Assembly: GCF_002285435.1 (NCBI RefSeq)
Contig: NZ_NSBT01000018.1
Coordinates: 186,001-250,000, forward strand
DNA: 64,000 nt
Reading direction: 5' to 3'
Origin: Actibacterium ureilyticum
GTDB taxonomy: Bacteria > Pseudomonadota > Alphaproteobacteria > Rhodobacterales > Rhodobacteraceae
Both the position numbers and the translations under genes were made by a program. The first letter of the stretch is position 1. Each line of letters begins with the position of its first letter. This document shows, one piece after another, positions 1 through 64,000 of this stretch. The notes beneath the pieces are model-generated. The model was not told the origin of the DNA. It did no database searches and worked only from the letters and a program-made list of their open reading frames with translations.

Positions 1-28
1 AAGCGCAGCCCGCGATAGGACGCCCTGC

Positions 29-1129
29 ATGGCCCGGGCCGACATCAAACCCGAACCCGATGGCGGCTGGTCGACGGAAATCGTCACGCTGAAGAACGCC
101 ACCGTGGTGCCGCCGCTGAAATCCGACATGGTGCAGCCCGCCGGTATCCTGCGCGAAGATGGCAAATACGCCCTGCGCGGGGCGTTGTGGCGGGGCGGAA
201 AGCCGATCACCGTGCAGCCCGACCCGCCCAAGGGGCCACTGCCCGAGCTGAAGGGCCGTTGGCTGTGGGGCGGGGTTCTGTGGGCGCATTTCGGGCATTT
301 CCTGGCCGAAAGCACATCGCGGCTTTGGGCGCTGGATCGTGCCGCGCCGCTGGATGGCATCCTGTTCATGCCCAAACGCCCCCGTCTGGGCGATCAGGTG
401 CACGAGTTTCAGCGCACCTTCATCGCGCTTATGGACAGCGACCTGCCGATCCGGGTGCTGGCCGAACCGCATCGCGTCGAACAGATCGTGCTGCCGGGAC
501 AGGGCTTTGGCCTTGGGGCGATTTCGGCTGGAACAGAGCCTTTTCGTGCCGCATTTCACGACCGTTTCGGCGCCGATGTCGCGCCCGATGGGCCGAAACG
601 GCTGTACATCTCGCGCTCGGCCCTGAGCGGCAAGCGCGGCGGCATGATGGGCGAGGAAAAGTTCGAAACCTATCTGACCGATCATGGGTACCAGGTGTTT
701 CACCCGCAAAAGCACGACATGCGCACCCAGATCGCCCGCTACAAGGCGGCGGAACAGGTGATTGCGGGCGACGGATCGGCGCTGCACATGTTCGCGATGG
801 TGGGGCGGCCGGAACAACAGGTGGCGATGGTGTTGCGGCGATCGTCGAATGTGGTGGGCAACCTGATAACCCACATCACCAGCTTTACCGGACGCGCGCC
901 GCTGGTGATCAAGGCGCTGCGCTGCGAATGGCTGCCGCCGGACAAGAAACGCGCCAGCCGCATGTCATTTGGCGAGCTGGATCTGCCCCTGCTGCAACAG
1001 GCGCTGCGCCAGAACGGCTTTATCGGCGATGGACCCGTGTGGGAGCCGGTCACCGATACCGAGCGCGCGCAGGTATTCGAGGATAAGGGCCTGACCGGGG
1101 ACAAGGCCTATGTCCCCTGGCAGTTCTGA
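29..1129 (+). CDS. Glycosyltransferase family 61 (DUF563) protein
   Basis: 366 aa. Family members move sugars onto glycans, usually for extracellular polysaccharide or a capsule; the substrate here cannot be read. Two family-typical stretches are visible: HFGHFLAES in the N-terminal third, and a GDGSALH segment that corresponds to the conserved GxHGSAL loop of DUF563 proteins. There is no signal peptide or membrane span, so the protein is probably cytoplasmic. The ATG at 29 follows an AGGA-like ribosome site. Its stop codon directly abuts the stop of the convergent HD-domain gene. Whatever lies upstream is outside the window. Confidence 0.75.
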   Translation: MARADIKPEPDGGWSTEIVTLKNATVVPPLKSDMVQPAGILREDGKYALRGALWRGGKPITVQPDPPKGPLPELKGRWLWGGVLWAHFGHFLAESTSRLWALDRAAPLDGILFMPKRPRLGDQVHEFQRTFIALMDSDLPIRVLAEPHRVEQIVLPGQGFGLGAISAGTEPFRAAFHDRFGADVAPDGPKRLYISRSALSGKRGGMMGEEKFETYLTDHGYQVFHPQKHDMRTQIARYKAAEQVIAGDGSALHMFAMVGRPEQQVAMVLRRSSNVVGNLITHITSFTGRAPLVIKALRCEWLPPDKKRASRMSFGELDLPLLQQALRQNGFIGDGPVWEPVTDTERAQVFEDKGLTGDKAYVPWQF

Positions 1130-1723
1130 TCAGATCCGCGCCAGCAGATCGGCGTGCCGCGCGACATAGGCATTGCGCACCTCGACCGGGGGGCGCAGCC
1201 GGATTTCCAGCCCTTCGGTCAGCGCGGGCGCGGGTTTGCCGAAAAACTTGTCAGCCTCGGTCTTGGTGAAACCCGCGATCTGGGTGGCCTCCAGCCAGGC
1301 CGAAATCCTGTCGGCCCGCTTGATCTGTTTCTTGACCCGTACCGGCACCGTCGCGGGCAGGCCGAAGCGCACATGGATCGCCACCGCCAGCCGGTCATCC
1401 AGCGCGCCATAGGCCGGGCCGACGGCCGCTTTTACCGGGGAAATCATATCGCCGATCACATATTCCGGGGCATCGTGCAGCAACGCGGCCAACCGCCATT
1501 TCGGCGGGCAATCAGGCACTATTCTGCCGTAAATCTCTTCGACCAGCAGAGAATGTTCGGCCACGGAATAGGCGAAATCGCCCCGCGTCTGCCCGTTCCA
1601 GCGCGCGACAAAGGCCAGCCCGTGGGCGATATCGTCGATCTCGATATCCACCGGCGTCGGATCCAGCAGATCCAGCCGCCGGCCCGACAGCATCCGTTGC
1701 CAGGCGCGGGGTTCCTTGGCCAT
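1130..1723 (-). CDS. HD-domain phosphohydrolase (YfbR-like)
   Basis: 197 aa. HD superfamily metal-dependent phosphohydrolase, closest in style to the short YfbR/5'-nucleotidase-type members. Metal ligands are visible as H57 (in VAEHSLL) and the H83-D84 doublet in LLHDAPEY; a later RADRISAW stretch probably supplies the last aspartate. Substrate is unknown; a nucleotide monophosphate is an inference from the family. The ATG has a GGGAG ribosome site a few bases ahead. It is divergent from ahcY with about 157 bases between starts, so both promoters must lie there. Confidence 0.75.
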   Translation of the reverse strand: MAKEPRAWQRMLSGRRLDLLDPTPVDIEIDDIAHGLAFVARWNGQTRGDFAYSVAEHSLLVEEIYGRIVPDCPPKWRLAALLHDAPEYVIGDMISPVKAAVGPAYGALDDRLAVAIHVRFGLPATVPVRVKKQIKRADRISAWLEATQIAGFTKTEADKFFGKPAPALTEGLEIRLRPPVEVRNAYVARHADLLARI

Positions 1724-1816
1724 GCGACTCTCCCTCGTTTCGTCTTTGTTCCGGTGCTAGCCCGTCCCGGGGAAACTGTAAATCCGCCCGACCGGCGCGG
1801 AATCCCGCGTCGCGAG

Positions 1817-1845
1817 TTGCCGCGCCCCGGTCCGGGTGCTATGTG
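1817..1845 (+). promoter_or_regulatory. Candidate sigma-70 promoter of ahcY
   Basis: TTGCCG and TATGTG hexamers lie 17 bases apart, ending 35 bases before the ahcY start. The -35 is good and the -10 is weak. This is pattern matching only. Confidence 0.35.
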
Positions 1846-1880
1846 GCCGCCCAACAAGCTGTCCAAACGGAGCGGGTCCC

Positions 1881-3275
1881 ATGACCACAGATTACATCGT
1901 CAAAGACATTTCGCTGGCCGATTTCGGGCGCAAGGAGCTGGATATCGCCGAAACCGAAATGCCGGGTCTGATGGCCCTGCGCGAAGAATACGGTGACACC
2001 AAGCCGCTGAAAGGCGCGCGGATCGCCGGATCGCTGCACATGACGATCCAGACCGCGGTTCTGATCGAAACGCTGGTCGCGCTGGGCGCGGATGTGCGTT
2101 GGGCCTCGTGCAACATCTTTTCCACCCAGGACCACGCCGCCGCCGCAATCGCCGCCGCCGGTATCCCGGTTTTCGCCATCAAGGGCGAAACTCTGGAAGA
2201 ATACTGGGACTATGCCGACAAGATCTTCCAGTTCGAGGACGGCGGCTGCAACATGATCCTGGACGATGGCGGCGACGCGACGCTGTACATCCTGTTGGGC
2301 GCGCGGGTCGAAGAAGGTGAAACCGGCCTGATCGACACCCCCACCAGCGAGGAAGAGGTCGCGCTCTTCGCCCAGATCAAGAAGCGCCTGGCCGAAACCC
2401 CCGGCTGGTTCACCAAGCAGCGCCACATGATCCAGGGCGTGACCGAGGAAACCACCACCGGCGTGCATCGTCTGTACCAGATGATGGAAAAAGGCCACCT
2501 GCCCTTCCCGGCGATCAACGTGAATGACAGCGTGACCAAGTCGAAATTCGACAACAAGTACGGCTGCAAGGAAAGCCTGGTCGACGGAATCCGCCGCGCC
2601 ACCGATACGATGATGGCGGGCAAGGTCGCGGTTGTCTGCGGCTATGGCGACGTGGGCAAGGGGTCGGCCGCGTCGCTGCGCGGTGCCGGTGCCCGCGTCA
2701 AGGTGACCGAGGTCGACCCGATCTGCGCGCTTCAGGCCGCGATGGACGGGTTCGAGGTGACGACGCTGGAAGACGAGGCGCCGACCGCCGATATCTTCAT
2801 CACCACCACCGGCAACAAGGACGTGATCCGCATCGAGCATATGCGCGAGATGAAGGACATGGCCATCGTCGGGAATATCGGCCATTTCGACAATGAAATT
2901 CAGGTGGCCAACCTGAAGAACCACAAATGGACCAATATCAAGGACCAGGTGGACATGATCGAGATGCCCTCGGGCAACCGCATGATCCTGCTGTCCGAAG
3001 GGCGGCTGCTGAACCTGGGCAACGCCACCGGGCACCCGTCCTTCGTGATGTCGGCGTCCTTCACCAACCAGGTTCTGGCCCAGATCGAGCTGTTCACCAA
3101 GGGCGACCAGTACGAAAACAAGGTCTATGTCCTGCCCAAGCATCTGGATGAAAAGGTCGCGCGCCTGCATCTGCAGAAGATCGGCGTGAAGCTGACGACG
3201 CTTTCGACCGAACAGGCCGATTATATCGGCGTCACGCCCGAAGGTCCGTTCAAGCCCGATCACTATCGCTACTAG
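1881..3275 (+). CDS. ahcY: Adenosylhomocysteinase
   Basis: 464 aa. Hydrolyses S-adenosylhomocysteine to adenosine and homocysteine in the cytosolic activated methyl cycle, using tightly bound NAD. The sequence shows the substrate/catalytic stretch [13 protein letters not shown], the NAD-binding loop [11 protein letters not shown] near residue 255, and the conserved C-terminal end KPDHYRY. Length is normal for bacterial enzymes. The ATG at 1881 was chosen because it gives the family N-terminus and follows GGAGCGGG; the frame is open further upstream to 1836 but with no family resemblance. It is a single gene with its own leader and a stem-loop just after the stop. Confidence 0.97.
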
Positions 3276-3289
3276 GACAGCGTTCCCCG

Positions 3290-3314
3290 ACCCGGGCCTT
3301 TTGCGCCGGGTTTT
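3290..3314 (+). terminator. Possible terminator of ahcY
   Basis: A six-pair stem (ACCCGG with CCGGGT) with a ten-base loop begins 15 bases after the ahcY stop and runs into TTTT. Stem is short, so this is a moderate call. Confidence 0.45.
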
Positions 3315-3446
3315 GCCGAAACAGTGACACAAGCGCGGAATTTCGCGCGCTTGTGCCGATTTGCGGGGAAAACCGCGAAATCTTTTCCTTTTTTGCGACC
3401 GGATTTCGGCATACCCTCTGGCTCGGTAAAAACTGGGAGACTATTC

Positions 3447-3788
3447 ATGGGCAAACGAGACGATCTGATCGCAAAATACGCCGACGACCTGCGCACGAAA
3501 TGCGGGATGGAGCCGGACATGGACCTGCTGACCAAGGTGACCATCGGCTGTGGTCCGTCGATCTATAACGCCGACGCCTCGACCGTCGCGGCTTCGCAGG
3601 ATGGCGAGCTGGAAACGGTCAAGAGCAACTTCCTGGTCAAGAAGCTGGGCCTGGCGGATGGCCCGCAGCTGATGGAAGCGATCAATTCGGTGATCGAAAC
3701 CTATGGCCGGTCCGAGCGGAACAAGTATCGCGCGGTGATCTATTACATGCTGACCAAGCATTTCGGCAAGGAATCGGTCTACGGCTGA
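3447..3788 (+). CDS. DUF2853 family protein
   Basis: 113 aa, small cytoplasmic protein of unknown function. It matches the DUF2853 family, common in marine alphaproteobacteria and bacteroidetes: a compact helical protein starting MGKRDDLIAKYADDL and ending in a Lys-rich YYMLTKHFGKESVY helix. The start at 3447 was chosen over the upstream open frame because of the CTGGGAG ribosome site seven bases before it and the family-like N-terminus. It stands alone between ahcY and a clear terminator, so it is probably a monocistronic transcript. Confidence 0.8.
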   Translation: MGKRDDLIAKYADDLRTKCGMEPDMDLLTKVTIGCGPSIYNADASTVAASQDGELETVKSNFLVKKLGLADGPQLMEAINSVIETYGRSERNKYRAVIYYMLTKHFGKESVYG

Positions 3789-3810
3789 TCCCCGACCCAT
3801 GAGGTTCAAG

Positions 3811-3835
3811 CGCCCGCCTTCCAGCGGGCGTTTTT
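3811..3835 (+). terminator. Rho-independent terminator after the DUF2853 gene
   Basis: CGCCCGC pairs with GCGGGCG across a six-base loop and is followed at once by five T residues. It begins 22 bases past the stop codon. Confidence 0.85.
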
Positions 3836-3975
3836 CATTTCCGATTGTTTTTAAACATATTTTCGGGACTAATTTCTTTCAGGCGGGCGCCGATTGCGCT
3901 ATGCCTTGAGTAACGGGCCAAAAGGCCGGGCTTTCATAGAACACATGTGGTGCGCAAGGGTGCATGTGGAAAGAT

Positions 3976-4001
3976 GGGGGGCCCGGTGGACGTGGCCCCC
4001 C
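3976..4001 (-). terminator. Strong stem-loop downstream of the DUF1761 gene
   Basis: GGGGGGCC pairs perfectly with GGCCCCCC (ten-base loop), 23 bases beyond the minus-strand DUF1761 stop. There is only a weak T tract (ATCTTT) after it on the minus strand. The rest of 3836-4024 shows nothing I recognise. Confidence 0.5.
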
Positions 4002-4024
4002 GTCGCTTTCTCGTCCCTACCGGA

Positions 4025-4420
4025 TCAGAAAATGCCCAGGATCAGCCCCATGAGGGTCGAGCCCAGCGTCGCATATCCCCCGTCGATCAGCGTCAGCTTC
4101 ATCGGCCGGTCGGCAAAGGCATAGTTCGTGGCGATCCATGGCGCGGCGATGAACAGACCCAGGCCAAGCCCGGCAACGGCCCCCGCCCCGGCGGTGTCGA
4201 TCCCGCTGAGTTCGAACACATGGCGCATCATGCCGGCCACAAGAAGCGAGCAGAAAATCGCAATGACATAGGGCATCGGCCCGGCATCGGTCACAGGCTT
4301 GCCGGTTTCATCCGCCGCGACCCCCGCCGCCTTCATCCAGGGACGGGCCAGCGTCATGTACCAGACCGCCCCGAACCCATAGCTGGCCAGGGCGGCGACA
4401 ATCACGGAAATCCAACTCAT
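4025..4420 (-). CDS. DUF1761 family membrane protein
   Basis: 131 aa, integral membrane protein of unknown function. Hydrophobic segments cover roughly residues 4-22, 48-66, 78-98 and 112-131, the four-helix plan of DUF1761, with a conserved-looking FGAVWYM motif after the first helix and PWIATNYAFADRP before the last. The N-terminus MSWISVIVAALASYGFGAVWY fits the family. It is separated by 54 bases from the EVE-domain gene on the same strand, so it may be the last gene of the tsaD-gpsA-YciI-EVE transcript. Confidence 0.75.
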   Translation of the reverse strand: MSWISVIVAALASYGFGAVWYMTLARPWMKAAGVAADETGKPVTDAGPMPYVIAIFCSLLVAGMMRHVFELSGIDTAGAGAVAGLGLGLFIAAPWIATNYAFADRPMKLTLIDGGYATLGSTLMGLILGIF

Positions 4421-4474
4421 GGCATGTCCTTTCGCGCATCCTGCGGAAAGAGTGCCGGATAAAAACCGATCTGC

Positions 4475-4894
4475 CTAGGGCGCGATGCCGGCCATTTCAC
4501 AGACCACCGCCCATTCCTCGGCGGACACCGGCTGCACCGACAGGCGCGAGTTGTTGACCAGCACCATCTTTTCCAGCCGCGGCTCGGCCTTGCACATGTC
4601 CAGCGTGACGGGTGTTTCGACCGGGCCGATGGCCTTGATATCCACGCATTCCCAGCGCGGATCGTCGGTGGTGCTGTCGGGGTGGGCCTTGGCGATGACC
4701 TCGACCACGCCGACAATCGCCTTTTCCTTCATCGAGTGATAGAAAAACCCGCGATCGCCGATCTCCATCGCGCGCATGTTGTTGCGCGCCTGGTAATTGC
4801 GCACACCATCCCATTCCTCGCCCTTGTCGCCACGCGCGACCTGCTGATCCCAGCTCCAGGTGTTGGGCTCGGATTTGAACAACCAGTACTGCAT
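4475..4894 (-). CDS. EVE domain-containing protein
   Basis: 139 aa, almost entirely one EVE domain (the PUA-like fold of human THYN1). Visible marks are MQYWLFKSEPNTWSWD at the N-terminus, the GVRNYQARNNMRAM stretch and FFYHSMKEKAIVG. Family members bind modified bases in DNA or RNA; the ligand here is unknown. The start at 4894 overlaps the stop of the YciI gene by one base (TGATG), which argues for translational coupling. An in-frame start seven codons upstream is possible but lies inside the YciI gene. Confidence 0.85.
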   Translation of the reverse strand: MQYWLFKSEPNTWSWDQQVARGDKGEEWDGVRNYQARNNMRAMEIGDRGFFYHSMKEKAIVGVVEVIAKAHPDSTTDDPRWECVDIKAIGPVETPVTLDMCKAEPRLEKMVLVNNSRLSVQPVSAEEWAVVCEMAGIAP

Positions 4895-5169
4895 CAGCCG
4901 ACCACCTTGTTCCATGTTTCGATCCGCACATCGGCGAAGACGCCAGCCTGTGCATAAGGATCGCTGTCCGCCCAGGCGCGCGCCGCCGTCATGTCAGCGA
5001 CATCGAGGATCAGCAAAGAGCCGCACATCGCGCCTTCGGCATCCAGGAACGGGCCGGCCTGCTGCACGACACCGGTGCTTTCGATATAGTCCAGATGGGC
5101 CTGGCGGTTGGATTTGCGCAGCTCCAGCGCACCGGGCTTGTCGGTGCAGATCACGGCGAAAAGCGGCAT
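4894..5169 (-). CDS. YciI family protein
   Basis: 91 aa, small cytoplasmic YciI-like ferredoxin-fold protein. The MPLFAVICTDKPGALELR start, the HLDYIE stretch and SDPYAQAGVFADVRI near the end are typical, including the His and Asp residues proposed as active-site pair in the family. No reaction is firmly established for close relatives. Translation begins two bases after the gpsA stop and overlaps the next gene by one base, so it sits inside a tight four-gene operon, tsaD-gpsA-YciI-EVE, an order recurrent in Rhodobacterales. Confidence 0.85.
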   Translation of the reverse strand: MPLFAVICTDKPGALELRKSNRQAHLDYIESTGVVQQAGPFLDAEGAMCGSLLILDVADMTAARAWADSDPYAQAGVFADVRIETWNKVVG

Positions 5170-5171
5170 CG

Positions 5172-6140
5172 TCATTCCTTTTTCAATGGGCGGGAAAACA
5201 GGTCGGCGGCAGCATCGGCAATGCTGCAACGATGGTCAATAACCGCCGTCACCATGCGGGTGATGGGCATGTCGATGCCCTGTTCGGTGGCCAACCGGTC
5301 CACCGCGCGGGCCGTTGCGGCGCCTTCGACGGTGATGGTGGGATCGAACCCCTCGGCCCGGCCCAGGGCGCGGCCAAAGCAGAAATTCCGCGACAGGTCG
5401 GATGTGCAGGTCAGGATCAGATCGCCCAGCCCCGACAGCCCGGCCAGCGTCTCGGCCCGCGCACCACGGGCCAGCGCGAAACGCTGCATCTCGGCGAAGC
5501 CACGGGTCATCAGCGCGGCGCGCGCACTGTCGCCATAGCCCGCCCCGATCACCAGCCCGGCGGCAATCGCGATCACGTTCTTCAGCGCGCCGCCTAGCTC
5601 GGCCCCGGCCACATCCGGGCTGAGATAGAGCCTTAAACTGGCGGTCGAAAGCTGCTGTTGCAGGGCGGTGCCAAGCGCCTCGTCGGCGCAGGCCAGCGTC
5701 AGCGCGGTGGGCTGGCCGCGGGCGATATCGGCGGCAAAGCTGGGCCCGGTCAGGATCGCGGGCCGCGCATCGGGCAGGGCTGTGGTGATAACAGCACTGG
5801 GCCCCTGCCCGGTTGTCAGGTCGACGCCCTTGCAACAGGCGACCAGCGCCTTGCCCCGGAACAGATCCCAATGTTCGGCCAGAAAGCCCGCCAGCGATTG
5901 CATCGGCACCGCCAGCAAACAGGTTTCGGCCCGCGCCGCCTGTGCCAGATCCGGCATCGCGGTGACCCCTTCGGGCAGGTCGATGCCCGGCAGCGCGCGG
6001 GTGTTCTGGCGGGTCTGCGCGATGGTTTCCATCTGGGCGGCATCGCGCCCCCAAAGCGCCACCTTGCGCCCATCGCGGGCCAGCGCCACGGCCAGGGCCG
6101 AGCCAAAGGCCCCGGCGCCGATCACCGCGATTTCGCTCAT
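5172..6140 (-). CDS. gpsA: NAD(P)-dependent glycerol-3-phosphate dehydrogenase
   Basis: 322 aa. Reduces dihydroxyacetone phosphate to sn-glycerol-3-phosphate for phospholipid synthesis in the cytosol. The N-terminal Rossmann motif [10 protein letters not shown], the catalytic-lysine stretch [13 protein letters not shown] near residue 185, and [14 protein letters not shown] are all present. Length is as expected for GpsA. The ATG overlaps the tsaD stop by four bases (ATGA), so it is coupled to tsaD. No irregularities seen. Confidence 0.95.
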
Positions 6141-7246
6141 GCCTTGGCCCCTTTCTTGCCCGACCCCAGCAATGCCGGGCTGCGCTCATCCAGCGGCCAG
6201 CGCGGCCGCGCCGACAGGGTCATGTCATCGCGCGCACCCATGCGGAACCGTTCGATCCCGGCCCAGGCGATCATGGCGGCATTGTCAGTACAAAGCGCCA
6301 GCGGGGGCGCCAGAAAGCGCACGCCCAGATCGGTGCAAAGTGTCTCTAACCCGGCCCGAATGGCGGTATTCGCAGCCACGCCGCCGGCCACGGCCAGGGT
6401 GGGTTGGGCCGCGATCGGGCCCGCGAAACCCGCCAGCGCGCGGCGCGTCTTTTCCATCAGCACATCGCGCACTGCGGCCTGAAACCCGGCGCACAGATCG
6501 GCGCGGTCCTGTCGGGTCAGCCCGCCTTTTTCCGTCACCACCGCGTCGCGCGCCCGCAGCAGCGCGGTTTTCAGCCCTGAAAACGACATGTCGCATCCCG
6601 GCCGGTCCAGCAGCGGGCGCGGAAAGGCAAAGCGTTTCTCGTCCCCCGATGCGGCTTCGCGCTGAACCGCCGGGCCGCCGGGCTGGTCCAGCCCCAAAAG
6701 CCGCGCGGTCTTGTCGAACGCCTCGCCCGGGGCGTCATCGATTGTGCCGCCCAGGCGGGTGAAATCCTGTGGGCCATCAACGCGCAGAAACTGGCAATGC
6801 CCGCCCGAGACCAGCAGCATCAAATGGGGAAATTCCAGCCCGTCGGTCAGGCGCGGCGTCAGCGCATGCCCGGCCAGGTGATTGACCCCCACCAGCGGCA
6901 GGCCCGATCCGGCGGCCAGCCCCTTGGCGCACATCACCCCCGACAGCACCCCGCCGATCAGCCCCGGCCCGGCGGTGACCGCGATGGCATCCAGCGCGCG
7001 CAGGTCCAGCTCGGCCTGTTGCAGCGCGGTTTCGACGCACAGATCCAGCTTTTCGGCATGGGCGCGGGCGGCCAGTTCGGGCACGACCCCGCCAAAGGCC
7101 GCGTGCAGCTCGGTCTGGCCGGCGACAACGCTGGACAGGATCTGCGCGCGCCCATCGGGGGCCAGCCGCACCACCGCCGCCGCGGTATCGTCGCAGCTGC
7201 TTTCGATCCCCAGAACGGTCAGAGTTTCATGTTTCATCACAGCCAT
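6137..7246 (-). CDS. tsaD: tRNA N6-threonylcarbamoyladenosine synthase catalytic subunit
   Basis: 369 aa. TsaD (Gcp/Kae1 family) transfers the threonylcarbamoyl group to A37 of ANN-decoding tRNAs together with TsaB and TsaE. Visible marks are GIESSCDDT at the N-terminus, the metal-binding VNHLAGHA histidines, LLVSGGHC, and the C-terminal [10 protein letters not shown] and [10 protein letters not shown]. The start at 7246 was chosen because an AAAGG ribosome site lies seven bases ahead; a second ATG three codons later (7237) has none. It is the first gene of the operon and is divergent from hemD with about 63 bases between them. Confidence 0.95.
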
Positions 7247-7309
7247 TGCGCGCCTTTCCCCCCGCAGGTAACACCGAGAGGATGGACGCACAATGCCAAG
7301 GGGGCGCGA

Positions 7310-8053
7310 TTGCCGGCCACCGGACCCAGCATTCTTGTGACGCGGCCCGCCGCCCGATCCGACCGCTTTGCGCAGGCCCTGCGCGCGCAGTTCGGCGATG
7401 ATTTGAACATCGTGATCGCGCCGGTGATGCGGATCGAATCGTGTGCGCCGCCAGATGCCGTGCCACCGCAAACCGATGTCATCTTCACCTCGGCCAGTGC
7501 TGTTGCGGCGCTGTGCGACCAGATGCCCGCCCCCGGCACGGCGGCCTTTTGCGTCGGCACGGCCACCACACAGGCTGCGCGCGCGGAGGATTGGCAGGCC
7601 AGCTGCGTCGGGCCGGACGCCGATGCGCTGGTGGCGGGGCTGCTGCGCGATCCGCCGTCCCGGCCGCTGATCCACATGCGTGGCACCCATGCCCGTGGCG
7701 ATGTCGCGGGACGGCTCAGCGCGAATGGGGTGCCCTGCGCGGAATGCGTCGTCTATCGCCAGGTGGCCGAAACCTTGACTGTTCCGGCGCAAAAGCTGTT
7801 GAAATCCGCGTCACCGGTAATCGTGCCGCTGTTTTCCCCGCGAAGCGCGCGGCTCTTGTCGGACAAGCTGCCACCGCAGACGGGGGATCTGTGGCTGGTC
7901 ACGATCAGCGCTGCCGCGACGCGCGCCTGGGGCGATGCGCCCTGTGCGCGGCTGGTTCAGGCGGAAACCCCCGATCTGCCCGGGATGCTGGCGGCCATGG
8001 CGCCGCTTATTTCGCAGGTGCGAAAGCTTGAGGGCGGGGGCCGGGCGGGCTAA
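7310..8053 (+). CDS. hemD: Uroporphyrinogen-III synthase
   Basis: 247 aa with a proposed TTG start. HemD cyclises hydroxymethylbilane to uroporphyrinogen III. The family's low conservation is offset by the opening [37 protein letters not shown] and the late [11 protein letters not shown], all at normal spacing. No ATG is available in frame: TTG at 7310 has an AAGGGGG ribosome site six bases upstream, whereas GTG at 7337 lies inside the first beta strand. The next two genes, mic60-like and hemY-like, follow on the same strand. hemC is not in the window. Confidence 0.85.
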
Positions 8054-8104
8054 GGTTCTGTCAGCAATTGTCTGACAGGTTATGAATCGGAGGGTGGGTT
8101 TATC

Positions 8105-9391
8105 GTGGCGGATCAAGACAAGCCAAAAAATGATGAAGAAGACACCGATCTGACATCAACGGAGTCCGGACCAGAACCGAAGGTGACGGATGACACCCCC
8201 GATGATACGCCCCAGGACGCGGATGCGCCCGAAGCCGACGCCACCGAACCCGCAGACGACGATATCGCGTCCGACACGCCGGATACCGACGAAGACGAAA
8301 GCGATCTGTTGACGCGGGTCGCGCCGGAAACGACGGCCGAACCAGAACCGCAGCCCGAGCCGGTCGCCCCGGCGCCGCGCGAATCCAGCGGCGCGGGGTT
8401 CGGTGCCTTGCTGCTGGGCGGTGTGCTGGCCGCGCTGATCGGTCTGGGTGCCGCGAAATTCATCCTGCCGCAAAGCTGGTTGACCGATCAGGGCGATACC
8501 GACGCCCTGCGCGCCACCGTTCAGGCCCAGGAAGATCGGCTGGCCACACTCAGCACCGGCATGTCCGACCTGACCCAAACCGTGCAGGACCGTTCCGGCA
8601 CCGAAGCGCTGACCGCGCAGATCGCCGAGATGAACGATGCGCTTTCCGGGCGGCTGGACAAGATCGCCGAAGATGTCGCCGCACAAAGCATCTGGCTGGG
8701 CGAGATCGACGAGCGGCTGACCACGGTCGAAAAGGCGCCCCTGCGGTCGTCGAACGACGCCTCGGTCGCCGCTTATGAGCGCGAGCTGGAAAAGATGCGC
8801 ACCGCGCTGGAATCGCAACAGGCCGAAAACGACCGGATCGCGGCGGATGTGTCGATGATGGCCGACCGCGCACGGTCCGAGATCGACGCCGCTTCGGACC
8901 GGGCCAAGGCGCTGGAAACCCGCGCCGCGATGCTGCGTATTCAGGCGGCGCTGGAATCCGGTGGCAGCTTTACCTCTGCCCTGTCCGATCTGGATACGGA
9001 CGTGCCGCCGGCACTGTCGGCGGTCGCACAGGATGGGGTTGCCGCGCTGTCGACGCTGCAGGATGCGTTCCCCGCTGCCGCGCGCGACGGGTTGCAGGCA
9101 TCGCTTCACGCCACGGCGGGCGAGGATCCGGCCAACCGGGTCAGCGCGTTTCTGCGCGGGCAGTTCGGTGTCCGTTCGCTGGAACCGCGCGAGGGGGACG
9201 ACCCCGACGCGATCCTGTCGCGGGCCGAGGCCACCTTGAACAGCGGCGATGTCGCCGGTGCGCTGGCCGAGATCGTGATGCTGCCGCCCGAAGGGCAATC
9301 GGCGATGACGGATTGGGTCACCGCGGCCCGGGCGCGTCTGGACGCGCTGGCCGCCGCCGATGACCTGGCCGAAACGCTGAACATCAACTGA
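8105..9391 (+). CDS. Mic60/mitofilin-like inner membrane protein (COG4223)
   Basis: 428 aa, GTG start. The protein has a very acidic, Pro-rich disordered N-terminus (residues 1-95), one membrane span at about 98-120 (GAGFGALLLGGVLAALIGLGA), a long coiled coil (about 130-300) and a C-terminal helical mitofilin-like domain. This is the architecture of the alphaproteobacterial Mic60 homologue, which shapes intracytoplasmic or inner membranes. Its place between hemD and hemY is the conserved alphaproteobacterial context. It follows hemD by 51 bases. Function is inferred from architecture and neighbourhood. Confidence 0.85.
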   Translation: MADQDKPKNDEEDTDLTSTESGPEPKVTDDTPDDTPQDADAPEADATEPADDDIASDTPDTDEDESDLLTRVAPETTAEPEPQPEPVAPAPRESSGAGFGALLLGGVLAALIGLGAAKFILPQSWLTDQGDTDALRATVQAQEDRLATLSTGMSDLTQTVQDRSGTEALTAQIAEMNDALSGRLDKIAEDVAAQSIWLGEIDERLTTVEKAPLRSSNDASVAAYERELEKMRTALESQQAENDRIAADVSMMADRARSEIDAASDRAKALETRAAMLRIQAALESGGSFTSALSDLDTDVPPALSAVAQDGVAALSTLQDAFPAAARDGLQASLHATAGEDPANRVSAFLRGQFGVRSLEPREGDDPDAILSRAEATLNSGDVAGALAEIVMLPPEGQSAMTDWVTAARARLDALAAADDLAETLNIN

Positions 9392-9402
9392 GGACGACAA
9401 AC

Positions 9403-10917
9403 ATGCTCTGGTCTCTGCTCAAGATCCTGTTTTTTGTTGTCCTGATTGCGGCTGTCGCGCTGGGCGCGGGCATGTTGCTGGAAACCGGCACCGGTGTCCG
9501 GCTGGCCGTGGGCAATATCGAATTCAACATGGGGCCGCTTCAGGCGGTAATCTTTGCGGTGCTGCTGATCGCGGCGGTTTGGCTGTTGCTGAAACTGGCC
9601 GGTCTGCTGGTGGCTGTGGCGCGCTTTCTGTTGGGTGATGAAACCGCGATCACGCGGTATTTCAGCCGGAACAGGGAAAGAAAGGGCTTCAAGGCGATTG
9701 CCGAAAGCCTGACCGCGCTCGCCTCGGGCGAGGGGCGCGAGGCGCTGTCGAAAGCCGCCCGTGCCGAACGTTACCTGAACCGGCCCGAGCTGACCAACCT
9801 GCTGATGGCGCAGGCGGCCGAGATGGCCGGGGACAGCAAGAAGGCGCAGGATGTCTACAAACGCCTGTTGCAGGACGACAAGACCCGTTTTGTTGGCGTG
9901 CGCGGCATCATGAAACAGCGCCTGGCCGAAGGGGACACCGACACCGCCCTGAAACTGGCCGAAAAGGCACATGACCTGAAACCCGCGCATGAAGAAGTGC
10001 AGGATATCCTGTTGCAGCTTCAGGCCGACCATGCGGACTGGACCGGCGCGCGCAAGACGCTGAATTCCAAGTTGAAAACCGGGGTCCTGCCGCGTGATGT
10101 GCACCGGCGCCGCGATGCGACCCTGGCCCTGTCCGAGGCGCGCGATATCCTGGCCGACGGCAAGACGGTCGAGGCACGCGAAGCCGCGATCGAGGCCAAC
10201 CGCCTGTCGCCCGACCTGATCCCCGCCGCCGCGATGGCCGCACGGTCCTATATTGAACAGGGCAAGCCGCGCTATGCCACGCGGATCCTGAAAAAGGCTT
10301 GGGGCGTGCAGCCGCATCCCGATCTGGCCTCGGCCTTTGCCGAGATCATGCCCGATGAAACGCCCGAGGCACGGATCAAGCGGTTCCGGGCGCTGACCTC
10401 GATCACGCCGGATGACCCCGAAAGCCGCATGCTGACCGCCGAGCTTTACATCGCGGCCGAGGATTTCCCCGCCGCGCGCAAGGCGCTGGGCACGCTGGCC
10501 GAAACCCACCCGACCGCGCGGGCGCTGACGCTGATGGCGGCCATCGAACGCGGCGAGGGGTCGGATGACAGCGTGGTACGCGGCTGGCTGACCAAGGCGC
10601 TGACCGCCTCGCGCGGGCCGCAGTGGACCTGCGACAAATGCGGCACTGTTCATGCCGAATGGGCGCCGGTTTGCCAGCATTGCGGCAGCTTCGACACCCT
10701 GTCGTGGAAAGAGGCCGCGGCGGGCGAGATCGCGATGCCACGCTCGACCGAGATGCTGCCGCTGATCGTCGGCGCGATTGCCGATCAGACGCAGGCCGAC
10801 GAGGATGACGCCGATATCGTCGAGGCGGAAGAGGTCGACGAGACCGACGAGTCCGAGGTCCCCGAGACAGCCGAGGTGATCGAGATCGTCCCCGCAGAGA
10901 AGAAAGCCGCCAGCTAG
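9403..10917 (+). CDS. HemY-like TPR membrane protein with C-terminal zinc ribbon
   Basis: 504 aa. Two membrane spans (about 3-24 and 45-68) enclose a short periplasmic loop, followed by TPR-type helices over roughly residues 100-400. This is the HemY_N/TPR plan of the proteobacterial protein named for its position near haem genes, not the protoporphyrinogen oxidase. Residues 410-427 carry two CxxC pairs (C410, C413, C424, C427), a rubredoxin-like ribbon also seen in the LPS regulator LapB. The last 60 residues are acidic. It starts 11 bases after the mic60-like gene and overlaps the modC stop by four bases. Confidence 0.8.
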   Translation: MLWSLLKILFFVVLIAAVALGAGMLLETGTGVRLAVGNIEFNMGPLQAVIFAVLLIAAVWLLLKLAGLLVAVARFLLGDETAITRYFSRNRERKGFKAIAESLTALASGEGREALSKAARAERYLNRPELTNLLMAQAAEMAGDSKKAQDVYKRLLQDDKTRFVGVRGIMKQRLAEGDTDTALKLAEKAHDLKPAHEEVQDILLQLQADHADWTGARKTLNSKLKTGVLPRDVHRRRDATLALSEARDILADGKTVEAREAAIEANRLSPDLIPAAAMAARSYIEQGKPRYATRILKKAWGVQPHPDLASAFAEIMPDETPEARIKRFRALTSITPDDPESRMLTAELYIAAEDFPAARKALGTLAETHPTARALTLMAAIERGEGSDDSVVRGWLTKALTASRGPQWTCDKCGTVHAEWAPVCQHCGSFDTLSWKEAAAGEIAMPRSTEMLPLIVGAIADQTQADEDDADIVEAEEVDETDESEVPETAEVIEIVPAEKKAAS

Positions 10918-11999
10918 CCCTTGCCGATATCTTCGGGCGCGACAGCCACCGATTTGATCACCGCGTAACAGGGTTGTCCGACCGACAGGTTCAGCGCGGT
11001 GATCGACCGCCGCGTGACCCGCGCCAGAATCCGCCCGGCGCGGGTGTCGACCGACACGATGGCCCCCGGCCCGTCGCCCGTGCGGATATCGCGCACCGTC
11101 CCGGACAGGATGTTCAACGCCGACAGCCCCACGGGTTCCGTCGTGGCCAGAACCACATCATGGGCCGTGATCCGCACCCGCACCGGCTGTCCGGGATCGC
11201 GCGCGATATGGGGCAGAAACAGGCTGGCGCCGCCCGCGTCCAGCTCGGTCAGGCCATCGTCATGGTGCCGCGCGACCTTCGCCTGCAAAATCGCGCCGAT
11301 GGATCGGCTGCCCTGGGGCCGAAAGCCGGGATCGCCCAGAACCTCGGCCGCCGGTCCCTGATGCCGCACGCGGCCACGGTCGATGGCGATGACGGTCGTT
11401 GCCAGGCGCGCGACCTCGGTCGCGGAATGGCTGACATAAAGGATCGGGATGGTGAATTCGTCCCGTAGCCGCTCGAAATAGGGCATCAGCTCTGCCTTGC
11501 GCGGCTCGTCCAGCGCCGAAAGCGGCTCGTCCGCCAGGATCAGCTGCGGATGCGCCAACAGCGCCCGTCCGATGGCCACGCGCTGTTTTTCCCCGCCCGA
11601 CAGCGAGCCGGGCCGCCGATCCAGCAACGCCCCGATCCCCAACAGGTCGATCACCTTGTCGGGGTCTTCCGCCGGGCCGCCCGCGCGCGCAAACCAGCGG
11701 CCATACAGCAGGTTCTGTTTCACCGTCAGATGCGGGAACAGTCGCCCTTCCTGAAAAATATAGCCCAGCTTGCGCCGATGCGGCGGCAGCCAGACGCGGT
11801 TTTCGGTATCGACCAATACGCGGTTTTCGACACTGATCCGCCCGGAATCGGGCCTGAGCAGCCCCGAAACCGCATTCACGACGGTGGTTTTCCCCGACCC
11901 CGATTGCCCGAACAGCACGGTCAGCCCCGGCGGCGCGTCGAACCGGATGTCCAGATCAAAATCCGGCAGCCGGTGGCTCAGGCGGACCGACAGGCTCAT
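10914..11999 (-). CDS. modC: Molybdate ABC transporter ATP-binding protein
   Basis: 361 aa. Cytoplasmic ATPase that drives ModB. Walker A GQSGSGKTT is at residues 31-39, followed by the LSGGEKQ signature and the Walker B stretch LILADEPLSALDE; a C-terminal Mop (oxyanion-binding) domain covers about 290-361 (residues around LNILSGTV and LNLSVGQP), which separates ModC from other importer ATPases. The ATG overlaps the modB stop by four bases (ATGA). The frame stays open far upstream through modB, but only the MSLSVRLSH start fits the family. Confidence 0.95.
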   Translation of the reverse strand: MSLSVRLSHRLPDFDLDIRFDAPPGLTVLFGQSGSGKTTVVNAVSGLLRPDSGRISVENRVLVDTENRVWLPPHRRKLGYIFQEGRLFPHLTVKQNLLYGRWFARAGGPAEDPDKVIDLLGIGALLDRRPGSLSGGEKQRVAIGRALLAHPQLILADEPLSALDEPRKAELMPYFERLRDEFTIPILYVSHSATEVARLATTVIAIDRGRVRHQGPAAEVLGDPGFRPQGSRSIGAILQAKVARHHDDGLTELDAGGASLFLPHIARDPGQPVRVRITAHDVVLATTEPVGLSALNILSGTVRDIRTGDGPGAIVSVDTRAGRILARVTRRSITALNLSVGQPCYAVIKSVAVAPEDIGKG

Positions 12000-12688
12000 G
12001 CGCCCGCCACCCGGCGTGCGGCGCGATGGGCCAGAAATTCGGACAGCAAAAGCGCGCCGACGGCAATGACGACCGAAATCACCACAAGCCGCAGCGCCGC
12101 GCCCTCGCCCCCCGGAACCTGCAGGAAGCCATAGATCGCGGTGGGCAGCGTGCGGGTCTCGCCCGGGATGTTCGATACAAACGTGATCGTCGCGCCGAAT
12201 TCGCCCATTGCTTTGGCAAAGGCCAGAACGGTACCGGCCAGAATCCCCGGCAGGATCAGCGGCAGGGTGACGGTGACAAAGACCCACAGGCGCGAGGCGC
12301 CCAGCGTCGCGGCGGCCTGTTCCAGTTTCGGATCGACCGCCTCGATCGACAGGCGGATCGCCCGGACCATCAGCGGGAACGCCATCACCCCCGCTGCCAG
12401 CGCCGCACCGGTCCAGCGAAAGGCGAAAACAAGACCCCATTCCTGCAGAAAACTGCCCAAAGCACCGCGCGTGCCAAAGGTCAGCAGCAGCAGGTAACCG
12501 GTCACGACCGGCGGCATGATCAGCGGCAAATGCACCAGCGCATTCAGCGCCTGTTTGCCCGGAAAGCTGTGGCGCGCCAGCACATAGGCGGTCAGCGTGC
12601 CCAGCGGAAGCGCGACCAGCGTGGCCCAGAACGACACCTTCAGCGACAGCGCGACCGCCTGCCATTCCTCGGGCCCAAGCCAGCTCAT
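11996..12688 (-). CDS. modB: Molybdate ABC transporter permease
   Basis: 230 aa inner membrane permease with five or six hydrophobic helices and the ABC-permease EAA loop (EQAAATLGASRLWVFVTVTLP), plus MPPVVTGYLLL and GEFGATITFVSNIPGET, both typical of ModB. It passes molybdate (or tungstate) delivered by ModA. Both ends overlap neighbours by four bases, giving a compact modA-modB-modC unit. The start at 12688 gives the short family N-terminus MSWLGPEEWQAV. Confidence 0.95.
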   Translation of the reverse strand: MSWLGPEEWQAVALSLKVSFWATLVALPLGTLTAYVLARHSFPGKQALNALVHLPLIMPPVVTGYLLLLTFGTRGALGSFLQEWGLVFAFRWTGAALAAGVMAFPLMVRAIRLSIEAVDPKLEQAAATLGASRLWVFVTVTLPLILPGILAGTVLAFAKAMGEFGATITFVSNIPGETRTLPTAIYGFLQVPGGEGAALRLVVISVVIAVGALLLSEFLAHRAARRVAGA

Positions 12689-13446
12689 CGGTCGGCCTGC
12701 ATCACGGCGAACCCCGCCGCGCCGAAGATCGCGCGCGCCTGATCCGACAGCAGATAGGCCATGAACCGTTGGCTGGCGGGGCTGTCCCGGCCCGCCACGA
12801 TCGCGGCGGGATAGATGATGGGCGGATGGCTGTCGGCGGGAAATTCGGCCAGCACCTGCACGCGCGGCTCGGCCAGTGCATCGGTCTGGTAAACGATGCC
12901 GCGCGGCGCCTCGCCCAAAGCAACCAGCGCCAGCGCGGCGCGCACATTGTCGGTCTGGACCACGCGCGATTGCAGGGCGGGCCATTCCCCCAGCGTTTCC
13001 AGCGCGGCCTTGCCATAGATACCGGCCGGCACCGCATCGACCAGCGCCATGGCGATGCGCCCGTCACCGAAATCCAGCCCCTTGATCCGGGGACGGGTGG
13101 GGGCGATCAACACCAGCCGGTTGCGCAGCAGGTCAACCCGCGTGGCGGCGTCGATCAGGCCGCGGTCCTGCAACCAATCCATCCAGTCGGGATTGGCCGA
13201 CAGATAGATGTCAGCCGGCGCGCCCTGTTCGATCTGCCGCGCCAGCGTCGACGAACCGGCCATCGACAGGCGCACCTGATCCGAAGTCTGTCGTTCATAG
13301 CTTGCGGCGATCTGTTCCAGCGACTCTTTCAGGCTGGCGGCGGCGAAAACGGTGATCTGGACCGCCGATGCCGCAGGTGCCCACAGGCCCGCCAGCAGGG
13401 TCAGAACAAGCGAAATCCGCTGGAACAGGGTCTTTTTCGAACGCAC
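12685..13446 (-). CDS. modA: Molybdate-binding periplasmic protein
   Basis: 253 aa with a GTG start. Sec signal peptide at about 1-28 (VRSKKTLFQ..., hydrophobic core, ASA cleavage), then the ModA fold: ITVFAAASLKESLEQIA, with the oxyanion-binding serines in AAASL and MAGSSTLARQI, and the later VYQTDAL tyrosine region. It captures molybdate in the periplasm for ModBC. A GGAG sits ten bases before the GTG; no better start exists downstream of a stop. A palindromic element lies 20 bases upstream. Confidence 0.93.
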   Translation of the reverse strand: MRSKKTLFQRISLVLTLLAGLWAPAASAVQITVFAAASLKESLEQIAASYERQTSDQVRLSMAGSSTLARQIEQGAPADIYLSANPDWMDWLQDRGLIDAATRVDLLRNRLVLIAPTRPRIKGLDFGDGRIAMALVDAVPAGIYGKAALETLGEWPALQSRVVQTDNVRAALALVALGEAPRGIVYQTDALAEPRVQVLAEFPADSHPPIIYPAAIVAGRDSPASQRFMAYLLSDQARAIFGAAGFAVMQADR

Positions 13447-13466
13447 GCAGGGTTTCTCCGCAACTG

Positions 13467-13487
13467 CCGTATACCTACGGATATCGG
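13467..13487. promoter_or_regulatory. Candidate ModE-type molybdate box in front of modA
   Basis: On the minus strand the site reads CGATAT, seven bases, then TATACG, flanked by further C/G symmetry. This imperfect inverted repeat of TATAT-type half-sites resembles Mo-boxes bound by ModE/MopA/MopB regulators. It lies 20-40 bases upstream of modA, where a repressor of modABC would act. No modE gene is in the window, so the assignment is by position and pattern. Confidence 0.4.
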
Positions 13488-13517
13488 ATGGGTTCGCGCC
13501 CGCGCAAGCTTCGTGGC

Positions 13518-14360
13518 TCAGAAATCCAGGCCCAGGTCCAGCGTGCGCGCCGAATGGGTCAGCGCCCCGGAGGAGATATAGTCGACGCCGGTGGCCGCAA
13601 CCTCGGCAATGCGGGGCAGTTTCATGTTGCCCGACGCCTCGGTCACGATCTTGCCGCGGCACATCTGAACCGCCTGTGCCAGGGTGGGCGTGTCCATGTT
13701 GTCCAGCAGCGCCACATCGGCGCCGCCTGTCTCCAGCACCTGTTCCAGCTGGTCCAACCGATCAACCTCGATCTCGACACGCATCATGTGCGAGGCCGTG
13801 GCGCGCGCGGCTTTCAGCACCGCCGGAACGCCCCCGGCGGCGGCGATGTGGTTGTCCTTGATCAGGATCGCGTCCGACAGGGAATAGCGGTGATTGAACC
13901 CACCGCCATGCAGCACGGCCTGTTTTTCGACCAGCCGCAGGCCCGGCGTCGTCTTGCGGGTGCAGGTGATGCGCGTGTCGGTGCCACGGGTTTCGGCGAC
14001 GAAAGAGGCGGTCAGCGTGGCGATGCCCGACAGCCGCCCGGCAAAGTTCAGCGCGACCCGTTCGCCCGACAGGATCGACGCGGCGGAGCCTTCGATCGTC
14101 ATCAGCGTGTCACCCGGCACGATTTCTGCGCCATCGGCTTTCAGCGTTTCCACCTTCAGCGCCGGATCGACCAGATGAAAGGCGATGCGCGCGATCTGCA
14201 TGCCCGACACGACGCCGGGTTCGCGCGCGTTGATCCGCGCGGCATAGGTGGTGTCGGCGGGGATCACGGCGCGCGTGGTCACATCGCCATAGGTGCCCAG
14301 ATCCTCCATCAGCGCAGCGCGGACCAGCGGTTCCAGGATCAGATCGGGCAGGGGGGGCAT
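13518..14360 (-). CDS. nadC: Nicotinate-nucleotide pyrophosphorylase (carboxylating)
   Basis: 280 aa. Converts quinolinate and PRPP to nicotinate mononucleotide and CO2. Family marks are EDLGTYGDVTT near the N-terminus, RKTTPGLRLVEKQAVLHGGGFNHRYSLSD with the substrate-binding Arg/Lys/His residues, IKDNHIA, and EASGNM near the C-terminus. The ATG at 14360 lies five bases after the nadB stop. It is the last gene of nadA-nadB-nadC, and modA follows 71 bases later on the same strand. Confidence 0.96.
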   Translation of the reverse strand: MPPLPDLILEPLVRAALMEDLGTYGDVTTRAVIPADTTYAARINAREPGVVSGMQIARIAFHLVDPALKVETLKADGAEIVPGDTLMTIEGSAASILSGERVALNFAGRLSGIATLTASFVAETRGTDTRITCTRKTTPGLRLVEKQAVLHGGGFNHRYSLSDAILIKDNHIAAAGGVPAVLKAARATASHMMRVEIEVDRLDQLEQVLETGGADVALLDNMDTPTLAQAVQMCRGKIVTEASGNMKLPRIAEVAATGVDYISSGALTHSARTLDLGLDF

Positions 14361-14365
14361 GGGGG

Positions 14366-15925
14366 TCAAATCGTGGCCTCCTTTAGCGCGGAATCGCGGA
14401 TTTTCAGAGCCTGTTCCAGCGTAATTCGTGTCCGACTGGCTTGTGCCGGATCGGGTTCTGGGAAATCGTCGCGGAAATGTCCGCCCCGGCTTTCCTGCCG
14501 TTGCAGGGCGGCGGCCGCGATCAGCGTCGCGGTGGCGGTCATGTTCAGAAAACCCACTGCCGGGTTGGCCTGTTCCAACCGCGCGATGGTGCGCAGCGCG
14601 GTTTTCAGACCCTGCGCGTTGCGGCGCACGCCGACATGATCGGTCATGGTTTGGCGCAGCTCGGCCACCGCGTCGGGGTCGGGCAGCGCGCCGCCATCGG
14701 CGAAGTCTGGCGCGACCGGCGTCGCGTGATCCACCGCCGGCAAGGTCGCGGCAATGTCCCGCGCGGCGGCGCGGGCGTAAACCAGCGCCTCGAGCAACCC
14801 GTTTGAGGCCAGGCGGTTCGCCCCATGCAGGCCGGTGGACGATGCCTCGCCACAGACCCACAGCCCCTCAAGGCTCGCACGTCCGTTCATGTCGGTGTCC
14901 ACCCCGCCCATGTGGTAATGCGCGGCGGTGGTGACCGGGATCGGCTGGTGAACAGGGTCTATTCCGGCCCGAATGCAGGTTTCCGCGACGGATGGGAAGC
15001 GTGTCAGAACCTCTGCACCCAATGCCTGACGGGTGTCCAGCATCGGGCGCTTGCCCGCCTGAGTCTGGGCAAAGATCGCGCGCGCCACGATGTCGCGCGG
15101 GGCAAGCTCGGCATCGGGATGCACGGCCAACATGAACCGTTCGCCATCGGCATTGATCAGCGTCGCGCCATCGCCGCGCAGCGCCTCGGTCGCCAGCGGC
15201 GCGGGGTCTTCGTTAATGTCAAAGGCCGTGGGGTGGAATTGCACGAATTCCGGGTCGCCGATCACCGCCCCGGCGCGGGCGGCAAAGCCGATCACCTGGC
15301 CACGGATGCGCGGCGGGTTCGTGGTCACGGCATAAAGCCCGCCCGAACCGCCACCGGCCAGCAGGATCGCGGGCGCGCGCATCAGCACTGGCGCGGACGG
15401 ATCACCCGCACGCTCGATCCAGATGCCGGTGACGCGGTCGCCATCGGTTTCCAGCGCCAGCGCCAGTGCATGTTCCAGGATCTGGACCGACGGGGTCGCG
15501 CGGACCTGTTCGATCAGGGTTTCCATGATCTGCCGACCCGCTTGGTCGCCCTGCACCCGCACCACGCGGGCGCGGGAATGTGCGGCCTCGCGGCTCATGA
15601 CATAGCCGCCATCGGGTCCGCGATCGAAGGGCGTGCCAAGCGCGGTCAGGTCCAGAATATGGTCGCGCGCGTGTGCGGTCACCATCGCGGCGACGTCCGT
15701 ATCGACGGTGCCCGCCCCGGCCACGACCGTATCGCGGGCGTGATCGTCGGGGCTGTCGGCGGCATCCATCGCCGCCGCCACGCCGCCCTGCGCCCAGGCC
15801 GAGCTGGCCCCGCGCCCCAACGGCTCGGGCGAGATCATCAGGACCGGACGCGGCGCCAGTTCCAGCGCGGCATAAAGCGCGCCCAGCCCCGCGCCGACAA
15901 TGACGATCCGTTGGGTGTCGATCAC
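14366..15925 (-). CDS. nadB: L-aspartate oxidase
   Basis: 519 aa flavoprotein oxidising L-aspartate to iminoaspartate, the first step of de novo NAD synthesis. The FAD motif GAGLGALYAALEL, SSAWAQGGVAAA, FVQFHPTAF, the catalytic-site HYHMGGVDTD and CGEASSTGLHGANRLASNGLLE are all present. The C-terminal helical domain is complete. It begins two bases downstream of the nadA stop, so the two are coupled, which suits the unstable iminoaspartate passing from NadB to NadA. Confidence 0.96.
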   Translation of the reverse strand: MIDTQRIVIVGAGLGALYAALELAPRPVLMISPEPLGRGASSAWAQGGVAAAMDAADSPDDHARDTVVAGAGTVDTDVAAMVTAHARDHILDLTALGTPFDRGPDGGYVMSREAAHSRARVVRVQGDQAGRQIMETLIEQVRATPSVQILEHALALALETDGDRVTGIWIERAGDPSAPVLMRAPAILLAGGGSGGLYAVTTNPPRIRGQVIGFAARAGAVIGDPEFVQFHPTAFDINEDPAPLATEALRGDGATLINADGERFMLAVHPDAELAPRDIVARAIFAQTQAGKRPMLDTRQALGAEVLTRFPSVAETCIRAGIDPVHQPIPVTTAAHYHMGGVDTDMNGRASLEGLWVCGEASSTGLHGANRLASNGLLEALVYARAAARDIAATLPAVDHATPVAPDFADGGALPDPDAVAELRQTMTDHVGVRRNAQGLKTALRTIARLEQANPAVGFLNMTATATLIAAAALQRQESRGGHFRDDFPEPDPAQASRTRITLEQALKIRDSALKEATI

Positions 15926-15927
15926 GC

Positions 15928-16992
15928 TCAGATGCCCAGTTCCCGGCTCAGGTCGATCATCCGTTCGACCGCGATCCGGGCCTTTTCGGCCACATCAGGG
16001 TCGACTTTGACCTCTTCGGTCAGGGTGTGCAGCGACCACAGGATCTTCTCCAGCGTGATCTTCTTCATGTATGGGCACATGTTGCAGGGGCCGACGAAAT
16101 CGACCTCGGGCAGGGCATCGGCGATGTTCGAGGCCATCGAACATTCCGTCACCAGCATCGCCTTTTCCGGCTTCTGCTCGGTCACGTATTTGATGATCCC
16201 GCTGGTCGAGCCCGAGAAATCCGACGCCTCGACCACCGAGGGCGGGCATTCGGGATGCGCGATGATGCGCGTGCCGGGGTTCCATTCGCGGAAATCGTGG
16301 ATGTCCTGCGCGGTGTATTGTTCGTGCACGATGCACGACCCTTCCCACCAGACGACGTTCTTCTCCGGCACCTCGGCCGCGACGTTCTGGGCCAGGTACT
16401 GGTCGGGGGTCATGATGACCGTGTGGCTGTCCATCGCGCGCACGATGGCCGCGGCATTGGACGAGGTGCAGCAGATATCGGACGCCGCCTTCACCTCGGC
16501 CGTGGTGTTCACGTAAGAAACGACCGGCGCGCCGGGGTATTTCGCACGCATCTGGGCGATGCCATCGGCGGTGATGCTTTCGGCCAGCGAACAGCCCGCT
16601 TTCATGTCGGGGATCAGCACCGTTTTCGCCGGATTCAGGATCTTTGACGTTTCGGCCATGAAATGCACACCGCATTGCACGATGATGTCTTCCTTGACCT
16701 TCGTCGCCTCGATCGCCAGTTGCAGGCTGTCACCCACCACATCGGCCACACCATGATAGATGTCGGGCGTCATATAGTTATGCGCCAGAATGACGGCGTT
16801 CTTTTCCTTTTTCAGCTTGTTGATCGCATCGACATAGGGCGCGTGCATGGCCCAGTCCGCCGGGGTTACGACGCGGTCCATCCGCGTGTAAAGATCGGCC
16901 AGATCGGCGGCCAATTGCGGGTTGGGGGCCAGGTTGTAAGTCTCGGCCAGTTCCTGACGGGCTGTTTCAAGTGCGGGCACTGTTTCCTCCAA
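15928..16992 (-). CDS. nadA: Quinolinate synthase
   Basis: 354 aa. Condenses iminoaspartate with dihydroxyacetone phosphate to quinolinate using a [4Fe-4S] cluster. The three triplicated Rossmann-like domains are recognisable from AHNYMTPDIYHGVAD, VHFMAETSKILNP and CSLAESITA. Candidate cluster ligands are the Cys in IVQCGVHFMAE, one in the GCS/DICCTSS region, and one in the C-terminal CNMCPYMKK stretch. Normal length for the longer NadA class. The 5' region to 17172 (about 180 bases) includes an imperfect stem-loop (AAGCTG with CAGCTT, 17011-17040) but no regulator site that I can name. Confidence 0.96.
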   Translation of the reverse strand: MEETVPALETARQELAETYNLAPNPQLAADLADLYTRMDRVVTPADWAMHAPYVDAINKLKKEKNAVILAHNYMTPDIYHGVADVVGDSLQLAIEATKVKEDIIVQCGVHFMAETSKILNPAKTVLIPDMKAGCSLAESITADGIAQMRAKYPGAPVVSYVNTTAEVKAASDICCTSSNAAAIVRAMDSHTVIMTPDQYLAQNVAAEVPEKNVVWWEGSCIVHEQYTAQDIHDFREWNPGTRIIAHPECPPSVVEASDFSGSTSGIIKYVTEQKPEKAMLVTECSMASNIADALPEVDFVGPCNMCPYMKKITLEKILWSLHTLTEEVKVDPDVAEKARIAVERMIDLSRELGI

Positions 16993-17172
16993 AGCTGATT
17001 GGCGCGGAACAAGCTGCCCCGGACAACGGCCAGACAGCTTTTAAAGCAAAACCAGCAGGTTGGTCCATCCTGCATATGGTGTCCGCGCGAACGGGCGCAT
17101 GTCCTTGATATAAGGGCTGGGTGGCCGGGATTTTATGCTTCGCCTGCGGTGAATTTCCGGCGAAATTGCCCC

Positions 17173-17685
17173 TTAAACGGCGGTGTCGCGCATCCGGGCA
17201 TTGGCCCAGTTCAGGACGTTTTCCGCTGTGTTCGGCAGTAATTCGGCATAGTCTTCGGCGAACTCCAGAAACGCGGGCAGGTTGGTTTCCCCCACCGCCG
17301 TCAGCACCGGAATGCCAGCCGCCAGCGCCTCGCCGATCACGGGGCGAAAGCCGCGGCCGTCGGCCTCCTGCTTGCCGAACTTGTTGACGATCAGGATATC
17401 GCCGCCCGCCTCGACATGCGCGGCCACCAGCCCGACGGCGCGTTCCAGCCCATCGGGGTCCAGCCGGCAGCCCTTGGACAGCGCGCCCAGGTTCTGGCTG
17501 ATCCGCACCACGTCGTCACCGTTCAGGATATGCAGGTCCATGTGGCATTTGGTGTCCGGATCGGTCACCAGATTGACCTGTACCGCGCCGATCACATGCA
17601 CGCCATCCGCGCGCAGGCGGGTCGCGACCGCGCGCATCAGATCGTCGGTGACCCCCGGCTCCCTTGCGATGACATAGCCCAGCAT
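17173..17685 (-). CDS. DUF2478 protein linked to molybdenum metabolism
   Basis: 170 aa. DUF2478 proteins have an NTPase-like fold and are usually found beside molybdate or Mo-cofactor genes; their activity is not established. The sequence opens with GYVIAREPGVTDDLMRAVA, where a normal P-loop lysine is absent, and contains DILIVNKFGKQEADGRGFRPVI, resembling the Walker B/helix region of nucleoside-triphosphatase relatives. The start at 17685 has an AAGGGA ribosome site; an in-frame ATG at 17700 is the alternative. Divergent from fdhD with 36 bases between, which supports a shared role. Confidence 0.75.
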   Translation of the reverse strand: MLGYVIAREPGVTDDLMRAVATRLRADGVHVIGAVQVNLVTDPDTKCHMDLHILNGDDVVRISQNLGALSKGCRLDPDGLERAVGLVAAHVEAGGDILIVNKFGKQEADGRGFRPVIGEALAAGIPVLTAVGETNLPAFLEFAEDYAELLPNTAENVLNWANARMRDTAV

Positions 17686-17721
17686 GGCTTTCCCTTGCAT
17701 GTCCCCTGACTGGACTACAAG

Positions 17722-18636
17722 ATGCGCTGCGACACGGAAAAGCAACCCTTGACGGAGCTCGACTTGACCCCGCCCGACCTGCCCCTTTTGCCCAACCCCG
17801 ACGATCCGCGCCTGACGCGGGCTGTGCGCGGCACCGACCAGACCGGGCAAGAGGTCGAGATCGCCGTGGTCGAGGAACGCCCCCTGACGATCTATCTGAA
17901 CCGGCAGGAAATCGTCACCGCGATGACGATTGGCGATTATCCCGACTATCTGGCGCTGGGGTTTCTGCGCAATCAGGGGATGCTGCTGGACGACGATATC
18001 GTGACCGCCGTCGACTATGATGACGAGGTCGAGACCGTCGTCGTCCGGACCGAGCGCGAGACCTCCTATGAGGAAAAGGTGCAGAAAAAGACCCGCACCA
18101 GCGGGTGCGCGGTCGGCACCGTTTTCGGCGACATGATGGAGGGGCTGGAGGGCCTGACCCTGCCCCCGGCCGAGCTGCGCACAAGCTGGCTTTATGCGCT
18201 GGCGCACCGGATCAACACCATGCCGTCGCTGTATCTGCAAGCCGGGGCAATACATGGCACGGTGCTCTGCCAACAGGACCAGCCGCTGGTCTATATGGAG
18301 GATGTCGGTCGCCATAATGCCGTCGACAAGGTCGCGGGCTTCATGTTCCGCCATGACGTATCGGCGGCGGACAAGATCCTGTACACCACCGGGCGGCTGA
18401 CCTCGGAAATGGTGATCAAGACGGCGCTGATGGGCATCCCGGTTCTGGCCTCGCGCTCGGGCTTCACCGCCTGGGGGGTCGAGATCGCGCGCCAGGTCGG
18501 CCTGACCCTGATCGGGCGGATGCGGGGGCAGCGGTTCGTCTGTCTGTCGGGCGAGGAACGGCTGGTACGCGACATCGATCCAGAGACTGTTCCCGCCGAA
18601 AACCGCAAATCTGCCCGCAAAGGGGCGGCGGAATGA
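17722..18636 (+). CDS. fdhD: Formate dehydrogenase accessory sulfurtransferase
   Basis: 304 aa. FdhD carries sulfur from a cysteine desulfurase to the bis-MGD cofactor, which formate dehydrogenases need for activity. Recognisable by AHRINTMPSLYLQAGAIHG, VYMEDVGRHNAVDKVAG and TTGRLTSEMVIKTALMGIPVLASRSG. The sulfur-carrying loop reads TRTSGCAVGT with one Cys (C129) rather than the CxxC pair of E. coli. About 40 extra N-terminal residues precede the core. The following mobA ATG overlaps its stop by four bases, so it leads fdhD-mobA-mobB/moeA. Confidence 0.93.
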   Translation: MRCDTEKQPLTELDLTPPDLPLLPNPDDPRLTRAVRGTDQTGQEVEIAVVEERPLTIYLNRQEIVTAMTIGDYPDYLALGFLRNQGMLLDDDIVTAVDYDDEVETVVVRTERETSYEEKVQKKTRTSGCAVGTVFGDMMEGLEGLTLPPAELRTSWLYALAHRINTMPSLYLQAGAIHGTVLCQQDQPLVYMEDVGRHNAVDKVAGFMFRHDVSAADKILYTTGRLTSEMVIKTALMGIPVLASRSGFTAWGVEIARQVGLTLIGRMRGQRFVCLSGEERLVRDIDPETVPAENRKSARKGAAE

Positions 18637-19262
18637 GCGCGCCACCGGGCGTCATCCTGGCGGGCGGTCTGGCGACCCGGATGGGCGGCGGCGACAAGTG
18701 CCTGTTGCCGCTTCGGTCGGGCACCCTTCTGGACGCCGTGATCGCGCGGGCCGCGCCGCAAATGGGCGCGCTGGCATTGAACGCCAATGGCGATCCGGCG
18801 CGGTTTGACGATTATGGCTTGCCGGTTCTGCCCGACAGCATCGGCGGCTATCCCGGCCCGCTGGCCGGTGTTCTGGCCGGCCTCGATTGGGCGGTGGAAC
18901 AGGGCGCGGACCGGATCGTGACCGTCGCCGCCGATACGCCGTTTTTCCCCACCGATCTTGTGGCGCGGCTACAGGCCGCGTCGGCGGGCCAGACCCATCC
19001 GCTGGTTCTGGCCGCGACCCCGCGCGGGGGCGAGGTGACGAAATCCATGAAAGGGGGGCTCATCCGCCACCCCACATTCGGCCTGTGGCCCGTGGCGCTG
19101 CGCGACGATCTGCGCGCGGCCTTGCGGGACGGGTTGAAAAAGGTCGTGCTGTGGACCGACCGGCATGACGGGCGGCTGGCCGAATTTCCGGTGAACGGGT
19201 TCGATCCGTTCTTCAACATCAACACGCCCGACGATCTGACCGAAGCCGAGGCGCTGACATGA
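18633..19262 (+). CDS. mobA: Molybdenum cofactor guanylyltransferase
   Basis: 209 aa. Adds GMP to Mo-molybdopterin to form the MGD cofactor used by formate dehydrogenases. The N-terminal GTP-binding signature LAGGLATRMGGGDKCLLPL, the PLAGVLAGLDW stretch, the Mg-binding AADTPFFP and the C-terminal FFNINTPDDL are all characteristic. Overlaps both fdhD and the next gene by four bases (ATGA at each junction), indicating one translationally coupled unit. Confidence 0.95.
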   Translation: MSAPPGVILAGGLATRMGGGDKCLLPLRSGTLLDAVIARAAPQMGALALNANGDPARFDDYGLPVLPDSIGGYPGPLAGVLAGLDWAVEQGADRIVTVAADTPFFPTDLVARLQAASAGQTHPLVLAATPRGGEVTKSMKGGLIRHPTFGLWPVALRDDLRAALRDGLKKVVLWTDRHDGRLAEFPVNGFDPFFNINTPDDLTEAEALT

Positions 19263-21046
19263 AGGTCTACGGCGTCACCGGCTGGAAGAACGCAGGCAAA
19301 ACCGGGCTGATGGAGCGGCTGGTGGCCGAGATCACCGCGCGCGGCCTGACGGTGTCGACGATCAAGCACGCCCATCACAGCACCGACGTCGACCAGCCGG
19401 GGCGCGACAGTTATCGCCACCGCGCGGCTGGCGCGCGCGAGGTGTTGCTCTCCTCGCCCCACCGCTGGGCGCTGATGCACGAACTGCGCGAGGCCGACGA
19501 GCCGCCGCTGGCCGATCTGCTGGCGCGGCTGTCCTCCGCCGATCTGGTGCTGGTCGAGGGGTACAAGGGCGCCGCGCACCCCAAGGTCGAGGCGCATCGC
19601 GCCGCCAATGGCAAGCCGCCGCTGGCTGTCGAAAACGCGACGATCACCGCGATTGCCGCCGATGCGCCCGTGACCACGCCGCTGCCGCGTTTCGATCTGG
19701 ACGATACCGCCGCGATTGCGGATTTCATCCTGACAGAGCTGGGGTTGATGGACCAACCCGCGCCGGTTCAATCCGCCGCCGACCTGATCCCGCCCCGGCT
19801 GAAGGATGACTGTTTCGCGATGCCGCAGGGTGTGGATTGGGTGCCGGTCAATCAGGCTCTATCCCGGCTGAAATCGGTGCTGCATCCGGTGACGAGTGTG
19901 GAAAATGTCGCCACGGCGCAGGCGCGCGGCCGGGTGCTGGCGCGCGATGCGATGGCCCGCCGGTCGAACCCGCCACGCCCCAACTCGGCGGTCGATGGTT
20001 ATGGCTTCGCCCATGCGGCGACCGGGTCGGGCGTACAGCGCCTGCCGCTGGCGGCGGGGCGCGCGGCGGCGGGGCAACCCTTTGCCGGGGCGGTGCCGCA
20101 TGGATCGGCGATCCGGATCCTGACCGGTGCGATCCTGCCCGATGGGGTCGACACCGTTGTGTTGGAGGAAGACACCGTCACCGATGGCGCCACCGTCGCC
20201 TTTGACGGCCCGGTCAAGCCTGGCGCGAACACGCGCAAGGCGGGCGAGGACGTGGTGGCCGACACCCTTGCCCTGCCCGCTGGTCACCGGATGCGCGCGC
20301 CCGATCTGGCGCTTTTGTCCGCGCTGGGCGTGGCGTCGGTTGATGTTTACCGCAAGCTGCGCGTCGGCGTGTTGTCGACGGGGGACGAGATCGTGCCCGC
20401 CCCCGACCTGCCCGCCGCGCCGCACCAGATCTGGGATGCCAACCGTCCGATGCTGCTGTCGCTGGCCGCGGGCTGGGGGTTCGATCCGGTCGATCTGGGC
20501 CATGTGAATGACGACCCGGCGCAGATTCAGAACCGCCTGGACGCCGGGGCGGAACAGGCGGATGTGATCCTGACCTCGGGCGGGGCCTCGGCGGGGGATG
20601 AGGATCACGTTTCGACCCTGTTACGCCAGAAAGGCACGCTGTCCAGTTGGCGCATCGCGCTGAAACCCGGTCGCCCACTGGCGCTGTCGCAATGGCAGGG
20701 GGTGCCGGTTTTCGGCCTGCCGGGCAATCCGGTCGCGGCCTTTGTCTGTGCGCTGATCTTCGCCCGGCCCGCGCTTTCGATGCTGTCTGGCGCGGGCTGG
20801 CAAATGCCGCAGGGGTTCGAGGTGCCGGCCGCGTTTTCCAAGCGCAAGAAGGCCGGGCGGCGTGAATACTTGCGCGCCCGCCTGAGCGAGGATGGCACGG
20901 CCGAGGTGTTCCGGTCCGAGGGGTCGGGCCGGATCAGCGGGCTGTCATGGGCGACGGGGCTGGTCGAATTGCCGGACGATGCGTTGGAGGTGACGCCGGG
21001 CACCCCGGTCCGTTACCTGCCATATACCAGTTTTGGGGTGGAATAG
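19259..21046 (+). CDS. MobB-MoeA fusion protein
   Basis: 595 aa, two enzymes in one chain. Residues 1-165 are MobB: P-loop GVTGWKNAGKTGLMERL, IKHAHHSTDVDQPGRDSYRHRAAGA and LVLVEGYKGAAHPKVE. A linker of about 20 residues leads into MoeA (about 187-595): PPRPNSAVDGYGFA, AIRILTGAILPDGVDTVV, GVLSTGDEI, SGGASAGDEDHV and GLPGNPVAAFV. MoeA inserts Mo or W into adenylated molybdopterin; MobB helps GMP attachment. The fusion ties metal insertion to nucleotide addition. It overlaps mobA by four bases and converges on tusA. Confidence 0.93.
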   Translation: MKVYGVTGWKNAGKTGLMERLVAEITARGLTVSTIKHAHHSTDVDQPGRDSYRHRAAGAREVLLSSPHRWALMHELREADEPPLADLLARLSSADLVLVEGYKGAAHPKVEAHRAANGKPPLAVENATITAIAADAPVTTPLPRFDLDDTAAIADFILTELGLMDQPAPVQSAADLIPPRLKDDCFAMPQGVDWVPVNQALSRLKSVLHPVTSVENVATAQARGRVLARDAMARRSNPPRPNSAVDGYGFAHAATGSGVQRLPLAAGRAAAGQPFAGAVPHGSAIRILTGAILPDGVDTVVLEEDTVTDGATVAFDGPVKPGANTRKAGEDVVADTLALPAGHRMRAPDLALLSALGVASVDVYRKLRVGVLSTGDEIVPAPDLPAAPHQIWDANRPMLLSLAAGWGFDPVDLGHVNDDPAQIQNRLDAGAEQADVILTSGGASAGDEDHVSTLLRQKGTLSSWRIALKPGRPLALSQWQGVPVFGLPGNPVAAFVCALIFARPALSMLSGAGWQMPQGFEVPAAFSKRKKAGRREYLRARLSEDGTAEVFRSEGSGRISGLSWATGLVELPDDALEVTPGTPVRYLPYTSFGVE

Positions 21047-21049
21047 AGC

Positions 21050-21277
21050 CTATTTCCGGCGGATCAGATAGTTTTGAACCGGCCCGTCCTGGGCGCTGCT
21101 GATCAGCTCGTGCCCGGACTCGGCGCAGAAATGCGGCACATCGACCACCGCTGCCGGATCGTCCGCCTGCATCCGCAGCACCTGGCCGGGCTGCATCGCC
21201 AGCAGCCGTTTGCGCGCCTTCAGCACGGGCAGCGGGCACAAAAGCCCGATAGCGTCCAGATCGTGATCCCATTCCAT
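21050..21277 (-). CDS. TusA-family sulfur carrier protein
   Basis: 75 aa, single TusA/SirA domain with the active cysteine in LDAIGLLCPLPVLKARKRL (C14) and the CxPxP pattern intact. Such proteins relay persulfide sulfur, for tRNA thiolation or molybdenum cofactor sulfuration; beside mobA/moeA and fdhD the second role is plausible but not shown. The start at 21277 gives the normal TusA length; an ATG 12 codons upstream (21313) is possible and neither has a clear ribosome site. Stops four bases from moeA, convergent. Confidence 0.85.
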   Translation of the reverse strand: MEWDHDLDAIGLLCPLPVLKARKRLLAMQPGQVLRMQADDPAAVVDVPHFCAESGHELISSAQDGPVQNYLIRRK

Positions 21278-21400
21278 GCGATGGTGATAGGCAAAGCGGC
21301 AAGCGGTGTCCATGCGGGAACTTGGCCGCCTTTCCCCGTTGCACCGCCCCCGGAATTGCCCCAAATGAGGGGCGCAGACCTGAAAAGCGGGGCCAAGACC

Positions 21401-21694
21401 ATGGCAGACAGATCCTTCATCCGGCACGTCGTCTTTTTCAGCGCGACGGACAAGGCCGATATCGAGCGCATCGTCGCGGGCCTGTCGCGGCTGGGCAATA
21501 TCCCGCATTCCACCGTGTTCGAGGTGGTCGAAAACAGCCGCGTTGACGCGCTGTCGGGCGAGGTCGATGTCGTCGTCTATGCCGAATTCGCGGATGACGC
21601 GGCGCTGCAGGCCTATAAATTCCACCCGATCTATCAGGAAGCGATCGACATCGTGCGCCCGCTGCGAGAGCTGCGCATCGCCGCAGATTTCTGA
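21401..21694 (+). CDS. Dabb-domain (stress-responsive A/B barrel) protein
   Basis: 97 aa, one dimeric ferredoxin-like Dabb domain: IRHVVFFSATDKADIERIVAGL, then VDVVVYAEFADDAALQAYKFHPIYQEAIDIVRPL. The conserved His of the first strand (RHVVFF) and the HPxYQE motif are present. Function of small bacterial Dabb proteins is generally unknown. The ATG at 21401 follows a CAAGACC stretch with no strong ribosome site, so the start is moderate. pabB begins five bases after its stop. Confidence 0.8.
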   Translation: MADRSFIRHVVFFSATDKADIERIVAGLSRLGNIPHSTVFEVVENSRVDALSGEVDVVVYAEFADDAALQAYKFHPIYQEAIDIVRPLRELRIAADF

Positions 21695-21699
21695 GTGCG

Positions 21700-22827
21700 A
21701 TGCCGCAGCCCAGGGTAAGCTTCGATCGCGGCCCGCTGCCCGGCGGGACCACGTTTCAGAACCCGGTGGACCGGATCACCGCCGATACGCCCGATCAGGT
21801 GGACGCGGCCTTTGCCGCCATGGCGCGGGCACGGGCCGGGGGCAAATGGCTGGCCGGGTACGCCAGTTACGAGCTGGGCTATGCCCTGTGTTCGAAGCTG
21901 AACGATCTGATGCCGGGCGACCGGGGGCTGCCATTGTTGCAGTTCGGCGTGTTCGACGCGCCCGCAGCGCCCGATGAAATCACACCCGAACCGTTTACTT
22001 TGGGCCATTTTCAGGCGGAATGGTCCCTGAATGACTATGCCCAAGCCTTTCAGACACTGCATGACCATATCGCGGCAGGCGATATCTATCAGGCGAACCT
22101 GACCTTCCCGCTGACCGCGCCTTTTACCGGGTCGGTCGAGGGGTTGTACCGCGCCCTGGCGCAAGGCCAGCCGGTGCCGCATGGCGCCTTTGTCGATCTG
22201 GGCGGGCCGGTGATCCTGTCGCGCTCGCCGGAATTGTTCTTTGCCTGCGATGCCCGCGGGAGGCTGACCGCGCGGCCGATGAAGGGCACCGCGCCCCGTG
22301 GTGCAACGCGGGCCGAGGATGACGCGCTGCGCGACGCGCTGCAGGCATCGGAAAAGAACCGGGCCGAGAACCTGATGATCGTCGATCTGCTGCGCAACGA
22401 CATGGCGCGGGTCTCGCGGATCGGCAGCGTGCGGGTGCCCGAGCTGTTTACCGTCGAACGCTATGACACGCTGCATCAGATGACCTCGCGCATCACGTCG
22501 GATCTGTTGCCGGGCATTTCGATCAGGGATCTGTTCGCGGCGCTGTTTCCCTGTGGCTCGATCACCGGGGCGCCCAAGATCCGCGCGATGGAGATCCTGC
22601 GCGGGTTGGAGCCCGCGCCGCGTGACATCTATTGCGGGTCGATCGGCTGGATCGCGCCGGACGGGGCGATGGAATTCAACGTGGCGATCCGCACGCTGGT
22701 CTGTTTCCCCGATGGCACCGCGCGGCTGAACGCGGGCGGCGGTGTGGTCCATGACAGCACCTCGCCCGAGGAATATGCCGAGGCGCTGTTGAAGACCCGG
22801 TTTGCCGATTTGCGTGGGGAAGTTTGA
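21700..22827 (+). CDS. pabB: Aminodeoxychorismate synthase component I
   Basis: 375 aa. Converts chorismate and ammonia to aminodeoxychorismate for p-aminobenzoate and folate. Chorismate-binding domain marks: IAAGDIYQANLTFPL, SRSPELFF, RPMKGTAPRG (the PIKGT-type lysine loop that marks PabB rather than TrpE), ENLMIVDLLRNDM, FPCGSITGAPKIRAMEIL and GGGVVHDSTSPEEYAE. Shorter at the N-terminus than E. coli PabB, as often in alphaproteobacteria. No pabA or pabC is adjacent. Its last codons overlap a palindrome that probably controls the next operon. Confidence 0.93.
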   Translation: MPQPRVSFDRGPLPGGTTFQNPVDRITADTPDQVDAAFAAMARARAGGKWLAGYASYELGYALCSKLNDLMPGDRGLPLLQFGVFDAPAAPDEITPEPFTLGHFQAEWSLNDYAQAFQTLHDHIAAGDIYQANLTFPLTAPFTGSVEGLYRALAQGQPVPHGAFVDLGGPVILSRSPELFFACDARGRLTARPMKGTAPRGATRAEDDALRDALQASEKNRAENLMIVDLLRNDMARVSRIGSVRVPELFTVERYDTLHQMTSRITSDLLPGISIRDLFAALFPCGSITGAPKIRAMEILRGLEPAPRDIYCGSIGWIAPDGAMEFNVAIRTLVCFPDGTARLNAGGGVVHDSTSPEEYAEALLKTRFADLRGEV

Positions 22828-22844
22828 TAGAGGTCTTCTATCAA
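22824..22844. promoter_or_regulatory. Perfect palindrome, candidate LysR-type operator of the NAD-formate dehydrogenase operon
   Basis: TTGATAGA and TCTATCAA form a perfect eight-base inverted repeat around GGTCT. The core ATAG-N7-CTAT matches the T-N11-A design of LysR-type regulator sites. It sits 80-100 bases before the formate dehydrogenase start and overlaps the pabB stop. A looser related copy (GATCTCTGATAT) follows about ten bases later. No LysR-type gene is in the window, so the regulator would be elsewhere. Confidence 0.6.
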
Positions 22845-22923
22845 TCAACCGATCTCTGATATTGACTGAGCGCCCAAATCGCCCACTCTGCCCCCCTCTG
22901 AAGCCAATTGGGAGGCCGCGCGG

Positions 22924-24615
22924 ATGGCTCTGGATCAGCAGAAGGGTATTTGGAAATCGGGGCGTGGCGGCGGCAAGGGCCGCGCGACGCCCAAGGGCCG
23001 GCAGCTTGACGATTCCGCCTGGAATGAGGTCAAAGCGCTGCTGGGCGACCGCCCGCGTCGGCGCGATCTGCTGATCGAACATCTGCACCTGATCCAGGAC
23101 CGCTATGGCTGCCTGTCCGCGCCGCATTTGCGCGCCCTGGCCGAGGAAATGCGCCTGTCCATGGCCGAGATCTGGGAGGTTGCGACGTTTTACGCGCATT
23201 TCGATCCCATCACCGAAGACGAAACACCCCCGCCCGACCTGACGATCCGGGTGTGCGACTCGCTGTCATGTGAGTTGGCCGGGTCCGAGGCGTTGTTCGA
23301 TGCCCTTAGCACCGGGCAGGACCCGTCGAAGATCCGCGTGCTGCGCGCGCCCTGCATGGGCCGTTGCGACACCGCCCCGGTGGTCGAGATCGGCCACCGC
23401 CATGTCGACCACGCCACGCCGGACAAGATCGACACCGTGATCGCCAGCGGCGATTTCCACCCCGAGATGCCGGATTACCAAGGGCTGGACGCCTATGTTG
23501 CCACTGGCGGCTATGCCGAGCTGAAAGCGCTGCGCGCCAATGGCGATTGGGAGCAGGTGCAGGATGACTTGGCCACTGCCGGGCTGCGCGGCATGGGCGG
23601 CGCCGGGTTCCCGTCGGGCAAGAAATGGGGCTTCGTGCGCGCCAATCCTGGCCCGCGCCTGTTGGCTGTGAACGGGGACGAGGGCGAACCGGGCACGTTC
23701 AAGGACCGCTTCTATCTGGAACGCACCCCGCATCTGATGCTCGAAGGGATGCTGATCGCCGCCTGGGCGGTCGAGGCCGAAAAATGCTTCATCTATATGC
23801 GCGACGAATACCCCGCCGTGCTGGAAATCCTGCGGCGCGAGATCGCGGCGCTTGAGGGCGCGGGCATCGTCACGCCGGGCTACATTGACCTGCGCCGGGG
23901 TGCGGGCGCCTATATCTGCGGCGAGGAAAGCGCGATGATCGAAAGCATCGAGGGCAAGCGCGGCATCCCCCGCCTGCGTCCGCCCTATGTCGCGCAGGTG
24001 GGTATCTTCGGCCAGCCCACCTTGGTGCATAATGTCGAGACCCTGTACTGGATCGCGCGCATCTGCCGCGAGGGGCACGAGATCAAGTCTGAAGTGATCC
24101 ATAACGACCGCAAGGGGATGCGCAGCTATTCCGTGTCGGGGCGCGTGGCCAAGCCCGGCGTCTATGCGCTGCCCGCCGGGTCGACAATCACCGACGTGAT
24201 CGCCGCTGCCGGTGGTATGGCGCCGGGGCATGTCTTCAAGGCCTATCAGCCGGGCGGGCCGTCCTCGGGGCTGCTGCCGGCGTCGCTGAACGATGTGCCG
24301 CTGGATTTCGACACGTTGCAGCCGCATGACACGTTCATCGGCTCGGCCGCGGTGGTGGTATTGTCGGACCAGGACAGCGCGCGTGATGCGGCACTGAATA
24401 TGCTGAATTTCTTTGAATCCGAAAGTTGCGGGCAATGCACGCCCTGCCGTGTGGGCTGCGAAAAGGCGGTGAAGCTGATGCAGGCCGAAACCTGGGATCG
24501 TGAACTGCTGGAGGATCTGTGCACGGTGATGGCCGATGCGTCGATCTGCGGCTTGGGACAGGCGGCGCCGAACCCGATCCGGCTGGTCCTGAAACATTTC
24601 AGCGAGGAGGTCTGA
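22924..24615 (+). CDS. NAD-dependent formate dehydrogenase, diaphorase subunit (NuoE-NuoF fusion)
   Basis: 563 aa. Takes electrons from the catalytic subunit to reduce NAD. The N-terminal part (about 30-175) is NuoE-like with a [2Fe-2S] site at C111, C116, C144 and C148. The rest is NuoF-like: FMN loop GLRGMGGAGFPSGKKW from 221, NADH loop NGDEGEPGTFKDR from 250, RRGAGAYICGEESAM, and a [4Fe-4S] site with C502, C505, C508 and C542. The fused layout matches the two-subunit FDH1 type known from Methylorubrum, not the separate FdsG/FdsB of Rhodobacter or Cupriavidus. It is followed by the catalytic subunit after three bases. Confidence 0.93.
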   Translation: MALDQQKGIWKSGRGGGKGRATPKGRQLDDSAWNEVKALLGDRPRRRDLLIEHLHLIQDRYGCLSAPHLRALAEEMRLSMAEIWEVATFYAHFDPITEDETPPPDLTIRVCDSLSCELAGSEALFDALSTGQDPSKIRVLRAPCMGRCDTAPVVEIGHRHVDHATPDKIDTVIASGDFHPEMPDYQGLDAYVATGGYAELKALRANGDWEQVQDDLATAGLRGMGGAGFPSGKKWGFVRANPGPRLLAVNGDEGEPGTFKDRFYLERTPHLMLEGMLIAAWAVEAEKCFIYMRDEYPAVLEILRREIAALEGAGIVTPGYIDLRRGAGAYICGEESAMIESIEGKRGIPRLRPPYVAQVGIFGQPTLVHNVETLYWIARICREGHEIKSEVIHNDRKGMRSYSVSGRVAKPGVYALPAGSTITDVIAAAGGMAPGHVFKAYQPGGPSSGLLPASLNDVPLDFDTLQPHDTFIGSAAVVVLSDQDSARDAALNMLNFFESESCGQCTPCRVGCEKAVKLMQAETWDRELLEDLCTVMADASICGLGQAAPNPIRLVLKHFSEEV

Positions 24616-24618
24616 GCC

Positions 24619-27387
24619 ATGGCCGACGGAAACAGCGTCAAGCAGACCAGCTTTACCCTCGACGGGGCCGAGGTCACGGCGTTCGGCGACGAGACCATCT
24701 GGGACGTTGCCAAGCGCCAGGGCAAGACGATTCCGCATCTGTGCCACAAGGACGCGACTGGCTATCGCCCCGATGGCAATTGCCGCGCCTGCGTGGTCGA
24801 GATCGACGGCGAGCGCACGCTGGCCGCATCCTGCTGCCGCGCGCCTTCCGACGGGATGGTGGTGAAAACCGATAGCGACCGTGCGGTGAAATCCCGCAAA
24901 CTGGTGATGGAGCTGTTGCTGGCCGACCAGCCGGAACAGAACGCCGCGCATGACAGCGGCTCGCATTTCTGGGACATGGCGGCGGCAAATGGCGTGGAAC
25001 AGAGCCGTTTTCCCACGATCGAACCCGACCGTATCCCGCTGCTGGATGACAGCCACGTGGCGATGCGGGTGAACCTGGATGCCTGTATTCAATGCGGGCT
25101 GTGCGTGCGCGCCTGCCGCGAGGTTCAGGTGAATGATGTGATCGGCATGGCGGGGCGGGGGCACGATGCCTTTCCCAGCTTCGACATGGACGATCCGATG
25201 GGCGACAGCACCTGCGTGGCCTGCGGCGAATGCGTGCAGGCCTGCCCGACCGGCGCGCTGATGCCCGCGACCGTGCTGGATGCCGACCAGACCGGCAACA
25301 GCCGCGATTTCGACGAAGCGGTGCAAAGCGTCTGTCCGTTCTGCGGCGTGGGCTGCCAGGTCTCGCTGAAGCTGAAGGACGGCAAGGTAAAATATGTCGA
25401 GGGGCTGAACGGCCCCGCGAACGAGGGCCGCCTGTGCGTCAAGGGGCGGTTCGGCTTCGATTACATCCACCACCCGCACCGGCTGACCAAACCGCTGATC
25501 CGGCGCGATGGGGCGGAAAAGGGTCTGAATGTCGACCCGGCCGATCCCCTGACCCATTTCCGCGAGGCGACCTGGGACGAGGCGCTGGATGCGGCCGCAA
25601 ACGGGCTCGCGCGCCTGCGCGATCAGGGCGGCCAGACCGTCGCGGGCTTCGGCAGCGCGAAATGCACCAATGAAGAGGCATACCTGTTCCAGAAGCTGAT
25701 CCGCCAGGGCTTCGGCCACAACAATGTCGATCACTGCACACGGCTTTGCCATGCCTCATCCGTGGCCGCGCTGATGGAAAACGTCGGCTCGGGCGCCGTC
25801 ACCGCGACCTTTAACGAGATCGAGAATGCCGATGTCGCCATCGTCATCGGCGCCAACCCGATCGAGAACCACCCCGTCGCCGCGACCTATTTCAAGCAGT
25901 TCACCAAGCGCGGCGGCAAGCTGATCGTGATGGACCCGCGCGGCGTCGGCCTGCGCCGGTTCGCCACCCACATGCTGCAATTCCGCCCCGGCGCCGATGT
26001 GCCGCTGCTGAATGCCATCATGTCGGTGATCGTCGAAGAAGGGCTGTACGATCAGGCCTATATCGACCGCTTCACCGAGAATTGGGAGCATGAAAAGCAG
26101 CACCTTGCCGGGTTCGCGCCCGAGGCGATGGAGGATTTGACCGGCATCGACGCCGCCACCATCCGCGCCGCCGCGCGCGATTTTGCCAAGGGCAAGGCGG
26201 GCATGATCTTCTGGGGCATGGGCGTGTCGCAGCATATCCACGGCACGGATAACTCGCGCTGTCTGATCAGCCTGGCGCTGATGACCGGCAATGTGGGCAA
26301 ACCCGGCGCCGGGCTGCACCCGTTGCGCGGGCAGAACAACGTGCAGGGCGCGTCGGATGCCGGGCTGATCCCGATGTTCCTGCCCGATTATCAGGATGTG
26401 ACCGACGATGGCGTGCGCAGCGCCTTTGCCGAGATCTGGGGCTCGGACGATTTCAGCGCGGAAAAGGGCCTGACCGTGACCGAAATCCTGGACGGCGTTC
26501 ATGCGGGCGAGATCCGGGGGATGTATATCCTGGGCGAAAACCCCGCCATGTCGGACCCCGACGTGACCCATGCGCGCGAGGCATTGGCCAAGCTGGAGCA
26601 TCTGGTGGTGCAGGATATCTTCCTGACCGAAACCGCGAACTATGCCGATGTGATCCTGCCCGCCGCCGCGTTTTACGAGAAGAACGGCACCGTCACCAAC
26701 ACCAACCGACAGGTACAGATGGGCCGCGCCGCCGCGACCCCGCCGGGCGAGGCGCGCGAGGATTGGGCGATCACGGTCGAGCTGGCGCAGCGGCTGGGCC
26801 TGAACTGGACCTATGCCCACCCGCGCGAGGTTTTCGACGAAATGGCGCGCGGGATGCCGTCGCTCGACAACATCACCTGGGCCCGGCTGGAGAGCGAGGG
26901 CGCCGTGACCTATCCCAGCCTGTCGCCCGAGGACCCCGGCCAGGCGATTGTCTTTGGCGACGGGTTCCCGCGCGACGACGGGCGCGCGCGGTTCACCCCG
27001 GCCAGTGTCGTGCCGCCCGATGAACAGCCCGATGCGGAATACCCGATGGTGCTGACCACCGGACGGCAGCTGGAACATTGGCACACCGGCTCGATGACCC
27101 GGCGCAGCCGGGTGCTGGACGCGGTCGAGCCGCAGGCGAATTGTTCGATGCACCCGTCGACGCTGCGCAAGCTGGGCGTCGAACCGGGCGGGCTGGTCAC
27201 GCTGGAAACCCGGCGCGGCGCGGTGACCGTGATGGCGCGGGCCGACCGGGCGGTGGCGCCCGACATGGTGTTCCTGCCCTTCGCCTATGTCGAGGCGGCG
27301 GCGAATATCCTGACCAACCCCGCGCTTGACCCCTATGGCAAGATCCCCGAGTTCAAATTCGCCGCCGTCCGCGTGAAAGCGGCGTGA
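24619..27387 (+). CDS. NAD-dependent formate dehydrogenase, catalytic subunit
   Basis: 922 aa, cytoplasmic (no Tat motif). Oxidises formate to CO2 at a bis-MGD Mo or W centre. The N-terminus is NuoG-like: [2Fe-2S] cysteines around C42, C55, C58 and C72/C73, then two [4Fe-4S] motifs at C156-C166 and C199-C209. The catalytic part adds a [4Fe-4S] site (C239, C242, C246, C273) and the metal-ligand Cys C377 in HCTRLCHASSV, where other enzymes have selenocysteine. GMGVSQHIHGTDNSR, GQNNVQGASD and a full C-terminal dinucleotide-binding domain follow. Forms one unit with the upstream diaphorase. Confidence 0.95.
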   Translation: MADGNSVKQTSFTLDGAEVTAFGDETIWDVAKRQGKTIPHLCHKDATGYRPDGNCRACVVEIDGERTLAASCCRAPSDGMVVKTDSDRAVKSRKLVMELLLADQPEQNAAHDSGSHFWDMAAANGVEQSRFPTIEPDRIPLLDDSHVAMRVNLDACIQCGLCVRACREVQVNDVIGMAGRGHDAFPSFDMDDPMGDSTCVACGECVQACPTGALMPATVLDADQTGNSRDFDEAVQSVCPFCGVGCQVSLKLKDGKVKYVEGLNGPANEGRLCVKGRFGFDYIHHPHRLTKPLIRRDGAEKGLNVDPADPLTHFREATWDEALDAAANGLARLRDQGGQTVAGFGSAKCTNEEAYLFQKLIRQGFGHNNVDHCTRLCHASSVAALMENVGSGAVTATFNEIENADVAIVIGANPIENHPVAATYFKQFTKRGGKLIVMDPRGVGLRRFATHMLQFRPGADVPLLNAIMSVIVEEGLYDQAYIDRFTENWEHEKQHLAGFAPEAMEDLTGIDAATIRAAARDFAKGKAGMIFWGMGVSQHIHGTDNSRCLISLALMTGNVGKPGAGLHPLRGQNNVQGASDAGLIPMFLPDYQDVTDDGVRSAFAEIWGSDDFSAEKGLTVTEILDGVHAGEIRGMYILGENPAMSDPDVTHAREALAKLEHLVVQDIFLTETANYADVILPAAAFYEKNGTVTNTNRQVQMGRAAATPPGEAREDWAITVELAQRLGLNWTYAHPREVFDEMARGMPSLDNITWARLESEGAVTYPSLSPEDPGQAIVFGDGFPRDDGRARFTPASVVPPDEQPDAEYPMVLTTGRQLEHWHTGSMTRRSRVLDAVEPQANCSMHPSTLRKLGVEPGGLVTLETRRGAVTVMARADRAVAPDMVFLPFAYVEAAANILTNPALDPYGKIPEFKFAAVRVKAA

Positions 27388-27395
27388 AACAGTCC

Positions 27396-29366
27396 CTATT
27401 GCGCGGTAAAACGCGCCTGATCGGCGGCGGGCAACCAGATCCGGAACTCTGCCCCGCCGCCATCGGCATTGCGGGCGGTGATGATCCCGCCCGCCCGCTG
27501 GATCAGGCTTTGCGAGATCGACAGGCCCAGCCCCGTCCCCTCGCCCAGCTTGGTGGTAAAGAACGGATCGAACACCGTGTCCAGCTTGTCGGTGGGAATG
27601 CCCGGCCCGGTATCGCGCAGGCTCAGGCAGACACCCTCGCGCCCCTCACGCCCTTCTGGCCGCAGGGTCAGATCCAGCCGCCCGGCATCGCCCATCGCCT
27701 GTACCGCGTTGACGATCAGGTTGATCACCACCTGCTGCATCTCGCCGGGGTCGATGCGCACGGCGGGCACAGGTTCGATATGGGTGTCGACCTGAATATC
27801 GCCCTTGGCCAGCACATGTTCGACCAGCACAAGGCAATCACTGACCACCGGGGCCAGCGCGACGGTCTCGTCATAGCCCGAGAATTCGGACGGGCGGGCG
27901 AATTTCAACAGCTTGCCCACGATGGCCGAAATCCGCGTGACCTGTTGGTCGATCAGGTTCAATTCGGTCTGAAGCGGCGCGGCATCCGCGCCCAGGGTTT
28001 CGCGGATCACATCGACATTGCCCTGGATGACCGCGACGGGGTTGTTGATCTCGTGCGCGACGCCGGCGGTGATTTCCCCGATCGAGGCCAGCTTTTCGCT
28101 CATCACCAATTGGCGATAGGTGCTTTCCAGCTTCTCGTTCGCCTCGCGCAGCTCGGCTGTGCGTTCCTCGACCCGCTGGTTCAGCTCGTCCGCCCAGGCT
28201 CGCAACCGGCGGTCGCGGTCCTGCACCTGGTCCAGCAGGTCGTCCAGATGCGCGGCGACCTGGCCGATCTCGTCCCGCGCGCCGGTCAGCGCGTTGCGCG
28301 CCGACAGGTCCCCCTGCCCGACCCGGCGCATGGTCTGGGTCATGCGCTCCAGCGGGGCGAAAATCCCCTTGGCCAGCCACAGGAACACCGGTCCGGACAG
28401 CGCCAGAACCGCCGCAAACGCCGCCATCATCCACAGATAGGCCGACCGTTTCGCCGCCGTAAATGGCGCCTCGAGGAAACCCACGTAAAGCATCCCCACA
28501 CGTTCGCCGTAACTGTCGGTCAGCGGCAGATAGCCCGAGATATACCAGTCGTTCACCACGAAAGCCCGGTCCAGCCAGGTTTTCCCGTCGCCCAGAACCG
28601 CGCCACGGACCACCGCCGACACACGGGTGCCCAGGGCGCGCACATCCTCGAACAGGCGCACGTTGGTCGACACGCGCACATCGTCCAGAAACAGCGTCGC
28701 GGTGCCCTGTCGGTCGCCGCCGGTGACGGCGTTCAGATAGACCAGCGCGTTGATCGTATCGATGAAATCCAGATTGCGGTTCAACAGGATGCCGCCGACC
28801 AACACCCCCTCTTGCCCCGCCAGGTGAACAGGGCTGGCCGCATGCACGACCATGCCGCGATCCTCGGCCATGCGCGCGCTGGGCACGGCGGCTTCGGTGT
28901 CGATCAGGTCAATCCGCGCGCGCCCCGCCAGATCGCCGGGAAACCGCGCCAGATCGCCCGCCGCGAAAATGTCGATCTGGGTGTCGGACCGCCCGTTCAG
29001 CGCGGTTGCGATCACCGGCCAGCGCGCCGCGTCCTCGATCGCGTTCTCTTCGGGCAGGTAATACAGGAAATCCAGCGCCAATTCATCTCTCTTCCGGCGG
29101 AAAAAGGCGGTTTCGGCATTGCGGTCCTCGCCCAGGACCTGTGCGAATTCGGCCGATTCCGCGACGCCCTTCAACTCGTCGCCGGTCGCGGTCATGATCC
29201 GGGCCAGGTATTGTTCGGCGATCCGCAGATCGCTTTCGACATTGGCGATCAACACCTTGTCATAATCCGAGGTCCAGCGCGTCATGCCCAGCAACAACAG
29301 AAGCGGCATCAACAGAACCAGCGGGGCAAGCGCCAGAACCAGCAGGCGCAGGCGAACGGTTGTCAT
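27396..29366 (-). CDS. Sensor histidine kinase with periplasmic sensor domain
   Basis: 656 aa inner membrane kinase. First helix at about 8-28, periplasmic Cache-like sensor at about 30-305, second helix at about 309-331, HAMP at 332-385, coiled coil, then HisKA with phospho-acceptor H438 in AGVAHEINNPVAV and an ATPase domain with the N box NLIVNAVQAMG, DTGPGIP and GTGLGLSIS. The signal is unknown; the setting between two formate dehydrogenases suggests formate, redox state or metal. No regulator gene is adjacent; the orphan response regulator at 45872-47206 is the obvious partner. It converges on the catalytic FDH gene with eight bases between. Confidence 0.9.
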   Translation of the reverse strand: MTTVRLRLLVLALAPLVLLMPLLLLLGMTRWTSDYDKVLIANVESDLRIAEQYLARIMTATGDELKGVAESAEFAQVLGEDRNAETAFFRRKRDELALDFLYYLPEENAIEDAARWPVIATALNGRSDTQIDIFAAGDLARFPGDLAGRARIDLIDTEAAVPSARMAEDRGMVVHAASPVHLAGQEGVLVGGILLNRNLDFIDTINALVYLNAVTGGDRQGTATLFLDDVRVSTNVRLFEDVRALGTRVSAVVRGAVLGDGKTWLDRAFVVNDWYISGYLPLTDSYGERVGMLYVGFLEAPFTAAKRSAYLWMMAAFAAVLALSGPVFLWLAKGIFAPLERMTQTMRRVGQGDLSARNALTGARDEIGQVAAHLDDLLDQVQDRDRRLRAWADELNQRVEERTAELREANEKLESTYRQLVMSEKLASIGEITAGVAHEINNPVAVIQGNVDVIRETLGADAAPLQTELNLIDQQVTRISAIVGKLLKFARPSEFSGYDETVALAPVVSDCLVLVEHVLAKGDIQVDTHIEPVPAVRIDPGEMQQVVINLIVNAVQAMGDAGRLDLTLRPEGREGREGVCLSLRDTGPGIPTDKLDTVFDPFFTTKLGEGTGLGLSISQSLIQRAGGIITARNADGGGAEFRIWLPAADQARFTAQ

Positions 29367-29451
29367 CGGCGGACCTCCCTGCAGGACCGGTGCGCCACAG
29401 CCTAGCGCCCCCACCGTCCCGATGCCAAGCCCCGCCGCCGCGCGGACATTC

Positions 29452-29490
29452 TGTCCCGCCCGGAACGCCGTGGGCCGGATCGGCGGGACA
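29452..29490. promoter_or_regulatory. Inverted repeat between kinase gene and tup operon
   Basis: TGTCCCGCC and GGCGGGACA, nine perfect base pairs separated by 21 bases, lie midway in the 219-base gap between the divergent kinase and tupB. It could be an operator for either direction or an RNA stem. The long spacer would suit two half-sites on neighbouring helical turns. No regulator identified. Confidence 0.35.
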
Positions 29491-29585
29491 ACCTGCCCAA
29501 ATATGCGAAATCGCCCGGAAATCCGGTGGCACGCGGCGGGCGCGCATGCTTTGGTCGGGTCGAAGAGGGGGAGGTTCATCGGCGC

Positions 29586-30290
29586 ATGACCGATCTGTGG
29601 GACGGGCTGGCACAGGCGCTGTGGCTGGTCGCGACATTCGATCCCGAGCTTGTGGAAATCGCCGCGCGGTCCTTGCGGGTGACGCTCAGCGCGCTGGTCG
29701 TCGCCTCGGCCATCGCGATGCCGCTGGCCGCGCTGCTGGCGGTGCGCCGGTTCCGCTGGCGGCGGGTGATCATCGCCATCCTGAACGCGCTGATGGGCTT
29801 GCCGCCGGTGGTGGTCGGTCTGGTGGTTTACGTGATGCTGTCGCGCGCGGGGCCGTTCGGGGTGCTGGGGCTGCTGTTCACCCCCACCGCGATGATCATC
29901 GCGCAGGTCATCATCATCGTGCCGCTGATTGCCAGCATCGCGCACCAGTCGCTGCGCGATCTGTGGCAGGACTACCATGACCTGCTGATTTCGATGAACG
30001 TGACCCAGTGGCAGAAGATCCGCACGCTGCTGTGGGACACACGCCGCGCCCTTCTGACCGCCGCGCTGGCCGGGTTCGGCCGTGCGATTGGCGAGGTCGG
30101 AGCGATCATGATCGTAGGCGGCAATATCGACCATGCCACACGTGTCCTGACGACCGCCATCGCGCTGGAAACCGGCAAGGGCGATTTCGCGCTGGCACTG
30201 GCGCTGGGCTTTGTGCTGATCGGGCTGGCGGTGGCGGTGAACCTGGCGATCCACTGGCTCAGCCGGACAGAACGGGAGGGCCGGTGGTGA
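29586..30290 (+). CDS. tupB: Tungstate-type ABC transporter permease
   Basis: 234 aa inner membrane protein with about five helices. Carries NALMGLPPVVVGLVVYVMLSRAGPFG and GRAIGEVGAIMIVGGNIDHATRVLTTAI, marks of the TupB subgroup that distinguish it from ModB. Its task is passage of tungstate (or a related oxyanion) delivered by TupA. The start at 29586 follows a GGGAGG site; upstream in-frame extension lacks family likeness. It overlaps tupC within GTGA. Tungsten supply would matter if one of the formate dehydrogenases uses W. Confidence 0.9.
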   Translation: MTDLWDGLAQALWLVATFDPELVEIAARSLRVTLSALVVASAIAMPLAALLAVRRFRWRRVIIAILNALMGLPPVVVGLVVYVMLSRAGPFGVLGLLFTPTAMIIAQVIIIVPLIASIAHQSLRDLWQDYHDLLISMNVTQWQKIRTLLWDTRRALLTAALAGFGRAIGEVGAIMIVGGNIDHATRVLTTAIALETGKGDFALALALGFVLIGLAVAVNLAIHWLSRTEREGRW

Positions 30291-31000
30291 GCGATCTGTT
30301 CCCCCTGACCGTCCGGGGCGCCACGACGCGGCGCCGGGGCAAGGTGCTGGTCGGGCCCGTCGATCTGACGCTTTCGGGTAATGGCGCCTGTGTGGTGATC
30401 GGGCCCAACGGATCGGGAAAAACGACCCTGTTACGCCTGCTTCATGGGGCGGCTCGGCTGTCGTCAGGCACGATCGACTGGGCCTGCCCGATGGCTAAGG
30501 CCCGGCGCGCACAGGCCTTTGTGTTCCAGCGCCCGGTGATGCTGCGCCGGTCGGTTCTGGACAACATCGCCTATCCGCTGATCATCCGCGGCACATCCCG
30601 CGCCCAGGCCCGGGCACAGGCGCGCGACTGGGCCGAACGGGTGGGGCTGGGCGATATGCTGGACCGGGCCGCGCCGGTTCTGTCGGGCGGCGAGCAGCAG
30701 AAGCTTGCCCTGGCGCGCGCGCTGATCGGCCAGCCCAAGTTGCTGTTTCTGGATGAACCCTGCACCGCGCTGGATGGCAGCGCGATGCGCGAGATCGAAC
30801 AGATCCTGACCGATGCCAAAGCCGCCGGCACGCGGCTGATCCTGTCGACCCATGACATGGGACAGGCGCGGCGTCTGGCCGATCAGGTGGTGTTTTTGTT
30901 GCGCGGACAAGTCCACGAATCCGGCCCGGCGGCCGAATTCTTTGAAACCCCCCGCACCGAACAGGCGCGGGCATTCCTGAAGGGAGATATTGTCGAATGA
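30287..31000 (+). CDS. tupC: Tungstate-type ABC transporter ATP-binding protein
   Basis: 237 aa, GTG start overlapping the tupB stop; a GGGAGG ribosome site lies six bases ahead. Walker A VIGPNGSGKTTLLRLL, Q-loop VFQRPVMLRRSVLDNIAYPL, signature LSGGEQQKLALARAL and Walker B LLFLDEPCTALD. It lacks the C-terminal Mop domain of ModC, as expected for TupC. The order tupB-tupC-tupA differs from the more usual tupA-tupB-tupC. An adjacent GTG one codon earlier is possible. Confidence 0.9.
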   Translation: MSDLFPLTVRGATTRRRGKVLVGPVDLTLSGNGACVVIGPNGSGKTTLLRLLHGAARLSSGTIDWACPMAKARRAQAFVFQRPVMLRRSVLDNIAYPLIIRGTSRAQARAQARDWAERVGLGDMLDRAAPVLSGGEQQKLALARALIGQPKLLFLDEPCTALDGSAMREIEQILTDAKAAGTRLILSTHDMGQARRLADQVVFLLRGQVHESGPAAEFFETPRTEQARAFLKGDIVE

Positions 31001-31806
31001 TACGGAAATTCCTGATCGGCATCGCGGCCCTGTGTTTCGCGCAGGCGGCACTGGCGGCGGATGTCATGAAAATGGCGGTCACCACCTCATTTCACAATTC
31101 TGGGCTGGCCGAGGTGCTGTTGCCCGAAATCATGAAGGACCTGGATCTGGAGGTGCAGTTGCTGGTCGTCGGCACCGGGCAGGCGCTGAAACTGGGCCGC
31201 GCGGGCGATGTGGATGCGATCCTGGTGCATTCCAAGGCGGCCGAGGAGGTGTTCGTCGCCGAGGGGTTCGGCACCCACCGGCGCGAGATCATGTATAACG
31301 ATTTCGTCTTTATCGGCCCGTCGGCGGACCCCGCCGCGATTGCCGGGGCCGACAGCGCCGCCGCGTCGCTGCAAAAGATCGCCACGGCTCAGGCGCCTTT
31401 CGTCAGCCGGGGCGATGACAGCGGCACCCACAAGAAGGAACTGAGCCTGTGGGTCGCCGCCGGGTTGGAGCCCGCCGCGTTCGGCGACTGGTACAAGGCC
31501 GTCGGCGCCGGGATGGGCGCGGCGTTGAACACCGCGTCGGGGATGAACGCCTATATCTTGTCGGACCGGGCCAGCTGGCTGAATTTCGGCAACAAGGGCG
31601 ATCTGGCGCTGCTTTATTCCGGCGATCCGGTGCTTTTCAACCAATACGCCTATCTGCCGGTGAACCCCGCGCTGCACAGCCACGTCAAAACCGATCTGGC
31701 CCAGAAGTTGGAGGATTGGCTGGTCTCGGACCGCGCCAAGGAATTGATCGACAGCTATCAGATCAATGGCGAGACCTTGTTCGTGTTCAACGCGAAGCCC
31801 GAATAA
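30997..31806 (+). CDS. tupA: Tungstate-type periplasmic binding protein
   Basis: 269 aa with a Sec signal peptide (cleavage near ALA, residue 20). The mature start contains VTTSFHNSGL (28-37), a variant of the TTTSTxxSG oxyanion-binding motif of TupA, and later FVSRGDDSGTHKKEL with the second SG/T set, plus TLNTASGMNAY-like DRASWLNF. It should bind tungstate in the periplasm. The Thr-Ser-Phe in place of Thr-Ser-Thr may affect selectivity. Four-base overlap with tupC. A hairpin shared with the opposite gene follows the stop. Confidence 0.9.
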   Translation: MIRKFLIGIAALCFAQAALAADVMKMAVTTSFHNSGLAEVLLPEIMKDLDLEVQLLVVGTGQALKLGRAGDVDAILVHSKAAEEVFVAEGFGTHRREIMYNDFVFIGPSADPAAIAGADSAAASLQKIATAQAPFVSRGDDSGTHKKELSLWVAAGLEPAAFGDWYKAVGAGMGAALNTASGMNAYILSDRASWLNFGNKGDLALLYSGDPVLFNQYAYLPVNPALHSHVKTDLAQKLEDWLVSDRAKELIDSYQINGETLFVFNAKPE

Positions 31807-31812
31807 AACTTC

Positions 31813-31842
31813 ACTGATCCGCCTGAAAACGGGCGGATCAGT
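31813..31842. terminator. Shared stem-loop between tupA and the DUF6505 gene
   Basis: ACTGATCCGCC pairs perfectly with GGCGGATCAGT (11 pairs, eight-base loop) between two convergent genes, the right arm covering the DUF6505 stop codon. On the minus strand it is followed by GAAGTTTTATT. It probably ends transcription in both directions. Confidence 0.75.
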
Positions 31843-32317
31843 CGTCTAACGACCCGTGTATCGCGAATTGGTCCAACCCCGCATCCTGGGGTTGGATCAC
31901 GCGAAACGCCTCTTTCACGCCGGCCTCGGTCAGTTCACGCGCCACGGTCAGCAGGGTGTTGGGATCGTGATCGGCGCACAACTCGACCATCTGCGCGATT
32001 TCCTCCTGCGCGACGGGCAGGGCGGCCTCGACCGACGGGGCGCCATAATAGGTCACGAAATGCTGGGCCAGCGCGCGGGTCAGCGCCTCTAGCTCCGCCG
32101 GTTCGACCTGTGTGACGGCCACGAATGTCACGCGCCCGCCGGTTTCCAGCCCCAGCCAGCCATTGGCAAAGGCCTGCCGCGCCTTGCCGGTCAAATCGCC
32201 CTCGGTCCAGTTCGAAAACTCGAACCCGCCCGATATGCACCATTCGGATGTGCGCGCGGGGCTGGCATAGACGCGCTGATCGCTTTCGTCGAAATGGATG
32301 GCACGGGCCAGGTTCAT
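31838..32317 (-). CDS. DUF6505-like protein of the formate dehydrogenase cluster
   Basis: 159 aa, soluble, no signal peptide. I believe it is the DUF6505 family, found in Rhodobacterales beside formate dehydrogenase genes. An N-terminal part reads MNLARAIHFDESDQRVY and SGGFEFSNW, then an all-helical C-terminal half rich in Glu (QVEPAELEALTRALAQHFV). Function unknown. Its start overlaps the stop of the ligase-like gene by four bases (ATGA), making it the last of four coupled genes. Family naming is from memory of similar neighbourhoods and is less certain than the gene itself. Confidence 0.7.
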   Translation of the reverse strand: MNLARAIHFDESDQRVYASPARTSEWCISGGFEFSNWTEGDLTGKARQAFANGWLGLETGGRVTFVAVTQVEPAELEALTRALAQHFVTYYGAPSVEAALPVAQEEIAQMVELCADHDPNTLLTVARELTEAGVKEAFRVIQPQDAGLDQFAIHGSLDD

Positions 32318-33021
32318 GGGGCGTCCTCCAAAAGGGTCGTAAGCGCGATCAGATGTGTTTCGCCCGCATCGTCGCGCAGCAGCATCCCGAAATCCTCGTC
32401 CACACCCATGAAAGTACCGCTGAACCCGTCGCGGGCAACCGCATCGCCGATCCCATGCACCAGCCCGCGCCATTCGGCATGCAGGGCGCGCGGGCCGTCC
32501 TGTTCCCACCGGGCGATCCAATGCAGGCTGTGACGCGCCCAGGCCTCGATCAGCGTGTCGGGCGCGACATCGGCGCAGCCCTCGGCGTAAAGTGCGGTCT
32601 GGTCGGGGGTCGCGCCGGTATCGGCGCTGGCGGGCAGCAGCGGCAGCGTGAACCCCACCACCAGCCAATCGGGCACCGCCGCGGGATCGGTGCCAGCGGC
32701 CAGCACCCGGAACCGCCCGCAGGCGGCCCCATTCACACGGATGCCACCATCCCAGCCCAGATGCACCGCGACCTCGGGCGGGGCCAGCGCGCCCAAGGCA
32801 TTTTGCAGCCCCACGCCACAGACCGGAAGCATCGCCATGGCCTGCGCCAGCGGGACCTCGGGCGCGAAGACAAGGGCGCCCTGAACCCTGTCGGCGCGGA
32901 TGGAATGCGTCACCAATCCAGCGTCACAGCCCATGATCGCCCGCATACAGGCATGTTCGACGGCATCGCCCGGCGCGGCTTCGCCCCACATCAGCGGCGG
33001 CAATGTCAACGTGTCGGTCAT
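32314..33021 (-). CDS. Biotin/lipoate ligase-like protein with DUF4444 end
   Basis: 235 aa, soluble. Residues 1-170 follow the biotin-protein-ligase fold (LGWDGGIRVNGAACGRFRV at 88-106 matches the KWPND...KLAG region of BirA); residues 175-235 form the short DUF4444 beta domain (GFSGTFMGVDEDFGMLLRD). The GRGRxGR substrate loop is missing and the catalytic lysine region reads GAACG, so ordinary ligase activity is doubtful. It may bind a cofactor or a target protein instead. Four-base overlaps with Mrp upstream and DUF6505 downstream. Confidence 0.75.
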   Translation of the reverse strand: MTDTLTLPPLMWGEAAPGDAVEHACMRAIMGCDAGLVTHSIRADRVQGALVFAPEVPLAQAMAMLPVCGVGLQNALGALAPPEVAVHLGWDGGIRVNGAACGRFRVLAAGTDPAAVPDWLVVGFTLPLLPASADTGATPDQTALYAEGCADVAPDTLIEAWARHSLHWIARWEQDGPRALHAEWRGLVHGIGDAVARDGFSGTFMGVDEDFGMLLRDDAGETHLIALTTLLEDAP

Positions 33022-34091
33022 GCCGCGCCCCGGGCGACCAGATCGGCGGCGATCTTCTGAAACACCTGCGCCTGTGGGCTGTCGGGGGCGCTGACGGTGA
33101 TCGGGGCGCCGCCATCGGCGGCCAGCCGCACCTGCAGGTCCAGCGGCACCTCGGCCAGCAGCGGAACGCCCAGCTTCTCGGCCTCGCGCGCGACGCCGCC
33201 ATGTCCAAAGACATGTTCCTCGTGCCCGCAATTGGAACAAATATGCGTCGACATGTTTTCGATCATGCCCAGCAGCGGCACGTTCAGCTGTTTGAACATG
33301 TCGATCCCCTTGCGCGCATCCAGCAGCGCCACGTCCTGCGGGGTCGACACGATGATCGCGCCATCGACCTGGGCCTTTTGTGCCAGCGTCATCTGCACAT
33401 CGCCGGTGCCGGGGGGCAGGTCGACCAGCAGAACATCCAGCGCGCCCCATTGGACCTGCATCATCATCTGTTGCAGCGCCCCCATCAGCATCGGGCCACG
33501 CCAGATCACGGCCTGATCCTCGTTCGTCATCAGCCCGATCGACATCATGGTGACGCCGTGGTTGCGCATCGGCAGGATCGTCTTGCCATCCGGGCTGGCC
33601 GGGCGGCCCGAAACGCCCAGCATCCGCGGCTGCGACGGGCCGTAGACATCGGCATCCAGCAGCCCCACGCGCCGCCCCTGTTGCGCCAGCGCGCAGGCCA
33701 GGTTGGCGGACACCGCGGATTTACCCACGCCGCCCTTGCCACTGGCAATCGCGACGATCCGGTCGACGCCGGGGATCTTTTGCGGGCCCGTGGGCTGCGC
33801 GGGCCGTTTCGGGCGCAGCTCGGGCGGGGCTTTTTCGGTGTGGCCGGTCATCACGATGGACACGGTTTCAACCCCATCCAGCCGGGACAGAGCCTGTTCC
33901 GCCGCGCTTTTGACGGCCGAAAACGCATCGGCGTGCTGCGGCGGGATTTCCATGACAAAGCGCACCGCCCCGCCATCCACCTGCAACGCGCGGACCACGC
34001 CGCTGGCCATGATATCGCCCCCGGCGACCGGATCGGTCACCGTTTTCAGGACCGCTAGCACCTGTTCCCTTGTCACGCTCACGGGGGTCAC
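33018..34091 (-). CDS. Mrp/NBP35 family iron-sulfur carrier ATPase
   Basis: 357 aa, GTG start overlapping the preceding stop. N-terminal MIP18/DUF59 domain (about 5-85), then a deviant P-loop ATPase with GKGGVGKS at 118-125, LLDADVYGPSQPRMLG, DLPPGTGD and the cluster-bridging C285-x2-C288 in HICSNCGHEEHVFG. Mrp/ApbC proteins carry and deliver [4Fe-4S] clusters. In this setting the likely clients are the cluster-rich FDH subunits or the 649-residue Fe-S protein; this is an inference from position. Confidence 0.9.
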   Translation of the reverse strand: MTPVSVTREQVLAVLKTVTDPVAGGDIMASGVVRALQVDGGAVRFVMEIPPQHADAFSAVKSAAEQALSRLDGVETVSIVMTGHTEKAPPELRPKRPAQPTGPQKIPGVDRIVAIASGKGGVGKSAVSANLACALAQQGRRVGLLDADVYGPSQPRMLGVSGRPASPDGKTILPMRNHGVTMMSIGLMTNEDQAVIWRGPMLMGALQQMMMQVQWGALDVLLVDLPPGTGDVQMTLAQKAQVDGAIIVSTPQDVALLDARKGIDMFKQLNVPLLGMIENMSTHICSNCGHEEHVFGHGGVAREAEKLGVPLLAEVPLDLQVRLAADGGAPITVSAPDSPQAQVFQKIAADLVARGAA

Positions 34092-34279
34092 GCGCCGCCC
34101 TGGATGGTGCCGGTGACCTCATGCGTCAGGTCCAGCGCGTCGATGGTGATCACCGCCTTGACCGCGTAGGTCTCGCCGGGTTTGCCGCCATTGCGCATCG
34201 CCTCTTCGATGGCCTGCTGCGAGGTCACGCCGACCTGCTTCAGGAATTTCCGCATCGACATGTTGAAATCGTCGCTCAT
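34088..34279 (-). CDS. Small DUF6494-like protein
   Basis: 63 aa, soluble, first gene of the four-gene minus-strand unit. Starts MSDDFNMSMRKFLKQVGVTSQQAIEEAMRNG and ends with a beta-rich stretch TYAVKAVITIDALDLTHEVTG. The excellent AAGGAGG ribosome site four bases ahead of the ATG at 34279 fixes the start. I believe it is the DUF6494 family, which travels with Mrp and formate dehydrogenase genes in Rhodobacterales. Role unknown; size and helix-strand plan would suit an adaptor. Confidence 0.75.
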   Translation of the reverse strand: MSDDFNMSMRKFLKQVGVTSQQAIEEAMRNGGKPGETYAVKAVITIDALDLTHEVTGTIQGGA

Positions 34280-34336
34280 TTTCGCCTCCTTCAAGGATTA
34301 TTGACGCGCGCCCGTCGCGGCCCCTAGGCTGACACG

Positions 34337-35086
34337 ATGGGAGGATTGCGCAGATTGTTCATGGCTCTGCTGTGGGCCATTGTGCCGATGGCCGGTCAGG
34401 CCGACGAGCGGCTGGTGCGTCTGCACGCCCCCGACAGCCTGATCGAGACCGGCCTGTTCCAGCATATCCTGCCGCGCTTTTCGCTGAAAACGCAAATCCG
34501 TGTGGTGCTGGACCCAGTGCCGCAGCAGGCGGATGTGGTTCTGGGGGATGCGGGGCGCCCGCTGTTCCAGGGGCTTGGGCAGACCTGGCACCTGTCGCTG
34601 CGCGACCGCGATCACACGGGCAGCGCGCGGTTTGACACATGGCTGCGGTCCGATGTTGGCCAGCGCACAATCTTGGGGTTTGCGCCGGGCGGACAGGCGC
34701 TGTTCGCACCGCCCGACCGTGTTGCGACCGCAACCGCGCCCGCGCAGATGGATGGCGACGCGGTGATCGGACAACAGGTCGCGCGGGACAGTTGCGCGCG
34801 CTGTCATGTCGTCGATCCCGGGCCGGGCATGGCGGGCATCGGCTCGACCCCCAGCTTTGCGGTGCTGCGCAGCCTGACGGATTGGGAGGCACGGTTCAGT
34901 GCCTTTTACGCCCTGAAACCGCATGCGGCCTTTACCCAGATCACCGATGTCACGCCGCCTTTCCCGCAGGAAAGCCCGCCGCCCATCGTCCCGATCGAGC
35001 TGACGTTGGATCAGGTCGATGCGGTGCTGGCCTATGTCGCCGTGATGCAGGCGGCAGATCTTGGGGCGCCCTTGCAGCATCAGTGA
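34337..35086 (+). CDS. Periplasmic protein joining a TupA-like segment to a c-type cytochrome
   Basis: 249 aa. Signal peptide at 1-22 (cleavage near GQADE). Residues 28-75 read like the start of a TupA-type binding protein: APDSLIETGLFQHILPRF parallels TTSFHNSGLAEVLLPEI of the neighbouring TupA, followed by a strand and ADVVLGDA. Residues 140-245 are a cytochrome c domain with haem motif CARCH at 153-157; the sixth ligand is unclear (M165 or H196). It stands alone on the plus strand among minus-strand genes and converges on the Fe-S protein gene with a seven-base overlap. Probably accepts electrons from, or senses an oxyanion for, the formate dehydrogenase. Confidence 0.75.
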   Translation: MGGLRRLFMALLWAIVPMAGQADERLVRLHAPDSLIETGLFQHILPRFSLKTQIRVVLDPVPQQADVVLGDAGRPLFQGLGQTWHLSLRDRDHTGSARFDTWLRSDVGQRTILGFAPGGQALFAPPDRVATATAPAQMDGDAVIGQQVARDSCARCHVVDPGPGMAGIGSTPSFAVLRSLTDWEARFSAFYALKPHAAFTQITDVTPPFPQESPPPIVPIELTLDQVDAVLAYVAVMQAADLGAPLQHQ

Positions 35087-37029
35087 TCCCGGCGCTTCGA
35101 CAGGTAATCTTCGGTCGTGCGCGGGCGCGGGCGCTCGCCCCCGGCGAAGGGGTTGTCGTCGGAATGGAACTGCGCGTTGACGCGGCAATTGTCGCACATC
35201 TGGATCATCTTGATCTTGTCACCGCCCGCGAACATCGCATGGGCCGACAGCTTTTCGGTGATGCGGTCGATGGTGGATTTGACCCCGAACAGCGCACCGC
35301 ATTCGATACAGGCAAAGGGCTCCTCCTCGTGCAGGACGCGCTGGGTCAGCGCGGCATCGGTCAGGTCCAGCCGGGGGGCATAGGTGATCGCATCCTCGGG
35401 GCAGATATTGGCGCAGAGCCCGCATTGCAGGCAGGCGTCCTCCTGGAATCTCAGCTGCGGCGCGTCCGGGTTGTCGCCCAACGCGCCTGAGGGGCAAAGC
35501 GACACACAAGACAGGCAGAGCGTGCAGGCATCGGTATCGACCAGCACCGCGCCATAGGGGGCACCGGCGGGCAGGTCCAGCGCGTCGATCCCCGGATGCA
35601 GCGCGCGCGCGGCCTGGCGCGTGATCTGGCGCCGCGTGCCCATGGGCCGGACCGGCGTGGTCAGGGGCGCGGGCGCGGTTTCGTCAAACAGGCGGTCCGA
35701 CAAAGCATCGGGGTCCGACAGGTCCAGCAGCGTGACGGTATCGGCCCCGCCGATGGCTTGGGCCAGGGCGATTTGTGTCTCTAACCCGCCCAAATCCGCG
35801 CCCGGACCCGGCAGGATCGACACCGATGCAAACCCGGCAGCCAGTGCCGCGACAGCCTCGGCGTGGCCAAAGGCGCCGATGGCGGGCAGCTCCAGCGGGA
35901 TCACATCGGCGGGCAGCCCGCGCCCATGCCGGGCGCTCAGGCGGATCATCTCGGCCCCATGCGCATCATGGGCCAGAAGCCGCGGCGCGGTGCCGCCGGC
36001 GTTTAGAAAAGCGCTGGCCAGCGTCTGTATGCGCCGCATGGTCAGGTCGACCGCCGGCGCGTCATAGGAAATCGCCCCCGACGGACAGGCCGCCGAACAG
36101 GCCCCGCACCCGGCACAGATCATCGGGTCGACGACCACATGGTCCCCGCCCGGCACAATTGCCCCGGTGGGACACAGGTCCAGACAGCGGGTGCAGCCGG
36201 TCTGTTCGGCACGGCTGTGGGCGCAAAGCAGCGGTTCGGTCCGCACGTAAAGCGGCTTTTCGAACGTGCCGACCAAATGCGATGCCGCCAGAATCGCGGC
36301 GGACACCGCAGGCGGGTGGCCGGGATCGGCGCGCAGATACCCCTCGCGCTTTTCCGGGGCTGGAAACAGCGGATCGGTCCCGCGCAGGTCCAGGATCACG
36401 TCGCATTCCGACACGCCGCCATCGCGCGGTGGCGTCAGGGTGAACGCGCCCCGCCCGCCCGGCTCGACCTGTTGCAGCGCGTCGATGGTGACGGCAAAGC
36501 CACCCAACGCGCCCTGCGCGCGGCGCAGCCTGCCGATCATCACGTCGAAGTCGCGGCTGTCGGGCAGATCGTCGGCCGCATCAAGCAGGACGGTAACGCC
36601 CAGATGATCCTGCAGCGCCTGTGCGGCCTGCAACGCGACGGGCGCGGGCCCCATGATCAGGCACAGCCCCTGCGAGACCACGTCGATGGATTTCCCGGCA
36701 TCGGCAGGCAGCAGCGCCTCGGCCACCAAGGCGGACATTTTGGGCAAGGTCGGCGCGGTATCGGCGGTCCATCCCGCCCGGTCGCGCAGGTCCAGCGTCG
36801 CCGGTGCGGGCAGCTCCAGATCGTCGGCCAGGGCCTCGAACACGCGGGCTTCCTGGGTGCAGCAAAAAAGTGAATCACCCTGCGTCAAGGCGGCGGCGGC
36901 GCGGTTGATCTGGGTGGTGCAAAGCGCCGAACAGACCGGGGCGACATCCAGACCTGTGGCTTGGGACAGCCCCGCCGCATCCAGGCTCTGACTGCCCAGA
37001 CAATCGCATAAAATCAGGTGCTTAGCCAT
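35080..37029 (-). CDS. Large multi-[4Fe-4S] electron transfer protein
   Basis: 649 aa, cytoplasmic. The N-terminal region has a Cys-rich patch (C8, C10, C33, C37, C56, C57). Two ferredoxin motifs lie at 279-315 (CTRCLDLCP; CAGCGACSAACP) and two at 502-543 (CTLCLSCVSLCP; CLQCGLCANICP). A Rossmann-like segment separates them (about 340-450). A last Cys-rich tail has CIEC (574-577) and CDNC (612-615). Family members sit in alphaproteobacterial formate dehydrogenase clusters; electron transfer between FDH and another partner is inferred. The ATG follows GGAAGG. Divergent from the DUF3305 gene with a 359-base gap. Confidence 0.85.
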   Translation of the reverse strand: MAKHLILCDCLGSQSLDAAGLSQATGLDVAPVCSALCTTQINRAAAALTQGDSLFCCTQEARVFEALADDLELPAPATLDLRDRAGWTADTAPTLPKMSALVAEALLPADAGKSIDVVSQGLCLIMGPAPVALQAAQALQDHLGVTVLLDAADDLPDSRDFDVMIGRLRRAQGALGGFAVTIDALQQVEPGGRGAFTLTPPRDGGVSECDVILDLRGTDPLFPAPEKREGYLRADPGHPPAVSAAILAASHLVGTFEKPLYVRTEPLLCAHSRAEQTGCTRCLDLCPTGAIVPGGDHVVVDPMICAGCGACSAACPSGAISYDAPAVDLTMRRIQTLASAFLNAGGTAPRLLAHDAHGAEMIRLSARHGRGLPADVIPLELPAIGAFGHAEAVAALAAGFASVSILPGPGADLGGLETQIALAQAIGGADTVTLLDLSDPDALSDRLFDETAPAPLTTPVRPMGTRRQITRQAARALHPGIDALDLPAGAPYGAVLVDTDACTLCLSCVSLCPSGALGDNPDAPQLRFQEDACLQCGLCANICPEDAITYAPRLDLTDAALTQRVLHEEEPFACIECGALFGVKSTIDRITEKLSAHAMFAGGDKIKMIQMCDNCRVNAQFHSDDNPFAGGERPRPRTTEDYLSKRRDH

Positions 37030-37388
37030 GTGTTCCTTCCCGCCGATCATGGTGTTTCTTCGGCCCAACGGTGCCCCCGTTTTGCAAAATGCTAGACATG
37101 ATTCGCCCAGGCTCACAACCGGTTTTCCGATGGGCGGGCCGCGCGGGTTCCCGACCGGCTGGCCGAAAACGCGGCGGGTGATTCGGTTTTCGCGGTGGCG
37201 TGAAAATACCGACAGAAATGATCGGGTTAGACATTTCGACCTTACGGCCCGCCGACCCCCCTGTGGCCTGCCCAAATTGTCCGGCATCGGGCCAAGTGAC
37301 GGCGATTGCGCAGAAATCCCTTTGCCCCGTGCGCCCCACGGACCAAGCTGGGGGCGGGAGGTTTTTCGGTTTGATCCACAATCCGAAC
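37030..37388. other. 359-base divergent control region of the fdh cluster
   Basis: No convincing gene. It separates the Fe-S protein gene (minus) from the DUF3305-led fdh operon (plus), so both promoters must lie here. It holds a perfect palindrome TTTTGCAAAA at 37080-37089, an AACCGGTT palindrome near 37119, and a CCGTG/CACGG stem at 37327-37341. No -24/-12 sigma-54 promoter with correct GG/GC spacing was found. The DUF3305 frame is open back to 37200, but that stretch does not look coding. Confidence 0.6.
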
Positions 37389-37934
37389 ATGTATCGCACG
37401 ATGCCGGTTGGAATTGTCCTGAAGAAGGCACCCGGCGTCACGCGATGGGTGCGCTGGCACTGGTCCGCGACGGCCGTGCTGCCCGGGGCTGGCCCCGCGC
37501 ATTGGCATGTGCTGCGCCGAGAGGGCGATGCCGTGGAATACCACGCCGCGACCGTGACGCTGGAACTGCACGGCGCCGAGACCGAGGCCTATCTGCATGG
37601 GCTGACGGCAGAGATCCCCAGCCTCTATGTCGTCATGCGCGAGGCCGAGGGCGATTTGCCGATCGAGGTGCTTCTGGCCACCGCCTCGCCCTATGAGGCG
37701 CAGGATTACACCGACAGCGGCGAAGAGATCGTGGAAAAGGTGCCGATGCCACACGGGCTGGTGGCGTGGGTGCGCGACTTCGTCGAGGAATACCATCAGG
37801 AAGAGGCCTTCGTGAAGCGCAGGCGCGACAAGAAGCGGATCGACCTGGTTCAGGATGGCATCGGCGACCCGCGCATCGGCAAGGCGGCGGATATCTATGC
37901 CTCGCCCGGGTTGAAGCGGAGGCGTCTGCAATGA
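37389..37934 (+). CDS. DUF3305 protein, formate dehydrogenase accessory
   Basis: 181 aa, soluble. DUF3305 proteins occur at the head of alphaproteobacterial periplasmic formate dehydrogenase operons. Seen here are MPVGIVLKKAPGVTRWVRWHW, HAATVTLELHGAETEAYLHGL and PSLYVVMREAEGD, then a C-terminal helical tail (FVEEYHQEEAFVKRRRDKKR). Function unproven; assembly of FDH is likely. The ATG at 37389 lacks a clear ribosome site; an in-frame TTG at 37371 has GGGAGG nine bases ahead, and ATG 37401 is also possible. Its stop overlaps the next start by four bases. Confidence 0.8.
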   Translation: MYRTMPVGIVLKKAPGVTRWVRWHWSATAVLPGAGPAHWHVLRREGDAVEYHAATVTLELHGAETEAYLHGLTAEIPSLYVVMREAEGDLPIEVLLATASPYEAQDYTDSGEEIVEKVPMPHGLVAWVRDFVEEYHQEEAFVKRRRDKKRIDLVQDGIGDPRIGKAADIYASPGLKRRRLQ

Positions 37935-38509
37935 GCCGGTCCGATTTCTGGTCACGCCGCAAATCCGCGGTCGAGGCAGAGGCCCGCGCCGCGGCAGAGG
38001 CCGACACCGCCACACTTGCCGCCCAAGAGCAAGAGGCGCTGGAGGCACGCGACGATGCCGAATTGCTGGCCGAGGCCGGGCTGCCCGCGCCCGAGGCGCT
38101 GGAACATCCCGAGCAGGTTCAGGAATTCCTGCGCGCCGCCCTGCCCAACCGGCTGAAGACCCGCGCGCTGCGGCAATTGTGGCGCCTGAATCCGGTGCTG
38201 GCCAATGTCGACGGGCTGGTCGAATATGGCGAGGATTTCACCGACAGCGCGACCGTGGTCGAAAACCTGCAAACCGTCTATCAGGTGGGCAAGGGGATGA
38301 TCACCCGGATCGCCGAACTGGCCGAAGATCCCGCGCCGGACCCGGTCGATGAATCCACTGAGCCGGTCGAGCCCGTGGCATTGCAGCCCGCCCCGCCGGT
38401 TGCGGCCACCGATGCGGCGCCAATACCGGAATTCGACGAGGAATACGTCACTCTTCCAGCGCAAAAGCGCCGGATGCAGTTCCATTTCGACCCCGAGAGA
38501 GGAGCGTGA
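37931..38509 (+). CDS. DUF3306 protein, formate dehydrogenase accessory
   Basis: 192 aa. Always found next to DUF3305 in fdh clusters. N-terminal basic MSRSDFWSRRKSAVEAEARAA followed by an acidic helix, a conserved core LPNRLKTRALRQLWRLNPVLANVDGLVEYGEDFTDSATV (about 79-118), and a Pro-rich tail. No enzyme motif is visible; an assembly factor or adaptor is inferred from context. It overlaps DUF3305 by four bases and the TorD-like gene by one (TGATG), so the three are translationally coupled. Confidence 0.82.
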   Translation: MSRSDFWSRRKSAVEAEARAAAEADTATLAAQEQEALEARDDAELLAEAGLPAPEALEHPEQVQEFLRAALPNRLKTRALRQLWRLNPVLANVDGLVEYGEDFTDSATVVENLQTVYQVGKGMITRIAELAEDPAPDPVDESTEPVEPVALQPAPPVAATDAAPIPEFDEEYVTLPAQKRRMQFHFDPERGA

Positions 38510-39114
38510 TGAACATCGCCACTCAGCCACAGATCCCTGACGAGGACCGCCTGCGTGCGGATCTTTACAATTATCTGGGGGTGATCCTGTCGGCGCCGCC
38601 CGATCAGATGATGCTGGACCAGACCGCGGGGCTGTCGGGGGACGAAACGCCGCTGGGTCAGGCCGTTGGCGCGCTGTCGAAACTGGCGCGGATCACCAAG
38701 CCGAAATCGGTCGAAAGCGAGTTCAACAGGCTGTTCATCGGCTTGGGGCGGGGCGAGCTTCTGCCCTATGCCAGCTATTACCTGACCGGGTTTCTGAACG
38801 AAAAGCCGCTGGCCCTGTTGCGGCAGGATATGGCGGCGCAGGGGCTGGCGCGGGCCGAGACCGTGTTCGAGCCCGAGGACAACATCGCCAGCCTGCTGGA
38901 GATGATGGGTGCGCTGATCGTTGGCCGCTTTGGCACTCCGGCCGATCTGGCGGCGCAAAAGACGTTCTTCAACCGGCATATCGGGCCGTGGGCCAGCCAT
39001 TTCTTCACCGATCTGGAGGGGGCCAAGAATTCGGTCTTCTACGCGCCGGTCGGCACGGTGGGGCGTGTCTTCATGGAGATCGAGGCCGAAGCGTTTCGCA
39101 TGATCTCGGACTGA
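38509..39114 (+). CDS. TorD/DmsD-family chaperone for formate dehydrogenase
   Basis: 201 aa, cytoplasmic, all helical. TorD-type signature regions are ESEFNRLFIGLGRGELLPYASYYLTGFL and PEDNIASLLEMMGALI, plus FFNRHIGPWASHFFTDLE. Such chaperones bind the Tat signal of a molybdoenzyme and hold it until the cofactor is inserted; the FdhA at 39509 is the obvious client. The ATG at 38509 overlaps the DUF3306 stop; the GTG one codon earlier is an alternative. A GAGAGGAG ribosome site precedes it. Confidence 0.88.
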   Translation: MNIATQPQIPDEDRLRADLYNYLGVILSAPPDQMMLDQTAGLSGDETPLGQAVGALSKLARITKPKSVESEFNRLFIGLGRGELLPYASYYLTGFLNEKPLALLRQDMAAQGLARAETVFEPEDNIASLLEMMGALIVGRFGTPADLAAQKTFFNRHIGPWASHFFTDLEGAKNSVFYAPVGTVGRVFMEIEAEAFRMISD

Positions 39115-39179
39115 CCGGGGCGCGGAATTTACGAATTGCAGCGGCGGGCAACCGTCACAAAACGAAAGGAGACAGCAGC

Positions 39180-39365
39180 ATGAAGACTGACGAAGGCGCC
39201 TCGCGCCGGGAGTTCCTGAAACTGGCCGGAACGGCAGCGCCCGCAGCGGCAGTGGCGGTCACGGTCAGCGGGTCCCGGGCCGATGCGGCCGAACCCGATC
39301 CGGCATCGGACCGGATGCAGGACACCGCGCATACGCGGGCCTATTTCGCCTCGGCGAAATTCTGA
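39180..39365 (+). CDS. Small Tat-signal protein of the formate dehydrogenase region
   Basis: 61 aa. Almost wholly a twin-arginine signal: SRREFLKLAGTAAPAAAVAVTVSG, an ADA-type cleavage site near residue 37, then about 25 residues ending YFASAKF. Matches the family of short Tat targets found just before fdhA in proteobacteria (formate dehydrogenase region TAT target). It might help escort FdhA/FdhB across the membrane or stay as a small subunit; neither is shown. GAAAGGAGA precedes the ATG. Confidence 0.85.
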   Translation: MKTDEGASRREFLKLAGTAAPAAAVAVTVSGSRADAAEPDPASDRMQDTAHTRAYFASAKF

Positions 39366-39368
39366 GCG

Positions 39369-39399
39369 AAGGACAGGGTCCGGGGTGATCCCGGTCCTT
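39369..39399 (+). other. Imperfect stem-loop between the Tat peptide gene and fdhA
   Basis: AAGGAC pairs with GTCCTT and, after one mismatch, GGG with CCC, starting four bases past the small gene's stop. No T tract. It may slow polymerase or protect the 3' end, adjusting the amount of fdhA message relative to the accessory genes. Confidence 0.4.
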
Positions 39400-39508
39400 G
39401 TAATACCGGCCAAAGGCAACCGGTTGCGTGACGCCCGACCGCCTGACAGGCCATGAGCACAACCAAGCCAGCCGCACGCGACGTGCAGCGCGCAAGGGAG
39501 AGAGAAAC

Positions 39509-42487
39509 ATGTTGAGGAAAAAGACCAACGGGGTTGCGCGACGCCCCCAGCGGACAAGTATCCTGTCCGAGGTGGGCAAAACCTCGGTTGACCGGCGGGC
39601 GTTTTTGCGCGGATCCGGTCTGGCGATCGGGGGCCTGGCGGCGATTGCCGCAACCGGCGGAACCGTGACCCAAGCCAAGGCCGCCGGTGCCGCAACCGGC
39701 GCAATCGAGCTGAAGAAATCCGTTTGCACCCATTGTTCGGTGGGGTGCACCGTGGTGGCCGAGGTGTCCGATGGCGTCTGGGTCGGGCAAGAGCCCGGCT
39801 GGGACAGCCCGTTCAACCTGGGCGCCCATTGCGCCAAGGGCGCATCGGTGCGCGAACACGCCCATGGCGAACGCCGCCTGAAATACCCGATGAAGAAAGA
39901 GGGTGGCGAGTGGAAGCGCATCAGCTGGGAACAGGCGATCAACGAGATCGGCGACGGTATGATGAAGATCCGGGACGAAAGCGGCCCGGACAGCGTCTAT
40001 TGGCTGGGCAGCGCCAAGCACAATAACGAACAGGCCTATCTGTTCCGCAAATTCGCGGCCTATTGGGGCACGAACAACGTGGATCACCAGGCGCGGATCT
40101 GCCACTCGACCACCGTGGCGGGCGTTGCGAATACATGGGGCTATGGCGCCATGACCAATTCGTATAACGACATCCACAATTCCAAGGCCATCTTCATCAT
40201 CGGCGGCAACCCGGCCGAGGCGCATCCCGTCAGCCTGTTGCATGTCCTGCGCGCGAAAGAGCAGAACAACGCGCCGCTGATCGTCTGCGACCCGCGTTTC
40301 ACGCGCACCGCGGCCCATGCGGATGAATATGTCCGTTTCCGCCCGGGCAGCGATGTGGCGCTGGTCTGGGGTATTCTGTGGCACATCTTCGAAAACGGGT
40401 GGGAGGACAAGGAGTTCATCCGCACCCGCGTTTGGGGCATGGACCAGATCCGCGAAGAGGTCGCCAAATGGACGCCCGAGGAGGTCGAGCGTGTGACCGG
40501 CACCCCCGGTTCGCAGCTGCGCCGCGTGGCGCGCACCATGGCCAACAACCGTCCCGGCACCGTGATCTGGTGCATGGGCGGCACCCAGCACACCAATGGC
40601 AACAACAACACCCGTGCCTATTGCGTGCTGCAGCTGGCGCTGGGCAACATGGGCACATCGGGGGGTGGCACCAACATCTTCCGTGGCCACGACAACGTGC
40701 AGGGCGCAACCGACCTGGGCGTTCTGAGCCACACGCTGCCGGGTTACTACGGTCTGACCGCCGGGGCCTGGGGCCACTGGGCACGCGTCTGGGGCGAGGA
40801 TCCCGAATGGCTGGCCGGACGGTTCGCCAAGACCACCGGCGCCGATGGCAAGGAAAAGTCGCTTCAGAACCTGACCGGCATCCCGGTCAGCCGCTGGATC
40901 GACGGCGTGCTGGAAGACCCCGCAAACACGGACAACCCCGACAAGGTGCGGGCGATGGTCCTGTGGGGGCACGCGCCGAACTCGCAAACCCGCATGGTCG
41001 AGATGAAGAAGGCCATGGAAATGCTGGACATGATGGTCGTAATCGACCCCTATCCCACCGTTTCCGCGGTGCTGCATGACCGGACCGACGGGGTTTACCT
41101 GTTGCCGGCGGCGACGCAGTTCGAAACCCATGGCTCTGTCACCGCGTCGAACCGGTCGATCCAGTGGCGCGAGCAGGTGGTCGATCCGCTGTTCGAAAGC
41201 AAGCCCGATCACGAGATCATCGGCCTTTTCGCGCAGAAGTTCGGCTTTCACGACCGGCTGTTCCGCAACATTGCGATCGAAGACGATGGCGTGACCCCGA
41301 ATATCGAGGACACGCTGCGCGAGATCAACACCGGCATGTGGACCGTCGGCTATACCGGGCAAAGCCCGGAGCGGCTGAAGCTGCACATGGCCAACCAGCA
41401 CACGTTCGACCGCACGACGTTGCAGGCGGTGGGCGGCCCGGCCGATGGCGATTACTATGGTCTGCCATGGCCGTGCTGGGGCACGCCCGAGATGAACCAT
41501 CCCGGCACGCCCAACCTCTATGACATGTCGAAACCGGTGGCCGAAGGCGGCCTGACCTTCCGCGCCCGTTTCGGGGTGGAACGCGATGGCGACAACCTGC
41601 TGGCCGAAGGGGTTTATTCGGCCGGGTCCGAGATCGAGGACGGGTATCCCGAGTTCACCTATCAGATGCTCAAGGATCTGGGGTGGCACACCGATCTGGA
41701 ACCGTGGGAGCAGGCCTTTATCGCCAAGGCGGCGGGTGTGGATGGCTTTGCCGACTATACCAAAGAGGTCGGCGAGGCCGGCATGTCGCCCTTCCCGTCG
41801 GATTATGACGACAAGGTGGCCAAGGTGAACTGGAAAACCGACCTGTCGGGCGGTATCCAGCGGGTGGCGATCAAGCATGGCTGTGCGCCCTTTGGCAATG
41901 CCAAGGCGCGGGCGGTCGTGTGGACCTTCCCCGATCCGATACCGGTCCACCGCGAGCCGCTTTACACCAACCGGCGCGACCTGGTGGCGGATTACCCGAC
42001 CTATGAGGACCGGAAATTCTATCGTCTGCCGACGATGTATGCCTCGATCCAGAAACAGGATTTCAGCAAGGATTATCCGATCATCCTGACCTCGGGGCGT
42101 CTGGTCGAATACGAGGGGGGCGGGGATGAAACCCGGTCCAACCCGTGGCTGGCCGAGCTGCAACAGGACATGTTCATCGAGATCAACCCGCGGGATGCCA
42201 ACAACCTGGGTGTGCGCGACGGCGCGCAATGCTGGGTCGAAGGTCCCGAGGGCGGCAAGGTCAAGGTCATGGCGATGGTGACCGAACGGGTGGGCGAGGG
42301 CGTGGCCTTTATGCCCTTCCACTTCGGCGGCCATTTCCAGGGCGAAGACCTCAGGTCGAAATATCCCGACGGGTCCGATCCGTATGTCCTGGGCGAAAGC
42401 ACCAACACCGCCCAGACCTATGGCTACGACTCGGTCACCCAGATGCAGGAGACCAAGTGTACCCTGTGCAAGATCATGCCAGCGTAA
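39509..42487 (+). CDS. fdhA: Periplasmic formate dehydrogenase, catalytic subunit
   Basis: 992 aa. Tat-exported molybdo/tungsto-bis-MGD enzyme oxidising formate outside the inner membrane. Tat motif DRRAFLRGSG at 28-37 after a long n-region; [4Fe-4S] ligands C73, C76, C80, C108; metal ligand C198 in ARICHSTTVAGVA, the position of selenocysteine in E. coli FdnG. RGHDNVQGATDLG and the C-terminal dinucleotide-binding domain (GRLVEYEGGGDETRSNPW) are intact. It is the FDH3-like type with FdhB and FdhC behind it. The ATG follows GGGAGAGAG. The frame is open from 39428 but the Tat start is decisive. Confidence 0.96.
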   Translation: MLRKKTNGVARRPQRTSILSEVGKTSVDRRAFLRGSGLAIGGLAAIAATGGTVTQAKAAGAATGAIELKKSVCTHCSVGCTVVAEVSDGVWVGQEPGWDSPFNLGAHCAKGASVREHAHGERRLKYPMKKEGGEWKRISWEQAINEIGDGMMKIRDESGPDSVYWLGSAKHNNEQAYLFRKFAAYWGTNNVDHQARICHSTTVAGVANTWGYGAMTNSYNDIHNSKAIFIIGGNPAEAHPVSLLHVLRAKEQNNAPLIVCDPRFTRTAAHADEYVRFRPGSDVALVWGILWHIFENGWEDKEFIRTRVWGMDQIREEVAKWTPEEVERVTGTPGSQLRRVARTMANNRPGTVIWCMGGTQHTNGNNNTRAYCVLQLALGNMGTSGGGTNIFRGHDNVQGATDLGVLSHTLPGYYGLTAGAWGHWARVWGEDPEWLAGRFAKTTGADGKEKSLQNLTGIPVSRWIDGVLEDPANTDNPDKVRAMVLWGHAPNSQTRMVEMKKAMEMLDMMVVIDPYPTVSAVLHDRTDGVYLLPAATQFETHGSVTASNRSIQWREQVVDPLFESKPDHEIIGLFAQKFGFHDRLFRNIAIEDDGVTPNIEDTLREINTGMWTVGYTGQSPERLKLHMANQHTFDRTTLQAVGGPADGDYYGLPWPCWGTPEMNHPGTPNLYDMSKPVAEGGLTFRARFGVERDGDNLLAEGVYSAGSEIEDGYPEFTYQMLKDLGWHTDLEPWEQAFIAKAAGVDGFADYTKEVGEAGMSPFPSDYDDKVAKVNWKTDLSGGIQRVAIKHGCAPFGNAKARAVVWTFPDPIPVHREPLYTNRRDLVADYPTYEDRKFYRLPTMYASIQKQDFSKDYPIILTSGRLVEYEGGGDETRSNPWLAELQQDMFIEINPRDANNLGVRDGAQCWVEGPEGGKVKVMAMVTERVGEGVAFMPFHFGGHFQGEDLRSKYPDGSDPYVLGESTNTAQTYGYDSVTQMQETKCTLCKIMPA

Positions 42488-42499
42488 GGAGGAAAGAGA

Positions 42500-43093
42500 A
42501 TGGCTAGAGCAAAATTTCTCTGCGACGCCGAGCGCTGCATCGAATGCAACGCCTGTGTCACGGCCTGCAAGAACGAGCACGAGGTCCCCTGGGGCATCAA
42601 CCGCCGCCGTGTGGTGACGATCCAGGACGGCAAGCCGGGCGAGCGGTCGATCTCGGTCGCGTGCATGCATTGTTCGGACGCGCCCTGCATGGCGGTGTGC
42701 CCGGTCGACTGCTTCTATCAGAACGAAGAAGGCGTCGTCCTGCACTCCAAGGATCTGTGCATCGGCTGCGGCTATTGCTTCTATGCGTGCCCCTTCGGCG
42801 CGCCGCAATATCCGCAGGCGGGCAATTTCGGATCCCGCGGCAAGATGGACAAATGCACCTTCTGCGCCGGTGGCCCCGAGGAGAACAACTCGACCGAAGA
42901 GTTCGCCAAATACGGCCGCAACCGGATCGCCGAGGGCAAGCTGCCCATCTGCGCCGAGATGTGTTCGACCAAGGCGCTGCTGGCCGGTGACGGCGACGTT
43001 GTGTCCGCGATCTATCGCGAGCGTGTCGTCGCGCGCGGCTTCGGTTCGGGTGCCTGGGGCTGGGGCACGGCCTATGACCAGAAGGGCGGCTAG
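42500..43093 (+). CDS. fdhB: Formate dehydrogenase iron-sulfur subunit
   Basis: 197 aa ferredoxin-like subunit carrying electrons from FdhA to FdhC. It has four Cys groups of the FdnH/DmsB kind: CIECNACVTACKNEH (from C14), CMHCSDAPCMAVCPVDC, CIGCGYCFYACPFG and CTFCAGG...CAEMCSTKAL. No signal peptide and no membrane anchor, so it probably crosses the membrane with FdhA by the Tat route. The start follows AGGAGG-like sequence 12 bases after the fdhA stop. Confidence 0.95.
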   Translation: MARAKFLCDAERCIECNACVTACKNEHEVPWGINRRRVVTIQDGKPGERSISVACMHCSDAPCMAVCPVDCFYQNEEGVVLHSKDLCIGCGYCFYACPFGAPQYPQAGNFGSRGKMDKCTFCAGGPEENNSTEEFAKYGRNRIAEGKLPICAEMCSTKALLAGDGDVVSAIYRERVVARGFGSGAWGWGTAYDQKGG

Positions 43094-43103
43094 GCGCCGT
43101 CCG

Positions 43104-43131
43104 GGGCAGGGCGGTCCGATCCGCCCTGCCC
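43104..43131 (+). other. Perfect stem-loop between fdhB and fdhC
   Basis: GGGCAGGGCGG pairs with CCGCCCTGCCC (11 pairs, six-base loop), ten bases past the fdhB stop, followed by GTTTC. Too little T for a full terminator; it would suit partial termination or protection of the fdhAB message. Confidence 0.6.
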
Positions 43132-43191
43132 GTTTCGCGCGGCCCCGCGTGGCGCGCACCTGATGTCACACCCTGCACGGAGATCCCCCGC

Positions 43192-44391
43192 ATGATCCGC
43201 CATCTGCTGGTCCTTTTGACCGTCATCCTGTTGGCCGCGCCGGTGACCGCCCCCGCGCAAGAGACTGTTTCACCGCAAATCGACCGTTCCGCCACCGGCG
43301 GGGCGCAGACGCTGGAAGACATCCTGCGCCGCCAGCGTGGCGAAAAGGTCGATGAACGGTTCCGTTCCGACAATATCGGCGGCGATGCCACAAGCGCCCC
43401 GGGCCTGGGGCCGCTGGGCGGCGCGTCGGACCCCGAACTGTGGCGCGCGCTGCGCTTCAACAAGGCCGACGTGTCGGTCAGCACCGGCGACGACGTGGCC
43501 AAGGTGCTGGTCCAGGATGGCGGGATGCGCTGGTACCATTTCCGCAAGGGACCGCTGGCGACCTATGGCGGCTGGCTGCTGCTGGGGACCATCGGCGCGT
43601 TGCTGCTGTTCTATCTGCTGCGCGGCCGGATCCGGCTGGACGGTACACCGTCGGGCCGCACCGTGACCCGGTTCGAAGCGTTCGAGCGCTTCGCGCATTG
43701 GCTGCTGGCGGGGTCCTTTGTCCTGTTGGCGCTGACCGGGCTTCTGACGCTGTTCGGACGCATGTTCATCGCGCCGCATCTGGGCAAGGAGCTGAACGCG
43801 ACCCTGCTCACCGCGTCGAAATTCATCCACAACAACGTCGCCTGGGCCTTTATCGTCGGGCTGGTTCTGGTGCTGGTGCTGTGGGTGCGCCACAACATCC
43901 CCAACCGCACCGACCTGACATGGTTTGCACAGGCGGGCGGCATCATCGGCAACAAGCACCCGCCCGCGAAGAAGTTCAACGGCGGGCAGAAGATCATCTT
44001 CTGGTCCGTGATCCTGTTGGGGGCATCGATTTCGGTCTCGGGGCTGTCGCTGCTGTTTCCGTTCCAGCTGCCGCTGTTCGCGGCCAGCTTCGGTCACCTG
44101 AACGATCTGGGGGTCCCGGCGCTTCTGGGGATGGACCCGCTGCCGGTGGCACTGGCCCCGCAAGAGGAAATGCAGCTGGCGCAGCTGTGGCATGCCATCG
44201 TGGGTTTCGTGCTGATGGCGATCATCATCGCCCATATCTATATCGGCACCATCGGGATGGAGGGTGCGTTCGACGCCATGGGCACGGGCGAGGTCGACGA
44301 GGTCTGGGCGCATCAGCACCATTCGCTGTGGCTGGACGAGGTGAAGGCGAAAGAGGCCGAGGCCCCCAAAGCGGCCACCCCGGCGGAGTAG
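43192..44391 (+). CDS. fdhC: Formate dehydrogenase cytochrome b subunit
   Basis: 399 aa membrane subunit that passes electrons to quinone. Cleaved signal peptide (about 1-22), an extra periplasmic N-terminal region of about 100 residues, one further helix (about 123-143), then the FdnI-like four-helix core. Candidate haem b ligands are H169 (ERFAHWLL), H213 (KFIHNNVAW), H334 (LWHAIVG) and H348 (IAHIYIGT). The long N-terminal extension is normal for the FdoI/FdhC type in alphaproteobacteria. The C-terminal tail is acidic and cytoplasmic or periplasmic. Confidence 0.94.
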   Translation: MIRHLLVLLTVILLAAPVTAPAQETVSPQIDRSATGGAQTLEDILRRQRGEKVDERFRSDNIGGDATSAPGLGPLGGASDPELWRALRFNKADVSVSTGDDVAKVLVQDGGMRWYHFRKGPLATYGGWLLLGTIGALLLFYLLRGRIRLDGTPSGRTVTRFEAFERFAHWLLAGSFVLLALTGLLTLFGRMFIAPHLGKELNATLLTASKFIHNNVAWAFIVGLVLVLVLWVRHNIPNRTDLTWFAQAGGIIGNKHPPAKKFNGGQKIIFWSVILLGASISVSGLSLLFPFQLPLFAASFGHLNDLGVPALLGMDPLPVALAPQEEMQLAQLWHAIVGFVLMAIIIAHIYIGTIGMEGAFDAMGTGEVDEVWAHQHHSLWLDEVKAKEAEAPKAATPAE

Positions 44392-44395
44392 CCCC

Positions 44396-45712
44396 ATGCG
44401 CAGCGCGCTGGCGATCCTGATCTGGCTCTGCGCCGGCGCGGTTGCGGCGCAGGAGTTCACCACGCTCAAGGGCCACGGCGGGCCGATCATGGATATCGCC
44501 GTGTCGCCCACAGGCCAGGTCGCCACCGCCAGTTTCGACAATTCCGTGGGGCTGTGGGACGGGCGGACGCCACGATGGCTGGAAGGGCACGACGCGGCGG
44601 TTACGTGCCTGGCGATGCCCGAAAAGGATTTGGTTTTGTCTGGCGGCGATGATTTCCGTGTTGTTTTGCAGCATCCCGAATTGGAACAACCGATCTTGAT
44701 CACACGGCATAAGGGCAAAATCAGCGATGTCGCTGTGAATTCCACCTCAGAACAGATCGCTTCGGCGAGTTGGGATGGCAGCATTCACCTGATGCGGGTC
44801 GTTCAGCTTCTTCAAACCATCGGCGCGCCGCCAGTAGATTTCATCACCGAAGAGTTGCTCGGCCACAAATCCGGTGTCAACGCCGTCGCGTTCGCACCGG
44901 CCGGTGAGCTTTTTTCTGCCTCGTCCGATGGGACCATTCGCGCATGGGAAGGGCAGAGCGGAGCGCTGAATAGCCGCCTTGTTGCCACACATGGTTTCGG
45001 AATCAATGAGTTGATCGTCACCGACGAGTGGATCGCCTATGGCGCGGTCGATGGCGGCACGCGGGTGATCGACCCTGAAACCGGCGCCCAGATCGCGGAT
45101 TTCACGCTGGACCGCCGGCCTATCCTGTCGATGGCCTATCACGCCGAGACCGCACAACTGGCCGTGGGCGACGGGCAGGGTTACATCATGATGGTCGACA
45201 CACATGACTGGCGCATCACTCGCGATTTCCATGCCACGCGCGCCGGTCCGGTCTGGGCGCTGGCGTTTTCGCCCGACGGGCAGGTGATCTATGCTGGCGG
45301 TTTGGACGACGTGGCCTATGCCTGGCCCGTCGCCATACTGGATAAGTTCGACCCGGCCATCGACGGCGAGCGGTCTTTCCTGCGCGCGGCGGATACGATG
45401 TCGAATGGCGAGCGGCAGTTCATGCGCAAATGCTCGATCTGTCACGCGCTCGACCCTGCGCCCTCGCGCAAGGCGGGACCGACGCTGCACGGGCTGTTCG
45501 GGCGGCGCGCGGGTACGGTGCCGGACTATCCCTATTCGCCGACGCTGCGGGATGCGGATATCGTCTGGAACGCCGACACGGTGAATGCGTTGTTCGACCA
45601 AGGCCCCGATCACTATATCCCCGGCTCGAAAATGCCAATGCAGGTCATTCGCGGGACCGATGACCGGGCCGATCTGATCGACTATCTGAAACAGGCTACA
45701 AAAAAGGAATAG
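44396..45712 (+). CDS. WD40 beta-propeller fused to a cytochrome c domain
   Basis: 438 aa. Signal peptide at 1-19, then about six or seven WD40 blades (for example LKGHGGPIMDIAVSPTGQVATASFDNSVGLWDG and GHKSGVNAVAFAPAGELFSASSDGTIRAW) up to about residue 312, then a class I monohaem cytochrome c: CSICH at 346-350, AGPTLHGLFGRRAG and the methionine ligand in GSKMP (M413). It starts four bases after fdhC and so belongs to the operon. It probably accepts electrons from formate dehydrogenase or docks it to a periplasmic partner; this is inferred. Bases 44620-44960 are less GC-rich than the flanks. Confidence 0.85.
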   Translation: MRSALAILIWLCAGAVAAQEFTTLKGHGGPIMDIAVSPTGQVATASFDNSVGLWDGRTPRWLEGHDAAVTCLAMPEKDLVLSGGDDFRVVLQHPELEQPILITRHKGKISDVAVNSTSEQIASASWDGSIHLMRVVQLLQTIGAPPVDFITEELLGHKSGVNAVAFAPAGELFSASSDGTIRAWEGQSGALNSRLVATHGFGINELIVTDEWIAYGAVDGGTRVIDPETGAQIADFTLDRRPILSMAYHAETAQLAVGDGQGYIMMVDTHDWRITRDFHATRAGPVWALAFSPDGQVIYAGGLDDVAYAWPVAILDKFDPAIDGERSFLRAADTMSNGERQFMRKCSICHALDPAPSRKAGPTLHGLFGRRAGTVPDYPYSPTLRDADIVWNADTVNALFDQGPDHYIPGSKMPMQVIRGTDDRADLIDYLKQATKKE

Positions 45713-45718
45713 GCGGGT

Positions 45719-45844
45719 ATGAAAGCGATGTTGATGGGATTTGCCGCCATGGTCGTGATTGCCACCGGGGCGTGGTATGCACTGGGACAGGCCGGGTTTT
45801 CGTCATCCGAGGTGCATAGCGGTGCGAATGTCCGGCTGGACTGA
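45719..45844 (+). CDS. 41-residue single-span membrane peptide
   Basis: 41 aa, starting MKAMLMGFAAMVVIATGAWY and ending in a polar tail of about 15 residues (SSSEVHSGANVRLD). Residues 4-22 form one membrane span. The ATG lies six bases after the WD40-cytochrome stop, close to an AGGCGGGT site, and 27 bases before the regulator start, so it sits in the fdh operon. Not a recognised family. It could be a small accessory subunit of the FDH membrane complex. An overlap with longer frames is not an issue here. Confidence 0.6.
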   Translation: MKAMLMGFAAMVVIATGAWYALGQAGFSSSEVHSGANVRLD

Positions 45845-45871
45845 ACGCCGGTGCGGATTGACAGGGCAACG

Positions 45872-47206
45872 ATGAACACAGCTGACGAGTATGGCGGCAC
45901 GCTGTCCGGCGCGTCGATCCTGGTGGTCGATGACGAACCGGGGATGCGCAATTTCCTGACCAAGATCCTGCAACCGCGGGTCAAGCGTGTGGAACAGGCG
46001 GCCTCGCCCGCCGAGGCCTCGCAAAAACTCGACGAGGCGCATTTCGATCTGGTGATCCTGGACAATATCATGCCGGGACTGACCGGGCTGGATTGGGTCA
46101 CGCAACAGCGGCGCAAGGGGTATTTCGCCGATACGATCCTGATCACCGCCTATGCCGATCTGGAAACCGCAATTGCCGCGTTGCGCGCAGGGGTCAGCGA
46201 TTTCGTGCTGAAGCCGTTTCGCGCCAACCAGATCCTGGGCGCTGTCGCCCGCACGCTGGACCGCAAATACCTGCGCCGGGACAACACGCTGCTGCGGCGC
46301 GAGCTGTTGGCCGACCGCGCCAAGGGCCAGCTTCTGGGCACGTCTCAGGCGCTGGGCACCGTGCGCACCATGCTGGACAAGCTGGCGCCGCTGCCCACGC
46401 CGGTTTTGTTCACCGGCGAAAGCGGCACGGGCAAGGAACTGGCCGCGCGCCACCTGCATCAGCTGTCAGATCGCGCGCAACGGCCCTTTGTCGCGATGAA
46501 CTGCGCCGCTGTGGCCTCGGACCGGATCGCGGCCGAACTGTTCGGCGTGGTCGAGGAAAACGACCGCCTGAAGCCGGGTCTGCTGCTGCTGGCCGATGGC
46601 GGCACGCTCCTGCTGGACGAGGTCACACAGATGCCCGACCAGCTTCAGGCCGCGCTGCTGCGCGTGCTCGAGGACAAGCGTGTCCGCCCCGTCGGCGCCG
46701 AGCGCGAGATCCCCCTGAACCTGCGGTTTCTCTTTGCCACAAACGCCGATCTGAATCAGGCCGTGGCCGAGGGACGCTTCCGCGCCGATCTGTACCACCG
46801 GATCAACGTGGTGACGGTCGAGATGCCGCCGCTGCGCGACCGGTCCGAAGATATCGTCGAATTGGCGGCACTTTTCATGGACCAGTTTGCCACCACGCTG
46901 GGCATGCCGTCACTGGATCTGGACGAGGAAACGCTGCTGAAACTGCGCCGCTATGACTGGCCGGGCAATGTGCGCGAGTTGAAGAACCTGATCGAACGCT
47001 CGGTCATCCTGGGCGCTTTCCCGGACGAATTCGCCGGCAGCGGGGCGGTGACGGGCACTCAGGCGATCGAGAACCTCGATCTGGTCACGCAGCGCCACAT
47101 CCTGCATGTGCTGGACCTGTGCGACGGCAACCGCGCCGAAGCCGCCCGCCGCCTGGGCGTGTCGCGCAAGACCATCGACCGCAAGATGGCGGCTTGGGCG
47201 AATTGA
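45872..47206 (+). CDS. NtrC-type response regulator lacking GAFTGA
   Basis: 444 aa. Receiver domain at about 14-130 with phospho-acceptor D64 (VILDNIMPG), AAA+ domain at about 150-385 with Walker A GESGTGKE (182-189), Walker B GGTLLLDEV (243-251), R-finger region LRDRSEDI and a Fis-type helix-turn-helix at about 415-440 (NRAEAARRLGVSRKTIDRKM). The sigma-54 contact loop between ELFG (222-225) and PGLLLLADGG has lost GAFTGA, so it probably works with sigma-70. The likely sensor is the kinase at 27396-29366. ATG 45872 preferred over GTG 45851 because the family N-terminus starts there. Confidence 0.9.
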   Translation: MNTADEYGGTLSGASILVVDDEPGMRNFLTKILQPRVKRVEQAASPAEASQKLDEAHFDLVILDNIMPGLTGLDWVTQQRRKGYFADTILITAYADLETAIAALRAGVSDFVLKPFRANQILGAVARTLDRKYLRRDNTLLRRELLADRAKGQLLGTSQALGTVRTMLDKLAPLPTPVLFTGESGTGKELAARHLHQLSDRAQRPFVAMNCAAVASDRIAAELFGVVEENDRLKPGLLLLADGGTLLLDEVTQMPDQLQAALLRVLEDKRVRPVGAEREIPLNLRFLFATNADLNQAVAEGRFRADLYHRINVVTVEMPPLRDRSEDIVELAALFMDQFATTLGMPSLDLDEETLLKLRRYDWPGNVRELKNLIERSVILGAFPDEFAGSGAVTGTQAIENLDLVTQRHILHVLDLCDGNRAEAARRLGVSRKTIDRKMAAWAN

Positions 47207-47214
47207 CCGGAAAG

Positions 47215-47290
47215 TGGTGCCGCTGAAGGGACTCGAACCCCCGACCCCATCATTACGAATGACGTGCTCTACCAGCTGAGCTACAGCGGC
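47215..47290 (-). tRNA. tRNA-Thr (anticodon CGT)
   Basis: 76 bases with the 3' CCA encoded. Acceptor stem GCCGCTG/CAGCGGC, D arm with AGCTGGTAGA, anticodon stem CGTCA/TGATG around loop TTCGTAA (anticodon CGT, reading ACG), and T arm with TTCGAGT. All four stems pair, with wobbles in the anticodon and T stems only. It starts 55 bases from the recF stop and ends 8 bases from the regulator gene stop. Confidence 0.97.
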
Positions 47291-47345
47291 GTACCTCGGG
47301 GCTTGTAATTCCGGCGAAACCCTGGCGCAAGCGTAATTTCATGGG

Positions 47346-48458
47346 CTAGCCGCCGTCCCGCATGTGGATACGGCTTTCGCCCGCCTCCTCGCTGACCTCG
47401 ACGAATTGCGCGCGCCCGGCAAGCGTCTGGAACAGCTCGGCGCCCGTTCCGGTCAGCCAGGCCTGCGCGCCCACGGCGATCAATTCGTCATACAGCGCCG
47501 CGCGGCGGTCGGCATCCAGATGGGCCGAAACCTCGTCCAGCAACAACAGCGGCGGCGCGCCGAAATCGTCCCGCAGCGCCCGCGCATTGGCCAGGATCAG
47601 CGACACCAGCAACGCCTTCTGCTCGCCCGTCGAACATTGCCGCGCCGCCACGCCCTTCTCGGCATAGACTGCGCCCAGATCGCTGCGATGCGGCCCGACC
47701 AGCGTGCGCCCGGCGGCCAGGTCCCGGCGGCGGCCATCGCCCAATGCCTGGCGCAGGCTGTCTGCATCCACCCAATCGGCCTCGTCTTGGGCGATCAACG
47801 ACAGATCGGCGGCCGGAAAAGCGGTCTCGGCGTCCGCTTGGGCCGCCCCGATCCGGTCCAGCGCAGCGTGCCGGTTGGCTTGGATCTGGGCGCCGGCATC
47901 GGCCATCTGCGATTCCAGCGCATCGTACCAACCTGCATCGCTCACCTGGTCCTTCAACAACCGGTTACGCTGCCGCATCAGCTTTTCATAGGTCAGAACC
48001 GCCTCGGCATGACCGGGCTCGAAACTCAGCACGACCCGGTCCAGAAACCGCCGCCGCCCCTCGGCCGCCTCGATCCACAGCCGGTCCATCGCCGGGATCA
48101 GCCAGATCACCCGCGTGATCCGCCCAAGCGCCACCTGCGTCGCGGATTTACCATCGATGCGCACCACGCGCGCCGCCCCCGGTTCGGCGCCGGTTTCCAG
48201 CTCGTGCACCTGATGCAGGCTCTCAACCACCGCGCGCACCTTCCAGCCCAGATGCTCGGGCCGCCGCGCGATCTCGTCCGCGGCCGCCATCCGCAACCCG
48301 CGCCCGGGTGACAACAACGACACCGCCTCCAGGATATTGGTCTTGCCCGCGCCATTGGCCCCGTAAATCGCCACCGGCCGCCCGTCCAGCGACAGCCGCG
48401 CCATCCGGTGCGACCGGAAATGCGACAGGGTCAGTTCAGTGACGGCCAGCCGGGGCAT
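47346..48458 (-). CDS. recF: DNA replication and repair protein
   Basis: 370 aa. SMC-like ATPase that loads RecA on gapped DNA through RecFOR. Walker A YGANGAGKTNILEAV near residue 32, the signature STGEQKALL, and Walker B PPLLLLDEVSAHLD with the D-loop. The zinc-hook-free lobe between has the usual length. It is the last gene of dnaA-dnaN-recF on the minus strand; the dnaN stop lies 47 bases before its start. That gap has a terminator-like element, so recF may be less transcribed or have its own promoter. Confidence 0.95.
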   Translation of the reverse strand: MPRLAVTELTLSHFRSHRMARLSLDGRPVAIYGANGAGKTNILEAVSLLSPGRGLRMAAADEIARRPEHLGWKVRAVVESLHQVHELETGAEPGAARVVRIDGKSATQVALGRITRVIWLIPAMDRLWIEAAEGRRRFLDRVVLSFEPGHAEAVLTYEKLMRQRNRLLKDQVSDAGWYDALESQMADAGAQIQANRHAALDRIGAAQADAETAFPAADLSLIAQDEADWVDADSLRQALGDGRRRDLAAGRTLVGPHRSDLGAVYAEKGVAARQCSTGEQKALLVSLILANARALRDDFGAPPLLLLDEVSAHLDADRRAALYDELIAVGAQAWLTGTGAELFQTLAGRAQFVEVSEEAGESRIHMRDGG

Positions 48459-48478
48459 CGCATGGCCTTCTTCTTGGG

Positions 48479-48502
48479 AAAAATACTCTCGCCGAAGGCA
48501 AG
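48479..48502 (-). terminator. Terminator-like element between dnaN and recF
   Basis: On the minus strand CTTGCC-TTC-GGCGAG forms a six-pair stem with three-base loop (one T-G wobble), followed by AGTATTTTT. It starts four bases after the dnaN stop. The CTTGCCTTCGGCGAGxxTATTTTT shape recurs in Rhodobacterales intergenic spaces as I remember them; copy number cannot be checked here. Confidence 0.7.
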
Positions 48503-48505
48503 AAA

Positions 48506-49624
48506 TCAGACGCGCATCGGCATCACGACATAGACCGCGCTTTCATCATTGCCTTCGCGCATCAGGGTCGGGTCGCCGGACGAGTTGAACAGGAACACCG
48601 CATTCTCGCGGTCGACCTGGCTGGCGATCTCCAGCAGGTATTTCGCGTTGAAGCCGATCTCCAGCTTTTCGTCGCCATAGGCGACGGCCAGCTCTTCCTC
48701 GGCCGCGCCCGCATCGGGGGCGTTGACCGACAGGACCATCCGGTCCTCGTCCAGCGCCAGCTTCACCGCGCGTGAGCGTTCCGACGAAACGGTTGCCACA
48801 CGGTCCACGGCGCGGGCGAATTCGGCGGCGTCGACCTCCAGCTTGCGGGTGTTGCCCTGCGGGATGACGCGGGTGTAATCGGGGAAGGACCCGTCGATCA
48901 CCTTGGATGTCAGGGTGATCTCGGGCGTGGCGAACCGTACCTTTGTTTCGCTGACCGACACGGCGATCTGCGTGTCGTCATCGTCCAGCAGCTTGCGCAG
49001 CTCGCCCACCGTCTTGCGCGGAACGATCACGCCCGGCATGGTTTCGGCCCCCTGCGGCAGCGGCGCGTCGATACGGGCCAGCCGGTGGCCATCGGTCGCG
49101 ACACAGCGCAGCACCTGACCGCCCTCGCCCGTGGCCACATGCATATAGACGCCGTTCAGGTAATACCGCGTCTCCTCGGTCGAGATCGCGAATTTCGACT
49201 TGTCGAACAGCCGCCGCAGCACCGGCGCAGGGGCCGAGAAGTTCGAGGAATATTCCGAGCTCGCCATCACCGGGAAATCCTCGCGTGGCAGCGTGGCCAG
49301 CGAAAAGTTCGAGCGCCCGGCCTCGACCGTCAGCCGGCCCGTGGCCGCGCCATCGGTCAGCACGACCAGCGCCCCGTCGGGCAGCTTGCGCACGATCTCG
49401 TGCAGGGTGACCGCCGATACGGTGGTGGCGCCGGGCCGTTCGATCATGGCGTTGACCTTGTCGACGACCTCGATATCCAGGTCGGTCGCGCGGAAGCTGA
49501 CGGTGTCGCCATCGGCCTCGATCAGCACATTGGCAAGGATCGGGATGGTGTTGCGCCGTTCGACGACCGATTGTGCCTGGCCGACGGCCTTGAGTAGCGT
49601 GGCGCGTTCAATGCTGATTTTCAT
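48506..49624 (-). CDS. dnaN: DNA polymerase III sliding clamp (beta subunit)
   Basis: 372 aa. The ring-shaped processivity clamp, three repeated domains. Start MKISIERATLLKAVGQAQSVVERRNTIPILANVLIEA and end SAVYVVMPMRV (the C-terminal MPMR motif of the peptide-binding pocket) are diagnostic. The ATG at 49624 was selected over a start ten codons earlier because the family begins MKxSI. It follows dnaA by 120 bases, including a stem-loop. Confidence 0.97.
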   Translation of the reverse strand: MKISIERATLLKAVGQAQSVVERRNTIPILANVLIEADGDTVSFRATDLDIEVVDKVNAMIERPGATTVSAVTLHEIVRKLPDGALVVLTDGAATGRLTVEAGRSNFSLATLPREDFPVMASSEYSSNFSAPAPVLRRLFDKSKFAISTEETRYYLNGVYMHVATGEGGQVLRCVATDGHRLARIDAPLPQGAETMPGVIVPRKTVGELRKLLDDDDTQIAVSVSETKVRFATPEITLTSKVIDGSFPDYTRVIPQGNTRKLEVDAAEFARAVDRVATVSSERSRAVKLALDEDRMVLSVNAPDAGAAEEELAVAYGDEKLEIGFNAKYLLEIASQVDRENAVFLFNSSGDPTLMREGNDESAVYVVMPMRV

Positions 49625-49712
49625 CCCATCGTCCCCCATGATGCCGGGACGCAAAACCTAGCGGTTTTTTGTTCCGGCACAATACTTTTCTGGACTTTCG
49701 GACGGTTTCACA

Positions 49713-49735
49713 GGGGCGTCAAGGCCTGACGCCCC
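49713..49735 (-). other. Stem-loop in the dnaA-dnaN gap
   Basis: GGGGCGTCA and TGACGCCCC pair perfectly (nine pairs, five-base loop), ten bases beyond the dnaA stop. No T tract follows on the minus strand. Possibly an RNA 3' end or partial terminator separating dnaA from dnaN. Confidence 0.6.
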
Positions 49736-49744
49736 GCGATGGAA

Positions 49745-51115
49745 TCAGGCTTCGAGCATGCGGCGCAAGAGTTCCAGATCTTCGGCGATCTGATTATCGA
49801 CCGCGCGCAATTCGTCGATGCGTTTGACCGCGTGCATGACCGTGGTGTGATCGCGCCCGCCAAAGCGGCGTCCGATCTCGGGCAGGCTGCGCGAGGTCAG
49901 CTGCTTGGCCAGGTACATCGCCATCTGCCGCGGCCGCGCGATGGTGCGGTGACGGCGCGGGCCGATCATGTCGGACAGGCGCATGTTGTAATGTTCGCTG
50001 ACCTTGCGCTGGATCTCTTCGACCGTGACCTTGCGGTCGCTGGCGCGCAGCACATCGGCCAGACAATCCTGGGTCAGGTCTAGCGTGATCTCGCGCCCGA
50101 CAAGCGAGGCGAAGGCGAAAAGCCGGGTCAGCGCCCCTTCGAGCACCCGCACATTGGTCGAAATCCGGTGCGCCAGGAATTCCAGCACCCCCGGCGCCAG
50201 GTTCAGGTCGGGGTATTGCGCCCGATACTGTTCGACCTTCTGCTGAAGGATACCCAGCCGCAATTCGTAATCGGTCGGGTGCAGGTCGACGACCAACCCG
50301 CATTGCAGGCGGCTTTTGATCCGATCTTCCAGATCCTTGATCTCGCCGGGCGCGCGGTCGGCGGAAATGATGATCTGCTTGTTCTGGTCCACCAGCGCGT
50401 TGAAGGTGTGAAAGAACTCGTCCTGCGTGCTGTCCTTGCCGGCGATGAACTGCACATCATCGACCATCAGCACATCGACAGAGCGGAACAGCTCCTTGAA
50501 GCCGATCGTGTCGCGTTCGCGCAGCGCCTGGATGAAGCGGTACATGAACTGCTCGGCCGAGACATAGACCACGCGCAGCTCGGGCGAGCGGTTGCGCAGC
50601 TCCCAAGCGATGGCGTGCATCAGGTGGGTCTTGCCCAGGCCCACACCGCCATACAGGAACAGCGGGTTGAACGTGACAGGGCCGCCCTCGGCCACGCGGC
50701 GCGCGGCGGCATGGGCCAGCTCGTTGGGCTTGCCGACAACGAAGCTGTCGAATGTGAAACGCGCGTCGATGGGCGCGCCGGGCAGGTCTTCGTCATTCAG
50801 GCGGGTGCCGTTATCCGACGGACGGGCGGCAGCGGGCTTAGCGGCGCCATTGCTGGCAGCGCGGCTTTGGCTTTCGGCCACGACATTGAATTCCAGCCGG
50901 TCGACCGGCTCGCCGTCCTTGCCCATGTGATGGATGATGGTTTCGCCGAAATTCCGCGAGACCCAATCCCCGACAAAGGTGGTGGGAACCTGGAAATGCG
51001 CCACGCCGTTACGCAATGCCTTGAATTTCAAGGGCTTGATCCACGTGACGTAGTTGTTCTTCCCGATTGCCTTTTCCAGCGCTTCGCATACCTGTCCCCA
51101 TCGCTCTTCCGTCAT
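49745..51115 (-). CDS. dnaA: Chromosomal replication initiator
   Basis: 456 aa. Domain I at about 1-80 (WGQVCEALEKAIGKNNYVTWIKPL), linker with Ala/Lys-rich stretch (about 85-115), AAA+ domain with Walker A GGVGLGKTHLMHA and Walker B MVDDVQFIAGK, and the C-terminal DNA-binding domain with GGRDHTTVMHAVKRIDEL. It unwinds the origin. The start at 51115 gives the normal N-terminus. Its upstream 610 bases separate it from rpsT, as in other alphaproteobacteria. Confidence 0.97.
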   Translation of the reverse strand: MTEERWGQVCEALEKAIGKNNYVTWIKPLKFKALRNGVAHFQVPTTFVGDWVSRNFGETIIHHMGKDGEPVDRLEFNVVAESQSRAASNGAAKPAAARPSDNGTRLNDEDLPGAPIDARFTFDSFVVGKPNELAHAAARRVAEGGPVTFNPLFLYGGVGLGKTHLMHAIAWELRNRSPELRVVYVSAEQFMYRFIQALRERDTIGFKELFRSVDVLMVDDVQFIAGKDSTQDEFFHTFNALVDQNKQIIISADRAPGEIKDLEDRIKSRLQCGLVVDLHPTDYELRLGILQQKVEQYRAQYPDLNLAPGVLEFLAHRISTNVRVLEGALTRLFAFASLVGREITLDLTQDCLADVLRASDRKVTVEEIQRKVSEHYNMRLSDMIGPRRHRTIARPRQMAMYLAKQLTSRSLPEIGRRFGGRDHTTVMHAVKRIDELRAVDNQIAEDLELLRRMLEA

Positions 51116-51660
51116 GCCCTGTTTGCCCGTTCCAGCTCGTTATCGACCCAGAGGATGCCGCGATCCCGGCCGCATCCCCGCGTTCGCATGCTTGGACAAC
51201 AGACATCACGCTGCGCAAAACGCGCAGGTAACGGCACGACAGGCGTGCATCCACGTAAACAAACCCGACCCCTCAGCCGGCCGCCGCCGCTGATCGGTCG
51301 CATCCGCTATACGCGGTCCATATGGACATGATGGATCGACAGACACGGCATCCGAAGATGCCGACCAATCCGCGGTACCTAGGTCGTTGGCAAAGCCCCA
51401 CTTTGCAAACTGCCTCGACACCCAGAGCCCACCCGCTTTGTCTTTCGTCGCCACCAGTCAGGAAATGACAACTTTGATTTGCAGATGCGAGGGTGCTCCG
51501 ACCATGTCCCCCCAAGACGATGTGAATCGCAGGACCGAAGCTAGCAACCCGTCTGGCGGCGGCGCAACTGATCTTCGAGCTTGACTCTGATGAATCTGAA
51601 ACCGAATCCGAAAAGGCGATTTCCTGCCGCCGAGAGGGGGGAGTTTGTGCAACACCGTGC
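51116..51660. other. Non-coding region upstream of dnaA
   Basis: 545 bases to the start of the rpsT terminator, with no believable gene. Visible: a stem-loop GCAAAG/CTTTGC at 51390-51406 and an A+T-rich stretch near 51465-51490. No perfect DnaA box (TTATNCACA) was seen; the nearest is TTATCGACC at about 51138 with two mismatches. The dnaA promoter must lie here. Whether the origin is here cannot be settled. Confidence 0.5.
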
Positions 51661-51664
51661 CGGA

Positions 51665-51698
51665 AAAAGACAAAGGGCGCGTCCCTGCGAACGCGCCC
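51665..51698 (-). terminator. Rho-independent terminator of rpsT
   Basis: GGGCGCGT pairs with ACGCGCCC (eight pairs, eight-base loop) 28 bases past the rpsT stop, followed on the minus strand by TTTGTCTTTTT. Confidence 0.85.
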
Positions 51699-51725
51699 CG
51701 AATCTGGTTATCAAAGGCTTAATTT

Positions 51726-51989
51726 TCAGCCCAGCGCTTTGACCCGCGCCGACAGGCGGGACATCTTACGCGACGCGGTGTTCTTGTGCATGACACCTTT
51801 GGTGACGCCGCGCATCAGCTCGGGCTGTGCCTGGCGCAGGGCGGTGGATGCCGCGTCCTTGTCACCGGATGCGATCGCTTCTTCGACTTTGCGCAGATAG
51901 GTGCGGATGCGCGAACGGCGTGCTTTGTTGATTGCGAAGCGCCGCTCGTTCTGGCGGGCGCGTTTCTTTGCCTGGGGCGAATTGGCCAT
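51726..51989 (-). CDS. rpsT: 30S ribosomal protein S20
   Basis: 87 aa, basic, three-helix ribosomal protein binding 16S rRNA. The opening [37 protein letters not shown] and the closing [22 protein letters not shown] are classic S20. Normal length. It is transcribed alone, with a clear terminator downstream and a promoter-like pair about 115 bases upstream, and lies next to dnaA as is usual in alphaproteobacteria. Confidence 0.98.
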
Positions 51990-52103
51990 GTCTGTTTCCC
52001 ACTTTCGGGTCTGTTGAATCCTGTGAACGCGACAAGGCCCGACCGGGTTCTAGCAAACCGGCTGATTCCGGCCAAAGCGGGCCTCACGCGCATGTAGCGG
52101 CTG

Positions 52104-52132
52104 CATATAGGGCAAAGGCCGCGCGTTGAAAA
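52104..52132 (-). promoter_or_regulatory. Candidate promoter of rpsT
   Basis: On the minus strand TTTTCA and TATATG hexamers are 17 bases apart, about 115 bases before the rpsT start and just downstream of the enoyl-CoA hydratase stop. Each matches four of six consensus bases. Confidence 0.4.
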
Positions 52133-52153
52133 GCAAAAATCGCGCAGATGGCC

Positions 52154-52930
52154 TTATTTGTCGCGGAACTGCGGCTGGCGCTTTTCCAGAAAGGCGGTCA
52201 TGCCCTCTTTCTGATCCTCGGTCGCGAACAGCGAATGGAACACGCGGCGTTCGAACAGGATGCCTTCGCGCAGGGTGGTTTCATAGCTGCGGTTCACGGT
52301 TTCCTTGACCGCCATCACGGTCAGTGCGGATTTCTCGGCGATCTTGCCGGCGGCGGCCATCGCCTCCTCCAGCAGTTTCTTGGCGGGCACCACGCGGCTG
52401 ACCAGACCGGACCGCTCGGCCTCTTCGGCGTCCATGAAGCGGCCCGTCAGGTGCATGTCCATCGATTTGGATTTGCCGACGAACCGCGTCAGCCGCTGCG
52501 TGCCGCCGATCCCGGCGACCACGCCCAGATTGATTTCGGGCTGACCGAACTTGGCGGTGTCGGCGGCAATGATGAAATCGCACATCAGCGCCAATTCGCA
52601 CCCGCCGCCCAGCGCATAGCCCGCGACCGCCGCGATGATCGGCTTGCGGCAGCGCAGGATGGTGTCGTGATTGTCGGTGAAGATGTCACCGCCGAACGCA
52701 TCGACGAAGCTGTATTCGCTCATCTCCTTGATGTCGGCCCCGGCGGCAAAGGCTTTCTCGGACCCGGTCAGGACGATGCAGCGCACCTTGTCGTTCTTGC
52801 CCGCGCTGGTGATCGCATCGGCCAGCTCGCCCAGCAATTCCGAATTCAGCGCGTTCAGCGCATCGGGACGGTTCAGCTTGATCAGAGCGATGTGGTCTTC
52901 GATCTCGACGATCAGCGTCTTATAGGCCAT
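52154..52930 (-). CDS. Enoyl-CoA hydratase
   Basis: 258 aa crotonase, adding water to 2-trans-enoyl-CoA in fatty acid breakdown or a related pathway. Oxyanion-hole and catalytic marks: [35 protein letters not shown] with the catalytic glutamate, and [20 protein letters not shown] with the second glutamate. Resembles the FadB1x/PaaF short-chain type found beside mutM in Rhodobacterales. Start at 52930 gives [22 protein letters not shown]. It stands alone, 61 bases before mutM in the same direction. Confidence 0.93.
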
Positions 52931-52991
52931 TCCCGGCGACTCCCGTTCTGTGTCGTTCCGATTCCTTACCAGTCTGACACCATCGTTCAAG

Positions 52992-53843
52992 CTATCTTTG
53001 GCAAGCCGGGCAATAGAAGGTCGACCGCCCCGATTGCACGATCCGCCGGATCGTGCCGCCGCAACCCGGCTGCGAACAGGGCGCGCCCTCGCGGTCATAA
53101 GCGCGGAAATTGTGCTGAAAATAGCCCAGTTCGCCATCGGCCTGGCGATGATCGCGCAGGCTGGAGCCGCCCGCCGCGATCGCCTCGGCGATGACATCGC
53201 GGATCACCGGCACCAGCGCGGCCACCCGTGGCGCGGCGATCCGGTCGGCCCGGCGGGTGGGGGCGATGCCCGCCCGGTGCAGCGCCTCGCAGACATAGAT
53301 ATTGCCCAGCCCCGCGATGACCTTCTGATCCAGCAGCACCGATTTCACCGGCGACCGGCGCTTGGCGAACGCGTCGATCAGATAGGCGTCGTTGAACGCA
53401 TTTCCCTGCGGCTCGGGTCCCAGGCTGGCCAGCAGCGGATGCGCCGCCACCGCATCGGTCGGGCACAGATCCATCGCGCCAAACCGCCGCGCATCGTTGA
53501 AGGTGACGCGCGCGCCGTTTTCCATGTGAAAGACCACATGGTCGTGTTTCTGCGGCGCGGGGTGGTCGTGGTGGAACATGCCCAGCGGGTCGCCCGACAC
53601 CTGCATCCGGCCCGACATGCCCAGATGGATCAACAGCGTCTCGCCGCTGTCCAGATCGGCTAGGATGTATTTCGACCGCCGCCCCAGCCGCAGCACGCGC
53701 GCGCCGCTCAGCCGTTCGGCCATCCGCTCGGGCAGGGGCCAGCGCAGGTCGGGGCGGTTGACCTCGGCCCTGGCGATCACGGCGCCCTCCATCGCGGGGG
53801 CCAGGCCCCGGCGCACGGTTTCGACCTCGGGCAGTTCGGGCAT
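52992..53843 (-). CDS. mutM: Formamidopyrimidine-DNA glycosylase
   Basis: 283 aa. Removes oxidised purines such as 8-oxoguanine. The N-terminal [13 protein letters not shown] carries catalytic P2/E3, KYILADL contains the beta-clamp lysine, and the C-terminal zinc finger has CSQPGC...CPAC. All four zinc cysteines are present. The start at 53843 is fixed by the Met-Pro-Glu sequence needed after Met removal. Divergent from ubiE. Confidence 0.97.
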
Positions 53844-53965
53844 GGTGCGGTCCCCTGTTCCGGTTTGCAGCCTTCCCGTTCGCATGAATGCCCTGCGGCG
53901 GAAAGAGGATTTGTTCTTGGCGGGAACTCGGTATATCCCGATCCCGACCTATATGGGCGGATAAG

Positions 53966-54718
53966 ATGACCGACGAAAAGACAAAGACCACCCATTTCGG
54001 CTTCCAGACCGTGGCAGAGGATGAAAAGGCCGGCCTTGTGCATGGCGTCTTCAGCAATGTGGCGTCGAAATACGATGTGATGAACGATGTCATGTCGATG
54101 GGCATTCACCGTGTCTGGAAGGACGCGATGATGGATTGGCTGGCCCCGCGCCCACATCAGCGGCTGCTGGATGTGGCGGGCGGCACCGGCGATATCTCGT
54201 TCCGGTTCCTGAAACGCGCGCCACAGGCGTCGGCCGTGGTGCTGGACATGACCGAATCCATGCTGGTCGAGGGGCGCCAGCGGGCCGAAGCGACGCAGAT
54301 GGCCGGCAGCCTGGACTGGGTCGTAGGCGATGCGATGAAGCTGCCGTTTCCGGATAACAGCTTTGATGTCTACACGATTTCGTTCGGGATCCGGAACGTG
54401 ACGCGCATCCCCGATGCCCTGTCCGAGGCGTTTCGCGTGCTGCGCCCCGGCGGGCGGCTGATGGTGCTGGAATTCAGCCAATTGCCCAATCCCGGGATGC
54501 AATGGCTCTATGATCGCTATTCGTTCAACGTGATCCCGGAAATGGGCAAGCTGATCGCGGGCGACCGTGACAGCTATCAGTACCTGGTGGAGTCGATCCG
54601 CAACTTCCCCGATCAGGACACGTTCGCCGCGATGATCCGCAGCGCGGGCTTCGCCAATGTGAAATACCGCAATCTCAGCATGGGGATCGCGGCGCTGCAT
54701 TCGGGTTGGAAGATCTGA
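53966..54718 (+). CDS. ubiE: Ubiquinone/menaquinone C-methyltransferase
   Basis: 250 aa. SAM-dependent C-methyltransferase of ubiquinone synthesis. Marks are [26 protein letters not shown], the SAM loop [15 protein letters not shown], and the second UbiE signature [25 protein letters not shown]. The ATG at 53966 follows GGCGGATAAG. UbiB follows one base after its stop. The two genes form the ubiE-ubiB pair common to proteobacteria. Confidence 0.96.
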
Positions 54719-54719
54719 G

Positions 54720-56249
54720 ATGCGCGGACCGCACAATATCTGGCGCCTGATCCGCACGGGCGCCACGCTGGAGCGCACGGGTGCCATGGGTGTCGTCCTG
54801 CACGCGATGGAGGCCCCGCGCGGGCTGCGCATCGTGTTTCGCGTGCTGGCCTGGCCGTTCAAATGGCTGGGGCTCAAGGGCGATCCAGGCCTGCCACCGG
54901 CAACGCGGGCGCTGACGGCACTGGGCCCGGCCTATATCAAGTTCGGGCAGATCCTGTCGACGCGGCCCGATATCGTCGGCGACGAGCTGGCCGTTCAGTT
55001 GCGGGTGTTGCAGGACAAGCTGCCGCCGTTTTCCACCACGGTCGCGAAGAAGACGATCAGCGAAGAGCTGGGCACCGATGTCGACACGCTGTTCAGCAGT
55101 TTCAGCGACCCGGTGGCCGCGGCCTCGATCGCGCAGGTGCACAAGGCCCGCGTGGCCGAAACCGGGGCCGAGGTGGCGGTCAAGGTGCTGCGCCCCGGGA
55201 TCGAACGGGCGTTCCGCAAGGATATCGACGCGTTCTATTTCGCGGCCTGGGTGATCGAATTCCTGTCGCCCGCCTCGCGCCGGTTGCGGCCCGCCGATGT
55301 GGTGGCGCATTTCGAAAGCGTCGTGCTGGGCGAACTGGACCTGCGGCTGGAATCCTCGGCCGCCTCGGAATTTGGTTCTAATACGGCCGAAGACGCGGGG
55401 TTCCAGGTGCCGCAGCCGCATTGGTTCCTGTGCGGGCGCCGGGTGATGACGCTGGACTGGGCCGAGGGCATCCCGCTGGGCGACAACGCCGCCCTGGATG
55501 CGGCGGGGCACGACCGGCTGGCGCTGTCCGAGCGGGTGTTGCAGCTGTTCCTGAGCCATGCGCTGCGCGACGGGTATTTCCATGCCGACATGCATCAGGG
55601 CAACCTGAAGGTCGCCGCGAATGGCGACATCATCTGCTATGATTTCGGGATCATGGGCCATATCGACGCCTTTACGCGCCGGGTCTATGCCGAGATCCTG
55701 TTCGGCTTCATCCGCCGCGATTACCAGCGCGTGGCCGAGGTTCATTTCGAAGCGGGTTACGTGCCCGCCGACCGCGATGTCGATGAATTCGCCCGCGCCC
55801 TGCGCGCGGTGGGCGAGCCGATCTTCGGGATGGAGGCCAGCCAGATCTCGATGGCGAAGCTGCTGAGCTACCTGTTCGAGGTGACCGAGCGGTTCGGCAT
55901 GGAGACCCGCACCGAACTGATCCTGTTGCAACGCACGATGGTGGTGGTCGAAGGCGTCGCGCGGTCGCTCGACCCGCATATGAACATCTGGCAGGCCGCC
56001 CGCCCGATTGTCGAAAGCTATATCAAGCAGAATATCGGCCCCAAGGCGCTGGCACGGGATCTGTTGCGCACGGTGCGGGTGCTGTCGCGGTTCGGGCCGC
56101 AGCTGCCGCAACTGGCCGAAGAGGCACTGATCCGCCACAATCAGCCCGCCCCCACACCGCCGCGCCCCAGCCGCCTGCGCCCGGTTTTGTGGACGCTGGC
56201 CGCCGCGGGCATGGGTGTGGCCGGCTTCGTTCTGGGCGGGCTTTACTGA
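54720..56249 (+). CDS. ubiB: UbiB-family atypical kinase
   Basis: 509 aa. ABC1/ADCK-type ATPase needed for ubiquinone synthesis. KxGQ motif YIKFGQILSTRPDIV, the Ala-rich nucleotide loop AAASIAQVHKARV, ExD motif GELDLRLE, and the catalytic HADMHQGNLKV and CYDFGIMGHID follow in order. One or two C-terminal membrane helices end the protein (LWTLAAAGMGVAGFVLGGLY), fixing it to the inner membrane. It converges on flgD with a seven-base overlap. Confidence 0.95.
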   Translation: MRGPHNIWRLIRTGATLERTGAMGVVLHAMEAPRGLRIVFRVLAWPFKWLGLKGDPGLPPATRALTALGPAYIKFGQILSTRPDIVGDELAVQLRVLQDKLPPFSTTVAKKTISEELGTDVDTLFSSFSDPVAAASIAQVHKARVAETGAEVAVKVLRPGIERAFRKDIDAFYFAAWVIEFLSPASRRLRPADVVAHFESVVLGELDLRLESSAASEFGSNTAEDAGFQVPQPHWFLCGRRVMTLDWAEGIPLGDNAALDAAGHDRLALSERVLQLFLSHALRDGYFHADMHQGNLKVAANGDIICYDFGIMGHIDAFTRRVYAEILFGFIRRDYQRVAEVHFEAGYVPADRDVDEFARALRAVGEPIFGMEASQISMAKLLSYLFEVTERFGMETRTELILLQRTMVVVEGVARSLDPHMNIWQAARPIVESYIKQNIGPKALARDLLRTVRVLSRFGPQLPQLAEEALIRHNQPAPTPPRPSRLRPVLWTLAAAGMGVAGFVLGGLY

Positions 56250-56917
56250 GCCAGCGCCGGATCGCGCAGCGCCACGATCTGATCGGTCGCGACCTCGACC
56301 CCGCCGGTCAGAACCGCCGCCGGTCCGGCATCGGTCATCCGGATTTCCGTCACCGTGGCGAAATGCTCGGCCTGGGTGGTGTCGAGCAGGTCGTCACCCG
56401 CATAGCTTTCGATCCGGAACGTATAGGTCCCATCCGGCAGGGGCATGCCATCCTCGTACCGGCCGGACCATTCGAACGGGCTGCCATCGGTATCGACAGT
56501 CAGCCGCTGCACCACCTGTCCCTGGGCGTCGGACACCACAAGCTGGGCCTTGTCGGCGCCGCTGGCGATGTCGGGGATCATGGTGATCGGCTGCCCTTCG
56601 AACCAGGCGGGGGCGGCGGCGCGGGCCTCCATCCCTACCCAGGCGGCGGTTTGGCCCAGGCCGCCCAGATCCAGCTGGGCGCTGATCGCGGCCAGTTGGT
56701 CGTTCATGCGCACCTGCTGTTCCACGCCCGAGAACGTGGCCAGCTGCACCGCGAACTCCGACGATTCCATCGGGTTCAACGGGTCCTGATTTTCCAGCTG
56801 CGTCGTCAGCATCTTCAGAAAGGTTTCGAAATCCGAGCTCAGCGCGTTCGACGCGCTGCTGCTTTGGGTGGATTGCTGCTGGACCGTGGTGGTCTGCGTG
56901 GTTTCGGTAACGTTCAT
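56243..56917 (-). CDS. flgD: Flagellar hook assembly scaffold
   Basis: 224 aa. Caps the growing hook. N-terminal Gln/Ser/Thr-rich export region, then FETFLKMLTTQLENQDPLNPMESSEFAVQLATFSGVEQQVRMN, the FlgD signature, and a C-terminal Ig-like/FlgD_ig part (GSPFEWSGRYEDGMPLPDGTYTFRIES). It lies 12 bases downstream of fliK on the same strand, the expected fliK-flgD pair. Start MNVTETTQTTT. Confidence 0.95.
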   Translation of the reverse strand: MNVTETTQTTTVQQQSTQSSSASNALSSDFETFLKMLTTQLENQDPLNPMESSEFAVQLATFSGVEQQVRMNDQLAAISAQLDLGGLGQTAAWVGMEARAAAPAWFEGQPITMIPDIASGADKAQLVVSDAQGQVVQRLTVDTDGSPFEWSGRYEDGMPLPDGTYTFRIESYAGDDLLDTTQAEHFATVTEIRMTDAGPAAVLTGGVEVATDQIVALRDPALAQ

Positions 56918-56929
56918 TGGGACCCTCTT

Positions 56930-57973
56930 TCAAAGACGGATATCGAGACTGTCGCGCGGCAGCAGATCCAGATCGATCAGCACTCCGGGACGGGTTTGCG
57001 GGCTGTCCTCGGCCAGGTTGTCGCCCGGCGTGCCGCTTTCGGTGTCACGCCCGCCCGGCTGGCCGAAATCGAACGAGGCCATGCCGAATCCCATCTGTGT
57101 CAATTCGGTCTGCAACATGTCCGCATGGCGCCGGAACAGTTCCAGCGTCTGCGGCTGATCGGCCAGGATAGAGACTGTTAGAACCCCATCGACCTGGTTC
57201 AGCGCCATGCGGACGCGGCCCAGCTCCTCGGGGTTCATGGTAATCTCGACCGGGGCGTCTGGCCGCGTCTGAAGCATGTCCGCGATCTGTCGCATGCTGG
57301 CGGCGGAAAGCTGTTGCGGCCCGGCGGGCTGCATCACAACACGCGATGCCTCGACCGGGCGCGTCTGGGCGGGGTCCATCGCGGCTTCGGTCCGATGCGC
57401 GGATTCGGGCAACGGCTCTGCCGATGCGGTCGGGGGCGCGGCACCCTCGGCCATCTGGGGGGCCTGAAATGTCGGCTGTGGCGTGGCGGGCTTGGCGCCC
57501 CCGTCAGTCGCAGGTGCGGCTTTCGCGGCATCGGCGGGCGCCGGGTCCCCATCTGCAGGCGTCGCTGAACCAGACTCTTCCGCCAATTTCGTGACTATTT
57601 CACCCTGGAAAGCGCTGATCGGGGCCTGCCCCGCTTGGGGCGTTTGGTCCACGGTCTTTGCCATCGGGCGCGCAACCTCTGTCTGGGTGTGCGGCGGCCC
57701 CAATGGCAGATCGACGGCCAGATCAGTGGGTTCGACTTCCGCGTCGGCGGCGGGGGGCGTGGCGGCCTCCACATCCACGGTGACCTCGGCCGGTTCGGGC
57801 TCCGCTGTCGCGTCCTCGACAACCGGTATCTCTGTGTCCGCGACCGTTGGCGCGGGTTGGGCCAATGCGGCGACAACCGCGCCAAACGGGGCGGGCGCGG
57901 CCTGGGCCACGGGCGTCTCAGACGGTACGGGCAGGCCCGTTTCCGCGGGCCGCGATGTGCTGAGGATCTGCAT
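56930..57973 (-). CDS. fliK: Flagellar hook-length control protein
   Basis: 347 aa, Pro/Ala-rich. The long low-complexity N-terminal ruler (about 1-215) precedes the Flg_hook domain (about 220-310): IADMLQTRPDAPVEITMNPEELGRVRMALNQVDGVLTVSILADQPQTLELFRRHADMLQTELTQMGF. It measures hook length and triggers export switching. Low sequence conservation in the ruler is normal. Divergent from the FlgJ-like gene with a 110-base gap. Confidence 0.93.
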   Translation of the reverse strand: MQILSTSRPAETGLPVPSETPVAQAAPAPFGAVVAALAQPAPTVADTEIPVVEDATAEPEPAEVTVDVEAATPPAADAEVEPTDLAVDLPLGPPHTQTEVARPMAKTVDQTPQAGQAPISAFQGEIVTKLAEESGSATPADGDPAPADAAKAAPATDGGAKPATPQPTFQAPQMAEGAAPPTASAEPLPESAHRTEAAMDPAQTRPVEASRVVMQPAGPQQLSAASMRQIADMLQTRPDAPVEITMNPEELGRVRMALNQVDGVLTVSILADQPQTLELFRRHADMLQTELTQMGFGMASFDFGQPGGRDTESGTPGDNLAEDSPQTRPGVLIDLDLLPRDSLDIRL

Positions 57974-58083
57974 TCTGACTCCGATCCGGTGAATTGGCCG
58001 CAGGATGTGGGCAAACTGGTTACCACTCCTTTACCCGCGCCGGGTCATGATCGGGAAAACAGTTCAAATTGAAGGAAACCCGC

Positions 58084-58359
58084 ATGATACCCAAGGCGAT
58101 ACCGCCATCCGGCCCCATCAGCAGCCAGGATACAAAGCTGTGGCAGGCGGCCCAGAAGATGGAGGCCAACTTTCTGGCCGAAATGCTGAAATCCGCAGGA
58201 TTCGGCGAAGCGCGCGACAGTTTCGGGGGTGGCGCGGGCGAGGATCAGTTCGCCTCGTTCCTGCGGCTGGAGCATGCCGAAAACATGGTCGACGCGGGCG
58301 GCATTGGCCTGAGCGAGCGACTGTTCGAATCGTTGAAGGAGCGTTCGAATGACACCTGA
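58084..58359 (+). CDS. FlgJ-like rod-binding protein
   Basis: 91 aa, equal to only the N-terminal rod-binding half of FlgJ: LWQAAQKMEANFLAEMLKSAGFGEARDSFGGGAGEDQFASFLRLEHAENMVDAGGIGLSERLFESL. The peptidoglycan hydrolase half is absent, as usual in alphaproteobacteria, where a separate enzyme is used. It caps the rod during assembly. The start at 58084 follows GAAGGAA; a TTG five codons earlier is possible. Overlaps flgN by 11 bases. Confidence 0.9.
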   Translation: MIPKAIPPSGPISSQDTKLWQAAQKMEANFLAEMLKSAGFGEARDSFGGGAGEDQFASFLRLEHAENMVDAGGIGLSERLFESLKERSNDT

Positions 58360-58699
58360 AAGACTCATCACCCAATTGCGCGACGTGCTTCAGGACGAGC
58401 GCGCGGCGCTGTTGTCGGGCCGGATTTCGGATCTGGACGCGGTCGGGCAGCGCAAGCTGGACCTGCTTGAACAGGCGCAAGGCCAGGATATCGCATCCGA
58501 TCACCCCGACTGGGCCGACATCCGCGCGCGCAACCAGCAGAACGGCGCCCTGCTTCAGGCCGCGCAACGCGGGTTGGCCGAAAGCCGGGCGCGGCTGATG
58601 CAGATCCGCGATGGCGGTCTGGCGCTGAAGACCTATGACCGTCAGGGCCGGTCGGTTGAACATGCCCGCGCGCCGAAGCTGGTCAAGAAGCGTGCCTGA
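58349..58699 (+). CDS. FlgN-like flagellar chaperone
   Basis: 116 aa, mostly helical. Likely chaperone for hook-filament junction proteins FlgK and FlgL. Conservation is low; recognised from helices LITQLRDVLQDERAALLSGRISDLDAVGQRKLDLLEQAQ, ALLQAAQRGLAESRARL, and position after the FlgJ-like gene and before flagellin. Basic C-terminal tail (PKLVKKRA). The start at 58349 follows GAAGGAGC. Confidence 0.75.
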   Translation: MTPERLITQLRDVLQDERAALLSGRISDLDAVGQRKLDLLEQAQGQDIASDHPDWADIRARNQQNGALLQAAQRGLAESRARLMQIRDGGLALKTYDRQGRSVEHARAPKLVKKRA

Positions 58700-58894
58700 G
58701 TTGATTCAAATGCCCCGTTCTTCGCCACAGAAATTAGGAAGTTCTTAGCCACTCTGCCCGCATGGTCGCCATGCATCCTGAACAGGGTGGCGCGGTCGCG
58801 GGGCACACCCCGATTGCACAGGCAGAAAGCCGTTCCCGCCGCGAAAGCGGCTCTGAAACCGGTGCAAAGCACCACGAAAATCGAGGAACGAAGT

Positions 58895-60379
58895 ATGTCC
58901 AGCATTCTTACCAACAACAGCGCAATGGTCGCGCTGCAGACCCTGAAAGGGATCAACGCAAGCCTGGCAAAAACCCAGGCCGAAATCTCGACCGGCAAAT
59001 CGGTCGCCTCGGCCAAGGACAACGCGGCGGTCTGGGCCATCTCGAAGGTGATGGAATCCGACGTGAACGGTTTCAAGGCGATCTCGGAAAGCCTGGGGCT
59101 TGGGGAATCGACCGTCGCCGTGGCGCGTCAGGCCTCGGAAACCGTTTCCGACCTGCTGACCGATATCAAGGGCAAGATCGTTGCCGCACAAGAAAGCAAT
59201 GTCGACCGCAGCAAGATCCAGACCGATATCGACGCCCTGCGCGATCAGATCAACTCTGTCGTGGGGGCCGCACAGTTCAATGGCCTGAACCTGGTGACGG
59301 GCACCGACGATGTCGATGTGCTGTCGTCGCTGGACCGGGCCAATGACGGCACCGTCAATGCCAGCAACATCACCGTCACGCGTCAGGATCTGACCTCGGC
59401 CACGGGTGTTCTGGGTACGGGCACCGACCTGTCAGCCAATGCCACGCTGTCGGATACCGCCGCGACCAATGCCGGCAACACCCAGACCATCACCCTGGCG
59501 GCGGATGCCGATGTCAGCACCGATACGTTCGAGATCACGGTGGGTGGCGCGACGCTCAGCTTTGCCGCCGGCGATCTGACGGGCGACCAGGACGCGGCTG
59601 CAACCGCGATCACCTCCGCCATCAACGCGCTGGGTCTGGTCGGTGTCACCGCAAGCGCGGCCACCAACGTGATCACGCTGACCTCGACCCGCGCGTTCGA
59701 GGATGTGTCGATCTCGGGGACCAAGAATGGCGGCGCGGCCGACATCACCCTGTCCGACACCACCATCGCCGAACGTTCCGAAACGCTGACTTTCTCGGGT
59801 GCCGCGGCCGTGAACGAGGGCGACGGCTACCAGGTCACGGTGGGCGGCACGGCCTTTACCTATGTCGCGGGCAAGGGTGAGTCGTTCGAGGATGTCGCAC
59901 GCGGCCTGAAGGCGGCTGTCGATGGCGGCGCGATTTCCGATGTAACCACGCAGGTGACGCAGAACGATGCGGGCCAGTGGGTGCTGAAGATCGACAATGA
60001 CGGGGCGTCCAGCGTCAGCCTGGCGCGTGCCGGTGCCGCCGATGGCGAAGCCTCGGGCGGTCTGTTCGGCCTGGGCGGGATCGACGTGACGACCGATGCG
60101 GGCGCCGAAGCGGCGCTGGGCAACATCGAAACGCTGATCGACAACGCGATTTCGGCGGCGGCCGAATTCGGCTCGGCGCAGGGGCGGATCGAAACCCAAA
60201 GCGATTTCATCGGCAAGCTGACCGATGCGCTGAAATCGGGGATCGGGTCGCTGGTCGATGCCGACATGGAAGAGGCTTCGGCGCGGTTGCAGGCGCTTCA
60301 GGTGCAGCAGCAGCTGGGCACCCAGGCCCTGTCGATCGCCAACCAGTCGCCGCAGAACATCCTGTCGCTTTTCCGGTAA
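58895..60379 (+). CDS. Flagellin
   Basis: 494 aa. Self-assembling filament subunit. Conserved D0/D1 ends: MSSILTNNSAMVALQTLKGINASLAKTQAEISTGKSVASAKDNAAVWAISKVM at the start and QTQ-type helix MEEASARLQALQVQQQLGTQALSIANQSPQNILSLFR at the end. Between about residues 150 and 400 lies an acidic, Thr/Ala-rich variable domain, longer than in many alphaproteobacteria. The start at 58895 follows GAGGAACG. No flagellar sigma-28 promoter was visible in the 195-base leader. Confidence 0.96.
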   Translation: MSSILTNNSAMVALQTLKGINASLAKTQAEISTGKSVASAKDNAAVWAISKVMESDVNGFKAISESLGLGESTVAVARQASETVSDLLTDIKGKIVAAQESNVDRSKIQTDIDALRDQINSVVGAAQFNGLNLVTGTDDVDVLSSLDRANDGTVNASNITVTRQDLTSATGVLGTGTDLSANATLSDTAATNAGNTQTITLAADADVSTDTFEITVGGATLSFAAGDLTGDQDAAATAITSAINALGLVGVTASAATNVITLTSTRAFEDVSISGTKNGGAADITLSDTTIAERSETLTFSGAAAVNEGDGYQVTVGGTAFTYVAGKGESFEDVARGLKAAVDGGAISDVTTQVTQNDAGQWVLKIDNDGASSVSLARAGAADGEASGGLFGLGGIDVTTDAGAEAALGNIETLIDNAISAAAEFGSAQGRIETQSDFIGKLTDALKSGIGSLVDADMEEASARLQALQVQQQLGTQALSIANQSPQNILSLFR

Positions 60380-60385
60380 CGACAA

Positions 60386-60413
60386 GGCCGGGGCGTTGAT
60401 CGACGCCCCGGCC
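60386..60413 (+). other. Strong stem-loop after the flagellin gene
   Basis: GGCCGGGGCGT pairs with ACGCCCCGGCC (11 pairs, six-base loop), seven bases past the stop. No T run follows, so it may protect the flagellin message's 3' end and allow partial read-through into flaF. Confidence 0.75.
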
Positions 60414-60447
60414 ACCGGACCCCAATTCTGGACTTAAGGACACCACC

Positions 60448-60822
60448 GTGAACGCGCATATCCTTGCAAAATCGGCTTACACAACCAAACAGCCGGCCCT
60501 GCGCACCCCGCGCGGGATCGAGGCTGAGATTTTCACACGTATCACCGCGAAACTGTCGCGGGCGGCTTCGGACCAGGGCTCTTTCGCGACGCTGGTTGCC
60601 GCGCTGAACGAAAATCGCCGCTTCTGGACCGCGCTGGCCGCAGATGTGGCCGAAGACGGAAACACCCTGCCCGATCCGCTGCGGGCGCAGATCTTCTATC
60701 TGGCGGAATTCACCGCCCAACACACCAGCAAGATCCTGTCCGGCAAAGAGAACGCGGGTGTTCTGATCGATATCAACACCGCGATGCTGCGGGGCCTGAA
60801 CGGGCAAGGAGCCGAGGCATGA
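60448..60822 (+). CDS. flaF: Flagellin synthesis regulator FlaF
   Basis: 124 aa, GTG start. FlaF acts with FlbT to control flagellin synthesis or export in alphaproteobacteria. Visible pattern: LRTPRGIEAEIFTRITAKLSRAA, LVAALNENRRFWTALAADVAEDGNTLPDPLRAQIFYLAEFTAQHTSKIL. Helical, soluble. The start at 60448 follows AAGGACACC. The stop overlaps flbT by four bases. Confidence 0.93.
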   Translation: MNAHILAKSAYTTKQPALRTPRGIEAEIFTRITAKLSRAASDQGSFATLVAALNENRRFWTALAADVAEDGNTLPDPLRAQIFYLAEFTAQHTSKILSGKENAGVLIDINTAMLRGLNGQGAEA

Positions 60823-61220
60823 GCGGTCTGATCCTGAAACTGGCGCCCAAGGAACGGGTGCTGATCAATGGCGCTGTGATCGAGAATGGCGAGCGCCGCG
60901 GCCGGCTGAGCATCGTGACGCCCGGTGCGAATATCCTCAGGCTGCGCGATGCGATCCACCCAGAAGAGGTCAACACCCCCGTCCGGCGGGTCTGTTACAT
61001 CGCCCAGTTGGTCCTGTCCGGCGACGCCGAACCCGACGAGGCGCGGATGCAGCTGTTGCGCGGGATCGAACAGTTGAGCCAGGTGCTGACCGACACAGAC
61101 AGCCGTCAGCATCTGAGCATGGCCAGCGATTGCGTGGTATCGGGGCAATTCTATCAGGCCCTGCGGTCGATGCGTGCCCTTCTGCCGCGCGAAGCACGGC
61201 TGATGGCGGCGGTCCAGTGA
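60819..61220 (+). CDS. flbT: Flagellin mRNA-binding regulator FlbT
   Basis: 133 aa. Binds the 5' leader of flagellin mRNA and lowers its stability or translation in Caulobacter; same role likely here. Family marks: LKLAPKERVLINGAVIENGERRGRLSIVTPGANILRLRDAI and RVCYIAQLVLSGDAEPDEA. It overlaps FlaF by four bases, and the DUF1217 gene starts inside its stop (GTGA). Confidence 0.94.
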   Translation: MSGLILKLAPKERVLINGAVIENGERRGRLSIVTPGANILRLRDAIHPEEVNTPVRRVCYIAQLVLSGDAEPDEARMQLLRGIEQLSQVLTDTDSRQHLSMASDCVVSGQFYQALRSMRALLPREARLMAAVQ

Positions 61221-62017
61221 ATTTCCAGCCCATCGTACCGTTCGGCGGAATGGCGGGTTGGGCGTTTCTGCAGCGCACCATCGACAGCCAGCGTGTCGCG
61301 CATGACAACACCGCCACAATGCAGCGCGATGTCGCGTATTTTCAGGAAAACATCGGCAAGGTCACATCGGCCGAGGCGCTGGTGTCGGACACACGGCTGC
61401 TGCGCGTCGCCCTTGGCGCCTTTGGCCTGGACGACGATATCGGCAACCGCTTTCTGATCCAGAGGGTCCTGACCGACGGCACACAGGATGCAACCGCACT
61501 GGCCAACCGCTTGTCCGACAAGCGCTATCTGGCACTGTCAGAGGCGTTCGGCTTCGGCGACTTCGACACGCCCCGCACGCAATTGTCCGATTTCGGAGCC
61601 GAGATCACCGATGCCTTCCGCGAGCGCCAGTTCGAGATCGCCATCGGCGAGCAAAACAACGACATGCGGCTGGCGCTGAACCTGCAGCGGGAACTGGCCG
61701 AGCTGGCCGGCAAAACCAACAGCGAGGACACGAAATGGTTCACGATCATGGGGTCCGAACCGTTGCGCAGCGTGTTCCAGACCGCCTTTGGCCTGCCGGA
61801 CTCCTTTGCCTCCATCGATATCGACCAGCAGTTGGAAACGCTGAAATCCCGGGCCGAGGCGACATTTGGCAGCTCGGACGTGGCGCAGTTCACCGATGAC
61901 GACCAGATGCAGGCGCTGACCCGGCTGTTTTTCGCCCGATCGCAGATCTCGGATTTCAACGCATCGGTTTCGTCGGCCAGCACGGCCCTGACATTGCTGC
62001 AATCGGCCCTGCGCTAG
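61217..62017 (+). CDS. DUF1217 flagellar protein
   Basis: 266 aa with GTG start overlapping the flbT stop. DUF1217 proteins are found in alphaproteobacterial flagellar clusters; function uncharacterised. Features: LQRTIDSQRVAHDNTATMQRDVAYFQENIGKVTSAEALVSDTRLLRVALGAFGL, then repeated helical segments with DKRYLALSEAFGF and FGSSDVAQFT. Possibly an exported or assembly protein; no signal peptide seen. The 189 bases after it, up to fliI, show no further gene. Confidence 0.85.
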   Translation: MNFQPIVPFGGMAGWAFLQRTIDSQRVAHDNTATMQRDVAYFQENIGKVTSAEALVSDTRLLRVALGAFGLDDDIGNRFLIQRVLTDGTQDATALANRLSDKRYLALSEAFGFGDFDTPRTQLSDFGAEITDAFRERQFEIAIGEQNNDMRLALNLQRELAELAGKTNSEDTKWFTIMGSEPLRSVFQTAFGLPDSFASIDIDQQLETLKSRAEATFGSSDVAQFTDDDQMQALTRLFFARSQISDFNASVSSASTALTLLQSALR

Positions 62018-62206
62018 AAACCGGATGTCGCACTGCGGTGGTTTGTGCTCAGCACCGCGCCGCGAGGGTTCTGTCGGGGCGCCTGCGTCAAACGTCGCTT
62101 TTTTCGATATAACCTTGGGATGGGTATGGCGCCGCAAGGCCGCGCAACAGGCTGGGCATCTGGTTTGACCTTCACGGCCGCGCGTTCGTGCCCGGAATCC
62201 CGCCAT

Positions 62207-63538
62207 CTAGACCCGCGCCGGGTGCTGGTCGAGGCATTGCGCCAGCGCCGCGAAGCTTTCCGCGCAGCCTGACGCATCTGTCTTGCTCAGAAAACCTTCC
62301 AGCTTTGGCCACAGCGCGATTGCGGCGTCGATCTCGGCATCCGTTCCGCCGGAATAGAGACCGGATTGGATCATCATCTCGGCCCGCTCATACCGGCCAA
62401 GCAGATGCCGTGCCCGCGCCAGCAGCTTGTTTTCAGCCTCGGTCGCGGCATGCGGCAGGCTGCGTGAAACCGAGCGCGACAGGTCGATGGCCGGAAAGCG
62501 CCCGCGTTCGGCGATCTCGCGCTCCAGCACCACATGGCCGTCCAGCACACCGCGCAAGGTGTCGGCGACAGGCTCTTCCATGTCCGAACCGGCCACAAGG
62601 ACACTGAAGATCGCGGTGATGTCACCCTGGCCATCCGCGCCGGGGCCCGCCCGTTCGGCAAGCGATGTGATCTTTTGCGCGGTCGAGGGCGGATATCCCC
62701 GCAGGCTGGCGGCCTCGCCCGCGACAAGGGCCAGTTCCCGATGCGCCTCGGCAAATCGGGTGACGGAATCGGCCATGAACAGCACATGCTGCCCGCAATC
62801 GCGAAAATATTCGGCGACCGTCATCGCGGCCCAGGCCGCGCGCCGCCGCACCAGCGCCGACTGATCCGATGTCGCGGCAATCACGACAGCGCGCTTCATC
62901 CCCTGCGCGCCCAGGGTGGATTCGACGAATTCGCGCACCTCGCGCCCGCGTTCGCCAATCAGCGCGATGACGGAAACATCCGCGCTGACCGATCGGGCCA
63001 GCCCGGCCAGAAGGGTCGATTTGCCCACCCCCGAACCGGCAAACAGGCCCACGCGCTGGCCCCGCACCAACGGCAGGAATGTGTTGAACGCCGCCAACCC
63101 GGTATCCAGCCGATCCCCCAGCGCACGCCGTTCGGTCGCGGCGGGCGGGCGCGTGTGCAGCGACCGCGCCGCTGGCCCCGGCATCAACGGGCGCCCGTCC
63201 AGCGGGGCGCCGAACGGATCGATCACCCGCCCCAGCCAACTGTGGTCGGGCGCCAGGTCATAACGGCCAAGATGGGCGGCCAACCCGCCGATCCGCACCA
63301 TGTCTGTCGGCCCGTCCAGCAAGGCGTCGAGCCGGTCCGCGCCGATTCTCAGCACCTCGCCCCGGCAGGCATCGCCATCGCGGGTTTCCACCCGCAGGAT
63401 GTCGCCAACATGCGCAACCCGGTTCAGCCCCAAAATAGTGACTGTTCCACCGGAAATTTCGCATATACGCCCGGCATCGCGTGTCACCGACACATCGTGA
63501 ATCCGGGTTTTCAGGGACATCAGATCCGGGCTGGCCAT
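62207..63538 (-). CDS. fliI: Flagellum-specific ATP synthase
   Basis: 443 aa. ATPase of the flagellar type III export machine. Walker A GLFAGSGVGKSTLLAGLAR, ERGREVREFVE, Walker B VLFMADSVTRFAEAHRE and the catalytic GYPPSTAQKITSLAERAGPG are in order; the C-terminal domain ends in the helical region ALWPKLEGF. Length slightly shorter than E. coli. An in-frame ATG six codons later (63520) is an alternative start. Divergent from flgB, 85 bases apart. Confidence 0.95.
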   Translation of the reverse strand: MASPDLMSLKTRIHDVSVTRDAGRICEISGGTVTILGLNRVAHVGDILRVETRDGDACRGEVLRIGADRLDALLDGPTDMVRIGGLAAHLGRYDLAPDHSWLGRVIDPFGAPLDGRPLMPGPAARSLHTRPPAATERRALGDRLDTGLAAFNTFLPLVRGQRVGLFAGSGVGKSTLLAGLARSVSADVSVIALIGERGREVREFVESTLGAQGMKRAVVIAATSDQSALVRRRAAWAAMTVAEYFRDCGQHVLFMADSVTRFAEAHRELALVAGEAASLRGYPPSTAQKITSLAERAGPGADGQGDITAIFSVLVAGSDMEEPVADTLRGVLDGHVVLEREIAERGRFPAIDLSRSVSRSLPHAATEAENKLLARARHLLGRYERAEMMIQSGLYSGGTDAEIDAAIALWPKLEGFLSKTDASGCAESFAALAQCLDQHPARV

Positions 63539-63623
63539 GGTTTTGAGTTCCTCGTTTGTTCACGCTTACCGTTTCTAAAGGAATCAGGGTTAAGGCTTGA
63601 TTGAAACCGAGGGAGAAGCCCGG

Positions 63624-64000
63624 ATGTTCGAAACATTAGAGATCTTCAGAATGGCCCAAGGCATGGCCACCCATGCCGCGGCGCGCCATCGTGTGGTCGC
63701 GGAGAATATCGCGAATGCCGATACGCCGGGCTACAAGGCGCGGGATGTGCAGCCCTTCGCCGAACAGGTGCAAGGCGGCAGCGGTTTCAAACTGCGCCAG
63801 ACCCGTCCCGGACACAGCGCACCGGCCACGTCCGGGCATACCTATCGCAGCAGTGAACAGCGGGACGCGGCACAGTCGCCCAACGGCAATTCCGTCTCGA
63901 TCGAGCGTGAAATGGTGCGTGCGGTCGAAACCACCCGCCAGCACGACCTGGCCGTCAATGTCTATCGCAACGCGCTGGGCATCCTGCGCACCAGCATCGG
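63624..64000 (+). CDS. flgB: Flagellar basal-body rod protein, 3' end outside the window
   Basis: At least 125 residues, cut by the window end. Starts MFETLEIFRMAQGMATHAAARHRVVAENIANADTPGYKARDV, which carries the basal-body rod signature (ENIANADTPGYKA), and goes on to EREMVRAVETTRQHDLAVNVYRNALGILRTSIG, the matching C-terminal helix. FlgB is the proximal rod protein. The end of the gene is probably only a few codons away. GGGAGAAGCCCGG precedes the ATG. Confidence 0.93.
   Translation, partial: MFETLEIFRMAQGMATHAAARHRVVAENIANADTPGYKARDVQPFAEQVQGGSGFKLRQTRPGHSAPATSGHTYRSSEQRDAAQSPNGNSVSIEREMVRAVETTRQHDLAVNVYRNALGILRTSI

Follow-up and report, generated by a model that had tools for sequence, protein, structure and literature searches.

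Binding proteins normally need both of their lobes, the ligand being held between them. In TupA, residues 2-76 together with 201-251 make up lobe A and residues 91-200 lobe B, and tungstate is bound by TTTS, H59, R118, T124 and D170 (PMC5517513). A binding protein acting next to a cytochrome has been described in methanol oxidation, where periplasmic XoxJ is the proposed activator of the methanol dehydrogenase XoxF beside the cytochrome XoxG, XoxG/J being a single fused protein in Methylacidiphilum (PMC8170126). No fusion of a binding protein and a cytochrome linked to formate was found in the literature searched, most subscription journals lying outside that search, and no model of Pfam or NCBIfam covers a fusion of TupA lobe A with a cytochrome. 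We describe here a protein in which lobe A of TupA precedes a c-type cytochrome, and whose gene belongs to an FDH3 formate dehydrogenase cluster (Table 1).

Table 1. Features of the fusion gene and its surroundings. Positions are those of the window, i.e., the whole stretch of 64,000 nucleotides that was analysed.
Feature	Position	Strand	Remarks
tupB, tupC, tupA (full-length tungstate transporter genes)	29526-31806	+	tupB and tupC identified from position and by eye
tupA	30997-31806	+	PBP_like_2 118 bits; NF041772 180.8 bits, below cut-off 400
Mrp/ApbC-type Fe-S cluster carrier	33018-34091	-	Pfam 334.8 bits
DUF6494 gene	34091-34279	-	Pfam 98.6 bits; divergent from fusion gene, 57-base gap
TupA-cytochrome fusion ORF	34337-35086	+	intact, ATG start, 249 aa
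Probable Sec-type signal peptide	34337-34402	+	residues 1-22, cleavage at about GQA/DE; inferred from RR in n-region, hydrophobic core and A-x-A
TupA lobe A, N-terminal segment	34406-34555	+	residues 24-73, beta1-alpha1-beta2-beta3; hhalign, shuffles, AF2
Short beta hairpin	34556-34600	+	residues 74-88; AF2 secondary structure and VIA alignment with 5my5 2..251
TupA lobe A, C-terminal segment	34616-34720	+	residues 94-128, equivalent to both C-terminal helices of TupA; hhalign, 3cvg and 5my5 matches
Monohaem cytochrome c domain	34760-35083	+	residues 142-249; Pfam PF00034
CARCH haem-binding motif	34793-34807	+	residues 153-157
His196 (PH motif), proposed distal axial ligand	34922-34924	+	conserved in 86/86 sequences
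Poly-4Fe-4S protein	35080-37431	-	convergent; 7-base overlap with end of fusion gene; start probably inside ORF
DUF3305, DUF3306 and TorD/Nitrate_red_del chaperone genes	37317-39114	+	
FDH3 genes as a block	39428-45712	+	
FDH3 alpha	39428-42487	+	Tat-exported molybdopterin subunit
FDH3 beta	42500-43093	+	FDH3_beta NF038355 343 bits, cut-off 240
FDH3 gamma	43192-44391	+	cytochrome b
WD40-cytochrome c fusion	44396-45712	+	directly after FDH3 gamma

The encoded protein is composed of a TupA-related domain (about residues 24-128), a linker and a cytochrome c domain (about residues 142-249). After a first collection of 22 loci, homologues were sought in 295 Rhodobacteraceae genomes, 106 of which gave a match, 105 of them strong. 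None of these 105 full or partial homologues contains an internal stop, and a frame or assembly artefact is thereby excluded as the origin of the ORF. The family alignment was built from 86 distinct fusion-family sequences.

The homology with TupA extends over both halves of lobe A. When query residues 22-130 were compared with a TupA alignment by local profile-profile alignment (hhalign), residues 26-73 matched the N-terminus of TupA (prob 87, E 4e-6) and residues 94-128 its C-terminus (prob 95, E 5e-8). The two blocks do not overlap, follow each other in the correct order and lie at the correct termini, covering about 50 N-terminal and about 35 C-terminal TupA residues; in the second, 'ARFDTWLRSDVGQRTILGFAPGGQALF' of the fusion protein is aligned with 'AQKLEDWLVSDRAKELIDSYQINGETLF' of TupA. 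The cytochrome part gave no match to the TupA alignment in the same type of comparison. A chance origin of the match is excluded by column shuffles and reversal, the real scores being 51.7 and 41.6 as compared to a best score of 20.0 in 150 column shuffles and of 14.5 for the reversed alignment. In searches with the family profile, both blocks were found, in order, in 63/63 TupA proteins among the loci, and four PDB sequences were matched: 5my5 and 3lr1, which are TupA, 3cvg, and 3muq, which is matched in both blocks and termed TupA in a previous study (PMC5517513). NCBIfam TupA (NF041772) is the family most often matched by members, although weakly (26/79 at E <=0.1, best 2.4e-4); the fusion protein of the window gives no match to it (cut-off 400 bits).

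The same conclusion is reached at the structural level. The AlphaFold (AF2) model has a mean pLDDT of 90.9, rising to about 97 over the TupA-related domain, and a pTM of 0.67, the relative orientation of the two domains being uncertain. Its topology is beta1-alpha1-beta2-beta3, followed by a hairpin (E52-57 and E60-66 of the mature protein) and two C-terminal helices. The best match among solved structures is TupA 5my5 (Z 13.7, 105 residues, rmsd 2.2 A, spanning chain residues 2-251 in the VIA alignment), followed by 3muq and 3cvg. Foldseek alone found no match under E 0.001 for the fusion model, because half of the target is missing, and the VIA alignment was required. ModA or another oxyanion binder is disfavoured as the source, as ModA chains reach only Z 10.9 and the sequence matches name TupA; ranks of this kind would be compatible with a distant kinship. 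The retained blocks are both halves of lobe A; lobe B is absent from sequence and model, the hairpin replacing the strand exchange of TupA and the whole of that lobe, and neither sequence nor model holds a two-lobed structure with a ligand cleft. The truncated TupA-type fold joined to a c-type cytochrome, as proposed in the preliminary description, is thus borne out, and more firmly than had been put there, by the two-block matches, the confident model and the rank of 5my5: the structure prediction and the profile search that it had suggested both place TupA on top. The N-terminal likeness that it had seen in residues 28-75 is real, but is only the first of two blocks. Its reading of CARCH and the C-terminal part as cytochrome c also holds, the Pfam model Cytochrom_C (PF00034) matching with 24.6 bits, above its cut-off of 21.3, as it does in 62/79 homologues.

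In the cytochrome domain, the haem motif of the family has the consensus CGRCH, with R155 invariant. We propose that the haem is bis-His, and hence probably low-potential, because His196 is the sole invariant His besides that of CxxCH, no conserved Met is found in the 86 sequences at the usual distal place before the C-terminal helix, and stand-alone cytochrome relatives also keep the equivalent of His196.

With a divergent DUF6494 gene on one side and a convergent poly-4Fe-4S gene on the other, the fusion gene forms its own transcription unit within the cluster. A gene for a formate-region Tat protein lies between the TorD and alpha subunit genes. The conserved minus-strand block at 31838-34279, whose products are cytoplasmic and which comprises the DUF6494 and Mrp/ApbC genes, a lipoate/biotin-ligase-like gene with DUF4444 and a small gene, accompanies FDH3 in nearly all loci. 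At the other end, the WD40-cytochrome c protein has WD40 repeats at residues ~18-312 and a C-terminal cytochrome c at 337-434, and is also present in the FDH3 clusters L149, L155, L160 and L182. The tupA gene of the window is a divergent subtype, with VTTS instead of TTTS and a score below the NCBIfam cut-off (Table 1); by identity to it, Rhodobacteraceae genomes split into groups of ~58-79% and ~40-53%. Finally, an ORF resembling a sensor histidine kinase is found past tupB (27396-29500, minus strand) and an NtrC-type sigma-54 response regulator gene directly after the FDH3 genes (45851-47206, plus strand); the two may be a pair controlling the cluster.

About one third of the sampled Rhodobacteraceae genomes contain the fusion, at one and the same place in a gene cluster for a periplasmic FDH3-type formate dehydrogenase. 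Of the 61 fusion loci whose flanks are long enough, all contain the poly-Fe-S gene and 60 the lipoate/biotin-ligase-like gene; TorD and FdhA are found in 59 each, Mrp in 57, DUF6494 in 43, tupA in 25 and tupB in 23. Over 290 genomes, 101 have both the fusion and FDH3 beta, 2 the fusion alone, 32 FDH3 alone and 155 neither (Fisher p 1.7e-46, kinship being ignored). In the first 120 genomes, TupA is present in 50/50 fusion genomes, and 36/86 TupA genomes are without the fusion. By linkage and co-occurrence, the fusion is therefore a member of the FDH3 cluster; its distribution tracks FDH3, not TupA, which is itself present in FDH3 genomes. The fusion protein is no obligatory subunit of FDH3, since 32 FDH3 genomes are without it and, among the loci read, the FDH3 clusters lacking it are otherwise largely intact. 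Genome G013, which is without it, has the poly-4Fe-4S gene of its FDH3 cluster broken into two neighbouring ORFs (L157:2472-4489).

The relatives display stages of lobe A shrinkage: complete, eroded and cytochrome alone. In phylum and class samples outside Rhodobacteraceae, matches are mostly to the cytochrome alone, the full fusion being found in one other family (f146; L175 and L176). Stand-alone cytochromes adjoin FDH3 genes in L149, L177, L178, L179 and L182; that of L177 lies between DUF6494 and the poly-Fe-S gene, i.e., in the exact slot of the window fusion. Because of these neighbours, the link with FDH3 seems older than lobe A. In L150, the stand-alone gene directly precedes tupB-tupA, with DUF3305/3306 nearby; L151, L152 and L153, from Rhodobacteraceae, have the cytochrome only, and the stretch read around it contains no FDH3 genes. 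At the other extreme, a homologue of genome G168 (L162:5475-6320, minus strand) has the complete secondary structure of lobe A. Its model holds helices 43-49 and 59-67, which are missing from the window protein, and aligns over 134 residues with 5my5 (Z 19.0); judged from the model, it looks like a transitional stage from TupA lobe A to the shortened form. A cytochrome-domain tree (109 columns, weakly resolved, midpoint root) places 8 stand-alone rows outside the fusion clade and 4 inside, with at least 4 changes, a pattern consistent with a single acquisition of lobe A and about three later losses. The fusion is disfavoured as the ancestral state by the 8 outer branches, which are not proof. 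The window's own tupA is not favoured as direct donor either, as other alphaproteobacterial TupA proteins score higher with the family profile (35.9 and 20.8 bits for the TupA of L183, against 9.3 and 16.2), a comparison that is not tree-based.

Lobe A is under strong purifying selection and is not decaying. Over 46 close pairs, lobe A has a median dN/dS of 0.09 and the cytochrome one of 0.07, and mean pairwise identity is 41 and 55%, respectively, among the 86 diverse sequences. Lobe A bears the signature G39..P46-R47-F48-S-L50-K51, where R47 is invariant and G39, P46, F48 and K51 are nearly so, as is a W; the PRFSLK signature is not common to TupA.

Our results, i.e., the architecture, the homology, the loss of ligand residues, the selection and the genomic linkage, point with moderate confidence to an accessory periplasmic cytochrome of FDH3, in which lobe A would be a module for docking or positioning. 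Its precursor would be a small monohaem cytochrome linked to FDH3, of the kind that stands alone in other alphaproteobacteria, and this would have gained a TupA-derived N-terminus in the Rhodobacteraceae lineage. Lobe B and the oxyanion site would have disappeared; afterwards lobe A would have shrunk by two helices into a compact alpha/beta module, the new hairpin holding together what remained. The haem could accept electrons from FDH3, or relay them between FDH3 and a periplasmic partner, while lobe A might dock or position the protein via the invariant PRFSLK patch, and not bind a solute; this docking role, like the distal ligand, is read from conservation. Against this reading count the transcription of the cytochrome gene apart from fdhABC, the 32 FDH3 genomes without the fusion, the three Rhodobacteraceae relatives with a lone cytochrome and no FDH3 genes nearby, and the uncertain placing of the two domains in the model.

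A tungstate/molybdate sensor with a haem read-out, as the preliminary description had envisaged, would suit the TupA descent of lobe A and its site beside tupBCA and a probable W/Mo enzyme. The ligand residues largely refute it: none of the 86 family sequences has Thr at the second position of TTTS, the Ser is retained in four only, the window protein among them, R118, T124 and D170 fall within the missing lobe, and no cleft is left. The TupA ligand set is thus not kept in the family, the lobe A ligand residues being replaced and every lobe B ligand deleted, so that sensing in the manner of TupA is unlikely and a sensor role as a whole hardly credible. The other suggestion, a remnant recruited as an electron carrier, fares differently in its two halves: an electron carrier fits the context, but the idea of a decaying remnant is at odds with the dN/dS of lobe A. 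The N-terminal part could still be the functionless, passive product of a tupA-cytochrome gene fusion, as most members carry an eroded lobe A, which some relatives have apparently lost altogether. This is contradicted by the selection and identity values given above, the invariant Arg and the near-invariant P, F, K, W and G, which make it very improbable.

More weight may be given to two roles in which lobe A would bind another protein. By analogy with XoxJ, it could bind apo-FDH3 in the periplasm and aid its activation, the cytochrome acting as a redox helper. The XoxJ and XoxG pair, fused in Methylacidiphilum (PMC8170126), favours such a maturation or activation factor, as do the Mrp, DUF6494 and TorD neighbours, which resemble maturation genes; absence from many FDH3 genomes also suits an accessory role. 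The fusion protein is nevertheless periplasmic, whereas Mo/W cofactor insertion in Tat-exported enzymes is cytoplasmic, and we consider this activity rather unlikely. Alternatively, lobe A could still dock on TupB, compete with or modulate TupA, and make tungstate uptake redox-dependent. Its TupA descent, the presence of TupA in all fusion genomes of the 120, and tupA and tupB within reach in part of the loci would agree with this; the many TupA genomes without the fusion, which tracks FDH3 instead, and the invariant PRFSLK signature, new and absent from TupA, argue against it, and a single lobe could presumably touch only half of the permease. Such a regulator appears quite improbable. A broader reading, in which the lone lobe, freed from its ligand, would have turned into a dedicated protein-docking module and would couple the periplasmic haem to either the formate dehydrogenase or the tungstate permease, redox state gating activity or uptake, is unlikely. 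The accessory FDH3 cytochrome with a docking lobe is thus the reading we retain.

On this reading, the scaffold of a transport protein, TupA, seems to have found a new use in electron transfer. One lobe is retained under selection for another purpose, and the surviving intermediates make this route of domain reuse traceable. The results also suggest that FDH3-type formate dehydrogenases have a cytochrome that had gone unnoticed and is probably low-potential; no periplasmic electron partner of these enzymes is established in the literature found.

Compared to TupA (5my5, 3lr1; NF041772), the fusion protein shares the fold and sequence of lobe A in both segments as well as Sec export, but is without lobe B, TTTS and R118/T124/D170, carries an attached haem and is by sequence no transporter component. 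With class I cytochromes c (PF00034), it shares CxxCH, the overall helix pattern and a score above the cut-off, but not the conserved distal Met, His196 lying in the likely place. Like XoxG/J, it joins a binding-protein fold to an electron-accepting cytochrome in the periplasm, tied to a C1 dehydrogenase; the likeness is drawn as an analogy. XoxG/J serves a different enzyme, a PQQ methanol dehydrogenase, and XoxJ is described as its own kind of binding protein. The stand-alone cytochromes of FDH3 clusters (L149, L150, L177, L178, L179) have the same cytochrome domain, with PH, GIGSTPSF-like and CxRCH motifs, and the same neighbourhood, but only the fusion has lobe A. Judged from Pfam, NCBIfam and the literature searched, the domain architecture is new, while its kind, domain reuse combined with cytochrome fusion, is known and does not define a new class of system.
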